DNA of 64,000 nt from Siphonodentalium dalli (taxonomy: Eukaryota > Mollusca > Scaphopoda > Gadilida > Siphonodentaliidae), in the NCBI GenBank assembly GCA_032622095.1, contig CP136067.1:49763899-49827898 (forward strand), written 5' to 3'. The notes beneath the pieces were generated by a model. The model was not told the origin of the DNA and ran no database searches. It saw nothing but the letters and a program-made list of their open reading frames with translations. Positions within the stretch are counted from its first letter, which is position 1. Every line of letters starts with the position of its first letter. Positions 1-64,000 of this stretch are shown here, in pieces. The position numbers and the translations under genes are program-made.

Positions 1-1490
1 AATATATAGGTTCTAAAATATTTTCGGACATAAATTCCGAGCCCCATCCCTCTGAGTTTATGGCCAAAATCAGTATGTGAATACTGAAACACACTATTAA
101 GAATAACAGCAAGTTTGATATCTTGTTCAATGTTAATGTATATTTCCACAAGTAATACTTTCCCTACAACACAAGTAGGCATTTTATGTCATTTCGGTCG
201 AGGTAGTTCAATATTTCTGCAGCTGGAAAAAAATATAAAAAAATAATAAAAAAAAAACATTTCCCTACCTACCTACCCTAATTTTTTCTCTCCGTTATCG
301 GAAACATATTATCTTTTTTATTTGGCCTTACTAAAACCGAAACCAAGGTTTTTTTACCGAAACGTAAATTCTAAAACCTCACAACACTATCTTTCACCCA
401 ACACAACTTTCCATTAATGATTAACTTTAAATAGTAGAGCCGAAATCGACAATTAAATCGTGTCTGCGAAATTGACATGAACATGGTGTAACTTGCAACT
501 AGTTCAGTCGGCTCATTTCCTTTGATGTGATGTCTTTGAATTGGGGTCAAAGAAAAATGCCGTTTGATGAATTGTTATCAAAAACGGGCCGTGGATATGT
601 CGTCATGCACGTGGCTACATCAAACTTTCAAACTATTTGTTGTGGAATAGCCTAGAATACATGGGTAAGTTAATGCATTGCATCGTCGATACAATACATT
701 ACAATAAAATAAATACACCGAGGCCCCGTACAACAGCATCTGCAGGACAAGTGCCTGTATTCGATCACAAGTCCGCCAATACCTACCTACATGTATATAG
801 GATACATGTATTTATATTTGTCATGAGCTGTGAAATAAAATTCAAATTCAATTCGCTTGGGATGACTGACTGCCTACCTACTAGTACTAGTAATCCCCGG
901 GATAACTGATTGCCTATAGTAATCCCCTTTTAATACTTGTCTTAAAGTAATTTTATAGTGAAAGTTGTGTAAACACATAGCAATATTGCATGAACATTGG
1001 ATGTATTCATGTAATACATATTGCTTTGTGTTTACATGGCTAATTTCAGTATAAAATTACTTAAATACACTAGTATTAGTAAGTGCACTAGTAATGTTTT
1101 CATGAGAAATGTATATGAGAAACTGTATGTACATTTTACAGTTTACTGAGAATGCTGAACATCTACTAATACTACTAGTGTTGTTTTCAATGTGTGGGCA
1201 TGTAAATCTAAAATGAATTGATATATTGTAGTTCAAAGTGAACATGACACTGCATATTAGGCTTAAAAAAAATTACCTTTGTTTCCCTTAACGGAGCTGA
1301 AAAATATAGGTGCGGGCGAGCGGGAATTTTTTTTTTTTTTTTTGTGGAAATCTCCCAAAAGTTCTCGCTTTCCCATGTATATATAGTTCTGACATGTATA
1401 ATATACATGTCAGGTGTGATTTGAATGCTGGAAGCTTCATTATGATATTGGAAGGAGATCAGCAAGACACAAGGCATAAAATAGAATAGC
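1..1490. other. Upstream non-coding DNA
   Basis: AT-rich sequence with no supportable exon. It holds two ends of a dispersed repeat family. One (about 240-350) carries CTACCTACCTACCC followed by a CCGTTATCGGAAAC block and ends in TTTGGCC. The other (about 1259-1300) reads AGGCTTAAAAAAAATTACC then GTTTCCCTTAACGGAG. The same end is seen at about 4811 and 12027. Short open frames here look random. Confidence 0.5.
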
Positions 1491-1496
1491 ATAGTA

Positions 1497-1502
1497 TTTA
1501 TT
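1497..1502 (-). promoter_or_regulatory. Candidate poly(A) signal, - strand
   Basis: TTTATT on the + strand reads AATAAA on the - strand, about 55 nt past the stop codon of the candidate terminal exon at 1556-1910. The hexamer is common by chance in AT-rich DNA, so its value lies in the spacing. Confidence 0.3.
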
Positions 1503-1555
1503 TGTATTTAAAATCACAAAGTACAATAAAAAGTAAATATTCAATACCAATTCAA

Positions 1556-1910
1556 TCAAAAATATCCTATACCAACATATGCTACCATTTTCACTTTAAA
1601 AGTGTTTAAGATATCGCCAACAAAACACTCATTTTCAATGTTAAACGTTTCCTTTGAATCAAAGTCCAAACTACATTTAACGACAACGTTGTCCGTAAAA
1701 TCCGTATGGTGTTCTTGAAACACGTGTAAAAACTTCTTAACATGTGAAACTACGGTAAATTTGTTGACCGCGTCCATGATGATGAGAGAACATTTTAGAA
1801 ACTTTAGCCCTAACACACTGCTGCTAACCATGGTTTGTGACGCCATGACATAGGTGAATATTCCTGTTTTGATGGAAGATTTTAGTGATGAGCAGATTGT
1901 CAAATAGAGC
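1556..1910 (-). CDS. Candidate terminal coding exon, unknown protein
   Basis: An open frame of about 118 codons on the - strand ends in a stop just before a candidate AATAAA. The translation is of mixed, protein-like composition, with stretches such as SSVLGLKFLKCSLI and FLHVFQEHHTDFTD. I do not recognise the family. A possible acceptor (CGCCAG) precedes G-CTC-TAT-TTG at 1910, in a phase that completes the TG left by the possible microexon at 2287-2328 (TG+G gives Trp). The acceptor lacks a good polypyrimidine tract. Orientation would be divergent from RPS11, so the two could share a promoter region near 2.4-2.7 kb. It could equally be a chance open frame; transcript data would settle it. Confidence 0.3.
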
Positions 1911-2286
1911 CTGGCGCCGATTATTTGAGATCACAATCGGCCGATTCAGGCGCTGATTCCGATTTAATATTGTAATACTTATACCAGAATATGTGTTATA
2001 TAATACTTAGAATTAGAAGCAAGCAACAACCGTAGTAATATGCCAGTACACAGTATATATACATAAGTATACGTTTGGGTAAGTATATACATGTATGTGC
2101 AATATCAGAATTCTTGATCGTGGGTGCGCACTGGAGCTTATCATTTTTGCTCGTTTTCGAACTGGAGCCATAACATTTTGGCACTGGAGCCACCGGGTGC
2201 TTGTCTTTGAATGTGCCACATGTAGATGTTTTTAGATTGTTCGTGAATATGTTTGCTTTTTTGTGTTCCGGAGATAACAAACTTAC

Positions 2287-2328
2287 CATAAAACTAGGGT
2301 TTGCCCAATGGAATGTCCCACTTCTGAT
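2287..2328 (-). CDS. Candidate 42-nt internal microexon
   Basis: On the - strand the sequence reads GTTTGTTTTTAG, a 42-nt block, then GTAAGT. Both splice signals are close to consensus. In the frame compatible with the downstream candidate exon the block reads SEVGHSIGQTLVL plus two bases. Strong signals and matching phase are the whole case; there is no family assignment. Confidence 0.28.
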
Positions 2329-2722
2329 CTAAAAACAAACTTTACCGCCGAAGATTACGGTAAAATGTCGAAAACGAAGTGATAACCTCTTAATTTTTCA
2401 ATCTTTCGTGAGTGTTGCAAATCAAATTCAAAACACACGGATACAGACGGTATTACTCTACATATCACAATACAATTTTGAATGAATAATGTAGATTGTT
2501 AAGAAAATAATTACCATTTTAAGTGCCGCGACGCTGATTTTCACAACATTTCAGTGAGGGCAACTTAGCATTTATCGATGTGCACTGGACGATTTTACGA
2601 TTTCGGACTGATTTAGGAGGAGTGGTGGTCCCCCAGTGATTTTAGTGTTGAAAATTTTCAATTTGCCACAATACCTCATTATCAATTTTGAAGTATCAAA
2701 AATTAGTGATTAATTTTCAAAA

Positions 2723-2739
2723 ATGGATCCAATTTCCAG
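2723..2739 (+). CDS. RPS11: Possible RPS11 exon 1 (frame unresolved)
   Basis: An ATG followed by GATCCAATTTCCAG and a GTAAAT donor lies 78 nt before exon 2, where a short first exon of RPS11 is expected. The segment is 17 nt, which is phase 2, while exon 2 needs phase 0. Read backwards from exon 2, the phase-0 frame meets TGA with no ATG. So this is the wrong exon, or the sequence lacks or gains a base here, or the true exon 1 lies elsewhere. Confidence 0.25.
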
Positions 2740-2817
2740 GTAAATTGGTTGTTAAAAAGAATATTTGATCATTCTCAGGACCATATTTTGAACTTTGTTC
2801 CACTATCACCTTTCCAG

Positions 2818-2946
2818 ATAGAAAAGGCCTTCCAGAAGCAGGCAACAGTTTTCTTGAACAAGAAATCTCAGCTGACGTCAGGAAAAGGCAAGAAAAATTT
2901 GAGATATGTGAGGAATGTTGGTCTCGGTTTCAAGACACCCAGAGAG
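2818..2946 (+). CDS. RPS11: RPS11 exon 2
   Basis: 43 codons, [12 protein letters not shown] through GFKTPRE. Acceptor CACCTTTCCAG and donor GAG|GTATAA; both ends in phase 0. It corresponds to the N-terminal part of uS17 after the first few residues. Confidence 0.95.
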
Positions 2947-5900
2947 GTATAAATTGTTTTTCACCTTTATTTGTTTTCTTTCTTTGTTTTCTTCAATTAC
3001 TCCAAAATTTCTCATTCATTTCTTGGTTTCTTTGTCACAATTTTAAGCTCTGTGATGAATTAATCGTGACTGTCTTCCTATGACAAAATAGTGAAGATAT
3101 TAAGCGATTGCGGAGTAGCATTACAGATGACATGAGACCTTGAAGCCAGTATTACTGCACTTGTTTCTACCTAGTGCAGCCTATTCAATGTTAAAAATTT
3201 TGTTAGGGAAGTTTTCTCGTTTGGGGAAACATTAAAAGATGTTTATGTGACTAATAGATTTGTCTACCATTTCCAGTAGGAGTAAGTTTGTGCCATAGAG
3301 GCTTGTAATTTGGGGGAAATATTTCTGATGAGTATGAGAATAACGTAATAGAGAAGTCATCTTCTGTTCATAAAGCAAGAGTTTCTGTGTATAGGGAAAT
3401 TTAGGGTCAGAATTTGGGGGGAAAATTTACTATCTTCCATATAAACCTTGAAATAGTGTGTCTGTCATTTGCAGAATGAGGTCCCCAGAGGGTGAATTTA
3501 GTGATGCTATCCCGCATAGTGGGCTAGCATCACCAAACTCGTGCTCTGGGGACCTCATTCTGCTCAGGTCACTAAATTCACACACTGGGGACCTCATTCT
3601 GCAAATGACAGACACACATTTCAAGGCTTGATAGGGAATTAATAAAATATCCCTGCAATAACCACTTTATCTATTTCGTGTTTTATTTACCTTCCTTTCA
3701 GGCTGTTGAGGGCACATATATTGACAAGAAATGTCCATTCACTGGTAACGTGAGCATCCGAGGACGAATCCTCACTGGAGTTGTCATGAAGCTCAAAATG
3801 ACGAGGACAATAGTGATCCGGAGAGACTACCTTCATTTCGTGAAGAAATACAGTCGATTTGAGAAGAGACACAAAAACATGTCTGTGCATCTGAGTCCTG
3901 CATTCAGGTATTGATGCTACCTCTAGTACACTGCCACTTTAGTTTCCAAGATTTGGGGTGGAAAATAATTAACTAGGGCTGCAACGATTCATCATTAATT
4001 CAATGTATCACGATACACTTTCAAACGATATACGTATCGTGTCATGTGTATCGTGATACAGGAAATAAAGTAATGTCTGAAGATGGGCTAGTGTAAAAAA
4101 TCAAAACCTACAATTATCTCTCAAGTTTATATGTATACTATGTATATTTGACTCATCTAGCCAACAATTAAACTTCATTTTACTTTAAAATGAACTCTAC
4201 TCCAGTTATAAACTTGTTGTTTCTGATAATTCAGGCGGTATTTATTTGGAAACACTAATGTTGTGTATTGTGATACGTATCGTATCGTTGATCATGTGTC
4301 GTGATTCGTATCATATCGTGACCAAGTGTATTGTTGCAGCTCTAATATTAATCTCTTCATTGCTTATGATATCGAGTGCTGGGCCGATGACGTTATGGCC
4401 ATTTTCCAGTTGAAAAATATAACGTGATTGTCACGAAAACCATGAAACTGACTCTGTTGAAAGGCTATTATCATTCACAATCATGGAACATCGTACACTG
4501 TTTGAAACTTCGAGAGACAGTTGTTTCGATGCACACATCTCTGAGTTTCAGTTATGAATAATGGCCAACTGCTAGTGTGCTGAAGTAGGTCCGTGCTCAG
4601 TACTGACGTATAGCACACAGCATGACATTTTACATCCATACTCAGTACTGACTTATAGCAGCCAAGAGGTTAATGGAATTGCATGTACTCACATGTGGCC
4701 TAATAAGTGATTGGTGGGGATTTAGGCTAAAATTAATAATATTGATTGCAATTTCACACTTGTCTCAATGCCAAATAATTGTGATCCTTGGGAATTTTCT
4801 CCAAAATTATTAATAAGGCCTAAAAAAAATATACGTTTGTTTCCGCTAACCCGACCGACCCTATTTTAAACCGCCGACTCTAAACTTTTTATTTTGAGAT
4901 TTTTTTTTTAAATATCTAAATCTCTATTATATTGGGAAGAAAACCAACATTGATATTTTTGTTGTTGGTAATTAAAACAAATTAGGCATAATTCCATTGT
5001 AATTTGTAATTATTATTAGCTCAACTTACTTGTAAGTTTGAGCTATTGCCATGGTTTGGCGTCCGTCGTCCGTGTGTGCGTGTGTCCGTGTGTCCGTGTG
5101 TCCGTCAACAATTTCCTTTGGCGCGGGCTACAGGTTGTACCTTTGGTCTGATCTTCGTGAAATTTGTCATGAATGTTGACATTGACATGTAGATGGGAAC
5201 GAGTCATTTTTGGGTCATTCGGCCAAAAAACATGGCCGCTGGCAGCCATCTTGGATTTCAAGATTCAATCCATTGGCGCGGCCTACAGGTCGTACTGTTC
5301 ATCTGATCATCATGAAATTTGTCATTGATGTTAATAATGACATGTAGATGGGAACGAGTGATTTTGGGGTCGTTCGGCCAAAAAACATGGCTGCCAGTAG
5401 CCATCTTGGATTTTACTCTTTGCATGACTAAATCCTTTGGCGCGGGCTACAGGTCGTTGTTTTGGTCGGAAGTTTATGAAATTTGTCATGGATGTTAACA
5501 CTGTCATGTAGATGGGAACGAGTGATTTTGGGGTCGTTCGGCCAAAAAACATGGCTGCCAGCAGCCATCTTGGATTTTACTCTTTGCATGACTAAATCCT
5601 TTGGCGCGGGCTACAGGTTGTACCTTTGGTCTAATATTTATGAAATTTGTCATGAATGTTGACATTGACATGTAGATGGGAACGAATCAATGTGGGGTCA
5701 TTCTGCCAAAAAACATGGCCGCTGGTGGCCATCTTAGATTTCAAAATTCAATCCATTGGCGCGGGCTACAGGTCGTACTGTTCGTCTGATCATCATGAAA
5801 TTTGTCATGGATGTTAATATTGACATGTAGATGGGAACGAGTCATTTTGGGGTTGTTCGGCCAATAAACATGGCCACCAGCAGCCATCTTGGATTTTACT

Positions 5901-8900
5901 CTTTGCATGACTAAATCCTTTGGCGCGGGCTACAGGTCGTAGCTTCGATCGGAACATCATGAAATTGGTCATGGATGTTAACAATGACATGTAGATGGGA
6001 ACGAGTGATTTTGGGGTCGTTCGGCCGAAAAACATGGCCGCCAGCAGCCATCTTGGATTTTACTCTTTGCATGACTAAATCCTTTGGCCCGGGCTACAGG
6101 TCGTACCTTTGGTCTGATCTTTATGAAATTTGTCATGAATGTTGACATTGACATGTAGATGGGAACGAGTCATTTTGGGGTCATTCTGCCAAAAAACATG
6201 GCCGCTGGCAGCCATCTTGGATTTCAAGATTCAATCCATTGGCGCGGGCTACAGGTCGTACTGTTCGTCTGATCATCATGAAATTTGTCATGGATGTTAA
6301 TATTGACATGTAGATGGGAACGAGTCATTTTGGGGTTGTTCGGCCAATAAACATGGCCACCAGCAGACATCTTGGATTTTACTCTTTGCATGACTAAATC
6401 CTTTGGCGCGGGCTACAGGTCGTAGCTTCGATCGGAACATCATGAAATTTGTCATGGATGTTAACAATGACATGTAGATGGGAACGAATGATTTTGGGGT
6501 CGTTCGGCCGAAAAACATGGCCGCCAGCAGCCATCTTGGATTTTACTCTTTGCATGACTAAATCCTTTGGCCCGGGCTACAGGTCGTACCTTTGGTCTGA
6601 TCTTTATGAAATTTGTCATGAATGTTGACATTGACATGTAGATGGGAACGAGTCATTTTTGGGTCATTCGGCCAAAAAACATGGCCGCTGGCAGCCATCT
6701 TGGATTTCAAGATTCAATCCATTGGCGCGGCCTACAGGTCGTACTGTTCATCTGATCATCATGAAATTTGTCATTGATGTTAATAATGACATGTAGATGG
6801 GAACGAGTGATTTTGGGGTCGTTCGGCCAAAAAACATGGCTGCCAGTAGCCATCTTGGATTTTACTCTTTGCATGACTAAATCCTTTGGCGCGGGCTACA
6901 GGTCGTTGTTTTGGTCGGAAGTTTATGAAATTTGTCATGGATGTTAACACTGTCATGTAGATGGGAACGAGTGATTTTGGGGTCGTTCGGCCAAAAAACA
7001 TGGCTGCCAGCAGCCATCTTGGATTTTACTCTTTGCATGACTAAATCCTTTGGCGCGGGCTACAGGTTGTACCTTTGGTCTAATATTTATGAAATTTGTC
7101 ATGAATGTTGACATTGACATGTAGATGGGAACGAATCAATGTGGGGTCATTCTGCCAAAAAACATGGCCGCTGGTGGCCATCTTAGATTTCAAAATTCAA
7201 TCCATTGGCGCGGGCTACAGGTCGTACTGTTCGTCTGATCATCATGAAATTTGTCATGGATGTTAATATTGACATGTAGATGGGAACGAGTCATTTTGGG
7301 GTTGTTCGGCCAATAAACATGGCCACCAGCAGCCATCTTGGATTTTACTCTTTGCATGACTAAATCCTTTGGCGCGGGCTACAGGTCGTAGCTTCGATTG
7401 GAACATCATGAAATTGGTCATGGATGTTAACAATGACATGTAGATGGGAACGAGTGATTTTGGGGTCGTTCGGCCGAAAAACATGGCCGCCAGCAGCCAT
7501 CTTGGATTTTACTCTTTGCATGACTAAATCCTTTGGCCCGGGCTACAGGTCGTACCTTTGGTCTGATCTTTATGAAATTTGTCATGAATGTTGACATTGA
7601 CATGTAGATGGGAACGAGTCATTTTGGGGTCATTCTGCCAAAAAACATGGCCGCTGGCAGCCATCTTGGATTTCAAGATTCAATCCATTGGCGCGGGCTA
7701 CAGGTCGTACTGTTCGTCTGATCATCATGAAATTTGTCATGGATGTTAATATTGACATGTAGATGGGAACGAGTCATTTTGGGGTTGTTCGGCCAATAAA
7801 CATGGCCACCAGCAGACATCTTGGATTTTACTCTTTGCATGACTAAATCCTTTGGCGCGGGCTACAGGTCGTAGCTTCGATCGGAACATCATGAAATTTG
7901 TCATGGATGTTAACAATGACATGTAGATGGGAACGAATGATTTTGGGGTCGTTCGGCCGAAAAACATGGCCGCCAGCAGCCATCTTGGATTTTACTCTTT
8001 GCATGACTAAATCCTTTGGCCCGGGCTACAGGTCGTACCTTTGGTCTGATCTTTATGAAATTTGTCATGAATGTTGACATTGACATGTAGATGGGAACGA
8101 GTCATTTTGGGGTCATTCGGCCAAAAAACATGGCCGCTGGCAGCCATCTTGGATTTCAAGATTCAATCCATTGGCGCAGGCTACAGGTCGTACTGTTCGT
8201 CTGATCATCATGAAATTTGTCATTGATGTTAATAATGACATGTAGATGGGAACGAGTGATTTTGGGGTCGTTCGGCCAAAAAACATGGCCGCCAGCAGCC
8301 ATCTTGGATTTTACTCTTTGCATGACTAAATCCTTTGGCGCGGGCTACAGGTCGTTGTGTTGGTCGGAAGTTTATGAAATTTGTCATGGATGTTAACACT
8401 GACATGTAGATGGGAACGAGTGATTTTGGAGTCGTTCGGCCAAAAAACATGGCCGCCATCTTGGATTTTACTCTTTGCATGACTAAATCCTTTGGCGCGG
8501 GCTATAGGTTGCCTTTGGTCTAATCTTTATAAAATTTGTCATGAACGTTGACATTGACATGTAGATGGGAACGAATCATTGTCGGGTCATTCGGCCAAAA
8601 AACATGGCTGCTGGCGGCCATCTTGGATTTCAAAATTCAATCCATTGGCGCGGGCTACAGGTCGTACTGTTCGTCTGATCATCATGAAATTTGTCATGAA
8701 TGATAACAATGACATGTAGATGGGATCGAGTCGTTATGGGGTCATTTGGTCAAAAAACATGGCCGCCAGCAGCCATCTTGGATTTTACTCTTTGCATGAC
8801 TAAATCCTTTGGTGCGGGCTACAGGTCGTAGCTTTGGTCAAATGGTCATGAAATTTGTCATTAATTATAACAATGACATGTAGATGGGAACGAGTCGTTT

Positions 8901-11900
8901 TGGGGTCATTCGGTCAAAAAACATTGCCACCAGCATTTTACTTTTTGCATGACTAAATCCTTTGGCGTGGGCTACAGGTCATACCTTTGGTCTGATATTT
9001 ATTAAATTTGTCATGAATGTTGACATTGACATGTAGATGGGAACGAATCATTGTGGGGTCATTCGGCCAAAAAACATGGCTGCCAGCGGCCATCTTGGAT
9101 TTTAAAATTCAATCCATTGGCGCGGTCTACAGGTCGTACTGTTCGTCTGATCATCATGAAATTTGTATGTCGTAGCTTTGGTCAGATCTTCATAAAATTT
9201 GTCATGGATGTTAACAATTATACGTAGATGGGAACGAGTTCTTTTGGGGTCAATTGGCCAAAAAAAATGGCCACCAGCAGCCATCTTGTATTTTACTCTT
9301 TGCATCACTAAATCCTTTGGCGCATGTTAGACATTTCAATTAGCACCTTTCCTATTCCTCCATTTACTGTCAACCATTAAATTATTCCCCTACCTAAGTT
9401 GAGCTACAGTGTCATTGACACTTTCATTAATTAATTTGTTGGAATTACCGGCAGACGAGTGTGCAAGACATACTTCCGGTATCGTTTCGCTATGAAATTG
9501 TCAAAGCGTATGAAATAACTGCGGTACGTTTTTTCATTCAAAATTTATTTGAACTTTGACAAAACATATCTATATCCGAGAATGGGTTAATCCATTAGTT
9601 ATTGATGACTTCACCACTAGAATATTAATACATTAACTATTTAACCACAGCTTAACATTTATTTCTACGAACATTTCATATTGGTACGTTGAATAGTGTC
9701 AAATAATGTCATTATAATGAACAAGTTTCCCATTTTCGTGGTACATATACATCGTTTTTATCATAGTCATAATGGGCTTGATTCAGTGCAGCTTTAAACC
9801 TTCAGGTCTAACAAATATAGGGTTTCCACTTATCTAATTGAATTCAATTCAATTTTATTGAATTTAGAACAAATATTTTTTTAAAAGCAAACTTTTTTTC
9901 AAAGTTATTAATTTTTTTTTAGAAATTAGAAGCTCGGTGACTCACACCAATACACGTCCTCCAAAAGCCTCAGTAATTCATCTTAGAAGATTCCTCCTAG
10001 CTACTTAACTCAGCTTGGGCTATTGAGTTTTTGACAAATGTTCACAAACAGTCAGTTTCATATTTTTACCACAAAATTTTCCTAAAAATTCCACCACATA
10101 CTATTATTCCGCAGTCCGCACGTATGTTTATTGGGCACTCATGAGTGGTGTCGTATGCGCCGCATGCACCAGAATACGTCTGCAACCGCCCCCCCCCCCC
10201 CCACAATAATAATATACAGTATATATAAGCCCACCCACCACCCATAGTGTCTTATGCGCCAGTGGCTCTGGGAATATGCGCCGCAACCGCCCACAATAAT
10301 CTCCTATATATTTTGAGAACTACGTAAATATATGTGTATATTTGTCCTCTATAGACTCGAAAACGGCTGCACCGATTGGGCTCAAACTTCCCATCTAAGG
10401 ATAAAAACCCACGGGAATGGTCGTCGCGGCGTTTTGGAGAAGCTCAGAGCACCCATTCTCCACTCTGTTACAAAAAATGGCACTGTGGGGTTAACGCTCC
10501 TTATATCTTCCATATTTGGGTTCGTTAACCTGTTAACGCTCTTTATTCCCTTCGGCTTTCGCATATGGCTTTTGTTTACGTTATCGCTCGAAATGGAACT
10601 CGCTTCTGTGTGATTCTTACGTACTTAGGGCTTCCTAGGAACGGGGGACATTTTCATCGGGTCAGTTTTTCCGCCCGAGGTGATCTTCACCTTGAAACGG
10701 GTACCCACAAATGATATATATGTGTGTGTCCTTTATAGACTCGAACCGATTGAGCTCAAACTTGCTACCTACAGGAAGTGTCATGGACGGGTTAAATTGT
10801 GACCCCGACTTGACCTTGAAAATGATCAATTCAGGGTCAAATTGAAAAACAAAATTTAAAAAGCCAGTAAATTAAAAAGGCACAATTAACTAATTAAATT
10901 TAAAAATTAATTACAAAAATTAATTACAAAAATAAAAATTGTCATGTTTCTGACGATTGCCGCCAGTGGCGGGCTAACCTGCTAGTAATATATAATGTAT
11001 CTTATGCGCCATAGAGTGTCTGCAACGGCCCACAATAATAATATATATAAGCGCCCGCCGACCATCCCATCCACCACACATAGTGTCTTATGCAGAATGC
11101 TAGTGACTTCGTCCCAAAATGGCGACCTCGTTCCGATTTTATGGGTGATCTCGTCCCAGTCGTCGGTGATGTCGTCCCAGTGTTGATAACAAAGTAAACA
11201 TACGTGTCACGTAAACTCTGGTCAACGTTTATACCCAAAACAGTGTAGTAAACAAGTCATGATATTAAATAATATATTTTATTTATGAAGTATCAGTTTA
11301 TACGATCTTAAATTAAAAACAACCACCGGGACGACATCACCGGGACGAGATCACCGACAAACGGCGACAAGTGGGACGAGGTCACCTCTTCGGGACAAAA
11401 ATTGGTGGGATGAGATCGCAGTGGGACGAAGTCACTGGTCACCCTTATGCATCTGCGGCCCCGGGAATATGCACCGCAACTGCCAACAATAATGTGGGGA
11501 GTTTGATGCAGAAGTGAAACCTGCGTTGCGGATATGTTATAAAACAGTATATATCTGACGATAAAACGTTATTGTCCCATTTTAGCTTTGTTATATCTCC
11601 TGCCAACAATAATGTGGGGAGTTTGACGCAGAAGTTAAACCTGCATTACGGAAATGTTATAAAACAGTTACCCCGATCTGTGCCAAATGCACTGCTTCCG
11701 GTTTGACCCCAGTTGTCGAAAGACCCTACGGGAAGTGAACGTTACAATAATTACAGTGTATATATATATCTGACTATAAAATGAAAGTTATTGTTCCATT
11801 TTAGCCTTGTTATATCTCCCTGAGATTGTGTTTTTGTTATATCTTTATGGGATAAGCAAATTAGCAATAATATGGCCTGTAATGTCTAAAATTTCCTTAA

Positions 11901-14900
11901 ATATGACACAGTGAATTGCATCCTGAAAAAATAAAAAGATAAAAGAAAAAAAAAAGATTTGCCTACCTACCTACCCAATTTTTTTTCAGTCCGTTAGCGG
12001 AAACAAACGTATAATTTTTTTAGGCCTAATCGTGCTGATTCTATTAGGCGCTGCACCTGTCAGTATTTAAGTTGTCTTGATCTAGTAAATGGAGAAAATG
12101 CTCTTACGTCTTCACAAATGGTAATCCGATAACAGTACCATGCAGCTGTAGCATATGCGTGTGATTTAACATATTTATACCAGTATTTATTAATACAGTT
12201 GGTTATTGGTGGGTGTTACTGCTTACCAGGATTACTAGTTACCAAGTCCTACTGTTTGTTAGCTGATGAATTAATCGTGACGGTCTTCCTATATGTTATG
12301 AGGACATAAAACGATTACTGATAGCAACCAGTAAATATTTGGCATCTGTGGAAATAAGCCTAAATATAGTTATTTTTTTAATCATTAAAGGTACTCAATC
12401 CGATTCGCTTGTTCCCATATCATCAGATTCCAACAACAACCTTTTTTGAAATGCCGTTTCAGTTCAGAATCGATTAATTGCCCAAAAATAATGATAACCA
12501 CAGTCAACTATAGCATAAAATTTCACAAAACCTGTTATTTATCAACATTTGTTCAACGAAATCTGGCTTGTTTGTCAAATATCTGATACACAAAAGCCAC
12601 TTGATTTTAGAGTTATCCATCTTAATCTGCAATTTGGTCCGAGACCGTCTTATCATAGACTTTTTACCAGGCCACTAAAAAAAATAGATGATGAAAAATA
12701 ATAGATTTCAAAAATCGATATCGGATCACTGAGCTTTGATGGACGATTTCCTGGACTCGAATGAAATATTTTTTACCCCCGAACCCAAAAAAAAAAGGCA
12801 TTTGCGAGCATTATAATTAATTCAGATTATGCATCTTTAAAAATTGCAATTGTTTGTGCCTTAAAATTGCCTTCATCATTTTCTAGGGAAAGATAACCTT
12901 CAATTATCACCGGCCCTGCTTTATTTTTCTAATTTCTGAGAACAATTATTTTTAATGGCCTAATTAATGGTGCTAGACATGGTGTCTGGCTCTTGAGTTG
13001 ATTCCCTTGGTCACTATCCCAAAATCCATATATGCCTTGCTACCATATAATATACAACACCAAGTGCAACATGCATGGTTTGTAGAGGTGCCACGACTAT
13101 TGATTTTGATAATCGGTCGTCAATAATCGAGTGCATTCAGTTCATTGAACACGGTGACAGTCGGCACATTTCAAAGACATATTGCCACCTTTCAAGTATA
13201 CTAAAATATACAACGATGTCGCAATGTGTTCAAATCTGCAGTGCGGCCAATTTGTTGAATATACAACGATCCGACGAGAAACCATGTCGCATCATCAAAT
13301 GAACTGCCGACTGTTTGCAACATATATCAGTAGTACTCATGTTATTGGAATCTCTTTGGTACGCGATCAAAGGATGTTAACACCTCGGTTGTAGATAGAA
13401 CTTTGTAAAATAAACACGGTATTCAATAATACCCGGCATCTTCTGACATCCGATATAAATAACACAGATTAATCGACGATGGAAATGGTAATCGATTATC
13501 GGCTTTATCAACGGTTCATCGATTATACGATTAATCGTGGCACCCCTAATGGTTTGTCTATCTCTTTCATAATTTGCTAGTAGCTCAGCTTATTAACACT
13601 TTAACTGAGCTATTTTATGGGTTTTCATAAATGATCGTTTATTCTATTTCTTGCATGCGGCCAACAACCACATTACTTTTATCAAAACTTCCGATACTTA
13701 GGGTGACTGTTAAGTCCAAAGAAAAAACAAAAAACATGGCTATTACAGCATGAATCATAAAAGAATCAGGACGAACAGGAACTTTTTATCCCGCATTGAT
13801 GTGGTACTAGTACCCAGACTGCTGAATATTTAATGGAATGGTTGTAACTGATGAATTAATCGTGACGGTCTTCCTAACTGTTATGAGGACATTGAAACGA
13901 TTACTGATAACAGCCACAGAATGCTATTTTTAGGGAAATAAGAAAATCAATTAATTTTGTTCATAAGTTATGTTTGCCCCTTCTTTCTACTTATGAACGA
14001 CATTAAGCGATCATAGAAAGAGATCGGCAGATATATATTGTTGATTTTAATTGGCTGATACTCATTACTGAGCAATCAATTGGTAATGCCATTGAACATG
14101 GATGTTGATTGTTTATTTTACTTCGCTACATGAACTATGACACCAATATATTATGCCAACACCTTGTGAAATTATGATTGATCTAATTGCTTGTTTTTCA
14201 AATTAGATAGAGCAATGGAGCATAATGACAGTTTTTGGCGCACCATGGATTATCATATCTCGTTGAAATTTGGTATGCTTGTTTGGCACCGGGAGGGCTT
14301 TCAAAAGAGGGTTCATTGACGTAGCCTTTGTCTAGAGCTGGGACGGTTATGGGTTTTTCGTGACCGGTTATGAACGGCAAAAAACCGCGATTAACCGGTT
14401 AACCGCATATTATAGGTATTATTATGGGTGTGTAAGCCCAGTATGCAGAACGGCGATGATTGTGATGCTCACTGACATGGTAAGTTTGAGAACGACTCCT
14501 GCCCATTATACAAAGAAGTTGTCACCCATGACACACATAATCACATACCGGTACTGTAAAAACATATTTTTCGTGTTCAGTGACAACGTAGACCTATGTG
14601 TTCCTACGTGTGGCCAAACACAAAGAACTGACCTCTTGGTTATGTAAACACACAGTGGGTATCATAATGGAGCAGAAGGGGGAACTTGTCAATTAACAAA
14701 AATGTCTTCCAAACTGCGTCAACTTTATTCACTCGAAACCAAAATATTCAAACACGTGCTTTTGTATACGTTTTTATACGTATACGTTTTAGCATTCGGC
14801 AAACCTCGTCAGATTCCATCACCGTTTGCCCCCAGAGGTCACAGGTCGAGGAGTTCAGAATGCCGTTTTAGTAGAAATACAACTGCCTTGTCAGTGCTGT

Positions 14901-17900
14901 TAAATAATTACACTCAATGGCTTTTGTTAAACATGCAATTAGTCGCCATGTATGTAGACAATGGATGACGAATAAAGCGCCGGGCTTATTGTTTTCCTAA
15001 TCAGTCCTAATCGAATTAAATCGGAACATTGATATAAACTATAGTCAGACTATAGATAACCCACATTGCCGCTTACATAATAACCAGGGCATTCCTGACT
15101 CCAAGCATACACTTTGGGAACAAGACGGCTGTCCTTTGATGTTTCGTTTTGACGTCGGCAGGCTGTGAAATGTAGCCTTCAATGAGCCGACACACCGCGT
15201 TTGATGTTGTTCCGTCAATCTCGGATTCATTTTAATTGACGGAGACAGATTAACCCTCTTATAGCCAGTTATAGCTGACCATCACAGTGATCATACACTA
15301 TAATAGTGATGTTACGGTTAACCGGCCACGGCAAATCCGTGACCGCTCACGGCCATAGTTGGTGGTTAACCGGTTAACCGCATAACCGTCCCAGCTCTAC
15401 CTTTGTCTACATGTTCGACTGAGTGATAGCTGGAATTTACATTGTATCCCCATCAACAGTCTAGTTGCCTTTTAAGAGTTGTCTCATGATGAGTTAATCG
15501 TGACGGTCTTCCTATACAAAACTGAGGATACTATACGATTGCTGAAGACAGTTTCTTTTGTCTTGTTAAATCTATGCATTTTATAATTCATAATTTCTTG
15601 TAAAGCGATTTCTATAGTAAATCATTCTCATGGTGTCAAGCCTGCCTACCCCCTCCCCCTTTAGGATATTGTTACCAATATATCGCTGATGTACAACATG
15701 AATATGGATGATGGAAAGTATTGTTTTTCACCGAGTTAATCCCCTTTCTTGACTTAGAGAGTCAACTTCCTATTCAAGATAACCATCTATTATCGGGGGA
15801 ATTGTGGTCGCGACCTTTTATTGAGATTATATTTAAGTTTGGTGTTATGATCCACTGGTCAGCATATTTCTAGAAGGTCTTCGAACTCTTTGCAATTTCA
15901 TAGAAGTTAGACCAGAAAACACAATTAATGTTTTTACATTATGATTAAGTAATGTAGATTTCAGTTATAATCAGTAAACAGGATGATAGAACTAAGAGGA
16001 GATTGGATCCTACAAGTTTCCAGAAAATAAAGAGCAATGATGACACAATTGTCTCGTTCGACTGAGTTCAATGATTACAAATCATCGGAATCTTCTGAGC
16101 TCTTTCTGTTGTTAACTCATTCACTGCTGAGTGGTTTCTCCCATTCAGGTCTCGCAGATTACACTGGATTGTTCTATTTATCATTTAATGGGATGTTCTG
16201 ATGTATACAAGCACACAGGCAGAGAAAAACCCAAGGGATGCCCATATCATGCTCAACATTTGTATAGTGGATTACATGCATCCGTCCGTTCATATATCTC
16301 AACCATGGGTTATCGGATCTCAATGTAAATTGGTTTGCAGGTTTGGCATCAGGAGGGCTTTCAAAAGAGGGTTTATTGACATTCATATTTTCCATTCAAT
16401 AGTCATTTAATATCACTCTTTGTTCTTCTGAAAATGTTGGATTTCCGCTAATCATGGGTTATCGGATCTCGATGAAATATGGTATGCATGTTTGGCTGGC
16501 ACCAGGACGTCTATCATTGACATAACATTTGTCTACCTGGTCGACTGAGTGATGGCTGAAATCTACATTGTATCCCCATCAACAGTATGGTTCCCTTTTA
16601 AGAGTTGTCATATGATGAGTTAATCGTGACGGTCTTCCTATACAAAACTGTGAGGATACTATACGATTGCTGAAGACAGTTTCTTTTGTCTTGTTAAAAC
16701 TATGCATTCTATAATTCATAATTCTTTGTAAATCAATTCCTATAGTAATTTAGTAAATCATTCTCATGGTGTCAAGCCTACCTACCCCGTCACCCTTTAG
16801 GATATTGTTATCAATATATTGCTGATGAACAATATGTTTATTCATGACGGAAAGTATTGTTTTTCACAGAGTTATTCCCCTTTCTTGATTTAGAAAGTCA
16901 ACCTCATATTAATTATAACCATCTATTTTCGTGGGAATTGTGGTCGGCGCCCTTTTGTTGAGATTATATTTAAGTTTGGTGTTATGATCCACAGGTCAGC
17001 ATATTTCTAGACGGTCTTCGAACACTTTGCAAATGCGTAGAACAGAAAAAACAATGTTTTTACATTATGATTAAGTAATGTAGATTTCAGTTATAATCAG
17101 TAAATAGGATGATAGAACTGAGAGGAGATTGAATTCTACAAATTTCCAGAAAAGAAAGAGCAATGATGACACAATTGTCTCGTTCGACTGAGTTCAATGA
17201 TTACAAATCATCGGAATCTTCTGAGCTCTTTCTGTTAACTCATTCACTGCTGAATGGTTTCTCCCATTCTGGTCTCGCAGATTACACTGGATTGTTCTAT
17301 TTATCATTTAATGGGATGTTCTGATGGATACAAGTACACAGGCAGAGAAAAACCCAAGGTGCCCATATCATGCTCAACATTTTTATAGTGGATTACATGC
17401 ATCCGTCCGTTCATATATCTCAACCGTGGGTTATCGGATCTCAATGTAAATTGGTTTGCAGGTTTGGCATCAGGAGGGCTTTCAAAAGAGGGTTTATTGA
17501 CATTCATATTTTCTGTTCAACAGAGTTATTTAATATCATTCTTTGTTCTTCTGAAAAGGTTGGATTTCCGCTAAATCATGGGTTATCGGATCTCAATTAA
17601 ATTTGGTATGCATGTTTGGCTGGCACCAGGACGTCTATCATTGACATAACATTTGTCTACCTGGTCGACTGAGTGATGGCTGAAATCTACATTGTACCCC
17701 CATCAACAGTCTGGTTCCCTTTTAAGAGTTGTCATATGATGAGTTAATCGTGACGGTCTTCCTATACAAAACTGTGAGGATACTATACGATTGCTGAAGA
17801 CAAGTTTCTTTTGTCTTGTTAAAACTATGCATTCTATAATTCATAATTCCTTGTAAAGCAATTCCTATAGTAATTTAGTAAATCATTCTCATGGTGTCAA

Positions 17901-20900
17901 GCCTACCTACCCCGTCACCCTTTAGGATATTGTTATCAATATATTGCTGATGTACAGCATGTTTATGGATGACGGAAAGTATTGTTTTTCAGAGTTATTC
18001 CCCTTTCTTGATTAGAAAGTCAACCTCATATTAATTATAACCATCTATTTTCGTGGGAATTGTGGTCGGCGCCCTTTTGTTGAGATTATATTTAAGTTTG
18101 GTGTTATGATCCACAGGTCAGCCTATTTCTAGACGGTCTTCGAACTCTTTGCAAATGCATAGAACAGAAAAAAACAATTAATGTTTTTACATTATGATTA
18201 AGTACGGTAATGTAGATTTCAGTTATAATACAGTAAATAGGATGATGGAACTAAGAGGAGATTGGATTCTACATATTTCCAGAAAAAAAAAGAGCAATGA
18301 TGAACCAATTATCTCGTTAACCTGACTTCAATGATAACAAATCAAAATCTTCTGAGCTCTTTCTGTTGTTAACTCATGAATGGTTTCTCCCATTCAGGTT
18401 CTCACAGATTACACTGGATTGTTCTATTTATCATTTAATGGGATGTTCTCATGGATTGACTGTTTTTCATAATATTACACTTCATTTTCGACTTATTTTG
18501 ACTTAGAAAATTCTGTCTGACTTAATAGCTTTAACAAATATGAACCAATTTGAATAATTTTTTCTGTACAAGTTTTTTGTGACACCATATCGATATTATT
18601 AGTCCGAAGTTTTCTTTAAAGTTAAAAATCTTTTTTGTTGGGTTTACGGATAATGCGGGTTGAATTTGCCACGGTGGGGGTATGCTAGCACTCGAGTGCA
18701 CACCTCTTGTTATCAATATATTGCTGATGTACAACATGTTTATGGATGATGGAAAGTATTGTTTTTCAGAGTTATTCCCCTTTCTTGATTAGAAAGTCAA
18801 CCTCATATTAATTATAACTATCTATTTTCATTGGAATTGTTGTCGGCACCCTTTTGTTGAAATTATATTTAAGTTTGGTGTTATGATCCACAGGTCAGCT
18901 TATTTCTAGACTAGACGGTCTTCGAACTCTTTGCAAATGTAATGTTTTTACATTATGATTAAGGAATGTAGATTTCAGTTATAATACAGTAAATAGGATG
19001 ATAGAACTAAGAGGAGATTGGATCCTACAAATTTCCAGAAAAGAAAGAGCAATGATGACACAATTGTCTCGTTCGACTGAGTTCAATGATTACAAATCAT
19101 CGGAATCTTCTGAGCTCTTTCTGTTAACTCATTCATTGCTGAATGGTTTCTCCCATTCAGGTCTCGCAGATTACACTGGATTGTTCTATTTATCATTTAA
19201 TGGGATGTTCTGATGGATACAAGCACACAGGCAGAGAAAAACCCAATGGATGCCCATATCAATATGATATCATGCTCAACATTTTTATAGTTGATTACAT
19301 GCATCCGTTCGTTCATATATCTCAACCATGGGTTATCGGATCTCAATGTAAATTGGTTTGCAGGTTTGGCATCAGGAGGGCTTTCAAAAGAGGGTTTATT
19401 GACACTCATATTTTCCGTTCAATAGAGTTATTTAATATCACTCTTTGTTCTTCTGAAAATGTTGGATTTCCGCAAATCATGGGTTATCGGATCTCGATGA
19501 AATTTGGTATGCATGTTTGGCTGGCACCAGGACGTCTATCATTGACATAACATTTGTCTACCTGGTCGACTGAGTGATGGCTGAAATCTACATTGTATCC
19601 CCATCAACAGTCTGGTTCCCTTTTAAGAGTTGTCATATGATGAGTTAATCGTGACGGTCTTCCTATACAAAACTGTGAGGATACTATACGATTGCTGAAG
19701 ACAAGTTTCTTTTGTCTTGTTAAAACTATGCATTCTATAATTCATAATTCCTTGTAAAGCAATTCCTATAGTAATTTAGTAAATCATTCTCATGGTGTCA
19801 AGCCTACCTACCCCGTCACCCTTTAGGATATTGTTATCAATATATTGCTGATGTACAGCATGTTTATGGATGACGGAAAGTATTGTTTTTCACAGAGTTA
19901 TTCCCCTTTCTTGATTAGAAAGTCAACCTCATATTAATTATAACCATCTATTTTCGTGGGAATTGTGGTCGGCGCCCTTTTGTTGAGATTATATTTAAGT
20001 TTGGTGTTATGATCCACAGGTCAGCCTATTTCTAGACGGTCTTCGAACTCTTTGCAAATGCATAGAACAGAAAAAAACAATTAATGTTTTTACATTATGA
20101 TTAAGTACGGTAATGTAGATTTCAGTTATAATACAGTAAATAGGATGATGGAACTAAGAGGAGATTGGATTCTACAAATTTCCAGAAAAAAAAGAGCAAT
20201 GATGAACCAATTATCTCGTTAACCTGAGTTCAATGATAACAAATCAAAATCTTCTGAGCTCTTTCTGTTGTTAACTCATGAATGGTTTCTCCCATTCAGG
20301 TTCTCACAGATTACACTGGATTGTTCTATTTATCATTTAATGGGATGTTCTGATGGATACAAGCACACAGGCAGAGAAAAACCCAATGGATGCCCGTATC
20401 ATGCTCAACATTTTTATAGTTTATTACATGCATCCGTCCGTTCATATATCTCAACCATGGGTTATCGGATCTCAATGTAAATTGGTTTGCAGGTTTGGCA
20501 TCTGGAGGTCTTTCAAAAGAGGGTTTATTGACATTCATATTTTCCGTTCAATAGAGTTATTTAATATCACTCTTTGTTCTTCTGAAAATGTTGGATTTCC
20601 GCTAAATCATGGGTTATCAGATCTCGATGAAATATGGTATGCATGTTTGGCTGGCACCAGGACGTCTATCATTGACATAACATTTGTCTACATGGTCGAC
20701 TGAGTGATGGCTGAAATCTACATTGTATCCCCATCAACAGTATGGTTGCCTTTTAAGAGTTGTCATATGATGAGTTAATCGTGACGGTCTTCCTATACAA
20801 AACTGTGAGGATACTATACGATTGCCGAAGAGAGTTTCTTTTGTCTTGTTAAAACTATGCATTCTATAATTCATAATTCCTTGTAAAGCAATTCCTATAG

Positions 20901-23900
20901 TAATTTAGTATATCATTCTCATGGTGTCAAGCCTACCTACCCGTCACCCTTTAGGATATTGTTATCAATATATTGTTGATGTACAACATGTTTATGGATG
21001 AACTCTTTGCAAATGCATAGAACAGAAAATAACAATTAATGTTTGTACATTATGATTAAGTAATGTAGATTTCAGTTATAATACAGTAAATAGGATGATA
21101 GAGCTAAGAGGAGATTGAATTCTACAAATTTCCACACAAAAAAGAGCAATGATGACCCAATTATCTCGTTAACCTGAGTTCAATGATAACAAATCAAAAT
21201 CTTCTGAGCTCTTTCTGTTGTTAACTCATGAATGGTTTCTCCCATTCGGGTTCTCACAGATTACACTGGATTGTTCTATTTATCATTTAATGGGATGTTC
21301 TCATGGATACAAGCACACAGGCAGAGAAAAACCCCAATTGATGCCCATATATCATGCTCAAATCATGCTCAACATTTTTATAGTGGATACATGCGTCCGT
21401 CCGTTCATATATCTCAACCACGGGTTATCGGATCTCAATGTTGTTGGTTTGCAGGTTTGGCATCAGGAGGGCTTTCATAAGAGGGTTTATTGACATTCAT
21501 ATTTTCCGTTCAATAGAGTTATTTAATATCACTCTTTGTTCTTCTGAAAATGTTGGATTTCCGCTAAATCATGGGTTATCGGATCTCGATGAAATTTGGT
21601 ATGCATGTTTGGCTGGCACCAGGACGTCTATCATTGACATAACATTTGTCTACCTGGTCGACTGAGTGATGGCTGAAATCTACATTGTATCCCCATCAAC
21701 AGTATGGTTCCCTTTTAAGAGTTGTGACAGGGATTTTTCTGCCTATTTTGGGAATGGGTTCGGGTCCCTTCGAATTGGGAAAAATGTGTCTTTACAGACC
21801 AAAATTGGGAATTTTCCATGTTTTTGAAAAATTCAATTAATCACTGTTACACACATGTAAATAGTACTAATTCCGTAATTTTCGGGTGTATAACGCGACT
21901 GTACACGTGTTTTATATAAATCAGAAATTTATTTAGAGGTATCTTCCCTCTTTCATAAATGCGCTGACTGGTAGAGGGGAGGTAATTTGCATGTTAAGCT
22001 AATAGTTAGGTTGCTGCATGTACATTATACAATGCGGGCTCCCGATATCGCTGATTTATTACGGGTTTTCAGCCGCTTATCGATCGACTGAGTGTACAAA
22101 ACATCAGAATAATTTATAATTATTCAATAAACCTGATGGTAATATATACCTGCCTGCAATTGGGAATTTGGTGGTTAAAAATTGGGAATGAAGGAGCATT
22201 TTTCCCATTGGGAATGGGGCCGAATACCGGACCCTGAGGACACCTAAAAAAAATCCCTGTGTCACATGATGAGTTAATCGTGACGGTCTTCCTATACAAA
22301 ACTGTGAGGACACTATACGATTGCTGAAGACAGTTTCTTTTGTCTTGTTAAGTTTCTTTTGTCTTGTTAAAACTATGCATTCTATAATTCATAATTCTTT
22401 GTAAATCAATTCCTATAGTAATTTAGTAAATCATTCTCATGGTGTCAAGCCTACCTACCCCGTCACCCTTTAGGATATTGTTATCAATATATTGCTGATG
22501 AACAATATGTTTATGGATGACGGAAAGTATTGTTTTTCACAGAGTTATTCCCCTTTCTTGATTTAGAAAGTCAACCTCATATTAATTATAACCATCTATT
22601 TTCGTGGGAATTGTGGTCGGCGCCCTTTTGTTGAGATTATATTTAAGTTTGGTGTTATGATCCACAGGTCAGCATATTTCTAGACGGTCTTCGAACACTT
22701 TGCAAATGCATAGAACAGAAAAAACAATGTTTTTACATTATGATTAAGTAATGTAGATTTCAGTTGTAATCAGTAAATAGGATCATAGAACTGAGAGGAG
22801 ATTGAATTCTACAAATTTCCAGAAAAGAAAGAGCAATGATGACACAATTGTCTCGTTCGACTGAGTTCAATGATTACAAATCATCGGAATCTTCTGAGCT
22901 CTTTCTGTTGTTAACTCATGAATGGTTTCTCCCATTCGGGTTCTCACAGATTACACTGGATTGTTCTATTTATCCTTTAATGGGATGTTCTGATGGATAC
23001 ATGCACACAGGCAGAGAAAAACCCAAGGGATGCCCATATCATACTCAACATCTTTATAGTTGATTACATGCATCTGTCCGTTCATATATCTCAACCATGG
23101 GTTATCGGATCTCAATGTAAATTGGTTTGCAGGTTTGACATCAGGAGGGCTTTCAAAAGAGGGTTTATTGACATTCATATTTTCCGTTCAATAGAGTTAT
23201 TTAATATCACTCTTTGTTCTTCTGAAAATGTTGGATTTCCGCTAAATCATGGGTTATCGGATCTCGATGAAATTTGGTATGCATGTTTGGCTGGCACCAG
23301 GACGTCTTTCATTGACATAACATTTGTCTACCTGGTCGACTGAGTAATGGCTGAAATCTACATTGTATCCCCATCAACAGTATGGTTCCCTTTTAAGAGT
23401 TGTCATATGATGAGTTAATCGTGACGGTCTTCCTATACAAAACTGAGGATACTATACGATTGCTGAAGACAAGTTTCTTTTGTCTTGTTAAAACTATGCA
23501 TTCTGTAATTCATAATTCCTTGTAAAGCAATTCCTATAGCAATTTAGTATATCATTCTCATGGTGTAAAGCCTACCTACCCCGTCACCCTTTAGGATATT
23601 GTTATCAATATATTGCTGATGTACAACATGTTTATGGATGACGGAAAGTATTGTTTTTCTGAGTTATTCCCCTTTCTTGATTTAGAAAGTCAACCTCGTA
23701 TTAATTATAACCATGTGTTTTCGTGGGAATTGTGGTCGGCGACCTTTTATTGAGATTATATTTAAGTTTGGTTTTATGATCCACAGGTCAGCCTATTTCT
23801 AGACGGTCTTCGACCCTTTGCAAATGCATAGAACAGAAAAAAAACAATTAATGTTTTTACATTATGATTAAGTAATGTAGATTTCAGTTATAATACAGTA

Positions 23901-26900
23901 AATAGGATGATAGAACTAAGAGGAGATTGGATTCTACAAATTTCCAGAAAAAATGAGCAATGATGAACCAATTGTCTCGTTCGACTGAGTTCAATGATTA
24001 CAAATCATCGGAATCTTCTGAGCTCTTTCTGTTAACTCATTCACTGCTGAATGGTTTCTCCCATTCAGGTCTCACAGATTACACTGGATTGTTCTATTTA
24101 GGCCAAAGCGAAAAATAGGTGTGTTTCCACTCCCATCCATAAAAAAAACAGGGGGGGGGGGGTGGCTTTTCACTTTATTTATTTTTTTTCACTTTATTCT
24201 TTCGCGGGGAAATTTAAATATCATATTTGTGCTATCTTTCTAATAATTATGTCATTTATGAACTTATTGTGAAGGCTAACAATGTATGTACTGAATTTCA
24301 GTGTCTTGTATTTAATCTACATGTGCAAATTGTACATATGTTCATTAATATTCAATAAAACAACTAGTTTCAATATTTACAACAGTGTAGAATAACTTTC
24401 CACATAATTAGGCGTCAAGGCCTTTGGGGTGATTCTTTTCATAGACTTGAAAAAAGGTGTTGCAGTGGGGAACCTTTGTCATTTTGTTTCTGCCTTGCGC
24501 CATGTGTATGCATTTAAAAAACTTAAGTGCCAACACGCTGCTGGCACTTGTTTGGGACGACATGTTGACACTATTTCCCGGATGTTGGCAAAATTGTTTT
24601 AGATCTTCCGGTAAATATACACTCCGGCTTCCGTTCGGTAAATTACCGTAGGCCTATATCATCCGGTTGTTACAGTCCGTTCTTTTCAGACACCGTTGGA
24701 AGTTTTGGGACAGATGTATTCTTTGCGATTGCATTCGCGTAAATATTGTGTAGCATTATTTTGCCGGTATATTTGGGCATGTCGTTAGTTGACGTACATT
24801 AATAATGCGGTCATAAACTCATCACCCTAATGCCGCCATGGAGCTTCATTTTACAGTGTGTCTGAAAACCACGTGCGCGTTTGTTTTTGTTTATAATCTG
24901 TTGCTCTATCGGTCACAACACGGAATTTTATTGTCAGTGGGTCGATTTAATAACCAAATAAGGAGACAATTTTAGTATGCTTGTTTATGTGAGAGGTCTA
25001 TATATAACAATATAAATAGTGTAGTATTAATTCACGTGGAAATAGTAAATACATCGTATTTTATTTTTCGGGATTTGGAAAATAAATAAAGTGAGTTTCG
25101 TCGGGGGGGGTTTTGAGGTGGGGCGGGCGGGGGGAGTGGAAACATGCCTATTTTTCGCTTTGGCCTTATCATTTAATGGGATGTTCTGATGGATACAAGC
25201 ACACAGGCAGAGAAACACCCAATGGATGCCCATATCATGCACAACATTTTTATACCTTCATCCAAAAGATTGGAGGAAAACTGGATTACATCTGTCTGTC
25301 TGTCCGCTCATATATCCCAACCCAATGAAGTTTGGTATTCAGGAGGGCTTTCAAAAGAGGGTTCATTGACGTAGCGTTTGTCTACCTGTTTTCACTGAGT
25401 GGTGGTTGAAATCTACATTGTATCCCCATAAACAGTCTGGTTGCCTATGAAGAGTTGTCACATGATGACTCATTGATGAGTTAATCATGACAGTCTTCCT
25501 ATACAAAACTGTGAGGACACTATACGATTGCTGAAGACAGTTTCTTTTGTCTGGTTACAGGCCTTTAAATCCATCAAAATTTGCGAGAATCAATTAATAG
25601 CATTTATGTAGCTAATCAGCTGCTTTTACAAGAATCAAACTGAGAATCAAGAATCTGATTCTGATGAAGGGGTGGGGCTGCAGTTTGAAATCTTGCTAGA
25701 ACACTCTTATTCACCAGGACCTCTTCTGTACATCCCTAACCAATCGTAGACATGTGAAAATAGACCTTTCCCAGACAATATAGAGGGCTTTGGTTGCATA
25801 AATCTAATTGGTTAGCTCTAGATTTTTCAGGTCTCGTTTGAATTATACTGATAAAACACCCCATTGTAACGTACCGGTATACTAGAACAATATTTCATGT
25901 ATGTTGAGATTAGTAAATCAGCACCCTGCTTGATTGCGCTAATTTCTAAATTCTATTTAATCTTATAATCATCGGCTGTGGTTCTGTTTATTACGCATCT
26001 CATACAGTACTTACTTCACTGGCTTTATAACTGTTTAAATTCTGACAGTGGAAGATTTCGGATATAGTGACAGAGGCTGCTGGAAACTATAGCTAGACCT
26101 ACTGTACATCAAGTGTAGGCACAATCGGATACATACATGTATGTGGCTTGTTTACCTATGCATGCAAGTTCATTTCCCTGACAATGTTGTACAAATGTGT
26201 TTATATACATGAACATAAATTCATTTATCATGTACAATTTTAGTCCACCAAAATCGGGTTATATAATGCCGAAATGTGTTATAAAGCTACTACGAGATAA
26301 CTCGTAGTTGGCACCTGGGACGGAATTTACCTGTGGCCAATGCTGGTGCCAGCTACGAGTTATCTCGCAGGTAAATACATATTACGTTTTTGATGTCTTG
26401 GTGACGTAGAGTGTACCAGTGATTATATATAAATTCATTTACTGTGTCTTATACATATGTCTGATAAATTCCGTCTCAGTTGCAGACTACGAGTTATCTC
26501 ATAGTGGCCTTACGACTTATGTCTCCGCATCATGTAAACCGATATTGGTCGAACCGTCACTTATCCATACATAAAGTTTCAACTACTATCGGCAAAACAT
26601 GCAATCCCATGTTATTGTACGGAATGGAATTACCCATTGGTTTTCGGCAGTGAACGTGATAAGCCCGGTTAAAACTATGCAGTCTATTATGGTAAATCAT
26701 TATGTTCTGATGGATACAAGCCCACAGGCAGAGAAAAACCCAATGTACATGTATGCCCATTCATCACTCGATCTAACATATTCTACAAATTTGGCTGTTA
26801 GTTGAATATTTAGTTTTATCTGTTGAGTTATGGATTGTGACCTCATCTTTAGAGATTCTAAGTAATTCTGACTAATATTTGCGCTTCGACCGGTACTGTA

Positions 26901-27891
26901 TATTTGCGCTTTGACCGGTAGTACAGGCAAAACTTTTGTCAAATACAACTTAAAAGGTACATGTTACATGTTTGATTATAAGGAACAAGAGTATTGACAC
27001 TTTGTCCATTGTGTGAGCTTATCTGCCATAGCTTCCAAATCAAATTATCAGTATCAATTATCCTAAGCAGGAGTTACTTGTTACTATACAATGTACCTGT
27101 ATTCTATATGAGAGCAATGATGAAACACGTGTCTCGTTCGACTGAGATCAGTGATTACAACTTTATTCGGAAAATTCTGAGCTCTTATTTACACCAAATT
27201 TTATATCATAGAAATTTTAGAAAACAACTCTTTTCTTGCATAGTATGGCGTTAATAGAACTATACTATATACCATTGTAGCCCCTCAGTCACTTGAGTGT
27301 TGGGGGGGGGGATGCCACATTCCTAATCACTCCATTGACTGTAACACATGAAATTATTCCCTTTCCAAATTGAGTGTCATTGACACTTTCATTAGTGACC
27401 CCAGTAAACAGTCGACAAGAAGACGGTCTCGGACCAAATTGTGGATGAAGATGGATAACCCAAAAATCAAGTGGCTTTTTTGTGTCAGATAGTTGACAAA
27501 CCGGGAAAATTTCATTTTGGGCAATTTTATACTAGAGTTGACTGTGGTTAGCATTATTTTGGGCAATTAGTCGATTCTGATAACTGAAGCGGTATTTAAA
27601 AATGTTGTTGTTGGAATTTGATGATATGGGGACCATCGAATCGGATTGAGAACCTTTAACTGTGAAACATTATGATCTGATCTCAAGAAGTCCATATTTA
27701 TATGGAATAACCTCATAACCGTGTGAGGATCATTATAGTTATTTAACATGCTCTTCTTTATTTACAGGGACGTGATACCTGGAGATATTGTTACAGTCGG
27801 AGAATGTAGACCACTGAGCAAGACTGTACGATACAATGTACTCAAGGTGGTGAAGCCAGGAGGCAAAACGAAGAGCTTCAGCAAATTCTAA
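2818..27891 (+). CDS. RPS11: Ribosomal protein S11 (uS17), spliced
   Basis: Encodes small-subunit ribosomal protein S11/uS17, an rRNA-binding protein of the cytosolic 40S subunit. Three coding exons are clear: 2818-2946, 3702-3907 and 27768-27891. Joined, they give about 152 residues; with a short first exon the length matches the ~158 residues usual for animals. Diagnostic blocks include [61 protein letters not shown] and [20 protein letters not shown], ending in Lys-Phe. Splice sites are GT-AG and the phases agree (0 after exon 2; 2 after exon 3, where AG+G gives Arg). Intron 3908-27767 is unusually long for a ribosomal protein gene and is full of repeats and snoRNA copies. Exon 1 is not resolved. 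Confidence 0.96.
3045..3121 (+). ncRNA. SNORD35: SNORD35-like C/D snoRNA copy 1 (degenerate)
   Basis: Lies in RPS11 intron 2, upstream of the other copies. C box GTGATGA (3052-3058), then AATTAATCGTGAC-TGTCTTCCTA. The guide has ACTG where other copies have ACGG, breaking one G-C pair with LSU rRNA. The D-box position reads CGGA (3111-3114), not CTGA. A short terminal stem (GCTCT with AGTAGC, one bulge) is still possible. Probably a decayed ancestral copy; expression is uncertain. Confidence 0.65.
3446..3626. repeat. Foldback (inverted repeat) in RPS11 intron 2
   Basis: Arms of about 42 nt at 3446-3487 and 3584-3626 are nearly perfect reverse complements. The left arm begins CCTTGAAATAGTGTGTCTG and the right ends CAGACACACATTTCAAGG. 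The block CTGGGGACCTCATTCTG occurs twice on the right side (about 3545 and 3585), so alternative hairpins can form. It may be a small foldback transposon; no target duplication was resolved. Confidence 0.75.
3702..3907 (+). CDS. RPS11: RPS11 exon 3
   Basis: 206 nt coding [13 protein letters not shown] through SVHLSPAF plus AG of Arg. It holds the core OB-fold of uS17. Acceptor CTTCCTTTCAG, donor TTCAG|GTATTG, ending in phase 2. Confidence 0.96.
3974..4344. mobile_element. hAT-like MITE
   Basis: Ends are imperfect inverted repeats, TAGGGCTGCAACGATTCA at the left and TTGTTGCAGCTCTA at the right. The interior is rich in GTATCGTGATAC-type inverted motifs. Flanking 8-mers (taattaac and atattaat) are only partly alike, so the insertion is old. 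No transposase. Confidence 0.65.
4811..4900. repeat. End of GGCCTAAAAAAA repeat family
   Basis: TAAGGCCTAAAAAAAATATACG then GTTTCCGCTAACCCGACC. The same end, reversed, is at about 11985-12027, and weaker ones are at 240-350 and 1259-1300. GGCC termini next to TAA suggest a Harbinger-like terminal repeat, but a full element was not delimited. Confidence 0.4.
5018..9426 (+). mobile_element. HINE-like (Helentron-associated) element A with satellite core
   Basis: The 5' end AGCTCAACTTACTTGTAAG folds on itself and continues TTTGAGCTATTGCCATGG. The 3' end carries AAGTTGAGCTACAG and the hairpin AGTGTCATTGACACT followed by TTCA. A short 5' hairpin, a repeated subterminal motif, a tandem core and a 3' stem-loop match the known layout of HINE/DINE-1 elements. 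The core is about 25 monomers of ~161 bp. Sited inside RPS11's long intron. No coding capacity; the many ~73-residue minus frames are satellite artefacts. Confidence 0.7.
5110..9330. repeat. ~161-bp satellite with 483/1449-bp higher-order structure
   Basis: Each monomer contains GCGCGGGCTACAGGTCGTA, ATGAAATTTGTCATG, GACATGTAGATGGGAACGAG and CATGGCCGCCAGCAGCCATC. Monomer variants recur every 483 bp (three monomers), and a nearly identical block recurs at 1449 bp (nine monomers): about 5210-6650 repeats as about 6659-8100. The near identity points to recent unequal exchange or replication slippage. Confidence 0.85.
9427..10140. other. Intronic DNA without recognised feature
   Basis: AT-rich intron sequence between HINE A and the TTATGCGCC repeats. 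I see no exon, RNA gene or complete repeat. Confidence 0.5.
10300..10985 (+). mobile_element. Non-autonomous Helitron
   Basis: Begins TCTCCTATATATTTTGAG after an A. Ends with hairpin CCGCCAGTGGCGG, a short spacer and CTAG followed by T, as expected for Helitron insertion between A and T. The interior holds CTATAGACTCGAAAACGG, also seen in the Helitrons at 40.6 and 46-53 kb. No Rep/helicase sequence. Confidence 0.75.
11102..11436. mobile_element. Foldback/MITE with TCGTCCCA motifs
   Basis: Ends AGTGACTTCGTCCCA and TGGGACGAAGTCACT are perfect inverted repeats of 15 bp. The arms repeat variants of the same motif (GATCTCGTCCCAG, GATGTCGTCCCAG, then CGGGACGACATCACC, CGGGACGAGATCACC), so each arm is itself a short tandem array. 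Confidence 0.7.
11481..11700. repeat. 120-bp tandem duplication
   Basis: CCAACAATAATGTGGGGAGT begins at about 11483 and again at about 11603; the following GCAGAAG..AAACCTGC and ATGTTATAAAACAGT blocks are shared. Confidence 0.7.
11930..12030. repeat. GGCCTAAAAAAA repeat family end (reverse)
   Basis: CTACCTACCTACCCAATT, then CCGTTAGCGGAAACAAACGT and TTTTTTTAGGCCTAA. It is the reverse complement of the end at about 4811. Confidence 0.45.
12257..12329 (+). ncRNA. SNORD35: SNORD35-like C/D snoRNA copy 2
   Basis: C box CTGATGA (12263-12269), guide TCGTGACGGTCTT, D' CCTA, C' ATGAGGA, D box CTGA (12318-12321). Terminal stem GTTAGC with GCAAC, one bulge. The guide can pair with LSU AGACCGTCGTGA (two G-U). 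Outside the tandem units and distinct in its D'-C' spacer (ATATGTT), so it is an older copy that remains intact. Confidence 0.88.
12389..12820 (+). mobile_element. TTAA-target TIR element, copy 1 (3' end lost)
   Basis: Preceded by TTAA and begins AGGTACTCAATCCGATTC, the terminal repeat seen complete at 35381-37490. It continues with TTCCAACAACAAC and CCACTTGATTTTAGAG blocks shared with the other copies. The right end is missing. A TTAA target fits Kolobok or piggyBac; the AGG end argues against piggyBac. Confidence 0.6.
13083..13548. mobile_element. hAT MITE with perfect 8-bp target duplication
   Basis: Ends TAGAGGTGCCACGACTATTG and CGATTAATCGTGGCACCCCTA form inverted repeats. Flanks at 13075-13082 and 13549-13556 both read ATGGTTTG, a perfect 8-bp duplication typical of hAT. 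No transposase inside. Confidence 0.88.
13841..13914 (+). ncRNA. SNORD35: SNORD35-like C/D snoRNA copy 3
   Basis: C box CTGATGA (13848-13854), guide TCGTGACGGTCTT, D' CCTA, C' ATGAGGA, D box CTGA (13904-13907). Terminal stem between TTGTAA and TAACAG. Intact; resembles copy 2 more than the tandem-unit copies. Confidence 0.88.
14333..15399. mobile_element. hAT element, 1.07 kb, perfect 8-bp TSD
   Basis: Ends TAGAGCTGGGACGGTTATGG and CATAACCGTCCCAGCTCTA are inverted repeats, with GGTTAACCGG-type palindromes just inside. Both flanks read CCTTTGTC (14325-14332 and 15400-15407). It sits inside a snoRNA tandem unit upstream of copy 4. I recognise no transposase motif, so non-autonomous. Confidence 0.88.
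15478..15552 (+). ncRNA. SNORD35: SNORD35-like C/D snoRNA copy 4
   Basis: C box ATGATGA (15486-15492), guide TCGTGACGGTCTT, D' CCTA, C' TGAGGA, D box CTGA (15542-15545). Perfect terminal stem TGTCT/AGACA. First copy of the tandem-unit type. Confidence 0.9.
16604..16680 (+). ncRNA. SNORD35: SNORD35-like C/D snoRNA copy 5
   Basis: C box ATGATGA (16612-16618), guide TCGTGACGGTCTT, D' CCTA, C' TGAGGA, D box CTGA (16670-16673). Terminal stem TTGTC with GACAG. Confidence 0.9.
17728..17804 (+). ncRNA. SNORD35: SNORD35-like C/D snoRNA copy 6
   Basis: C box ATGATGA (17736-17742), intact guide, D box CTGA (17794-17797). Terminal stem TTGTC/GACAA. Confidence 0.9.
18451..18712 (+). mobile_element. Helentron-like 3' fragment replacing a snoRNA
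   Basis: The tandem unit breaks at about 18450 and resumes at TATCAATATATTGCTG near 18711; the snoRNA-bearing part of this unit is missing. The inserted segment ends with hairpin GCACTCGAGTGC and ACACCTCTTGTTAT, like the ends at about 28663 (AGCTCTTGTTAT) and 31848 (ACCCCTTGTTTAT). Confidence 0.5.
19630..19704 (+). ncRNA. SNORD35: SNORD35-like C/D snoRNA copy 7
   Basis: C box ATGATGA (19637-19643), intact guide TCGTGACGGTCTT, D' CCTA, C' TGAGGA, D box CTGA (19695-19698). Stem TTGTC/GACAA. Confidence 0.9.
20760..20834 (+). ncRNA. SNORD35: SNORD35-like C/D snoRNA copy 8 (D box changed)
   Basis: C box ATGATGA (20767-20773) and guide are intact, but the D box reads CCGA (20825-20828) and the 3' stem strand reads AGAGA instead of AGACA. 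Both changes should weaken the k-turn and terminal stem, so this copy is probably not stably processed. Confidence 0.75.
21000..21010. other. Deletion junction in tandem unit
   Basis: GTTTATGGATG joins directly to AACTCTTTGCAAATGC; about 170 bp present between them in neighbouring units are absent. Confidence 0.7.
21728..22259. mobile_element. TIR element abutting snoRNA copy 9
   Basis: Ends CAGGGATTTTT and AAAAATCCCTG are inverted, and about 60 bp of imperfect inverted similarity continues inward (GGGAATGGG..., ATTGGGAAAAATG on both arms). The left flank is GAGTTGTGA and the right TGTCACATGATGAG, so it interrupts the leader right next to the snoRNA stem. The target duplication is unclear (TGT at most), so the superfamily is not assigned. 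Confidence 0.65.
22259..22333 (+). ncRNA. SNORD35: SNORD35-like C/D snoRNA copy 9
   Basis: C box ATGATGA (22266-22272), intact guide, C' TGAGGA, D box CTGA (22324-22327). Terminal stem TGTC/GACA survives although a transposon ends immediately before it. Confidence 0.88.
23400..23472 (+). ncRNA. SNORD35: SNORD35-like C/D snoRNA copy 10
   Basis: C box ATGATGA (23407-23413), intact guide, D' CCTA, D box CTGA (23463-23466). The D'-C' spacer is two bases shorter than in copies 5-9, as in copy 4. Confidence 0.9.
24101..25165. mobile_element. PIF/Harbinger-like non-autonomous element
   Basis: Perfect 19-bp inverted ends GGCCAAAGCGAAAAATAGG / CCTATTTTTCGCTTTGGCC. Flanks both read TTA (24098-24100 and 25166-25168), the TWA duplication typical of PIF/Harbinger. 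It splits a snoRNA tandem unit inside CTATTTATCATTTAATGG. G-rich tracts lie near both ends. No transposase motif. Confidence 0.8.
25455..25541 (+). ncRNA. SNORD35: SNORD35-like C/D snoRNA copy 11 (guide altered)
   Basis: C box TTGATGA (about 25473-25479) follows a partial duplication (CATGATGACTCAT). The guide reads TCATGACAGTCTT: two changes from TCGTGACGGTCTT, one opposite the base next to the methylation target. D box CTGA (25531-25534) and C' TGAGGA are kept. A decayed or retargeted copy. Confidence 0.75.
25561..26288. other. Intronic DNA without recognised feature
   Basis: Unique-looking intron sequence downstream of the snoRNA array. No exon or RNA gene seen. Confidence 0.5.
26289..26505. 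mobile_element. Palindromic-end MITE
   Basis: Ends ACTACGAGATAACTCGTAG and CTACGAGTTATCTCATAGT are inverted, each itself near-palindromic. Inverted similarity runs further inward (CTGGGACGGAATTTACC against GATAAATTCCGTCTCAG). A third copy of CTACGAGTTATCTCG lies inside at about 26353. Confidence 0.65.
26695..27190 (+). repeat. Remnants of the snoRNA-bearing unit
   Basis: GATGGATACAAGCCCACAGG (about 26709-26728) and GTCTCGTTCGACTGAG (about 27131) match blocks of the tandem unit, separated by unrelated DNA. No snoRNA survives here. Confidence 0.6.
27316..27391 (+). mobile_element. Solo 3' end of HINE-like element (E)
   Basis: CCACATTCCTAATCACTCC, ATTGACTGTAACACATG and the hairpin GTGTCATTGACAC followed by TTTCA match the 3' ends of HINE A-C. 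The satellite core and 5' end are absent. Confidence 0.65.
27395..27655 (-). mobile_element. TTAA-target TIR element, copy 2 (truncated)
   Basis: On the - strand it begins AGGTTCTCAATCCGATTCG after TTAA (27656-27659) and runs through TTCCAACAACAACA and CCACTTGATTTTTGGG. It is cut at the HINE 3' end. It provides an uninterrupted version of the site that HINE C entered in copy 3. Confidence 0.6.
27768..27891 (+). CDS. RPS11: RPS11 exon 4 (terminal)
   Basis: Acceptor TTTATTTACAG; G completes Arg, then [20 protein letters not shown] through the C-terminal Lys-Phe and TAA at 27889-27891. Confidence 0.97.
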
Positions 27892-27912
27892 AGATCCTCT
27901 TGTTGGGGTCAA

Positions 27913-27918
27913 AATAAA
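27913..27918 (+). promoter_or_regulatory. RPS11: RPS11 poly(A) signal
   Basis: AATAAA 22 nt after the RPS11 stop, consistent with the very short 3' UTR usual for ribosomal protein mRNAs. Confidence 0.75.
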
Positions 27919-27948
27919 AATTAAAAAACATCTACTGTCCTATTTTTA

Positions 27949-28663
27949 TACGCCCGTTTGAAACAACGGCCGTATTATAGTATTGGTCTGTCCGTCCGGG
28001 CGTCCGTTAACCTGGTTTCCGGATGATAACTTTAGTTAGAGTGAACCAAATTTAATAAAATTTGGTATGTGGGTTTATTAGCCGAAAAGTAAGTTCAAGT
28101 TCGAATTTGGGTTCCGCCTGCCAATTTTCACCGGAGTTATGCCCCTTATTTGACGTTTTTTTACTTTGAAAATCCTTGAAATTTGTTGTCCGGATGATAA
28201 CTTTAGTATAGTTTATCGGAATGAATCCAAATTTGGTATATTACTTTCTCCCACCAAAACACAGGTCAAGTTCGAACTTGGGTTCTGTCCGACCATTTTT
28301 GGCAGAGTTATGCCCCTTTTTCGACTCAGAAAATTCAGTTTTTCTTATGTTTTTTGGTTTCCGGATGATAACTCGATTTTGGAATGTTTATACGCAAAAC
28401 CCGTTTTTTTGTGAATTACATATATCGAAATACAGCTCAAGTCCGAATTTCGTTTTAATCTGATAATTTTTGCGAGAGTTATGGCCCCCTTTTTGACGTA
28501 ATTTGACTTAGAAAATCCCTGAAATTTGTTGTCTGGATGATAACTTTAGTTAGAGTGAATCGATTTCAATCAAATTTGGTATGTGGGTTTATTAGGAGAT
28601 GTTCCATCCGCCAATTTTCCCCAGAGAGGGCGTATTTTGCACGCCCAGCGTAGCTCTTGTTAT
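27949..28663 (+). mobile_element. Helentron-like element with 5' and 3' hairpins
   Basis: Begins with hairpin ATACGCCCGTT...AACGGCCGTAT, then TCTGTCCGTCCGGGCGTCCG. The interior has three diverged modules (GTTGTCCGGATGATAACTTTAG, AATTTGGTATGTGGGTTTATT). Ends GCCCAGCGTAGCTCTTGTTAT. The class is inferred from end structure only. Confidence 0.5.
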
Positions 28664-30870
28664 ATGCCTGTTTTGAAAAAGCGGAACATATTATGTTATT
28701 GGTCCATCCTGCCTAACATTCGGTAATTAGGGGTACTTTTTTGCCCAGGCCATCATTATTGGCTTTTTGAGCTAACCTGAGACAAAGTCTCCTGTGGAGC
28801 TATTGTCATCCCTCCTCGTCCGTCCATCCGTCAAGAATCTTTTTCTTCTCCAGAACAAGACCGAATGGGTTCATATTTGATGTGGATGTTCCCTAGGTGA
28901 CTCACATTGAGATTTTGTTCAAATGAGGTCACCCAGTTAAATAGTTCTGAAGCCAGGACCATAACTCTCTCCTACCATAGCATTTCTTAAAATGACAAGA
29001 ATCAGGCCGATCTAGCTCACATTTTGTATGGAGGTTCCTTGTGTGACTGGGATTCAAATTCAATCACCGGGTAATGGACAGAGTCTGGTATATAACTTAT
29101 TTTTTAGATAGAACTCCTTGATCAATTTAAAAAAAAAATATATATATTTTCTTTTCTTTTTTTATTATTTTTTTAAAGAAAATAAGGGGTATACTGGATT
29201 GACTGCGTCTGTCCATCCGTCCGTCACGCTTTCTCCCTCCGTGTGTCGGTCCGTCCATCCGACCTCATAACTCGAACAACTATGAACCCATTTCAATACT
29301 TTTTTGTATGCAATCTCCTTAGGACTGCCTCTCCGCATGATGCTAATTGCGGTTCGGTCCGACTTTTTAGATCACCTGAGACGAAGTCTCCGGTGGAGCT
29401 ATAGTCATCACTCCCCGTCCGTCTGTCCGTCCGTCCGCACTAACCAGAGAGTACTTGTGGGGTGCGATGAATTTAACATGCTTTTCTTCTAATTGTTTTA
29501 TTTACAAACCATCTCAGTTATTTCGTTAATATAATATTTCTCAGAATATGTAATATATCTGAAATAAATATTTAGGAAAAAAAGATATTTGAAAAAGCGG
29601 ATATATTAACAAAATAACGGAGATTGCTTAGAAACAGTTTATAACACCACAAATAATCAATTTCGTCCCGTATAAGTCGAATTCTACACTAGGGTGGGTG
29701 GGCTGCTCTTTAAAAATACGCTCTTTAAAAAATCGTCAGTTGTGGGTTGCACTCCACAAGTTACTCAAACAAAAGATCGCATCCCACAAGTATTCATAGG
29801 TATGTGCGGTCACCCCATAAGTATACTCTGGCCAGTGCGTCTGTCCGTCCGTCTGTCAACTTTTTTTTTAAACATCTTCTCCTCTGAAACCATCATACCG
29901 AATTGGTTCATATTTGGTGTGGATGTTCCCTAGGTGACTCTCTCATTCAGATTTGTTCAAATGAGGGGGGGGGGGGGTGATTGACAGATTTGTTCAATGA
30001 AATGTAGTTTTGAAGCTCACCTGAGACGAAGCTATAGTCATCACTTCTCATCTGTCACCTGTCTGTCCGTCCATCCATCTGTCAACAATTCTTTGAACAT
30101 CTTCTCTAGATCATAAGACTGAGTGGGTTCATATTTAGTGTGGATGTTCACTAGGTGACTCGCATTCAGATTTGTTCAAATGAGGTCACTCTGTCAAATG
30201 GTTGTGAAGCCAGGGCCATAACTCTTGCCCTCCATAGTAATTCTTAAAAACGACTTCTCATGTACCATCAGGTTGAATGGGTTCATATTTGGTATGAAGG
30301 GTCTTTTGGTGACTAGTTCAGATTTGTTCAAATGGGTCACCTGGTCAAATAGGGGCCAAGCAAAGGACAGTTTTCCTCTTAATATGCTTCCTTCACACGG
30401 ACCATCAGGTTTATTTTACTGATATTTAGTATGAAGGGTTCTTTGGTGTCTGGGATTCAAATTTATTCAGATGGGGTCACCAGGTTAAATAGGGTGAGAC
30501 CAGGGACATAACTGTATGTCTCTATAGTAATATTTAAAATGTCTTCTCAAGAGAGGTTGGACTATTTAGCTTACATATATAGTATGGAGGATCCTTTAGT
30601 GACTGAGATTCAGATTTGTTAACATGAGGTCAACCCGTTAAGAAATGACGGGGCTATGGGGACTTGAGACTTTTGTGTCTAATAAAATCATTAAAATACA
30701 AAATTCATTAAAACATCTACCTTAGACTGATTAATCTGACATACATATAGTGTTTTTGGGTCCATGGATAATTGGGGTTTAAACATGTCTAAATGGTTTT
30801 ATAAAAAGGTGCTTGTGAGATTGGAAATTTCCAACAATAGAGCAAGTTTGAGATGTCGGTAGTGAAATTC
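28664..30870 (+). repeat. Patchwork of CGTCCGTCC-type repeat elements
   Basis: At least three truncated 5' ends share a CCTGAGACGAAGTCTC hairpin and 'GTGGAGCTATAGTCATCAC' (about 28775, 29372, 30016). These are followed by diverged ~140-160-bp modules with TGGGTTCATATTTGGT, TTCAAATGAGGTCAC and GAAGCCAGGGCCATAACTC. No coding sequence. Confidence 0.55.
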
Positions 30871-31172
30871 CAACCTAAGACTTAGGAGCCTGGAGCCCGG
30901 TTGGGAGGGGATATGTTGAGCTGGAGGAGGAGGGGGGTGATCAGTAGTGTACAGTTTTTGGTAAGATAAAGGTAGATATTCACTGATCTACATACATGAA
31001 GCCTCTCTAGCCACATATCCTGTTTAGATCTAATTCTTTTAAAGTGATTATGAAAAGTTCTGACTTGTGCTCTCCAGAGTATCAGTTTTTGCAGTCTGGT
31101 GAGCGACCCCACAGTCTTAGACTGTCTTGTTGACAAGAGTTATATATCTTTGAATAACTTTTTTTTTCAATT

Positions 31173-31850
31173 TTATCACCTGTTAGCGCGATAACTCAAT
31201 AAAATATTAACTGATTACCACCATATTTGATATATGAGTCTCTTACAACAATACCTCAAACGAGTTCGAAAACCAGGTTTGTCCGGAAAAAAATTCCGAA
31301 GTTATGGGTCTTAGTTTGTCTCTTTTTTAGCAATTTTATCACCGTTGGCGCGATAACTCGATGAAATATTACCTGATTTCAACAATATTTGGTATATGAG
31401 TCTCCTGCAACAATATCTTGGACAAGTTCGAAAACCAGGTTTGTCCGAATTTTTTTCGCGGAGTTAAGGGTCTTAGTTTGTCTATTTTTAGCAATGTTAT
31501 CACCGTTGGCGCGATAACTCAATGAAATATTAACCGATTTAAACAATATTTGATATATGAGTCTCTTGCAACAATATCTCGGACGAGTTCGAAAACCTGG
31601 TTTGTTTCGAAAAAAAATTCCATAATTATGGGTCTTAGTTTGTCTATGTTAATAACAATTTTATCACCGTTGGTGCGATAACTTAATGAAATATTAATGG
31701 ATTCCATTGATATTTGGTATATAGGTCTATTGCAATAATATACCACCGTCCGACTTTTTTCCCCGGAGTTGTGCACCTTATTGGCAGAAGTTTGGTTCGA
31801 CTGCCAAAAAACTCGACAAAAGCATCTTAGATGCGTACCCCTTGTTTATA
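31173..31850 (+). repeat. ~162-bp tandem repeat, four monomers
   Basis: TTTTATCACC starts monomers at about 31171, 31334, 31495 and 31659 (spacing 161-164). Each has GGCGCGATAACTCAATGAAATATTA, TATATGAGTCTC and GAAAACCAGGTTTGTCCG blocks. The run ends with hairpin GCATCTTAGATGC and CCCCTTGTTTAT, a Helentron-like end. Confidence 0.75.
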
Positions 31851-31865
31851 CCAGAGTTATGGCCC

Positions 31866-32115
31866 TTTTTATGTGTACCCATACCATAGTATGGTACACA
31901 TAGTGTCGACGTCCGGATTGACCACTCGTCGTTCGTCCGTCCGTCTGTCTGTCCGTAGACACTTTACTCATGGTGCGATAACTCAAATATTTTCTTTCCA
32001 ATCTGAACCAAATTTGGTTTATCAGATTGGAACCAAATTTTGTATGTGAGTTTATCAACCCAAAATACAGATCGAGTTCAAATATGGGTTTGATCCGATT
32101 ATTTTTAATGGAGTT
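31866..32115 (+). repeat. 5' fragment of another hairpin-ended element
   Basis: Opens with a strong hairpin (ATGTGTACCCATACC / GTATGGTACACAT), then CGTTCGTCCGTCCGTCTG and a GGTGCGATAACTC module. The later AAATACAGATCGAGTTC block is shared with about 38330. Confidence 0.5.
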
Positions 32116-32760
32116 AAATTTTTAAGAGAAAGTCAATCACACAGCAGTGAATTATTAGATTCTATATTTAGCTATGGAGAGGTACAGTTTATTGACATGA
32201 TACACTAGTGTACATATGGCCAGCTAGCAGCTGCAGAGACACTGTATCTAATCTTAGAAAAAAGTTAGCCCACCCATTCCCTAGTTCCATCATATGATGT
32301 CATTGAAAATGATTAACCCTCTCCTCACATCATATGGTTTTGATGCTTTTCATTTGATCGTTCTCTGATTCTATATCCAGGTTGATGGTGATCCACTTTT
32401 CACTTGCATGGATTTTGGGATTAAAATTAACCCAATCCATAGACACATGATATCCGATAGGCAGATATTTAATTATGCCTTTCACTTTGAGCCAGGTTCA
32501 GTAAGGATTTCTAAAAACCACCAATTCAATAATCATCATTAGAGGAAATGTCTTATTTTCAAATTCCCTCTATTGCATTTGGGGTGCAGGATAATAATAA
32601 CGTTGCTTGTATTCTTGAGACTGACTTATTGTATGGTCTTCTAAATCCAATTACTTGCTTTTATAGACTATTTTGTGATGCTCAGTTCATTAGTGTGGTT
32701 AAGATTAATCCCTTGCTATCTGATTTGATAACTCAAATATTTGTCAATGATTATGTTTAT
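32116..32760. other. Intergenic DNA without recognised feature
   Basis: AT-rich sequence between repeat elements; no exon, RNA gene or complete repeat recognised. Confidence 0.5.
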
Positions 32761-32761
32761 T

Positions 32762-34880
32762 AGCTCAACTTTACTTTGTAAAGTTTGAGCTATTGCCATG
32801 GCTTGGTATCTGTTGTGCGTGTGCGTGATTCGTTAACAATTTCCTTTAGCACGGGCTACAGTTTGTACCTTTGATCCGATTATTATGAAATTTGTCATGG
32901 ATGTTGACATGTAGATGGGAACGAGTCATTTTGGGGTCATTTGTAAAAAAAACATGGCCGCCATTGGCAATCGTGGATTTCAAAATTCAATCCATTAGCA
33001 CGGGCTACAGGCCGTACTGTTTGTCTTATTGTCATGAAATTTGTCATGGATGTTAATATTGACATGTAGATGGGAACGAGTAACTTTGGGGTCATTCGAC
33101 CAAAAAACATGGCCACCGGCAGCCATCTTGGATTTTACTCTTTGTATGACTAAATCCTTTAGCACAAGCTACAGGTCGTACCGTTAGTCTGATTATCATG
33201 AAATTTGTCATCGCTGTTGAAATTGGAATGTAGATGGGAATGAGTCATTTTGGGGTCATACGGACAAAAAACATGGCCGTCAGTGGCCATCTTTGATTTC
33301 AAAATTTAATCCATTAGCACGGGCCACAGGTCGTACTGTTTGTCTGATCATCATGAAATTTGTCATGGATGTTAACATTGACATGTAGATGGGAACGAGT
33401 AGTTTTGGGGTCATTCGGCCAAAAAACATGGCCGCCAGCAGCCATCATGGATTTTACTCTTTGTATGACTAAATTCTTTAGCACGGGCTACAGGTCGTAC
33501 CTTTAGTCTGATCATCATAAAATTTGTCATCGATGTTAACAATGACTGTAGATGGGAATGAGTCATTTTGTGGTCATTCGGTCGAAAAACATGGCCGCCA
33601 GCAGCCATCTTGGATTTTACTCTTTGTATGACTAAATTCATTAGCACAAGCTACAGGTCGTACCTTTAGTCTGATCATCATGAAATTTGTCATGGATGTT
33701 AATATTGACATGTAGATGTGAACAGGTAATTTTGGGGTCATTCGGCCAAAAAACATGGCCGCCAGCAGCCATCATGGATTTTACTCTTTGTATGACTAAA
33801 TTCTTTAGCACGGGCTACAGGTCGTACCTTTAGTCTGATCATCATAAAATTTGTCATGGATGTTAACAATGACATGTAGATGGGAACGAGTCATTTTGTG
33901 GTCATTCGGTCGAAAAACATGGCCGCCAGCAGCCATCTTGGATTTTACTCTTTGTATGACTAAATTCTTTAGCACAAGCTACAGGTCGTACCTTTAGTCT
34001 GATCATCATGAAATTTGTCATGGATGTTAATATTGACATGTAGATGTGAACAGGTAATTTTGGGGTCATTCGGTCAAAAAACATGGCCGCCAGCAGCCAT
34101 CTTGGATTTTACTCTTTGTATGACTAAATCCTTTAGCACGGGCTACAGGTCGTACCTTTAGTCTGATCATCATAAAATTTGTCATGGCTGTTGAAATTGG
34201 AATGTAGATGGGAACGAGTCATTTTGGGGTCATTCGGACAAAAAACATGGCCATCTTGGATTTCAAAATTTAATCCATTAGCACGGGCCTCAGGTCGTAC
34301 TGTTCGTCTGATCATCATGAAATTTGTCATGGATGATAATATTGACATGTAGATGGGAACGAGTAATTTTGGGGTCATTCGGCCAAAAAACATGGCCACC
34401 AGCACCCATCTTGGATTTTACTCTTTGTATGACTAAATTCTTTAGCACGGGCTACATGTCATACCTTTAGTCTGATCATCATAAAATTTGTCATGAATGT
34501 TAATAATGACATTTAGATGGGAACGAGTCATTTTGGGGTCATTCGGCCAAAAAACATGGCCGCCAGCAGCCATCTTGGATTTTACTCTTTGTATGACTAA
34601 ATTCTTTAGCATGGGCTACAGGTCGTACCTTTAGTCTGATCGTCATAGAATTTGTCATGGATGTTAACAATGACATGTAGATGGGAACGAATCATTTTGG
34701 GGTCATTCGGCCGAAAACATGGCCGCCAGCAGCCATCTTGGATTTTACTTTTCTCTTCATGTCTATAAACTAGTATTAGACATTCAAATTTCCACATTCC
34801 TAATTGCTCCATTGACTGTAATACATGTACATTAAATTATTCCCTTTCCAAGTTGAGCTACAGTGTCATTGACACTTTCA
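32762..34880 (+). mobile_element. HINE-like element B
   Basis: 5' hairpin AGCTCAACTTTACTTTGTAA then AGTTTGAGCTATTGCC; core of about 12 ~161-bp monomers (CATGGCCGCCAGCAGCCATC); 3' AAGTTGAGCTACAG and AGTGTCATTGACACT then TTCA. Monomers carry TTTAGCACGGGCTACAGG where element A has TTTGGCGCGGGCTACAGG, so the two arrays evolved separately. Confidence 0.72.
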
Positions 34881-35380
34881 TATTTCATTGTCATAGTTTA
34901 TAACACATAGTTAATCATGACACATTCTTCACTATAGATTTTGGTATCGATTGAATGGTTTTGAAAATATTAACCCTAATTTTAATTATATTTCTGCTGT
35001 TTATAGACTTGTATCTTTCCAATGATCAGCTTAGAAGAAAATTAACGCACCCATTCCATAGACATACAGTATACTTCCAATGTAATGACTCTAATATCTT
35101 CAATCTGACCATTCTCATATCTCACCTCTAGTTATCTCATAATTATGCATTAAAATATGTTATATCCAATCATTATCAATCATATTTTACCAAAATTATA
35201 ACTATTTTATCTTTAACTGTTATGTATAGTACTTCTGCCTGACTATGGACTGACCTTAATTAGCTTTATCACTCTATAAGACATATCTATTTTAGAGTGA
35301 CCTAATAGGTTGAAATCGAAAGCCATATCCATGTTCATATGGAAGGTGCCCAATAAGTCTTATGCCACTTTTGAACTTAA

Positions 35381-37490
35381 ATGTACTCAATCCGATTCGA
35401 TGGTCCCCATATTATCAGATTCCAACAACAACAATGTTTGGCTCAACTTACTTTGTAAGTTTGAGCTATTGCAATGGGTTGGCGTCCGTCAACAATTTCC
35501 TTTGGCGCAGGCTACAGGTCGTACCTTTGGTCTGATCTTTATGATTTCAAAATTAAATCCATTGGTGCGGGCTACAGGTCCTACTATTCGTCTGATCATC
35601 ATGAAATTTGTCATGGATGTTAATATTGACATGTAGATGGGAACGAGTCATTTTGGGGTCGTTTGGCCAAAAAACATGGCCACCAGCAGCCATCTTGGAT
35701 TTTAACATTTGCATGACTAAATCCTTTAGCGCGGGCTACAGGTCGTAGCTTTGGTCGGATCTTCATGAAATTTGTCATGGATGTTAACAATGACATGTAG
35801 ATGGGAACGAGTCCTTTTGGGGTCATTCAGCCAAAAAACATGGCCGCCAGCAGCCATCTTGGATTTTACTCTTTGCATGACTAAATCCTTTGGCACAGGC
35901 TACATGTCGTACCTTTGATCAGATCATTATGAGATTTGTAATGGTTGTTTACATTGACATGTAGATGGGAACGAGTCATTTTTGGGTCATTCGGCCAAAA
36001 AACATGGACGCTTTCAAAATTAAATCCATTGGCGCGGGCTACAGGTCGTACTATATATTTGTCTCATCATCATGAAATTTGTCATGGATGTTAATATTGA
36101 CATGTAGATGGGAACGAGTCATTTTGGGGTCGTTCGGCCAAAAAACATGTCCGCCAGCAGCCATCTTGGATTATACTCTTTGCATGACTAAATCCTTTGG
36201 CACAGGCTACAGGTCGTACCTTTGGTCAGACCATTATGAGATTTGTCATGGCTGTTGACATTGACATGTAGATGGGAACGAGTCATTTTGGGGTCGTGCG
36301 GCCAAAAAACATGGCCGCCGGCAGCCATCTTTGATTTTAATCTTTGTTTGACTAAATCCTTTGGCACGGGCTACAGGTCCTACCTTTGTCGGATCATTAT
36401 GAAATTTGTAATGGCTATTGACATGTAGATGGGATGGAGGCATTTTGGAGTCATTCGGCAAAAAAACATGGCCACTAGAGGCCATCTTGGATTTCAAAAT
36501 TAAATCCATTGGCGCGGGCTACAGGTCCTACTATTCGTCTAATCATCATGGGCTACAGGTCGTATTGTTCGTCTGATCATCATGAAATTTGTCGTGGATG
36601 TTAATATTGACATGTAGATGGGAACGAGTAATTTTGGTCGTTTGGCCAAAAAACATCTCCGCCAGCAGCCATCTTGGATTTTACTCTTTGCATGACTCAA
36701 TCCTTTGGCAAGGGCTACAAGTCGTATCTTTGGTCCGATCATAATGAGATTTGTAATGGATGTTAACAATGACATGTAGATGGGAAACGGTTCGTTTTGA
36801 GGTCATTCGCCCACAAAACATGGCGTGCAGCAGTATTTTACTCTTTACATGACTAAATCCTTTCACATAGGGTACAGGTCGTATCTTTTGTCGGATCATC
36901 ATGAAATGTATAATGGATGTTAACAATGACATGTAAATGGGAACAAGTCTTTTTGGGGTCATTCGGCAAAAAAAAACATGGCTGCCAGCGGCCATCTTGG
37001 ATTTTACTCTTTGCATAACTAGGCCTTTCAACTTTCCACATTCCTAATCACTCCATTGACTGTAACACATAAAATTATTCCCTTTCGAAGTTGAGCTACA
37101 GTGTCACACTTTCATTTTGAAATGCCACTTCATTTATCAGAATCGACTAATTGTCCAAAAATAATGCTATCCACTATAGTATAAAATTGCCCAAAACCTG
37201 TTATTTATCAACATTTTGTACAATAAAATTTTGCTGGTTTGTCAAATATCAGACACAAAAAGGCCACTTGATTTTAGAGTTACACATCTTCATCTGCTAT
37301 TTGGTCTTCGCATCGACTGGGCGGCCTGGGCCACTAAATATTCCAGGTGGTGAAAATAATAGATTTAAAAAATGATATCTACTCATTCTGAGCTTTGATG
37401 AATGGGTTCCTCGATTCATATCTAATATTTGTTACCCCCCTGAAGCCAAATAAATAGTAACTGAGGGGTGATTAATCGGATTGAGTACCT
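35381..37490 (+). mobile_element. TTAA-target TIR element, copy 3, with nested HINE
   Basis: Both ends present: ATGTACTCAATCCGATTC at the left and AATCGGATTGAGTACCT at the right, with TTAA on each side (35377-35380 and 37491-37494). Interrupted in its TTCCAACAACAACA-TTTTGAAATGCC region by HINE C. Confidence 0.75.
35441..37114 (+). mobile_element. HINE-like element C, nested
   Basis: GCTCAACTTACTTTGTAAGT then TTGAGCTATTGC at the 5' end; ~161-bp core monomers, several rearranged; 3' GAAGTTGAGCTACAGTGTCAC. Insertion lies in a T-run, comparable with uninterrupted copies at about 12440 and 27600, and consistent with T-T insertion by Helentrons. Confidence 0.72.
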
Positions 37491-37499
37491 TTAATTAAT

Positions 37500-38440
37500 A
37501 GTAAGGTGTGAATTGTTGAAAAGGTTGGTGTAAGGATTTATGAAAATAGCTAATCGCTATCGCCAAGGTATGGGTTAAACATCTGCCGATCGTGATCGGA
37601 CTCTCGTTCAACTAAGAATTGAACAGATTTGAGATGTTTATACTTACAAGATAACACCAGCAGCTTACCATTAATTACCTGTGATATCAGTTTAGCTCTA
37701 AGAGGGAAAAGAGTTAAATCTGATTTATTGAATTGGTGTTATTTTTAGCCATCATATGTTCAACAGTAAGGTGTAACCCATTCACGAATCAATGGACTCT
37801 CCCATTCAGTTCTAAAAGTATAAATTGGAATAGTCTATTGTTCATTTGTAGGGATGTTCTCATAATTTGAGCAGACCAAGAGAATCCCATTTAGTAGCAC
37901 TATTTTTATAAAGTTACGCAGTCCTATAATATGATATCTGATGCTCAATGTACTGCACAAATACAATTACTTGAATAGCCATCTGTTGTTTATTGCATTT
38001 CCATAGTGTGTGGACAGGGTTTATCAACTCCCACATAGCTCTCTGGTTTAGCCTATCAATGCAACATTCAAGTGACATACCTGGTACAGTCCCCTAATTT
38101 TATAGAGTTAAAATTGTTAACCCTGGTCATCAATTTTTTGCTTTTGTATATTTTTCATGTAATCATTCTATTATATCTCCAGGTTTCTCCTCCTACACAT
38201 GTATGGATTTTTGTAGTTAAAAATGAACCCTTCTCAACATTCCTGATATTTTAACAGAAATACCTTTCATCTGATATATCTCATTTTATTGAGATGTATG
38301 TAAATTTGGTATGTGAGTTTCTCAGCCCAAAATACAGATAGAATTCGAATTTGGGTTTGATCTGGTTTTTTTTTAACGGAGTTATGGCTTATGGATTTTA
38401 GCGTCCAAGCTGAAAATAGCTCATCACTATCGCCAAGGTA
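37500..38440. other. Intergenic DNA with one repeat fragment
   Basis: No gene recognised. About 38290-38400 is a fragment of the family at 31866-32115 (AATTTGGTATGTGAGTTT, CCCAAAATACAGATAGA). Confidence 0.5.
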
Positions 38441-40560
38441 TGGGCAGAGGCGGACTGGCCGATCGGGAGACCGGGATATTTCCCGATGGGCCGGAGGCCG
38501 GACAAATTCTGATTCCACGTGATTTTCTATCAAGCGAGAATCCGAGGGTTTTTTTACGGTTTGGGGGGGGGGGGGGGGTATATGTGGTTGGGCGGCCCCA
38601 ACCACAACTTGGGCCTCAAATGAAACTGACGTGGGCCGCCACATGTGTTGTTTAACCTGCCGTGTATCCAATAAGATGGCACTCTTCTCACATAAATTCA
38701 TGAAGTGAATTCCATTTTACGACGGCGTCTGAGATTGTCTCGATTGTAACCATATTTGGAACCGTCACTAAACAAGAATATATTGATTCGCAAATTATTC
38801 CACATATCAAATGTTTTACTTCGGATAATGTGTACTGCCAATATATATATATATACAAATATATCACCCGAGAAGCGGAAAACCGGCGAGGAAAGACAGA
38901 AGTTACCTAAATTGGGAAGTTTGCAGGTTCCCCATGTGAGCATAATGTGACGTTCGGGGCAGGGATGTGGCTAGGGGTCTCCGCTGGGGGGGGGTGTCCA
39001 CCTTGGGAAGTTCCAACTGCACCCCCCCCCCCCCCCCTTGAGTCGGAATCAGACCAACACAACTTTTTTTTGCATAATTCCATTTGCACCCCCCCCCCCC
39101 CCACCTTGAGTCGGAATCAGACCAACACAACTTTTTGCATAATTCCATTTGCACCCCCCCCGTGTACCTCATGCTCAGGCCTAATTTCCTATATATTCAT
39201 AAGCCATGCTTCTATTTTATTTTCCCAGTATGAGAACATTAAGATATTTTAACCTGAAAATTGCCCCAAAAAAAAACAACTAGTGATTTAATTCCAGACA
39301 AATGCACACAGCTACCGACAACAGACCAGGAAACACCGGGGCCGACCATGGTTGTTCGGCCCGGTGTGAGAAAATTTGGAAAACTATACAAGAAAATAAA
39401 TCGCAAATCCTAGCATCTAGACTGGCCTCAACTGAAGCTTTCCTAGTGTTGGAAATTTCAAACCTCATGCTCCCCCTCAGGTTGGAAAATTCTTCAACTG
39501 ATGACCATTTATGTCTACAAGTTTGACCAAATGTAGTAAAATATTGTTTTTGCTAAACTAATTAGCAGTTTTGTATTGGCCATGTGGATGGGGCAATGAC
39601 ACACCGGGCCGACCATGGTTCGGCCCGGTGTGCGAAAATTTTGAAATCTGAACAAGAAAATCGCAAAATTCCTAACATCTAGACTAGCCTCAAGCCTTCC
39701 TACTGTTGGAAATTCCAATGACGATGTTGACCAATTGTATGACAATATTGTTTTCTTAAATTAACTAGAAGTTTTTGACTGGCCACGGGGAGGGACCAGG
39801 ACACAAGCTTTCCAAGTGTTGGAAATTTCCAACCTGTCACCCCCCTAAGGTTGGAAAATTTCCAACTGATGACCATTTCTGTCAAAAAATTTTACCAAAA
39901 ATAGGAACATATGCAAATATTGGTCGAAAAACAATAATTCCCCCAATAAATTGTTTTATAATCAAACTAGAAGAACATTTTCAACCTATTGTTGGTGTAA
40001 AATTTCGTTGTGGCAGGTATGAAATTTCCAACTATTGAAAATATAGCTCTCTGCTGGGGGGGTGAGACACCCCCCCCCCCCCACACCCCCCCCCCCTCTG
40101 GCCACATCCCTGGTTCGGGGGAGGGTGGGGGGGGGGGCTGGTCGAGAGACCGAGAAAATTCAGGACGTGGGCCGCCACATGTGTTGTTTAACCAGCCGAA
40201 TTGGCTAATCGTAATTTTGTCATTAAATGAACTTGTCAGCATCATATAACACCACGTAAAGACCCCGTTAATCTCGAGATTCCAGCTGTAAATCCCAAAA
40301 GAATCTCACGCACCCCTCCCGGACCCTCCCCCAATTAAAATTTACTACAAAATAGGAACGCTTCAGTTGAAGCCAGTCTAGATGCTAGGATTTGCGATTT
40401 TCTTGTATAGTTTTTCAAAATTTTCTCACCCCGGGCCGAACAACCATGAACAGCCCGGTGCACATGTGTCCTGGTCTCTTGTCCGTAGCCGTGTGCATTT
40501 GTCTGGAGTTAGACGCTCGCTAGATGTTAGAATTTATGCAATTTTTCAGGTAAAAATATC
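38440..40560. repeat. G/C-tract and GC-hairpin repeat cluster
   Basis: Long homopolymers of G (38563-38578) and C (from 39022, 39090, about 40071) are embedded in repeats. CTTGAGTCGGAATCAGACC occurs twice (about 39038 and 39105). Hairpin units (ACACCGGGCCGA...TCGGCCCGGTGT) occur at about 39332 and 39601. The 39290-39440 segment has an inverted copy at about 40365-40510. GTGGGCCGCCACATGTGTTG occurs near 38630 and 40168. Likely several nested small transposons. Confidence 0.6.
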
Positions 40561-40606
40561 TGAATGGTCTCATATCGGGAATATATAGAACCACGGTTTG
40601 TGAATA

Positions 40607-41518
40607 TCTATTATATATTTTGGAAGATCTGTTTGTGTGTTTGTGTGTAATCGATGGACTCGAAAATGGCCCAGCCGATTTCGATGAAACTTGGTATGTG
40701 GGGGTATTTTCGGGTCAGGACTAACATAGGCCTATTAATTTGTCCGTGCGAGGTCAACTTTTCACGTGCCGAGGTCAAATCTGTTTTTACGCCGTTTTGC
40801 GCTAATATATTTCAGTTCGGTGCTTACAAATCGATTCGAAACAGCGCGAATAATAACATGCCAGTCATAATAATGACACTATGAGAATCTTTCGTGTTTC
40901 CTCTTTCCAACGATATATAATAGGTATGTATCCGTTTTAGTTATCTGCCTCAATTATTAAGAAGAAGTGGTACGATCTTCTATCAGGGTAAAAACAATGC
41001 GTAACTTCTATGACGTCGTTAGAGGTCATAAAGTTAGATCACGTTAACTCTTAACAGGCCGATGCATTTGACTGTTTAAGAGACGTCTTGGCGATATCTC
41101 GGGCACCGATGGTAATTTATCTTTACGTTGAAACTTGATAATTAATGAGCGTGTGTATATGAGGCGCGTTTATATACTTCAGTGGAAATCAAATCGGGTT
41201 AAACTGGCGGATTTTTACGGACGAAATTTGATGCATAGGGTATCTCGGTATCCGCTGGGCCGATTTCCCGGTATCCGCTGGGCCGATTTCCACCATTTTT
41301 GGGGTGTTGGTGTTTGACCCCACCTGACCTTGACCTTCAAAATGGTCAATTCAAGGTCAAATCGGGTAAAACCGGATGGATTTCGACGGGTACTTTTGTC
41401 GGGTACTTTTGTTCGGGCACTGTGTTTTGGACGGGTCAAATCGTGACCCCACTTGACCTTGGCCTTCAAAATAGACAATTCAAGGTCAAAGCCCGGACGA
41501 AGTCGGGTCACCTTCTAG
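40607..41518 (+). mobile_element. Non-autonomous Helitron (single)
   Basis: TCTATTATATATTTTGGAAG after an A at the 5' end; 3' hairpin GCCCGGACGAAGTCGGG, then TCACCTT and CTAG before a T. The 3' third holds repeated CCTTGACCTTCAAAATGG / CAATTCAAGGTCAAATCGGG modules, also found in unit P3 at 53146-53659. Confidence 0.85.
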
Positions 41519-41544
41519 TATAGGATATATTATGCCAGAGGTGC

Positions 41545-41640
41545 AAATGGAATTATGCAAAAACATGTATTTGGTCTGATTCTGATTCAAGGGGGGGGGG
41601 GGGGTGCAGTTGGAATTTCCCAAGGTGGACTGTGGACACC
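41545..41640 (-). repeat. Inverted copy of the poly-C repeat
   Basis: GTGCAAATGGAATTATGCA, a run of 14 G's (41591-41604), then TTGGAATTTCCCAAGGTGGA are the reverse complement of about 38990-39160. Confidence 0.65.
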
Positions 41641-41878
41641 CCTCGAACATGCAGATGGGCCGGTATTATATTAATTTTAACCACCCAAAAGAAGCAACCA
41701 CTCCAGCTGACCACTCAGGAAAAAAATAGCCCTTAAGGTTCAAATGTAGGAACATGCGTGCGTTTGTCCGAGCTTTTATTCCTACATTTTTTTCGCTAAA
41801 TGTTTTTTTAACTTGGCGCAGATATTTACTACCATGGGAAAATGTGCCTCTGCGATTATGATGTCCATCATACTTTTT

Positions 41879-43190
41879 AGCTCAACTTTACTTTGTAAAG
41901 TTTGAGCTATTGCCATAGCTTGGTATCCGTTGTCAGGGTGTGTGTGAGGGTGTGTGTGTGTGTGTGATTCGGTCAACAATTTCCTTTAGCACGGGCTACA
42001 GGTCGTACCTTTGGTCTGATCACTATGAAATTTGTCATAGCTGTTAACATTGACGGGAACGAGTCATTTTGGGATCATTTGCCAAAAAATCATGGCCGCC
42101 AGTTTAAAAATTCAATCCATTAGCACGGGCTGCATGATCGAGTGTTCATCTTATCATCATGAAATTTTTCATGGATGTTAATATGGACATGTAGAAGGGT
42201 TATTTTGGGGTCATTCGGCCAAAAAACATGGCCGCCAGCAGCCATCTTGGATTTTACTCTTTGCATGACTAAATCCTTTGGCACAGGCTACATGTCGTAC
42301 CTTTGCTCAGATCATTATGAGATTTGTCATGGTTGTTTACATTGACATGTAGATGGGAACGAGTCATTTTGGGGTCATTCGGCCAAAAAACATGTCCGCC
42401 AGCAGCCATCTTGGATTTTACTCTTTGCATGACTAAATCCTTTGGCACAGGCTACAGGTCGTACCTTTGGTCAGATCATTATGAGATTTGTCATGGCTGT
42501 TGACATTTACATGCAGATGGGAACGAGTCATTTTGGGGTCATTCGGCCTAAAAACATGACCGCCAGCAGCCATCTTGGATTTTACTCTTTGCATGACTAA
42601 ATCCTTTGGCATGGGCTACAGGTCGTACCTTTGGTCAGATCATTATGAGATTTGTCATGGCTGTTGATATTGATATATAGATGAGAATGAGTCATTTTGG
42701 GGTCATTCGGCCATGGCTGCCAGCGGCCATCTTGGATTTCAAAATTCAGTCCATTAGCACGGGCTACAGGTTGCACTGTTCGTCTGATCATCATGAAATT
42801 TGTCATTGACATGTAGATGGGAACGAGTCATGGGAACGAATCATTTTGGGGTCATTCGGCCATAAAACATGGCCTCCAGCAGCCATCTTTGGATTTTACT
42901 CTTTGCATGACTAAATCCTTTGGCATGGGTTACAGGTCGTACCTTTGGTCGGATCATCAATAAATTTGTCATGGCTGTTAACATTGACATGTAGATGGGA
43001 ACGAGTCATTTTTGGGTCATTATGCCATAAAACATGGGGGGAAATTCACTGTAAACAGCTGTATATGAATTTCTGTGCATACTATTTATCATGGATGTTA
43101 ACATGGACATGTAAATAGGAATGAGTCATTTTGAGGTCATTCGGCCAAAAAAACATGGCTGCCAGCGGCCATCTTGGATTTCAAAATTTG
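41879..43190 (+). mobile_element. HINE-like element D (3' truncated)
   Basis: AGCTCAACTTTACTTTGTAA 5' hairpin then about seven diverged ~161-bp monomers. The usual 3' AGTTGAGCT/hairpin end is missing; the array stops at AATTTGCAACAAAATAC. Confidence 0.65.
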
Positions 43191-44235
43191 CAACAAAATA
43201 CAACACGATAACTGCCTGCAGTCAGTTTACAGTTAGAATTACATTATTTCTCTCATTCAAAGTGGTTTTGAAGCCCAACTCATTGCCAAAACACTAAAAA
43301 ACAAGCAGGAAATTTTGTTTTTAGTTGCGGAAAAAATTGCTTGTTGGTGGCTTTGAACACCCACCCACCCCGGCATACGTGCCGGAATTTTTTTTCACCC
43401 CCCCCCCCCCTGGATTTGTCGGAAGATCGGCAAATTGTTTTTTTTATCAATTTTGTGTTCTCCCCTCCCCGTTCCCATCCCTGATCCTTGTGGTGCCATA
43501 GCATGCAACTTGGGAAAATTTAAACTACACCATTAGATTTATTATATCACGGAGATTGTTAACCTGCGCCGCAGCTCCATTATATATAGTCCTCGTAAAA
43601 TAAGTTACCACTGGTCTGCATGTTAGACCGCTTTCGAGTCCTCTCTCTATATATATATAGATGGTGTCCCGATAATTTATATAGCAGACATACAGTCATG
43701 CAGACAGAGACACATACATTCGCAAATATATATATTACAAGAAAACCATAATCAGAAATGGTAACGCCCTCAAGATCATATTATTAGCCATAAATATAAA
43801 TTATAATATAAAAATATATTGGTTACATGAATGCACCGCCTCAGAATTCCGTTAAAACAACTAATCCTTCAAATTATTACAAAAAACTACGGCTTATTAC
43901 TGCAGGTTCCTCATTCATCACACCAGAAAGCTTCTAAATGCGGATCAAAAATCGGAGGCATTGTGTTCCCGCCAAGAGTGCATGGCGCAGCCATTGTTCA
44001 TACCTAACCACCGAAAGCAATTAACGCGGTCATAATAGTTACATACTGCAACTATAAGACATCCAGCGATTACACACTCCACGAAAACCCGAAATGTGTT
44101 GTCCTGCGAGAAATCCCATCGCTATAGCTCAATTTGACACGGCCAGATTAGCCCGGCTAATTCCTACAATATCCTAAAACAATAAAGCTTCTCAAATCAT
44201 CGGCATAGTCAACAGAACTTGGACATCGACATTTT
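43191..44235. other. Intergenic DNA without recognised gene
   Basis: Holds a C-tract (about 43397-43410) and a TATATA-rich stretch with GCAGACATACAG, which resembles about 46095; no exon recognised. Confidence 0.5.
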
Positions 44236-44249
44236 CTAATCGCTCTACA

Positions 44250-44563
44250 TAAGCATGGTCAGACATATCATCGAATAATGTAACTCTGCATGGAGCCCAC
44301 ATCACAAATATCAAAGCATTGTATTAGAGAAATACAAAGAAAAGCAACGAAACTAGTTCAACTCAAAACTCTATGCTACCGAGAATGATAAGACTCACTC
44401 TGATGTCTTTAAAATATCGAATATTTAGAGGAGATCTAATCGAGGTATATAAACTGCTGATTGGTCATTACAATATCAATGCCTGTCACCTATTAGAAAG
44501 ACATTCATCAGGAAGAACAAGAGGACAAAATAAATTGACATATACGCACCCGTTTCCTCATTA
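44250..44563 (+). pseudogene. LINE reverse-transcriptase ORF fragment
   Basis: Across two frames the translation gives CNSAWSPHHKYQ, EIQRKATKLVQLKTL and SLKYRIFRGDLIEVYKLL. The order W-SP, QRKATKLV, L..L..R..RGD-IEVYK is characteristic of the C-terminal end of non-LTR retrotransposon ORF2 (CR1/L2/Jockey-like). Frameshifts and stops are present and the rest of the element is absent: a dead 5'-truncated copy. Confidence 0.8.
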
Positions 44564-44565
44564 AA

Positions 44566-46190
44566 ATCAACATATTTCGACCATTTTAGGTGACTTCCGC
44601 GAATTCGGGAACCTCCGCAAATAGAAAATCCGCAAATAGGGACCTACTGCGAATTGTCAAGCCGGAAAACCCCATTATCTATAAATAAAACTCCCAGCAA
44701 ACCACAGCTATCTAGAATCTCTAAGACAGTATACACACAAGGGCGCTAATAATGACGTCATCCGAATAACCATGGTGCTCGGGATTTGAGAACCAGTACA
44801 GAAGTTCTGAAAACTTCGTACGAAACTATATGGGGCATTGATCCACTACATAAGGCTTTATCATTGCAAAATATATCACTTACAGGAATTACCCACTGGT
44901 AATGTCTCCAGTGCTTCCTTATTGATCACGTGATAAATATGAAAACTAATCAAAGTACAGGTCCACCTACTTTATGGAATTGATATCATTTAATATTAAA
45001 ATATTAACGATATGACCGAGGTAACCGATGTGCTCTTGATTGAGAAGCAGTCTATGTGTTCAGAAACCTTCGTCCGAAACTATTGGCATTGTAACCATGG
45101 CACTGCTTCTTAATTGACATATTGCTCCGTGAGAGCGATATTTGTGAAGATTAATAAATTCAAACTGACTAACGTCGGTTATTCAAAAATGATGGCCATC
45201 GTAAAACATTTTATTATATGATGAGTCGGTCGTAATGTCACATGGCGTTGCTATAGAGGGTTTTCAATTTCCAAATGCACCTCACCCTTTGAGCTAGACA
45301 GAAATGGCCACGCCCGGGAAATTCCATTTACATATATGTATACGTTGTATACATATAAGTTTGTAGGAGTCGGCGATTTCGGTATACCCCTTCCAGATGG
45401 CTATTCTGACTTGGACACCATCATTTCAGGGAACTTTAAATCACACCGTTTGATTAACCGCTCCACGATGACGCCTATATACATGTACGTTTGTCGGATA
45501 ATCGGTGAAAAAAATAAGTTTTTGCTGTCCGCCTCGATCCCCATCCTTAACCCGAATGGTGCTAACTGGTTAAAAGTTCAAATACAACATTAAGTTTCTT
45601 ATGTCACGGATATGGACATCGGGTGATACAATATAATTTATCAATTTTGGTGTTGCATACATTCCTGAATACGATGGTGCCTTTTGGCCACTTTGAATCG
45701 TGTCATAGATTCCATGATGTACAATGAATATGACTATTTGTAACATTAATGGTGGAAATCGGCGGCGAAAGGTTATTTTTATCAATTTATGTGCCCCCCC
45801 CCCCCAAATCAGCGATGGATGGCGCCACTTAGGTATGTTTAATCATAGATTAGTCTATGGTTTAACCAAATCATATATCATGGAGTTTATTATTATTAAG
45901 TTTGATGAAAATCGGCGACAAAAACATTGTCACGAATATGGTGCCTTTCCTTTCTTCCGTCCCAGATTCCGACGGCCTTTATACATTTTTAACCTTGCCC
46001 ATTATTTTCATCGTAAATATGCCATGTTACATGTAGATCCAGGCATCCATCTGGAGTCCTACATGTATAGATAGTACCACGTTAATTTCTGTAGCGGACA
46101 TACAGACATTCGCAAATATATATATAAGGCTATAGCAGGATTTCCCGGTGTAGCCTGGGATAAAGTAATACAAATTTTAAATATCTTTTC
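44566..46190. other. Intergenic DNA without recognised gene
   Basis: Diverged repeat-like modules (GTGCTC..GATTGAGAAC, GAAACCTTCGTCCGAAACTA) and a C-tract (about 45796-45805). Open frames up to 116 codons have no recognisable features. Confidence 0.45.
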
Positions 46191-46194
46191 TCTT

Positions 46195-46459
46195 GGCTAA
46201 AGACATATTATGGACTTGTTCGGTGTGTGAAGCTGATAAGTTAGTATTCAGGCGGTATGCAACCTGGGGGAATGTAGCATGCATCCTACTAACATCGCCG
46301 ACAATTTCAAAGAAATCGACCGTACCACTCAACAGAAAACAGTGAACTACGCTAAATTGCAATATATTTACATCTCGATTCGAGACGAAACTATCGGCGA
46401 TAAACTAACGCAAATGATTTTGCCATCGAGAGCCATTGCGTTTAATTAATATATAAGAA
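46195..46459 (+). repeat. Duplicated segment, left copy
   Basis: GAAGCTGATAAGTTAGTATT, TGGGGGAATGTAGCAT and AAATCGACCGTACCA match 52180-52307, and GATAAACTAACGCAAATGAT continues as 53730-53770. The right copy is split there by three Helitrons, so this copy shows the empty site. Confidence 0.75.
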
Positions 46460-47183
46460 CTAGAATGTGACCCGACTTCGTCCGGGCTATTCAAAAACCA
46501 AATTTCAAGTCGATAGCTCCACCCGTTTCCGAGATCTGGGTCTGCGCATGCGCGAAGCTGGCGTCGCACGGGCTCGGCGACCCGATAAAATTCGTATCCG
46601 GGGCAAGATACATTCGCATACCAAATTTCAAGTCGATAGCTCCACCCGTTTCCGAGATATATATATTGCCCAATGTCATTTGCGGATACCTCGGCCGGTG
46701 ATGAGTTAACGCGACATCGGCCGGTTAAGAGTTAAACGCGATCACGTCACGATCTGTTGACGGCGTAATATATTTACGGAATGTTTTTCGATGAGCGAAG
46801 CATGGTCCTGCGTTCTTCTCGATAATTAAGGTAGAAACTTTAAACGTACACAGGCGTGTGATACATCATTGTAAAGATGAAGCGCCACAGATGCTAACCG
46901 TGCAAATTATATGACTGGCAATTTATAATTCGCGCTATATCGAATCGATTTGTGAGCACCGAACTGAAATATATATTAGCGCAAAACGGCGTAAAAACAG
47001 ATTTGACCTCGGCAAGTGAAAAGTTGACCTCGGATCTGAAAATTAATAGGCCCATGCCACCCCCCGGCCGAAAATACCCCCACATACCAAGTTTCATCGA
47101 AATCGGCTCGGCCGTTTTCGAGTCCATCGCGATCACACAGACAGACACACACACAAACAGATCTTCCAAAAATATATAATAGA
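46460..47183 (-). mobile_element. Helitron array unit H1
   Basis: Reading on the - strand: type I 5' end TCTATTATATATTTTTGGA, one 122-bp monomer, 3' hairpin GCCCGGACGAAGTCGGG, TCACATT, CTAG, followed by T. This is the terminal unit of the array. Confidence 0.85.
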
Positions 47184-47860
47184 CTAGCCGATGATCCCGA
47201 CGTTGTCCGGGCTATTCAAAAAACCAAATTTCAAGTCGATAGCTCTACCCAGCCCGACGTTGTCCGGGCTATTCAAAAACCAAATTTCAAGTCGATAGCT
47301 CTACCCGTTTCCGAGATCTAATCTGCACATGCGCGAAGCTGGCGTCGCACGGGCTCGGCGACCCGATAAAATTCGTATCCGGGGCAAGATACATTCACAT
47401 ACCAAATTGCATGTCGATAGCTCCACCCGTTTCCGAGATCTGGTCTGCGCATGCGCGAAGCTGGCGTCGCACGGGCTCGGCGACCCGATAAAATTCGTAT
47501 CCGGGGCAAGATACATTCGCATACCAAATTTCAAGTCGATAGCTCCACCCGTTTCAGAGATCTCGTCTGCGCATGCGCGAAGCTGGCGTCGCACGGGCTC
47601 GGCGACCCAATAAAATTCGTATCCGGGACAAGATACATTCACATAGCAAATTTCAAGTCGATAGCTCCACCCGTTTCCGATATCTCGTCTGCGCATGCGC
47701 TGCACGGGCGTCGCACGGGCTCGCCAATACGACAACGACCACCGCCTGGTCAAACTACACACACGTACCAAGTTTCGTCCCGATCGGTCGAGAATCGTAG
47801 ATTTATATTAATGACAGACAGACAAACAAACAGACAGAGGTCATCAAAATATATATGAGA
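47184..47860 (-). mobile_element. Helitron array unit H2
   Basis: Type II 5' end (TCTCATATATATTTTGATGA on the - strand), four 122-bp monomers or partial monomers, 3' end GTCCGGGATC-type hairpin region ...CATCGGCTAG. The 3' end is partly duplicated (the CCCGACGTTGTCCGGGC block occurs twice). Confidence 0.82.
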
Positions 47861-48501
47861 CTAGCCGATGAGCCCGACGTTGTCCGGGCTATTCAAAAAC
47901 CAAATTTCAAGTCGATAGCTCCACCCGTTTCCGAGATCTGGTCTGCGCATGCGCGAAGCTGGCGTCGCACGGGCTCGGCGACCCGATAAAATTCGTATCC
48001 GGGGCAAGATACATTCACATACCAAATTTCAAGTCGATAGCTCCACCCGTTTCCGAGATATATATATTGCCCAATGTCATTTGCGGATACCTCGGCCGGT
48101 GATGAGTTTAACGCGACATCGGCCGGTTAAGAGTTAAACGCGATCACGTCACGATCTGTTGACGGCGTAATATATTTACGGAATGTTTTTCGATGAGCGA
48201 AGCATGGTCCTGCGTTCTTCTCGATAATTAAGGTAGAAACTTTAAACGTACACAGGCGTGTGATACATCATTGTAAAGATGAAGCGCCACAGATGCTAAC
48301 CGTGCAAATTATATGACTGGCAATTTATAATTCGCGCTATATCGAATCGATATCTGAAAATTAATAGACCCATGCCACCCCCCGGCCGAAAATACCCCCA
48401 CATACCAAGTTTCATCGAAATCGGCTCGGCCGTTTTCGAGTCCATCACGATCACACAGACAGACACACACACAAACAGATCTTCCAAAAATATATAATAG
48501 A
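47861..48501 (-). mobile_element. Helitron array unit H3
   Basis: Type I 5' end; 3' end CCCGGACAACGTCGGGC-TCATCGG-CTAG. Relative to H1 it lacks about 85 bp between ATCGAATCGAT and ATCTGAAAATTAATAG. Confidence 0.82.
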
Positions 48502-49526
48502 CTAGCCGATGATCCCGACGTTGTCCGGGCTATTTAAAAAACCAAATTTCAAGTCGATAGCTCTACCCAGCCCGACGTTGTCCGGGCTATTCAAAAACCA
48601 AATTTCAAGTCGATAGCTCTACCCGTTTCCGAGATCTGGTCTGCACATGCGCGAAGCTGGCGTCGCACGGGCTCGGCGACCCGATAAAATTCGTATCCGG
48701 GGCAAGATACATTCACATACCAAATTGCATGTCGATAGCTCCACCCGTTTCCGAGATCTGGTCTGCGCATGCGCGAAGCTGGCGTCGCACGGGCTCGGCG
48801 ACCCGATAAAATTCGTATCCGGGGCAAGATACATTCGCATACCAAATTTCAAGTCGATAGCTCCACCCGTTTCCGAGATCTCGTCTGCGCATGCGCGAAG
48901 CTGGCGTCGCACGGGCTCGGCGACCCGATAAAATTCGTATCCGGGACAAGATACATTCACATAGCAAATTTCAAGTCGATAGCTCCACCCGTTTCCGAGA
49001 TATATATATTGCCCAATGTCATTTGCGGATACCTCGGCCGGTGATGAGTTAACGCGACATCGGCCGGTTAAGAGTTAAACGCGATCACGTCACGATCTGT
49101 TGACGGCGTAATATATTTACGGAATGTTTTTCGATGAGCGAAGCATGGTCCTGCGTTCTTCTCGATAATTAAGGTAGAAACTTTAAACGTACACAGGCGT
49201 GTGATACATCATTGTAAAGATGAAGCGCCACAGATGCTAACCGTGCAAATTATATGACTGGCAATTTATAATTCGCGCTATATCGAATCGATTTGTGAGC
49301 ACCGAACTGAAATATATATTAGCGCAAAACGGCGTAAAAACAGATTTGACCTCGGCAAGTGAAAAGTTGACCTCGGATCTGAAAATTAATAGGCCCGTGC
49401 CACCCCCCGGCCGAAAATACCCCCACATACCAAGTTTCATCGAAATCGGCTCGGCCGTTTTCGAGTCCATCGCGATCACACAGACAGACACACACACAAA
49501 CAGATCTTCCAAAAATATATAATAGA
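48502..49526 (-). mobile_element. Helitron array unit H4
   Basis: Type I 5' half with a 3' half carrying several 122-bp monomers like H2: a chimera of the two types. Confidence 0.8.
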
Positions 49527-50203
49527 CTAGCCGATGATCCCGACGTTGTCCGGGCTATTCAAAAAACCAAATTTCAAGTCGATAGCTCTACCCAGCCCGA
49601 CGTTGTCCGGGCTATTCAAAAACCAAATTTCAAGTCGATAGCTCTACCCGTTTCCGAGATCTAATCTGCACATGCGCGAAGCTGGCGTCGCACGGGCTCG
49701 GCGACCCGATAAAATTCGTATCCGGGGCAAGATACATTCACATACCAAATTGCATGTCGATAGCTCCACCCGTTTCCGAGATCTGGTCTGCGCATGCGCG
49801 AAGCTGGCGTCGCACGGGCTCGGCGACCCGATAAAATTCGTATCCGGGGCAAGATACATTCGCATACCAAATTTCAAGTCGATAGCTCCACCCGTTTCCG
49901 AGATCTCGTCTGCGCATGCGCGAAGCTGGCGTCGCACGGGCTCGGCGACCCAATAAAATTCGTATCCGGGACAAGATACATTCACATAGCAAATTTCAAG
50001 TCGATAGCTCCACCCGTTTCCGATATCTCGTCTGCGCATGCGCTGCACGGGCGTCGCACGGGCTCGCCAATACGACAACGACCACCGCCTGGTCAAACTA
50101 CACACACGTACCAAGTTTCGTCCCGATCGGTCGAGAATCGTAGATTTATATTAATGACAGACAGACAAACAAACAGACAGAGGTCATCAAAATATATATG
50201 AGA
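49527..50203 (-). mobile_element. Helitron array unit H5
   Basis: Near-identical to H2, 2343 bp away. Confidence 0.82.
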
Positions 50204-50843
50204 CTAGCCGATGAGCCCGACGTTGTCCGGGCTATTCAAAAACCAAATTTCAAGTCGATAGCTCCACCCGTTTCCGAGATCTGGTCTGCGCATGCGCGAA
50301 GCTGGCGTCGCACGGGCTCGGCGACCCGATAAAATTCGTATCCGGGGCAAGATACATTCACATACCAAATTTCAAGTCGATAGCTCCACCCGTTTCCGAG
50401 ATATATATATTGCCCAATGTCATTTGCGGATACCTCGGCCGGTGATGAGTTAACGCGACATCGGCCGGTTAAGAGTTAAACGCGATCACGTCACGATCTG
50501 TTGACGGCGTAATATATTTACGGAATGTTTTTCGATGAGCGAAGCATGGTCCTGCGTTCTTCTCGATAATTAAGGTAGAAACTTTAAACGTACACAGGCG
50601 TGTGATACATCATTGTAAAGATGAAGCGCCACAGATGCTAACCGTGCAAATTATATGACTGGCAATTTATAATTCGCGCTATATCGAATCGATATCTGAA
50701 AATTAATAGACCCATGCCACCCCCCGGCCGAAAATACCCCCACATACCAAGTTTCATCGAAATCGGCTCGGCCGTTTTCGAGTCCATCGCGATCACACAG
50801 ACAGACACACACACAAACAGATCTTCCAAAAATATATAATAGA
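50204..50843 (-). mobile_element. Helitron array unit H6
   Basis: Near-identical to H3, 2343 bp away, including the same internal deletion. Confidence 0.82.
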
Positions 50844-51520
50844 CTAGCCGATGATCCCGACGTTGTCCGGGCTATTTAAAAAACCAAATTTCAAGTCGAT
50901 AGCTCTACCCAGCCCGACGTTGTCCGGGCTATTCAAAAACCAAATTTCAAGTCGATAGCTCTACCCGTTTCCGAGATCTGGTCTGCACATGCGCGAAGCT
51001 GGCGTCGCACGGGCTCGGCGACCCGATAAAATTCGTATCCGGGGCAAGATACATTCACATACCAAATTGCATGTCGATAGCTCCACCCGTTTCCGAGATC
51101 TGGTCTGCGCATGCGCGAAGCTGGTGTCGCACGGGCTCGGCGACCCGATAAAATTCGTATCCGGGGAAAGATACATTCGCATACCAAATTTCAAGTCGAT
51201 AGCTCCACCCGTTTCCGAGATCTCGTCTGCGCATGCGCGAAGCTGGCGTCGCACGGGCTCGGCGACCCGATAAAATTCGTATCCGGGACAAGATACATTC
51301 ACATAGCAAATTTCAAGTCGATAGCTCCACCCGTTTCCGATATCTCGTCTGCGCATGCGTTGCACGGGCGTCGCACGGGCTCGCCAATACGACAACGACC
51401 ACCGCCTGGTCAAACTACACACACGTACCAAGTTTCGTCCCGATCGGTCGAGAATCGTAGATTTGTATTAATGACAGACAGACAAACAAACAGACAGAGG
51501 TCATCAAAATATATATGAGA
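50844..51520 (-). mobile_element. Helitron array unit H7
   Basis: Type II, close to H2 and H5, with small differences (for example TGCGCATGCGTTGC). Confidence 0.82.
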
Positions 51521-52071
51521 CTAGCCGATGAGCCCGACGTTGTCCGGGCTATTCAAAAACCAAATTTCAAGTCGATAGCTCCACCCGTTTCCGAGATCTG
51601 GTCTGCGCATGCGATAGCTCTACCCGTTTCCGAGATCTGGTCTGCGCATGCGCGAAGCTGGCGTCGCACGGGCTCGGCGACCCGATAAAATTCGTATCCG
51701 GGGCAAGATACATTCACATACCAAATTTCAAGTCGATAGCTCCACCCGTTTCCGAGATCTCGTCTGCGCATGCGCGAAGCTGGCGTCGCACGGGCTCGGC
51801 GACCCGATAAAATTCGTATCCGGGGCAAGATACATTCACATACCAAATTTCAAGTCGATAGCTCCACCCGTTTCCGAGATCTCGTCTGCGCATGCGCGAA
51901 GCGGGCGCCGCACGGGCTCGCCAATACGACAACGTCCACCGCCTGGTCAAACTACACACACGCACCAAGTTTCGTCCCGATCGGTCGAGAATCGTAGATT
52001 TGTATTAATGGCAAACATACAGACAAACATACAGACAGACAGAGACAGAGATCTGCAAAATATATATGAGA
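51521..52071 (-). mobile_element. Helitron array unit H8 (5' outer unit)
   Basis: Type II with a variant 5' end (TCTCATATATATTTTGCAG) next to a host A on the - strand. It includes a partial monomer duplication near 51610. Confidence 0.82.
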
Positions 52072-52307
52072 TGACGGTGTGAGTGTTGTCAATTTGGATA
52101 AATTTTCGTAAAAATAACTACTTTAAGCAAGATTATTCTATTTGATCACAATACCGTAGTGTTTCACATCACTTTAAAGACATAGGCCTATTATGTACTT
52201 ATTCGGGTGCGTGGAACTGATAAGTTAGTATTCAGGTGCTATGCCAACTGGGGGAATGTAGCATTCTACAAACATCACCGAAAATCTCAAGCGAATCGAC
52301 CGTGCCA
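52072..52307. other. Host segment between Helitron clusters
   Basis: Host DNA; 52180-52307 repeats 46195-46335. Confidence 0.6.
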
Positions 52308-52416
52308 TCTATTATATATTTTGGAAGATCTGTTTTTGTGTGTGTCTGTCTGTGTGATCGCGATGGACTCGAAAACGGCTTTTGAATAGCCCGTACGAAG
52401 TCGGGTCACCTTCTAG
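52308..52416 (+). mobile_element. Minimal 109-bp Helitron (P1)
   Basis: Only about 70 bp of the 5' end (TCTATTATATATTTTGGAAG ... GGACTCGAAAACGG) fused to about 40 bp of the 3' end (GCCCGTACGAAGTCGGG, TCACCTT, CTAG). Preceded by host A. Confidence 0.85.
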
Positions 52417-53145
52417 TCTATTATATATTTTGGAAGATCTGTCTGTCTGTGTGTCTGTGTGTGTGTGTGTGTGTTCGCGATGAACTCGAAAACGGCCAAC
52501 CCGATTTCGATGAAACTTCGTATGTGAGGGTATTTTCGGCCGGGAAGTGGCATAGGCATATTAATTTTCAGATCCGAGGTCAACTTTTCACGTGCCGAGG
52601 TCAAATCTGTTTTTACGCCATTTTGCGCTAATATATTTCAGTTCGGTGCTCACAAATCGATTCGATATAGCGCGAATAATAAATTGCCAGTCATATGATT
52701 TGCACGGTTAGAATCTGTGGCGCTTCCTCTTTCCAATGATGTATCACACGCCTATGTACGTTTAAAGTTTCTACCTTAATTATCGAGAAGAACGCAGGAC
52801 CATGCTTCGCTCATCGAAAAACATTCCGTAAATATAATTACGCCGTCAACAGATCGTGACGTGATCTCGTTTAACTCTTAACCGGCCGATGTCGCGTTAA
52901 CTCATCACCGGCCGAGGTATCCGCAAATGACATTGGGCAATATATATATCTCGGAAACGGGTGGAGCTATCGACTTGAAATTTGGTATGTGAATGTATCT
53001 TGCCCCGGATACGAATTTTATCGGGTCGCCGAGCCCGTGCGACGCCAGCTTCGCGCATGCGCAGACCAGATCTCGGAAACGGGTGGAGCTATCGACTTGA
53101 AATTTGGTTTTTGATTAGCCCGGACGAAGTCGGGTCACCTTCTAG
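52417..53145 (+). mobile_element. Helitron P2
   Basis: Begins TCTATTATATATTTTGGAAG directly after the CTAG of P1; ends hairpin GCCCGGACGAAGTCGGG, TCACCTT, CTAG. Same internal sequence as unit H1 but opposite orientation, with one NRF1-like CGCGCATGCGCA. Confidence 0.87.
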
Positions 53146-53659
53146 TCTACTATATATTTTGGGACTTCTGTCTGTTTGTTTGTTGTTTGTCTGTTAGCTA
53201 TGGCCGGGAAAACTGCTGGGCGGATTTTGACGAAATTTGATACCTACGGTTACCTTTGTCCAGGGAGTGTTTTGGACGGGTCAAATCGTTAATCCGACCT
53301 GACCTTGACCTTCAAAAAGGTCAATTCAATGTCAAATCGTGTAAAACGGGACGGATTTCGACGAAATTTGATACCTAAAGATACTTATGTCCGGGGAGTA
53401 TTTTGGACGGGTCAAATCGTTACCCCGACCTGATCTTGACCTTCAAAAAGGTCAATTCAAGGTCAAATCGGGTAAAACGGGACGGATTTCGACGAAATTT
53501 GATACCCATGGGTCCTTTTGTCCGGCGAGTGTTTTGGACGGGTCAAATCGTGACCCCGACCTTACCTTGACCTTCAAAATTGTCAATTCAAGGTCAAATC
53601 GCGCAATTCGCCGAAAAGCAGAGGGAAACAGCCCGGACGAAGTCGGGTCCACCAGCTAG
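53146..53659 (+). mobile_element. Helitron P3
   Basis: Begins TCTACTATATATTTTGGG directly after the CTAG of P2; ends GCCCGGACGAAGTCGGG, TCCACCAG, CTAG before host T. Contains three ~120-bp modules with CCTTGACCTTCAAAA and TCAAGGTCAAATCG. Confidence 0.87.
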
Positions 53660-53660
53660 T

Positions 53661-55330
53661 TCCATATAAAACATCGTCTGAACTATACTAAATTGTAAGT
53701 ATTTACTACTCGAATCGGGACGCAACTATTGACGATAAACTAAGGAAAACGATTTCGCCATCGGCAGTCACGTGAGACACAATAATAAGATTGTTTTCGG
53801 GCATAACCACATGTACATAACTGTCCAGACGAACACTGATTCCTCAAACTAATATATAAAAAAAAAGATAAAAATTCTAGTTAACCACTGTGATTAAAAA
53901 AACAAAACTTTTGTGTTTAGACAGATGACAAAATTTAGGTGATAGAAATTCAGTCCGGTATCTGGGGCCACTGTTTCGCAGAACTCACTAATATTTGATA
54001 CGGGTTGGGCCAAGGTCACCTGAAACGATATCTTTTAAAACTCAGACATCCTCTAAAAATCCACAAATTCATGACTAACCTTCTACCCCTACTGCATGAT
54101 CATTCGAAACTGTTGAATGTCACCATGCATATATTACGTATATTATACTTATTATACGCTATGTACGGCGCAAAAACAAATATATAGAGAGTTTGTTTCA
54201 CGAGGGGAGCCGAACCTGGTAACACCCGAGTGAGTGAGATAAACTAATGCGGATTTTACAAATAGGACCGGCTCCCGGGGCCCGAGTCAATTATGTCATG
54301 TAATCATCGAAACCATTTTATTACTCTGTTTATTATACACTTTCCATCAGCTGGTCGCGTGCACTCACCGGGGACGTAATTCATATATGTGACATTATCA
54401 TTTTTATTTCACCGATGTATCCTTATAAAACAAGGCGAAGTCTGTGATAAATTATAATAGTTATTATGTGTTTACGTAAATCATTACGTACATTGTACCG
54501 GGTAATAGACCTACAGTTGTGGTAAAGACAAGGTGCACTTGCAAAATAATGCAACCTCCACTAAAACGAGCCGTGTCAAAGGGGGTGGTGTTGTTGTCAG
54601 TCATGCAAGGACTATTTTATACAGAAACACTTTTGTGTTATGTGTCATTGGTCGAGATTAATCGGAATTTGTTATCTGTATACAAGTAATTTCTCCTTGT
54701 ATATTTTAAAACAGTTTCTGTGTTATAAGCCAGTTGACCATTTCTATACTAAAGCATCATTGGTGATTATAGCTATCCCATAGGAAATGTTCAGATAATA
54801 CATGTAAGGCCAACAATAGGTCGTTTGTTGAACTTACTACCTAAGCATTTCCCTCAAATAAATAGGACTTTTTTTCTGCACTTTTATTATCTGTCGTCTG
54901 CTTCTATCACCTTAACATCCATCCAAATGGATAATAGACAATTCCGATGTACACTTTTTAACATGTTGGGAGAATCCATTTAGTATAGAAAGGGTTAATG
55001 GACTCGTGACTGGGCGTTGGGAACTAACATGCCCTTCCGGACTCGACCTTCTAGTTTCTGAATGTCCGATCGCGAGTCCCTCATAACTCTCAAATAACAT
55101 TCTCACGATAATTGAATTGCGAGAATTCGTTGACGACTCTCATAAATATCTGCCATTCATTGGTGACATTTCATTGTTCGTGATGGTGGCAACCAAGAAT
55201 TATAGAGGCAACAATTCGATAAGAATCTACACAATCCAATAGTCTGATATAAAGGCCAGATATCGTCACAGGCAAATCATACCATGGAACAGACACAAAC
55301 GTAACGACCCATTAGCTAATCAGAAGATTA
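53661..55330. other. Intergenic DNA without recognised gene
   Basis: 53661-53770 is the right part of the duplicated host segment. The rest shows no recognisable exon, RNA gene or repeat. Confidence 0.5.
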
Positions 55331-55332
55331 TT

Positions 55333-55812
55333 AGGTACTCAATCCGATAAAACTCATCTCAATTACTATTTCAATGGCTTCGGGGGTCAAAAATATTTGA
55401 TTCGAGTCGAGGAAGTCACCCATCAAAGCTCAGATTTGTTAGATATCGATTTTAGAAATCTAATATTTTTCATTATCGGGAATTCTTTCTGGCCCAGTAC
55501 GTAGTCAAAATTGCGTGATTATTACCACTTGATTTTAGAGTTATCCATCCTTGTCTGTTTGAATAGAGTTTTGGTGTAATCATCTCGAGCAGGTTTCAAA
55601 ATTGACGGCAATTATTAGTACTCATCTCGAGAAATTAACAAATTTCAAAAATCAATATCTAATAACTCTGAGCTTTGTTTGATGGGTTCCTCGACTCGAA
55701 TCAAATATTTTTTACCCCCAAAGCCAAAGAAATAGTAATATAGGACCCTCTGATCGGATTGTTGTTGTTGGAATCTGTTGAGATGGGGACCCTCTTTACG
55801 GATTGAGTACCT
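55333..55812 (+). mobile_element. TTAA-target TIR element, copy 4
   Basis: Ends AGGTACTCAATCCGAT and CGGATTGAGTACCT are inverted; the right flank is TTAA, the left is mutated (TATT). The interior has ATTTGATTCGAGTCGAGGA and an inverted partner near 55690, so it is a fold-back version. Confidence 0.7.
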
Positions 55813-55982
55813 TTAAACATGTGAGAAATGGCATATTCGACTCGTTAGAATTTCGGGATACCCGATGTTTTGAAATACAAACAACTTCACTGCATGTATC
55901 ATCAGTTAAAGGATGGCACTCTATTTGCATGCCGTACATTAAGCTGACTTTTCACTGTCATAATTGTGATGTTCGATTAGAT

Positions 55983-56679
55983 ATGTTCGTAGCAAACGCC
56001 CTGTCTTATTCAGTTGTAATCTGGATTATTGTGCAAGTTGCAGAGAATTATGTGTTCATAAAAAGAACAGAGAATCATCTGCGATGCAGGAAACTATGTG
56101 AATACCAGGCGCAATGTTTGAGGGTCTACTTCAACAAAGGTAGATGCTTGATGATTACTGACCCTCGTAGTCTGTATGCATGGGAGGAAGTTCATAAATC
56201 AGAAATACCAGGGAAGGTCTGCACAACTCCAAACATTTGTAAAGGGGCAGAATTGTGTGTTCCGACCTTTCTGTCAGAACCAGGATATAGATGCGAAGCA
56301 ATAACAGATAGATTCGACATCCAAATATCAAATAAGAGTAGGACCTATGCTGTTGGATATTGCAAAGATCAGAGTAGACAATTACTGAGAGTGAGAAACC
56401 ATGATCATTGGTTTGATATATAGTAAGTTATATCCGAGCACATTCACATCTGAGAAGCATACCAGGATTCTGGATCAATGGGAAATTGATCAACAAAGGC
56501 ACAAGTTGGGTCACGGTTACAACAGTCAACAATGTGAGGCACACCGGCGGCAAACCTCACTTCACTGGTACCTTGGTGAACCAAATGGAGATGGTGATTG
56601 CTTGGAACTGAAGATGACTGACTATCTGATGAATGATATTCCCTGCTCAGAATTAGGGAAGTCATTTATTTGTGAGTGA
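55983..56679 (+). pseudogene. PAN/Apple plus C-type lectin gene, frame-broken
   Basis: From ATG at 55983 the frame gives a hydrophobic leader (ALSYSVVIWIIVQVAE), then a PAN/Apple-like Cys pattern (CRKLCEYQAQCLRVYFNKGRC) and a second Cys cluster (CTTPNICKGAELC), and stops at 56421. A C-type lectin domain follows in other frames: FWINGKLINKGTSW in one (about 56468) and HWYLGEPNGDGDCLEL through NDIPCSELGKSFICE in another. EPN is the Ca-site motif of mannose-type lectins. A donor-like GTAAGT sits at 56423, but no acceptor with a credible intron length restores frame. Two frame breaks suggest a recent pseudogene or assembly errors. Related animal proteins are secreted lectins. Confidence 0.7.
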
Positions 56680-56735
56680 TCATGCTGTTAGAACTGAAAG
56701 GACACAGACTTTATATTCTTGAGTGATGAAGTTAA

Positions 56736-57269
56736 CCCATTCATGACGGAAATTGCGCTGGCGCAACATTAAAGACCCTGTGCCAATGCATTATCTTATA
56801 TTTGCCTAACAATTTTTTATGATTTTTTATCAAATTTTCTTATATTCTTTAACAATTTTTATTATTTTTTCTTACATTCTTTAACAATTTTATCATTTTA
56901 TCTAAACAATTTTTATTATTTTTTCTTACATTCTTTAACAATTTTATCATTTTTATCATTTTTTCTTACATTCGTCAACAATTTTATCATTTTTTCTTAC
57001 ATTCTTTATCATTTTTCATAATTTTTTTGTACATTCTTTAACAATTTTTTATCATTTTTCACTATTATTTCTTGCATTATTTACCATTTTTTTGTTATCA
57101 TTTTTTTCATTTTTTCTTACATTTTTTAACAATTATAAAAAATAATATAAAATTTGTTAGGCCAATGCGTTCTCTTATACATGTATATGCCAGGCGACCT
57201 ATGGTCGACTCGCATATATAAGAGAATGCATTGGCATAGGTTATTTAATCTTGCGCCAGCATGAAAGGG
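56736..57269. mobile_element. piggyBac-like MITE
   Basis: TTAA at 56732-56735 and 57270-57273 flanks ends CCCATTCATG and CATGAAAGGG. Inverted GCGCTGGCGCAA / TTGCGCCAGC motifs lie inside. TTAA target with CCC..GGG ends is the piggyBac signature. The core is an AT-rich minisatellite. Confidence 0.78.
56800..57140. repeat. AT-rich minisatellite
   Basis: Variants of TTTTTATCATTTTTTCTTAC and ATTCTTTAACAATTTT repeat about ten times inside the piggyBac-like MITE, between inverted CCAATGCATT/GGCCAATGCG motifs. Confidence 0.75.
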
Positions 57270-57273
57270 TTAA

Positions 57274-59160
57274 AGATTTATTATGGAAGATGTTTTCCTT
57301 GACAATAAAATATATTTGCATCAGTTAAACGAACATGGCTCTTTCCAAACCCAAAATGATGTATACATAATTTGGTAAGAGGTATCTCAGAACATGCCTA
57401 TACACGGAAGATTTCCGTCTTATATCTTATATTTTTCGACAACTTTTAGATAGTTTCGACTGTTTCGGTTCATTTTTGTAGTCATCGGTCGCGTACACAT
57501 TTCAAATGTAGACCATGTGAATAAAATCTGGATCTATCGTCGCTCTGTAACGTTTATGGTTCCACATAATTTTGATGATTAAAAAGAAGAGAAAGCAGAG
57601 CGTGAAGTTTATAAATAGTTTCATGTTAAGTGTCAGACGCACATTTTGACAACATTTCCTGGTATTTCAAAATGGATTTTCTCAAAATCTGTTCGGAATT
57701 TCTTTGCGACATTTTGGTACAAGCGATTATTGTGGCACAATATTTATGAACCATCGACCCGTTGGATATTATAACCTCATTTACTTTACTTTTACGACAT
57801 GAACAATATTTTTAATTTCACTGTTTCGTGTACCAAGAACTTCTGTTAAGTATTTGTTTTCCAAAAGTGCAGTTCATATATCCATGTTATCATATCTGAA
57901 GATCATGAGGAGATACTTAATTTTTCTTGAATGGTGAAATTTAATGATTTTTTAAACTAGAAAGGCAACTACCCATAAATAAGTTTCTATATTTGAGAAT
58001 GTTCATGTTATGCCTGTCGATCAATGATAAATTGGGCTGAGATGAGTTCAACACCGGTCATGGATTCACAACCAAGCTCAGCTGACCACTATATCTCTTA
58101 ACACTGTGGCATAATTCCAGTTGATTGCTCCATGCTTGAGTGGATCACATTGTATATATCAACATTTATTTGGGCTGGAATATGTGTGTCTTCTTTATAA
58201 TATATGGGGTTTATGATGCTATATTATGTAATTAAACATCTAGCTCAACATTATAATACTAATGAAGCCTCCTCTCATATATAGAGCCAAGACAATAAGC
58301 TATTAGGTGATTGGAGTGTTGTGTGAAATTATTAATTATTCTAGTAGTTCTTGGTACCGAAAGAGAAAAAAGAAAATAATATTTTCATCCTCTCAAATGT
58401 ATTAAATTCCATTTTTTGTTTCGTCTCTTAATAATTGCTCAGATTATATATGTACAATGAAGTTGATGATAAGTAGAATTCAAGGAGTTTTGCCAGATAG
58501 AACCAGAGAAATTCTTTGTTGAAAATATCTTGTAATTTTTTGGCTGGATTTATGCAAAACGTGCGCCCCCCCTTAAGATAACATGCACCATATACATATT
58601 CCGGACTTAAGTTTCCGTTTCTAGAATTTCGATAAATTCAAATGGCACAGTCTTTGTTCTGGACCCGAACACATTGTATTCGAATTCAAGAGAAGAAACT
58701 GTATCGGTGTCAACAGGATGTCACTTTATGTTTAGTTTAGTTTATTTGGGTTTATCGTTATTCAGCTGCCAAGCCACGTGACGTCGTCAGTTTTACTTGT
58801 GGGGAAAATACAGTGGGGAGGGTTAATCTCGCCTGGAAATCATTGCACTGCACGTGGAAACCATAAACTAACCCACATAAACTGACCAACTTGCCCAGAT
58901 ACACGAATCCTCCTGATCGCAAATCCGCGTTTATTTCGAACAACCATCGCCATCGTGGGGCGAACGCGCCTCGTTTCTTACACAAAATGTGCGCCTCACT
59001 CATATCATGCAATAGTGGAGCGGACGGAACCGATTTCAGAAAGTTTTGTCCATCGGCACCACACACGGGCTTGTGATACATCATTTTGAAGGTTATGACA
59101 TTCCGCATCGGATAGGACCCGGTGTGAAATATACAAATGATGCAAAAGATGATTTTTAGC
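57274..59160. other. Intergenic DNA without recognised gene
   Basis: AT-rich. A minus-strand open frame of 138 codons (58758-59174) has a hydrophobic start but no family I recognise, and I do not call it. Confidence 0.45.
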
Positions 59161-59163
59161 TGA

Positions 59164-60190
59164 TTAAGTGCCAAAATTCAGCAAAAATCCCTGTTTTTGT
59201 AAAATTCGGCAAAATGAGAAATAAAAGTATAGAAACGGGAACATTTTGCGCTGAATATTGTAGTCTACATATCTCTAGATATTTACTATGATAGTGGTAC
59301 GATTTCTCTGATATAACGAAGATTGTTTTTAGATTTATTGTAAAAATAGACAAAACAGCGCAATTTATCATTTCTTTTGCCTCACTTAATGGGCGATAGA
59401 TCAATATTGTTCTGACCGGGGATATCGTATATAGTCTAGAAAAGTGCGTATATATATACCGCATACGACAGTATGCTGAATGTGTCATCATATATAACAA
59501 GTGATGTGTTATGTAAGATTATTTCAACCCTCACCCCAAAATTCAGCAAAAAGTCACTGTTTTAGGGAAATTCGGCACAAATGAACACAAATGAACAGGT
59601 ATTCGGGATATGTTTGTGCTACGATATAGCATGTTACACACTTCTAAATACAAAGTAATGCAATGCCATGATTGCGGTGATAGATGTAAAAATTTCTTAA
59701 ATTTACGTGGAAAATAGACAAAAAATCATTCATTTTCAGTTGTTTCGCCCCTCATAATAGGCGTTTATTCAGTATTGCATTGAATGGAGATCCCGTATAT
59801 CATATAGAAACCTGTGGAAATATATACTGCATACGATTGTAGGATAAGGATGTCATTCTTTGCCATAGATGCTATGTGGTGGTAGATTGTGTCATCCCCA
59901 CCCCAAAATTCAGAAGAAACAAAATCAGTTTTAGAAATTTCGGTATGGCAGAATACGAAAGCACAACTCCGATTATTTTGTGCTATTATAATGAAGTCTA
60001 CCCACTTCGAGATATACATTATGATAACGTCATGGTATAATTTACAGATGGCAACATTTCGGAGTTTTCTGATGAAAGTAGACCGAAAATCGTGAAATAT
60101 AAACTTGTTTTGCCCCTCTATATACATAGGTGATAATTCAATTCCATTTTGAACAATAATCCAGGACAAGCTCTCAAGAGTTGACGAGAC
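59164..60190. repeat. Diverged ~365-bp tandem triplication
   Basis: Units start at CCAAAATTCAGCAAAAA (59170), CCCAAAATTCAGCAAAAAG (59535) and CCCAAAATTCAGAAGAAAC (59900). Each then has AATTCGGCA-like, a CTACATATCTCTAGATAT-like line and TTTGCC(C)CTC blocks in the same order. Identity is low, so the event is old. Minus-strand frames of 114 and 169 codons lie in the units; coding is unproven. Confidence 0.65.
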
Positions 60191-60200
60191 ACATAATGCA

Positions 60201-60706
60201 TATGAATGTTTTCGGATTGTATCATCTTCTGTCGCATGTGTTTGGTTACGGTATTGTACCCATCGAACAAACACGGAATATTCCTATACACATTTATGCA
60301 TTATGCACATACCTTATCAAGCTGAGGCTTTTGATAGTTACTTGAGTTGAAGAAATTACATCATTGTATATGTTTACTTCGCATAATATAGCTTCACAGT
60401 TGTATAAGATTATACGTATCGGGAGGTTTAGTGTTAATAACCAGGTTCAGCCACAGTACATGTAACTTGTAACGTTTGTTGCCATTACCAACGGAATCAC
60501 CTGACCATTCCGCTTACACGTACAACATCAAACAACCGTTTAGACGTTTTGTGTCAAATGTGAAGCATTGCGAAATGTGTATATCAGAGGGGTGTCCAAT
60601 CTTTATATCAATCGACGAACCTGTGCTCAGTGAACGTTTGTTAAATTCTTCAGCAGCGGTGACCACGCCGTTACTTTTGCCAAATGGGTCGTTGGTACGA
60701 CTTCCT
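60201..60706 (+). repeat. Left arm of large inverted repeat
   Basis: From TATGAATGTTTTCGGATTG to TTGCCAAATGGGTCGTTG, this arm is the reverse complement, at moderate divergence, of 63446-64000. Shared blocks include AGCTTCACAGTTGTATAAGA, AACCGTTTAGACGTTTTGTG and GGGTGTCCAATCTTTATATC. Confidence 0.8.
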
Positions 60707-61665
60707 TTACACCGTTGATCGTCTGCAACCTGGAACCGATGGAAGCCAAAGTTTGTTTGTATCTGGGTGCAGAAATGTTCTCCAATGCGGTCGCATAGCC
60801 TACTATTCTTCGATACACATAGAGGGGTTTTAGCGACCAATGGACATGAACTACCCACGAGACGGCACAGCCATTAAGGTGAGCTCGCGATCTCACCACA
60901 TCTATTCGTGGCTCAACCCTGCACGTTGAGCCAAGGGGTCGTGTTTGGAATGAACCTGCAGCCACCGGGACTTGATGTTCCCCCATGGCTGCCACTTCCC
61001 TTTAATCATATAATAGAATAATTGTTTTACATCAACGGTACTGTACAACCAGTATATATACTGTATTTCTGTGGCTCTCCTATCTGGGAGTCATCATCCA
61101 CGACTTTGCCCTATGGGGACCTTCCCACAGTATTTGGGGTTTTAATGCGTCACGATCTTCTTGGTCACAGCCATCAAATCGAGCCTTGTCATCAACCTTG
61201 CGATGTTCTTTAATTCTATATATCGTCCTTGAATCCCCATTGGGGTACCGTGGCGCCGTTTTTGGGTTGGGCCATATTTCTTGGAATATGATGACGAACA
61301 GATGCCGTAATATCTCCAAGACCTTGCTCATTACATGTCCAATTTATCTGACCATGTATGTCTGCCAAAGTGTCAGGAAGAATATATTTCTTATATGCAT
61401 TTGGTTTCACTTCAGGATAGGGTGGTTTTGGTTCAGCTCTTTGAAACCCATCCCCATTGCTTATATGGTAGCAGAAAGTACTGCTGTATTGTCATGTGAT
61501 CATATAGACCCATAATAGGTTCGTTAAGCTTCTGAGCATTTGTGAATTTCCAGACCTTCCAGGAGTCACATATGGCATATTCTGCCAATATCTGTGTTCT
61601 CTACCATAGCTGATGCCTGATCCATGCTGCTTATTGAGGTATAAGTGGGCTCGTGATAATCAGTT
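60707..61665. other. Spacer without recognised gene
   Basis: Between the left arm and the protease-like sequence. Minus-strand frames of 64-122 codons occur, but I find no reverse transcriptase or integrase motif, so the pol region after protease is absent or unrecognisable. Confidence 0.4.
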
Positions 61666-63002
61666 TCAATAGTTCCAATTCCTTCTGGGGAATTTGTGTT
61701 GATCTGACAAGTGACGAGAAGATACTATCTCTGGCAGAGTTTCCGATGAGTCAGATGATACAACTCGGTATGCCTTGTTCCTTTCGTTGGACTCAATGAT
61801 CAGCAGCTCGTGTGCTACATCATTTATGTAACATATGGTATTTATCTTCCGATAAGTAGTCATACAGTTTCTTGAGAGCATGGAAACTGTTGCTCCAGTA
61901 CCAATCAGAAACCTCACTGGCTGCCCATACAGATTGCAATCTAAATACAGCTCCCCTCTTCAGAAGAGCTGTATCTAACAAACTCGTTGGAGTTACGATG
62001 TCCACTTGTGTTCTGCTGGTCTCCCCTACCACGATATGCATTATGGCACATGTCGCGTGGATTGTGAGAAGTTCTGCATCTGGTGCGTTCTTTGTATTCG
62101 TTCGTGTTATAATCAAGATTATCATTATAATTATGTCTCCATTGTCTATCGTCACGATAGTCCCTCCAGGACTCATTTGTGTTACCCTTTTTCTCCTTGT
62201 TTTGGTTCTCCAAGTTTGTCATTCTTTGTTAATCTCCCCTTTACACCTCTTCACATCAGTCAATATTTGTTTTATGTCCTTCATCTCAGAGATGGACTGT
62301 GATGTCTCGGACGGTTGTGAGCTATTTTGAGCTTTCCCATTAGAACCAGTTTGGGGCTTCAGATCATCTCTTATCTTTTTTAGTTCTTCAAACTCTATAT
62401 TTTTGCTTTGTGTTGTGTCTGCTTCATTTACTACCATAGCATAGTGTTTAGCCCTATGTTTTTCAGACTTGGCAAAAGCCACTAATTCAAACACATGTCT
62501 TATGCTCTCACCAAGAGAGCCCAGTCGTGCTTGTTGTACAATGAGCCGTATATATATCTGGATCATACAACCCACCAATGAACTGGTCCTTTGCCAAGGC
62601 GTCTCTCAATTCGTGTGTTGCAGTATGATATAATATATTGGTCAGACGTCGGTACCCCACCCTTGCCCTTTGTCGTCGTGCACGCAATTGTACCATCTGG
62701 TCAGTCTGGTTTTTGGGAGCAAATCGGCCTTTTATCGCACCAACAAGAACGTTGTAGTCTTCTTCTCGTCCTTGGAGTAGGTCACCGAGTGTTCCTTGCG
62801 CCAATCATCTCAAGGATGCGCATAGATAAAGGCCCATGTCATCAGTTTCCAATCCATTTATATTGGAACAAATTTCAAAGTGTGCTTGGTAATCTAACCA
62901 TGATCTTGTGACATCATAGCTATCTGGTGTCACAAATTGTTTCCGTTTTTCACCGGATTTTCTAGAATTTTTTTGGTTCGGGCGATATTTAGCGCAATGC
63001 AT
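61666..63002 (-). pseudogene. Decayed Ty3/gypsy-type gag-protease remnant
   Basis: On the - strand, frames run gag then protease. Gag-like: TRSWLDYQAHFEICSNIN, then after an in-frame stop GTLGDLLQGREEDYNVLVGA and LRDALAKDQFIGGLYDP, then in another frame SLGESIRHVFELVAFAKSEK. A protease-like LIGTGATVSMLS lies at about 61900; retropepsins have DTGA there, so the catalytic Asp is Gly. Stops, frameshifts, this substitution and loss of reverse transcriptase show a dead element. No LTRs were identified; the flanking arms are inverted, not direct. Confidence 0.75.
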
Positions 63003-63445
63003 TACAATGGATGCCTACCGTAAATCATTATTTGCTGTGTTGGAACTTGACAGCTTACGCATAATAACCTACTGCACGCATGAATTACGCATATGGTGCT
63101 ACAGGTACATCACTAGAATATGTGTTCTTTCTATCAGTTGTCGATTTTCAATAGCTGTAGTTACGATTACGGATTCGAGAAACCCAAGTATATGGGCACG
63201 CGAGTTTTGCATGCATTCATCTAGTGTACAACTAACAATATTTATCATGTAAACAACATAATTAAATACAAACATAACTATATCACAATACTGTGTGTGG
63301 CAAGAAGATTGAATGCAATGAACGGCACTATTTTCTCCCAAATGGACTCGCAATCGTCACTTCTGTAAAAATGTGTTTAGACCGTACGAAACACATACGC
63401 CTACTATAAGCTATACTCGTAATTCCTATATGTATAGTACTACTA

Positions 63446-64000
63446 TAATGGTAGTTCGTACAACAACCCATTTGGGAAAAGTAACGACGTGGTCACCGCT
63501 ACTGAAGAATTTAACAAAAGTTCACTAAGCACATGTTCGTCGATTGATATAAAGATTGGACACCCCTCTGATACACATTTCGCAATGCTGCACATTTGAC
63601 ACAAAACGTCTAAACGGTTGTTTGATTGTGTACGTGTAAGCGGAATGGTCATGTGAGTCAGGTGATTTCGTTGGTAATGGCAACACGTGTTAAAAGTTAC
63701 ATGCATGTACTGTGGCTGGACCTGGTTATTAACAAACACTATAAACCTCCAAATATGTATAATCTTATACAACTGTGAAGCTATATTATGCGAAGTAAAC
63801 ATATACAATGATGTAATTTCTTCAACTCAAGTAGCTACCAAACGCCTCAGCTTGATAAGGTATGTGTATAATGCATAAATGTGTACAGGAATATTCCGTG
63901 TTTGTCTCATCTTGCAATGTATTGTACTGTTGGGGCGATAGGTGCAATAACGTAACCAAACAAATGTGACAGAAGATAATTCAATCCGAAAACATTCATA
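63446..64000 (-). repeat. Right arm of large inverted repeat
   Basis: Reverse-complement partner of 60201-60706. It runs to the window edge, so the arm may continue beyond it. Confidence 0.8.

Follow-up and report, generated by a model that had tools for sequence, protein, structure and literature searches.

The closest described systems involve two box C/D families. SNORD35A/B (U35; yeast snR73, AtU35) guide to an LSU GACC site. As the first-pass annotation had noted, RPS11 is the host of human SNORD35B, whose target is 28S C4506 (PMC6466398); in chicken, RPS11 intron 4 houses a snoRNA matched with U35A/B and snR73 (PMC2653536). For human SNORD30 (U30; AtU30, RF01283), the available part of one review gives both 28S A3804 and 18S 1383 (printed C1383), and two other papers give A3804 alone. 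In Arabidopsis, the accessible sections of PMC8053127 have U30 and SnoR32 serving the LSU and SSU sites separately, with SnoR32 assigned to 18S A1330, the equivalent of the human 1383 position. Tandem multi-copy C/D snoRNAs with subfamilies are known from SNORD115/116 and SNORD113/114 (PMC11028025, in part); the same portion of that review calls one snoRNA per intron the predominant state in animals, in line with the general statement in the first-pass annotation. In a 44-genome study, the positions of intronic snoRNAs are described as unstable over deep time (PMC3511168), and the ancient guide-host pair inferred in that annotation is not supported at this locus.

The locus described here has the same host as the human and chicken genes. 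Exons translated from the window, by which we mean the whole 64-kb stretch of DNA analysed, read as RPS11/uS17, which bears out the host named in the first-pass annotation, and the gene has a single match genome-wide. On the forward strand, exons lie at 2818–2946 (IEKAFQKQ...KTPRE), 3702–3907 (...SPAF) and 27768–27891 (DVIPGDIV...SFSKF, the last exon, stop codon included). The last intron spans 23,860 bp (3908–27767, with GT at 3908 and AG ending at 27767), and this 23.9-kb intron contains 10 SNORD35-type and nine SNORD30-like copies; the eleventh SNORD35-type copy sits in the intron before it, preceding the exon that begins AVEG. In total, RPS11 introns hold about 20 genes for small guide RNAs, which fall into two kinds and for the most part form a tandem array. 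Such an intron contrasts with the usual single snoRNA per animal intron (PMC11028025, in part), and the array differs from those of SNORD115/116 and SNORD113/114, which are repeated introns of non-coding hosts. We consider it probable that two box C/D families in RPS11 introns were multiplied by duplication of a ~1.12-kb unit and guide rRNA methylation at three sites.

The eleven SNORD35-type copies first annotated here are real. With up to two mismatches allowed, the guide TCGTGACGGTCT has 17 matches in the window against a shuffle mean of 2.57 (largest 9); eleven are the SNORD35-type copies, five belong to an unrelated kind of repeat (TCTAGACGGTCT), and the last lies on the minus strand at 48439. 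The copies span 3044–3121, 12255–12328, 13840–13914, 15478–15552, 16604–16680, 17728–17804, 19629–19705, 20759–20835, 22258–22334, 23399–23473 and 25465–25541 on the forward strand, with the box C core TGATGA starting at 3053, 12264, 13849, 15487, 16613, 17737, 19638, 20768, 22267, 23408 and 25474, respectively; we name copies by these starts. TGATGA is present in 11 of 11 and CTGA (box D) in 9 of 11. Box C core, guide, box D and terminal stem are intact in eight, the number previously given, although two of these, 12264 and 13849, have a C where the usual purine precedes the core. The remaining three are damaged: 3053 has CGGA for box D and one guide mismatch (G>T), 20768 has CCGA for box D, and 25474 has two guide changes. 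Their terminal stems are also the weakest (−2.9, −1.2 and −1.6, compared with −3.8 to −8.8 in intact copies), and 0.24–0.555 of shuffled flanks give an equally good stem. By contrast, the stems of all eight intact window copies beat the mean of shuffled flanks (as-good fraction 0.005–0.095, a range shared with the SNORD30-like copies), and they are kept though the stem letters differ.

Paired with the LSU, the eight intact guides form 12 bp including two G-U pairs, with energies of −17.1 to −18.2 kcal/mol, and the C of GACC lies opposite the fifth base before box D'. The guide and register proposed earlier stand, and the target AGACCGTCGTGA occurs both in an LSU segment from a eukaryote and in the consensus of RF02543. 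This C, predicted to be the methylated base, is one that we take from the literature to be human C4506. Compared with SNORD35A/B, the locus differs in having 11 copies, 10 of them in one intron, and two G-U pairs in the guide duplex.

A second C/D family, SNORD30-like, shares the repeat unit. Six of its nine window copies carry what we call guide A (16029–16105, 17155–17231, 19044–19120, 22828–22904, 23952–24028 and, outside the array, 27109–27187) and three carry guide B (18289–18362, 20191–20264 and 21141–21214), all on the forward strand. Boxes C (ATGATGA), D' and D (CTGA) are intact in every one, the C-to-D distance in both families is 58–63 nt, and all nine terminal stems beat the mean of shuffled flanks (as-good fraction 0.005–0.095). 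A C/D finder set to accept only candidates with both boxes C and D, a terminal stem and 10 Watson-Crick pairs with rRNA returned exactly these nine copies from both strands of the window, and none from each of five plus-strand shuffles. The earlier picture of a many-copy intronic SNORD35 array therefore holds as to the many copies and fails as to a pure SNORD35 array, since the unit holds two snoRNA families. That account lacks the tandem unit, the nine SNORD30-like snoRNAs that share the intron, and a part-copy on another contig.

The array (15399–25560, forward strand; repeat families D6–D20) alternates the two families in units of ~1.12 kb and is broken by deletions and insertions. Repeat steps are mostly 1119–1147 bp, with others of 756–962 bp and 1.5–3.8 kb; an insertion with inverted ends lies immediately 5' of copy 22267. 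Inside the array, we prefer a substitution-only test of conservation, as the all-column test counts every gapped column and overstates significance there. By this test, none of 28 critical columns vary in SNORD35-type copies against 84 of 665 flank columns (five of the eight array copies used, p 0.025), and none of 34 vary in guide-A copies against 58 of 503 (four of the six copies used, p 0.018). In sliding windows, 75 of 690 and 481 of 690 are at least as conserved as the snoRNAs (A and B copies mixed; young array), and in four further sets 48 of 676, 54 of 306, 77 of 511 and 41 of 201 windows are equally or more conserved. Within the young array, conservation of the snoRNAs is modest and, by windowed ranking, not exceptional.

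This modest conservation is what would be expected if unequal crossing-over had multiplied a ~1.1-kb intron stretch in the manner of a satellite, leaving one or two working copies of each snoRNA and the rest, guide B included, as drifting passengers. The interrupted units, the damage to 3 of 11 SNORD35-type copies, the disagreement between guide type and flank tree (in which B copies are not united) and guide B energies that favour the LSU site just slightly (see below) agree with such an expansion; the boxes C, D' and D kept in nine of nine SNORD30-like copies do not, and neither do the three guide-B duplex differences, each of which brings back pairing with an LSU site known to be methylated. 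We regard it as a serious possibility, if a somewhat doubtful one.

Copies outside the array were compared with those inside it. When 12264 and 13849 are aligned with a single array copy (the damaged copy 3053 left out), 1 of 28 box and guide columns varies compared with 21 of 43 other snoRNA columns. Because their changes avoid boxes and guide, 12264 and 13849 would at least have been kept functional. Their homology to the array (five of its eight copies compared) extends over at most 71 nt around the snoRNA, and the SNORD30-like copy 27112 shares with array units its ~76-nt snoRNA plus a separate stretch of 40–44 nt about 400 nt upstream. Homology so confined to the snoRNA itself could mean that 3053, 12264, 13849 and 27112 were retroposed rather than left over from older duplications. 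We think this improbable, given that no A-rich tail is seen by eye beside 12264 or 13849 and that the changes in these two spare boxes and guide.

Elsewhere in the genome, a separate contig (C5) holds a partial copy of the array. A SNORD30-like pattern has 12 matches (reversed control 1), namely the nine window copies, two in the C5 part-copy and one on C9, where no CTGA follows in the printed letters. A SNORD35 pattern has 45 (reversed control 9), nine in the window and two on C5; three of the other 34 were inspected (C3:70483228, C8:132248330, C5:26437125), and none has CTGA in the ~75 letters past the guide.

Covariance models place both families at a distance from known relatives. In the 64-kb window, every Rfam family falls short of its gathering score, and the check proposed earlier against the SNORD35 model went against it: RF00211 is absent from 55 matches up to E = 5 in positions 1–30000, a further difference from SNORD35A/B. 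The best model for SNORD35-type copies is sn3071 (RF01166), presumably a nematode RNA, which matches 8 of 11 copies at no more than 37.3 bits (cut-off 40) and has GACGGUCUUCC in common with them. For guide-A copies the best model is SNORD103/85, not a SNORD30 model (30.8 bits, cut-off 45). SNORD30 itself (RF00088) is not among the matches listed, in which weaker clan members are not displayed. RF01283, which contains guide B, matches at 29.5 bits (cut-off 45), and RF00330, which contains guide A, at 19.3 bits (cut-off 43). As in SNORD30, UCUCGUU precedes box D', in the same register as in RF01283; unlike SNORD30, the host is RPS11 rather than SNHG1, and the guide comes in two forms that each pair perfectly, over 10 bp, with one site. 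AtSnoR32/snoZ43 (RF00330) has the identical 10-nt guide GUCUCGUUCG on a different backbone.

Guide A makes its 10 perfect pairs with the SSU site CGAACGAGAC (human 18S 1383) and guide B with the LSU site UUAACGAGAU (human 28S A3804), the sites at which each is predicted to direct methylation; guide-A copies make seven Watson-Crick pairs at the LSU site. Neither an 18S nor a complete 28S of the organism itself was recovered, so the target letters are taken from other eukaryotes, from Rfam and from a ~110-nt 28S-like fragment of its own. The two guides differ at exactly three duplex positions (−2, −3 and −11), the same at which the targets differ, and among 3240 triple changes to guide A, one yields a perfect LSU guide (counted post hoc, for a single chosen site). 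The energies of guide B separate poorly, with −11.7 for the LSU and −9.0 for the SSU site, and those of the C5 guide form are −12.2 and −12.3 at the LSU and SSU sites. A reading of guide B as an Am590/SNORD62 guide, based on 18S UUUAACGAGG, was dropped because papers place the U30 target in the LSU and the LSU site gives 10 perfect pairs; gapped duplexes with the 18S 590 consensus reach −16.9 for B, −13.7 for C5 and −15.1 for guide-A copy 23955.

Might B simply be an ordinary SNORD30 and A an ordinary SSU-1383 guide, two old snoRNAs made alike by gene conversion in the array? The Arabidopsis division between U30 and SnoR32 (PMC8053127, in part) and the presence of guide B in RF01283 and guide A in RF00330 would suit this history, yet the backbone, stem and boxes are common to A and B copies over ~75 nt, copy 27112, which stands alone, combines this backbone with guide A, and two genome patterns (exact boxes demanded) found no separate B-type gene; we consider it unlikely. 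One candidate for such a gene, located on C4 and the sole match of its genome pattern, sits in a minisatellite and is not a snoRNA. It is tempting to speculate that a dual-target SNORD30 was split by tandem duplication, within one ribosomal-protein intron, into two specialised guides with a perfect 10-bp match each. With UUAACGAG at the LSU site here, no single guide could fit both sites, which is why the split would have been needed, and the array would be the chief source in this genome of three rRNA methylations. We offer this tentatively, as plausible but somewhat short of probable. The A/B pair is a clean test of target division among duplicated guides, with three base changes, two known sites and one backbone.

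If tandem duplication of the ~1.12-kb unit multiplied both families inside the intron, as we favour, RPS11 transcription would release the snoRNAs, and each may direct fibrillarin to 2'-O-methylate rRNA at its guided site. Because 17 intact snoRNAs lie in one intron, we expect release by endonucleolytic cutting or trimming of the long intron rather than one splice per snoRNA. The idea that each unit has its own exons was set aside: the donor scan (three sites at 8/9) is uninformative, as the two real RPS11 donors score 5 and 6 and 78 array sites score at least 6.

Scans against the divergent L012 rRNAs gave mixed results. D-side guides of SNORD35-type copies did not rise above chance there, the damaged 3053 guide scored at a different LSU place (7 of 100 shuffles), and B guides were reached by 92 and 66 of 100 shuffles, the L012 LSU site letters being different. 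The main SNORD35 guide and guide A each rank first at the expected site, reached by 2 and 6 of 100 shuffles, respectively (4 of 100 for copy 27112). As a side observation, accessory pairing to the SSU, computed with no null, amounts to −7.9 in copy 27112, −2.0 in B and −3.6 in C5, and the guide-A array copies carry AUCGGAAU, which is suggestive in that it complements (−10.0) the SSU letters immediately 5' of the target.

The window lies on contig 7 of a 2.23-Gb, nine-contig assembly, and the first-pass annotation's choice of RPS11 as host gene is borne out. The joined translation of three plus-strand exons (2818-2946, 3702-3907 and 27768-27891) matches Pfam Ribosomal_S17_N and Ribosomal_S17, a PDB search with these exons returned 40S ribosomal protein S11 chains with E down to 9.2e-77, and the middle exon has a single match in the genome (E <= 0.001). 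The eleven SNORD35-type copies and the eight intact ones reported by that annotation were recovered as well: one copy sits in the intron at 2947-3701, the other ten in the last intron (3908-27767), and 8 of the 11 retain the guide, box D and the core of box C. The damaged copies, 3053, 20768 and 25474 (named by the start of the box C core), have the weakest terminal stems of all eleven. A palindrome in the first of these introns (3464-3609) scores 33.6 of 100 bits with the MIR831 microRNA model, probably through its hairpin shape only, and the last intron also holds tandem repeats at 5114-9323, spaced by 164 and 319 bp in a 483-bp super-unit.

The LSU target of the SNORD35-type guide, AGACCGTCGTGA, is identical in the eukaryotic LSU rRNA consensus (RF02543) and in a eukaryotic LSU segment that sits within an IMG/VR viral contig. 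Intact copies give guide-target duplex energies between -17.1 and -18.2 kcal/mol; 3053 gives -10.9 and 25474 -15.4. The proposed SNORD35 identity was not confirmed by covariance models: the best one, sn3071 (RF01166), scored 21.2 to 37.3 bits, below its cut-off of 40, on 8 of the 11 copies, with no match to 3053, 12264 or 13849, and no Rfam family reached its gathering score in the window. Judging from the sequence of the SNORD35-type snoRNA, ACGATT before box D can pair with AATCGT after box C; as read from the letters, sn3071 has UUCACG and CGUGAA at similar places.

Repeats mostly 1119-1147 bp apart reveal the tandem unit of the array (15399-25560, plus strand), in which a second C/D snoRNA, here called SNORD30-like, usually lies ~550 nt 3' of the SNORD35-type copy. 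A finder requiring boxes C and D, a terminal stem and ten Watson-Crick pairs with rRNAs or with an added LSU consensus stretch returned only the nine SNORD30-like copies from both window strands and nothing from five shuffles of the plus strand; it is blind to SNORD35-type copies because of the G-U pairs in their duplex. The terminal stem has 7 bp in eight of the nine copies and 4 bp in 23955. Upstream of box D', six copies carry guide A, GUCUCGUUCG, which pairs perfectly over ten positions with SSU CGAACGAGAC, and three carry guide B, AUCUCGUUAA, which does so with LSU UUAACGAGAU. In each of the five records examined (L010, L012, L013, L014 and L016), the 18S stretch contains the SSU site; these records are contigs catalogued as bacterial genomes that carry eukaryotic rDNA, and eukaryotic rRNA in such bacterial or viral records is contamination or chimeric. 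The LSU site is present in the RF02543 consensus and in two own-genome copies of a ~110-nt 28S-like fragment, and absent from L012. Both fragments (C6:204034685 and C6:206610915) are followed by an inverted part-copy of themselves. Guide-B copies score best or nearly best with snoU30 (RF01283; 28.4-29.5 of 45 bits) and guide-A copies with SNORD103/85 (30.8 of 45 bits in most), so 'SNORD30-like' is a name taken from the guides.

Within the 10-bp duplex, guides A and B are distinguished by positions -2, -3 and -11, which are also those where the two targets differ; by a post hoc count, on copies that may stem from a single event, one in 3240 triple changes of guide A yields a perfect LSU guide. 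Guide A clearly prefers the SSU (-17.6 vs -9.7 for the LSU), and guide B slightly prefers the LSU (-11.7 vs -9.0). Two SNORD30-like copies on contig C5 carry an intermediate guide, with nine Watson-Crick pairs and one G-U to the LSU and energies of -12.2 (LSU) and -12.3 (SSU). In vertebrates the LSU site is UGAACGAG, so a single guide fits both sites. We infer that a guide that could serve either site was split here into A and B. A genome-wide pattern of box C, guide and box D' gave 12 matches: the nine window copies, the two on C5 and one on C9, which has no CTGA further on within the letters inspected. Because the pattern requires exact boxes, the genome may hold further guides for these sites. 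Human SNORD30 is assigned to 28S-A3804 and 18S-'C1383' (PMC6466398) or to A3804 alone (PMC3511168; PMC8881200), Am1383 is tabulated beside another snoRNA (PMC3511168), and Arabidopsis 25S A2322 and 18S A1330 are served by U30 and SnoR32, respectively (PMC8053127). Both families, RPS11 as host and tandem snoRNA arrays are already known, and duplicated guides are expected to drift to new targets (PMC11028025); among the matches listed, titles and abstract beginnings of open-licence literature mention no such RPS11 array and no split SNORD30 guide.

Constraint on the snoRNAs within the young array is modest. Counting substitutions only, 0/28 critical vs 84/665 flank columns vary in five of eight SNORD35-type array copies (p 0.025) and 0/34 vs 58/503 in four of six guide-A copies (p 0.018); two other row choices gave p 0.004 and 0.002. 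In a conservation ranking by sliding windows the snoRNAs were not exceptional. Outside the array, the alignment between copies 12264 and 13849 spans 72 nt around the snoRNA, and their alignments to the array copies compared span 28-71 nt, with only shared dispersed repeats further away; in these two and one array copy, 1/28 box or guide columns vary vs 21/43 elsewhere in the snoRNA. Copy 27112 has in common with the array its snoRNA (~76 nt) and, ~400 nt upstream, an unconnected stretch of 40-44 nt. In a tree built from the flanks of ten units, the guide-B copies did not group together. This means either that reshuffling has separated guide type from flank or that the tree has too little support, one of its seven inner branches being well supported.

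Two DNA searches of the genome, which detect near copies only (one did not list 3053, 12264 and 13849), found C5:208089863-208092146 alone outside the window. This locus holds two SNORD35-type copies, two SNORD30-like copies and the array's right flank, hence a segmental duplicate of the end of the array.

With 17 intact guides in one intron, release by endonucleolytic cuts or long-intron trimming would fit. Two snoRNAs within one intron are known to yield sno-lncRNAs (PMC11028025). Small exons may lie between array units, which is compatible with a splice-site scan.

Two insertions interrupt the array. One, at 24100-25166, splits a unit, has 35-nt inverted ends (94% complementary) and looks like a non-autonomous DNA transposon. 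The other, at ~21727-22259, lies directly 5' of SNORD35-type copy 22267, carries imperfect inverted repeats of 28 nt (79%) close to its ends and contributes its end to the 5' flank of that copy. A further unit element, TCTAGACGGTCT, near which no snoRNA boxes were seen, occurs at 17006, 18128, 20031, 22679 and 23798 and has GACGGTCT in common with the SNORD35 guide.
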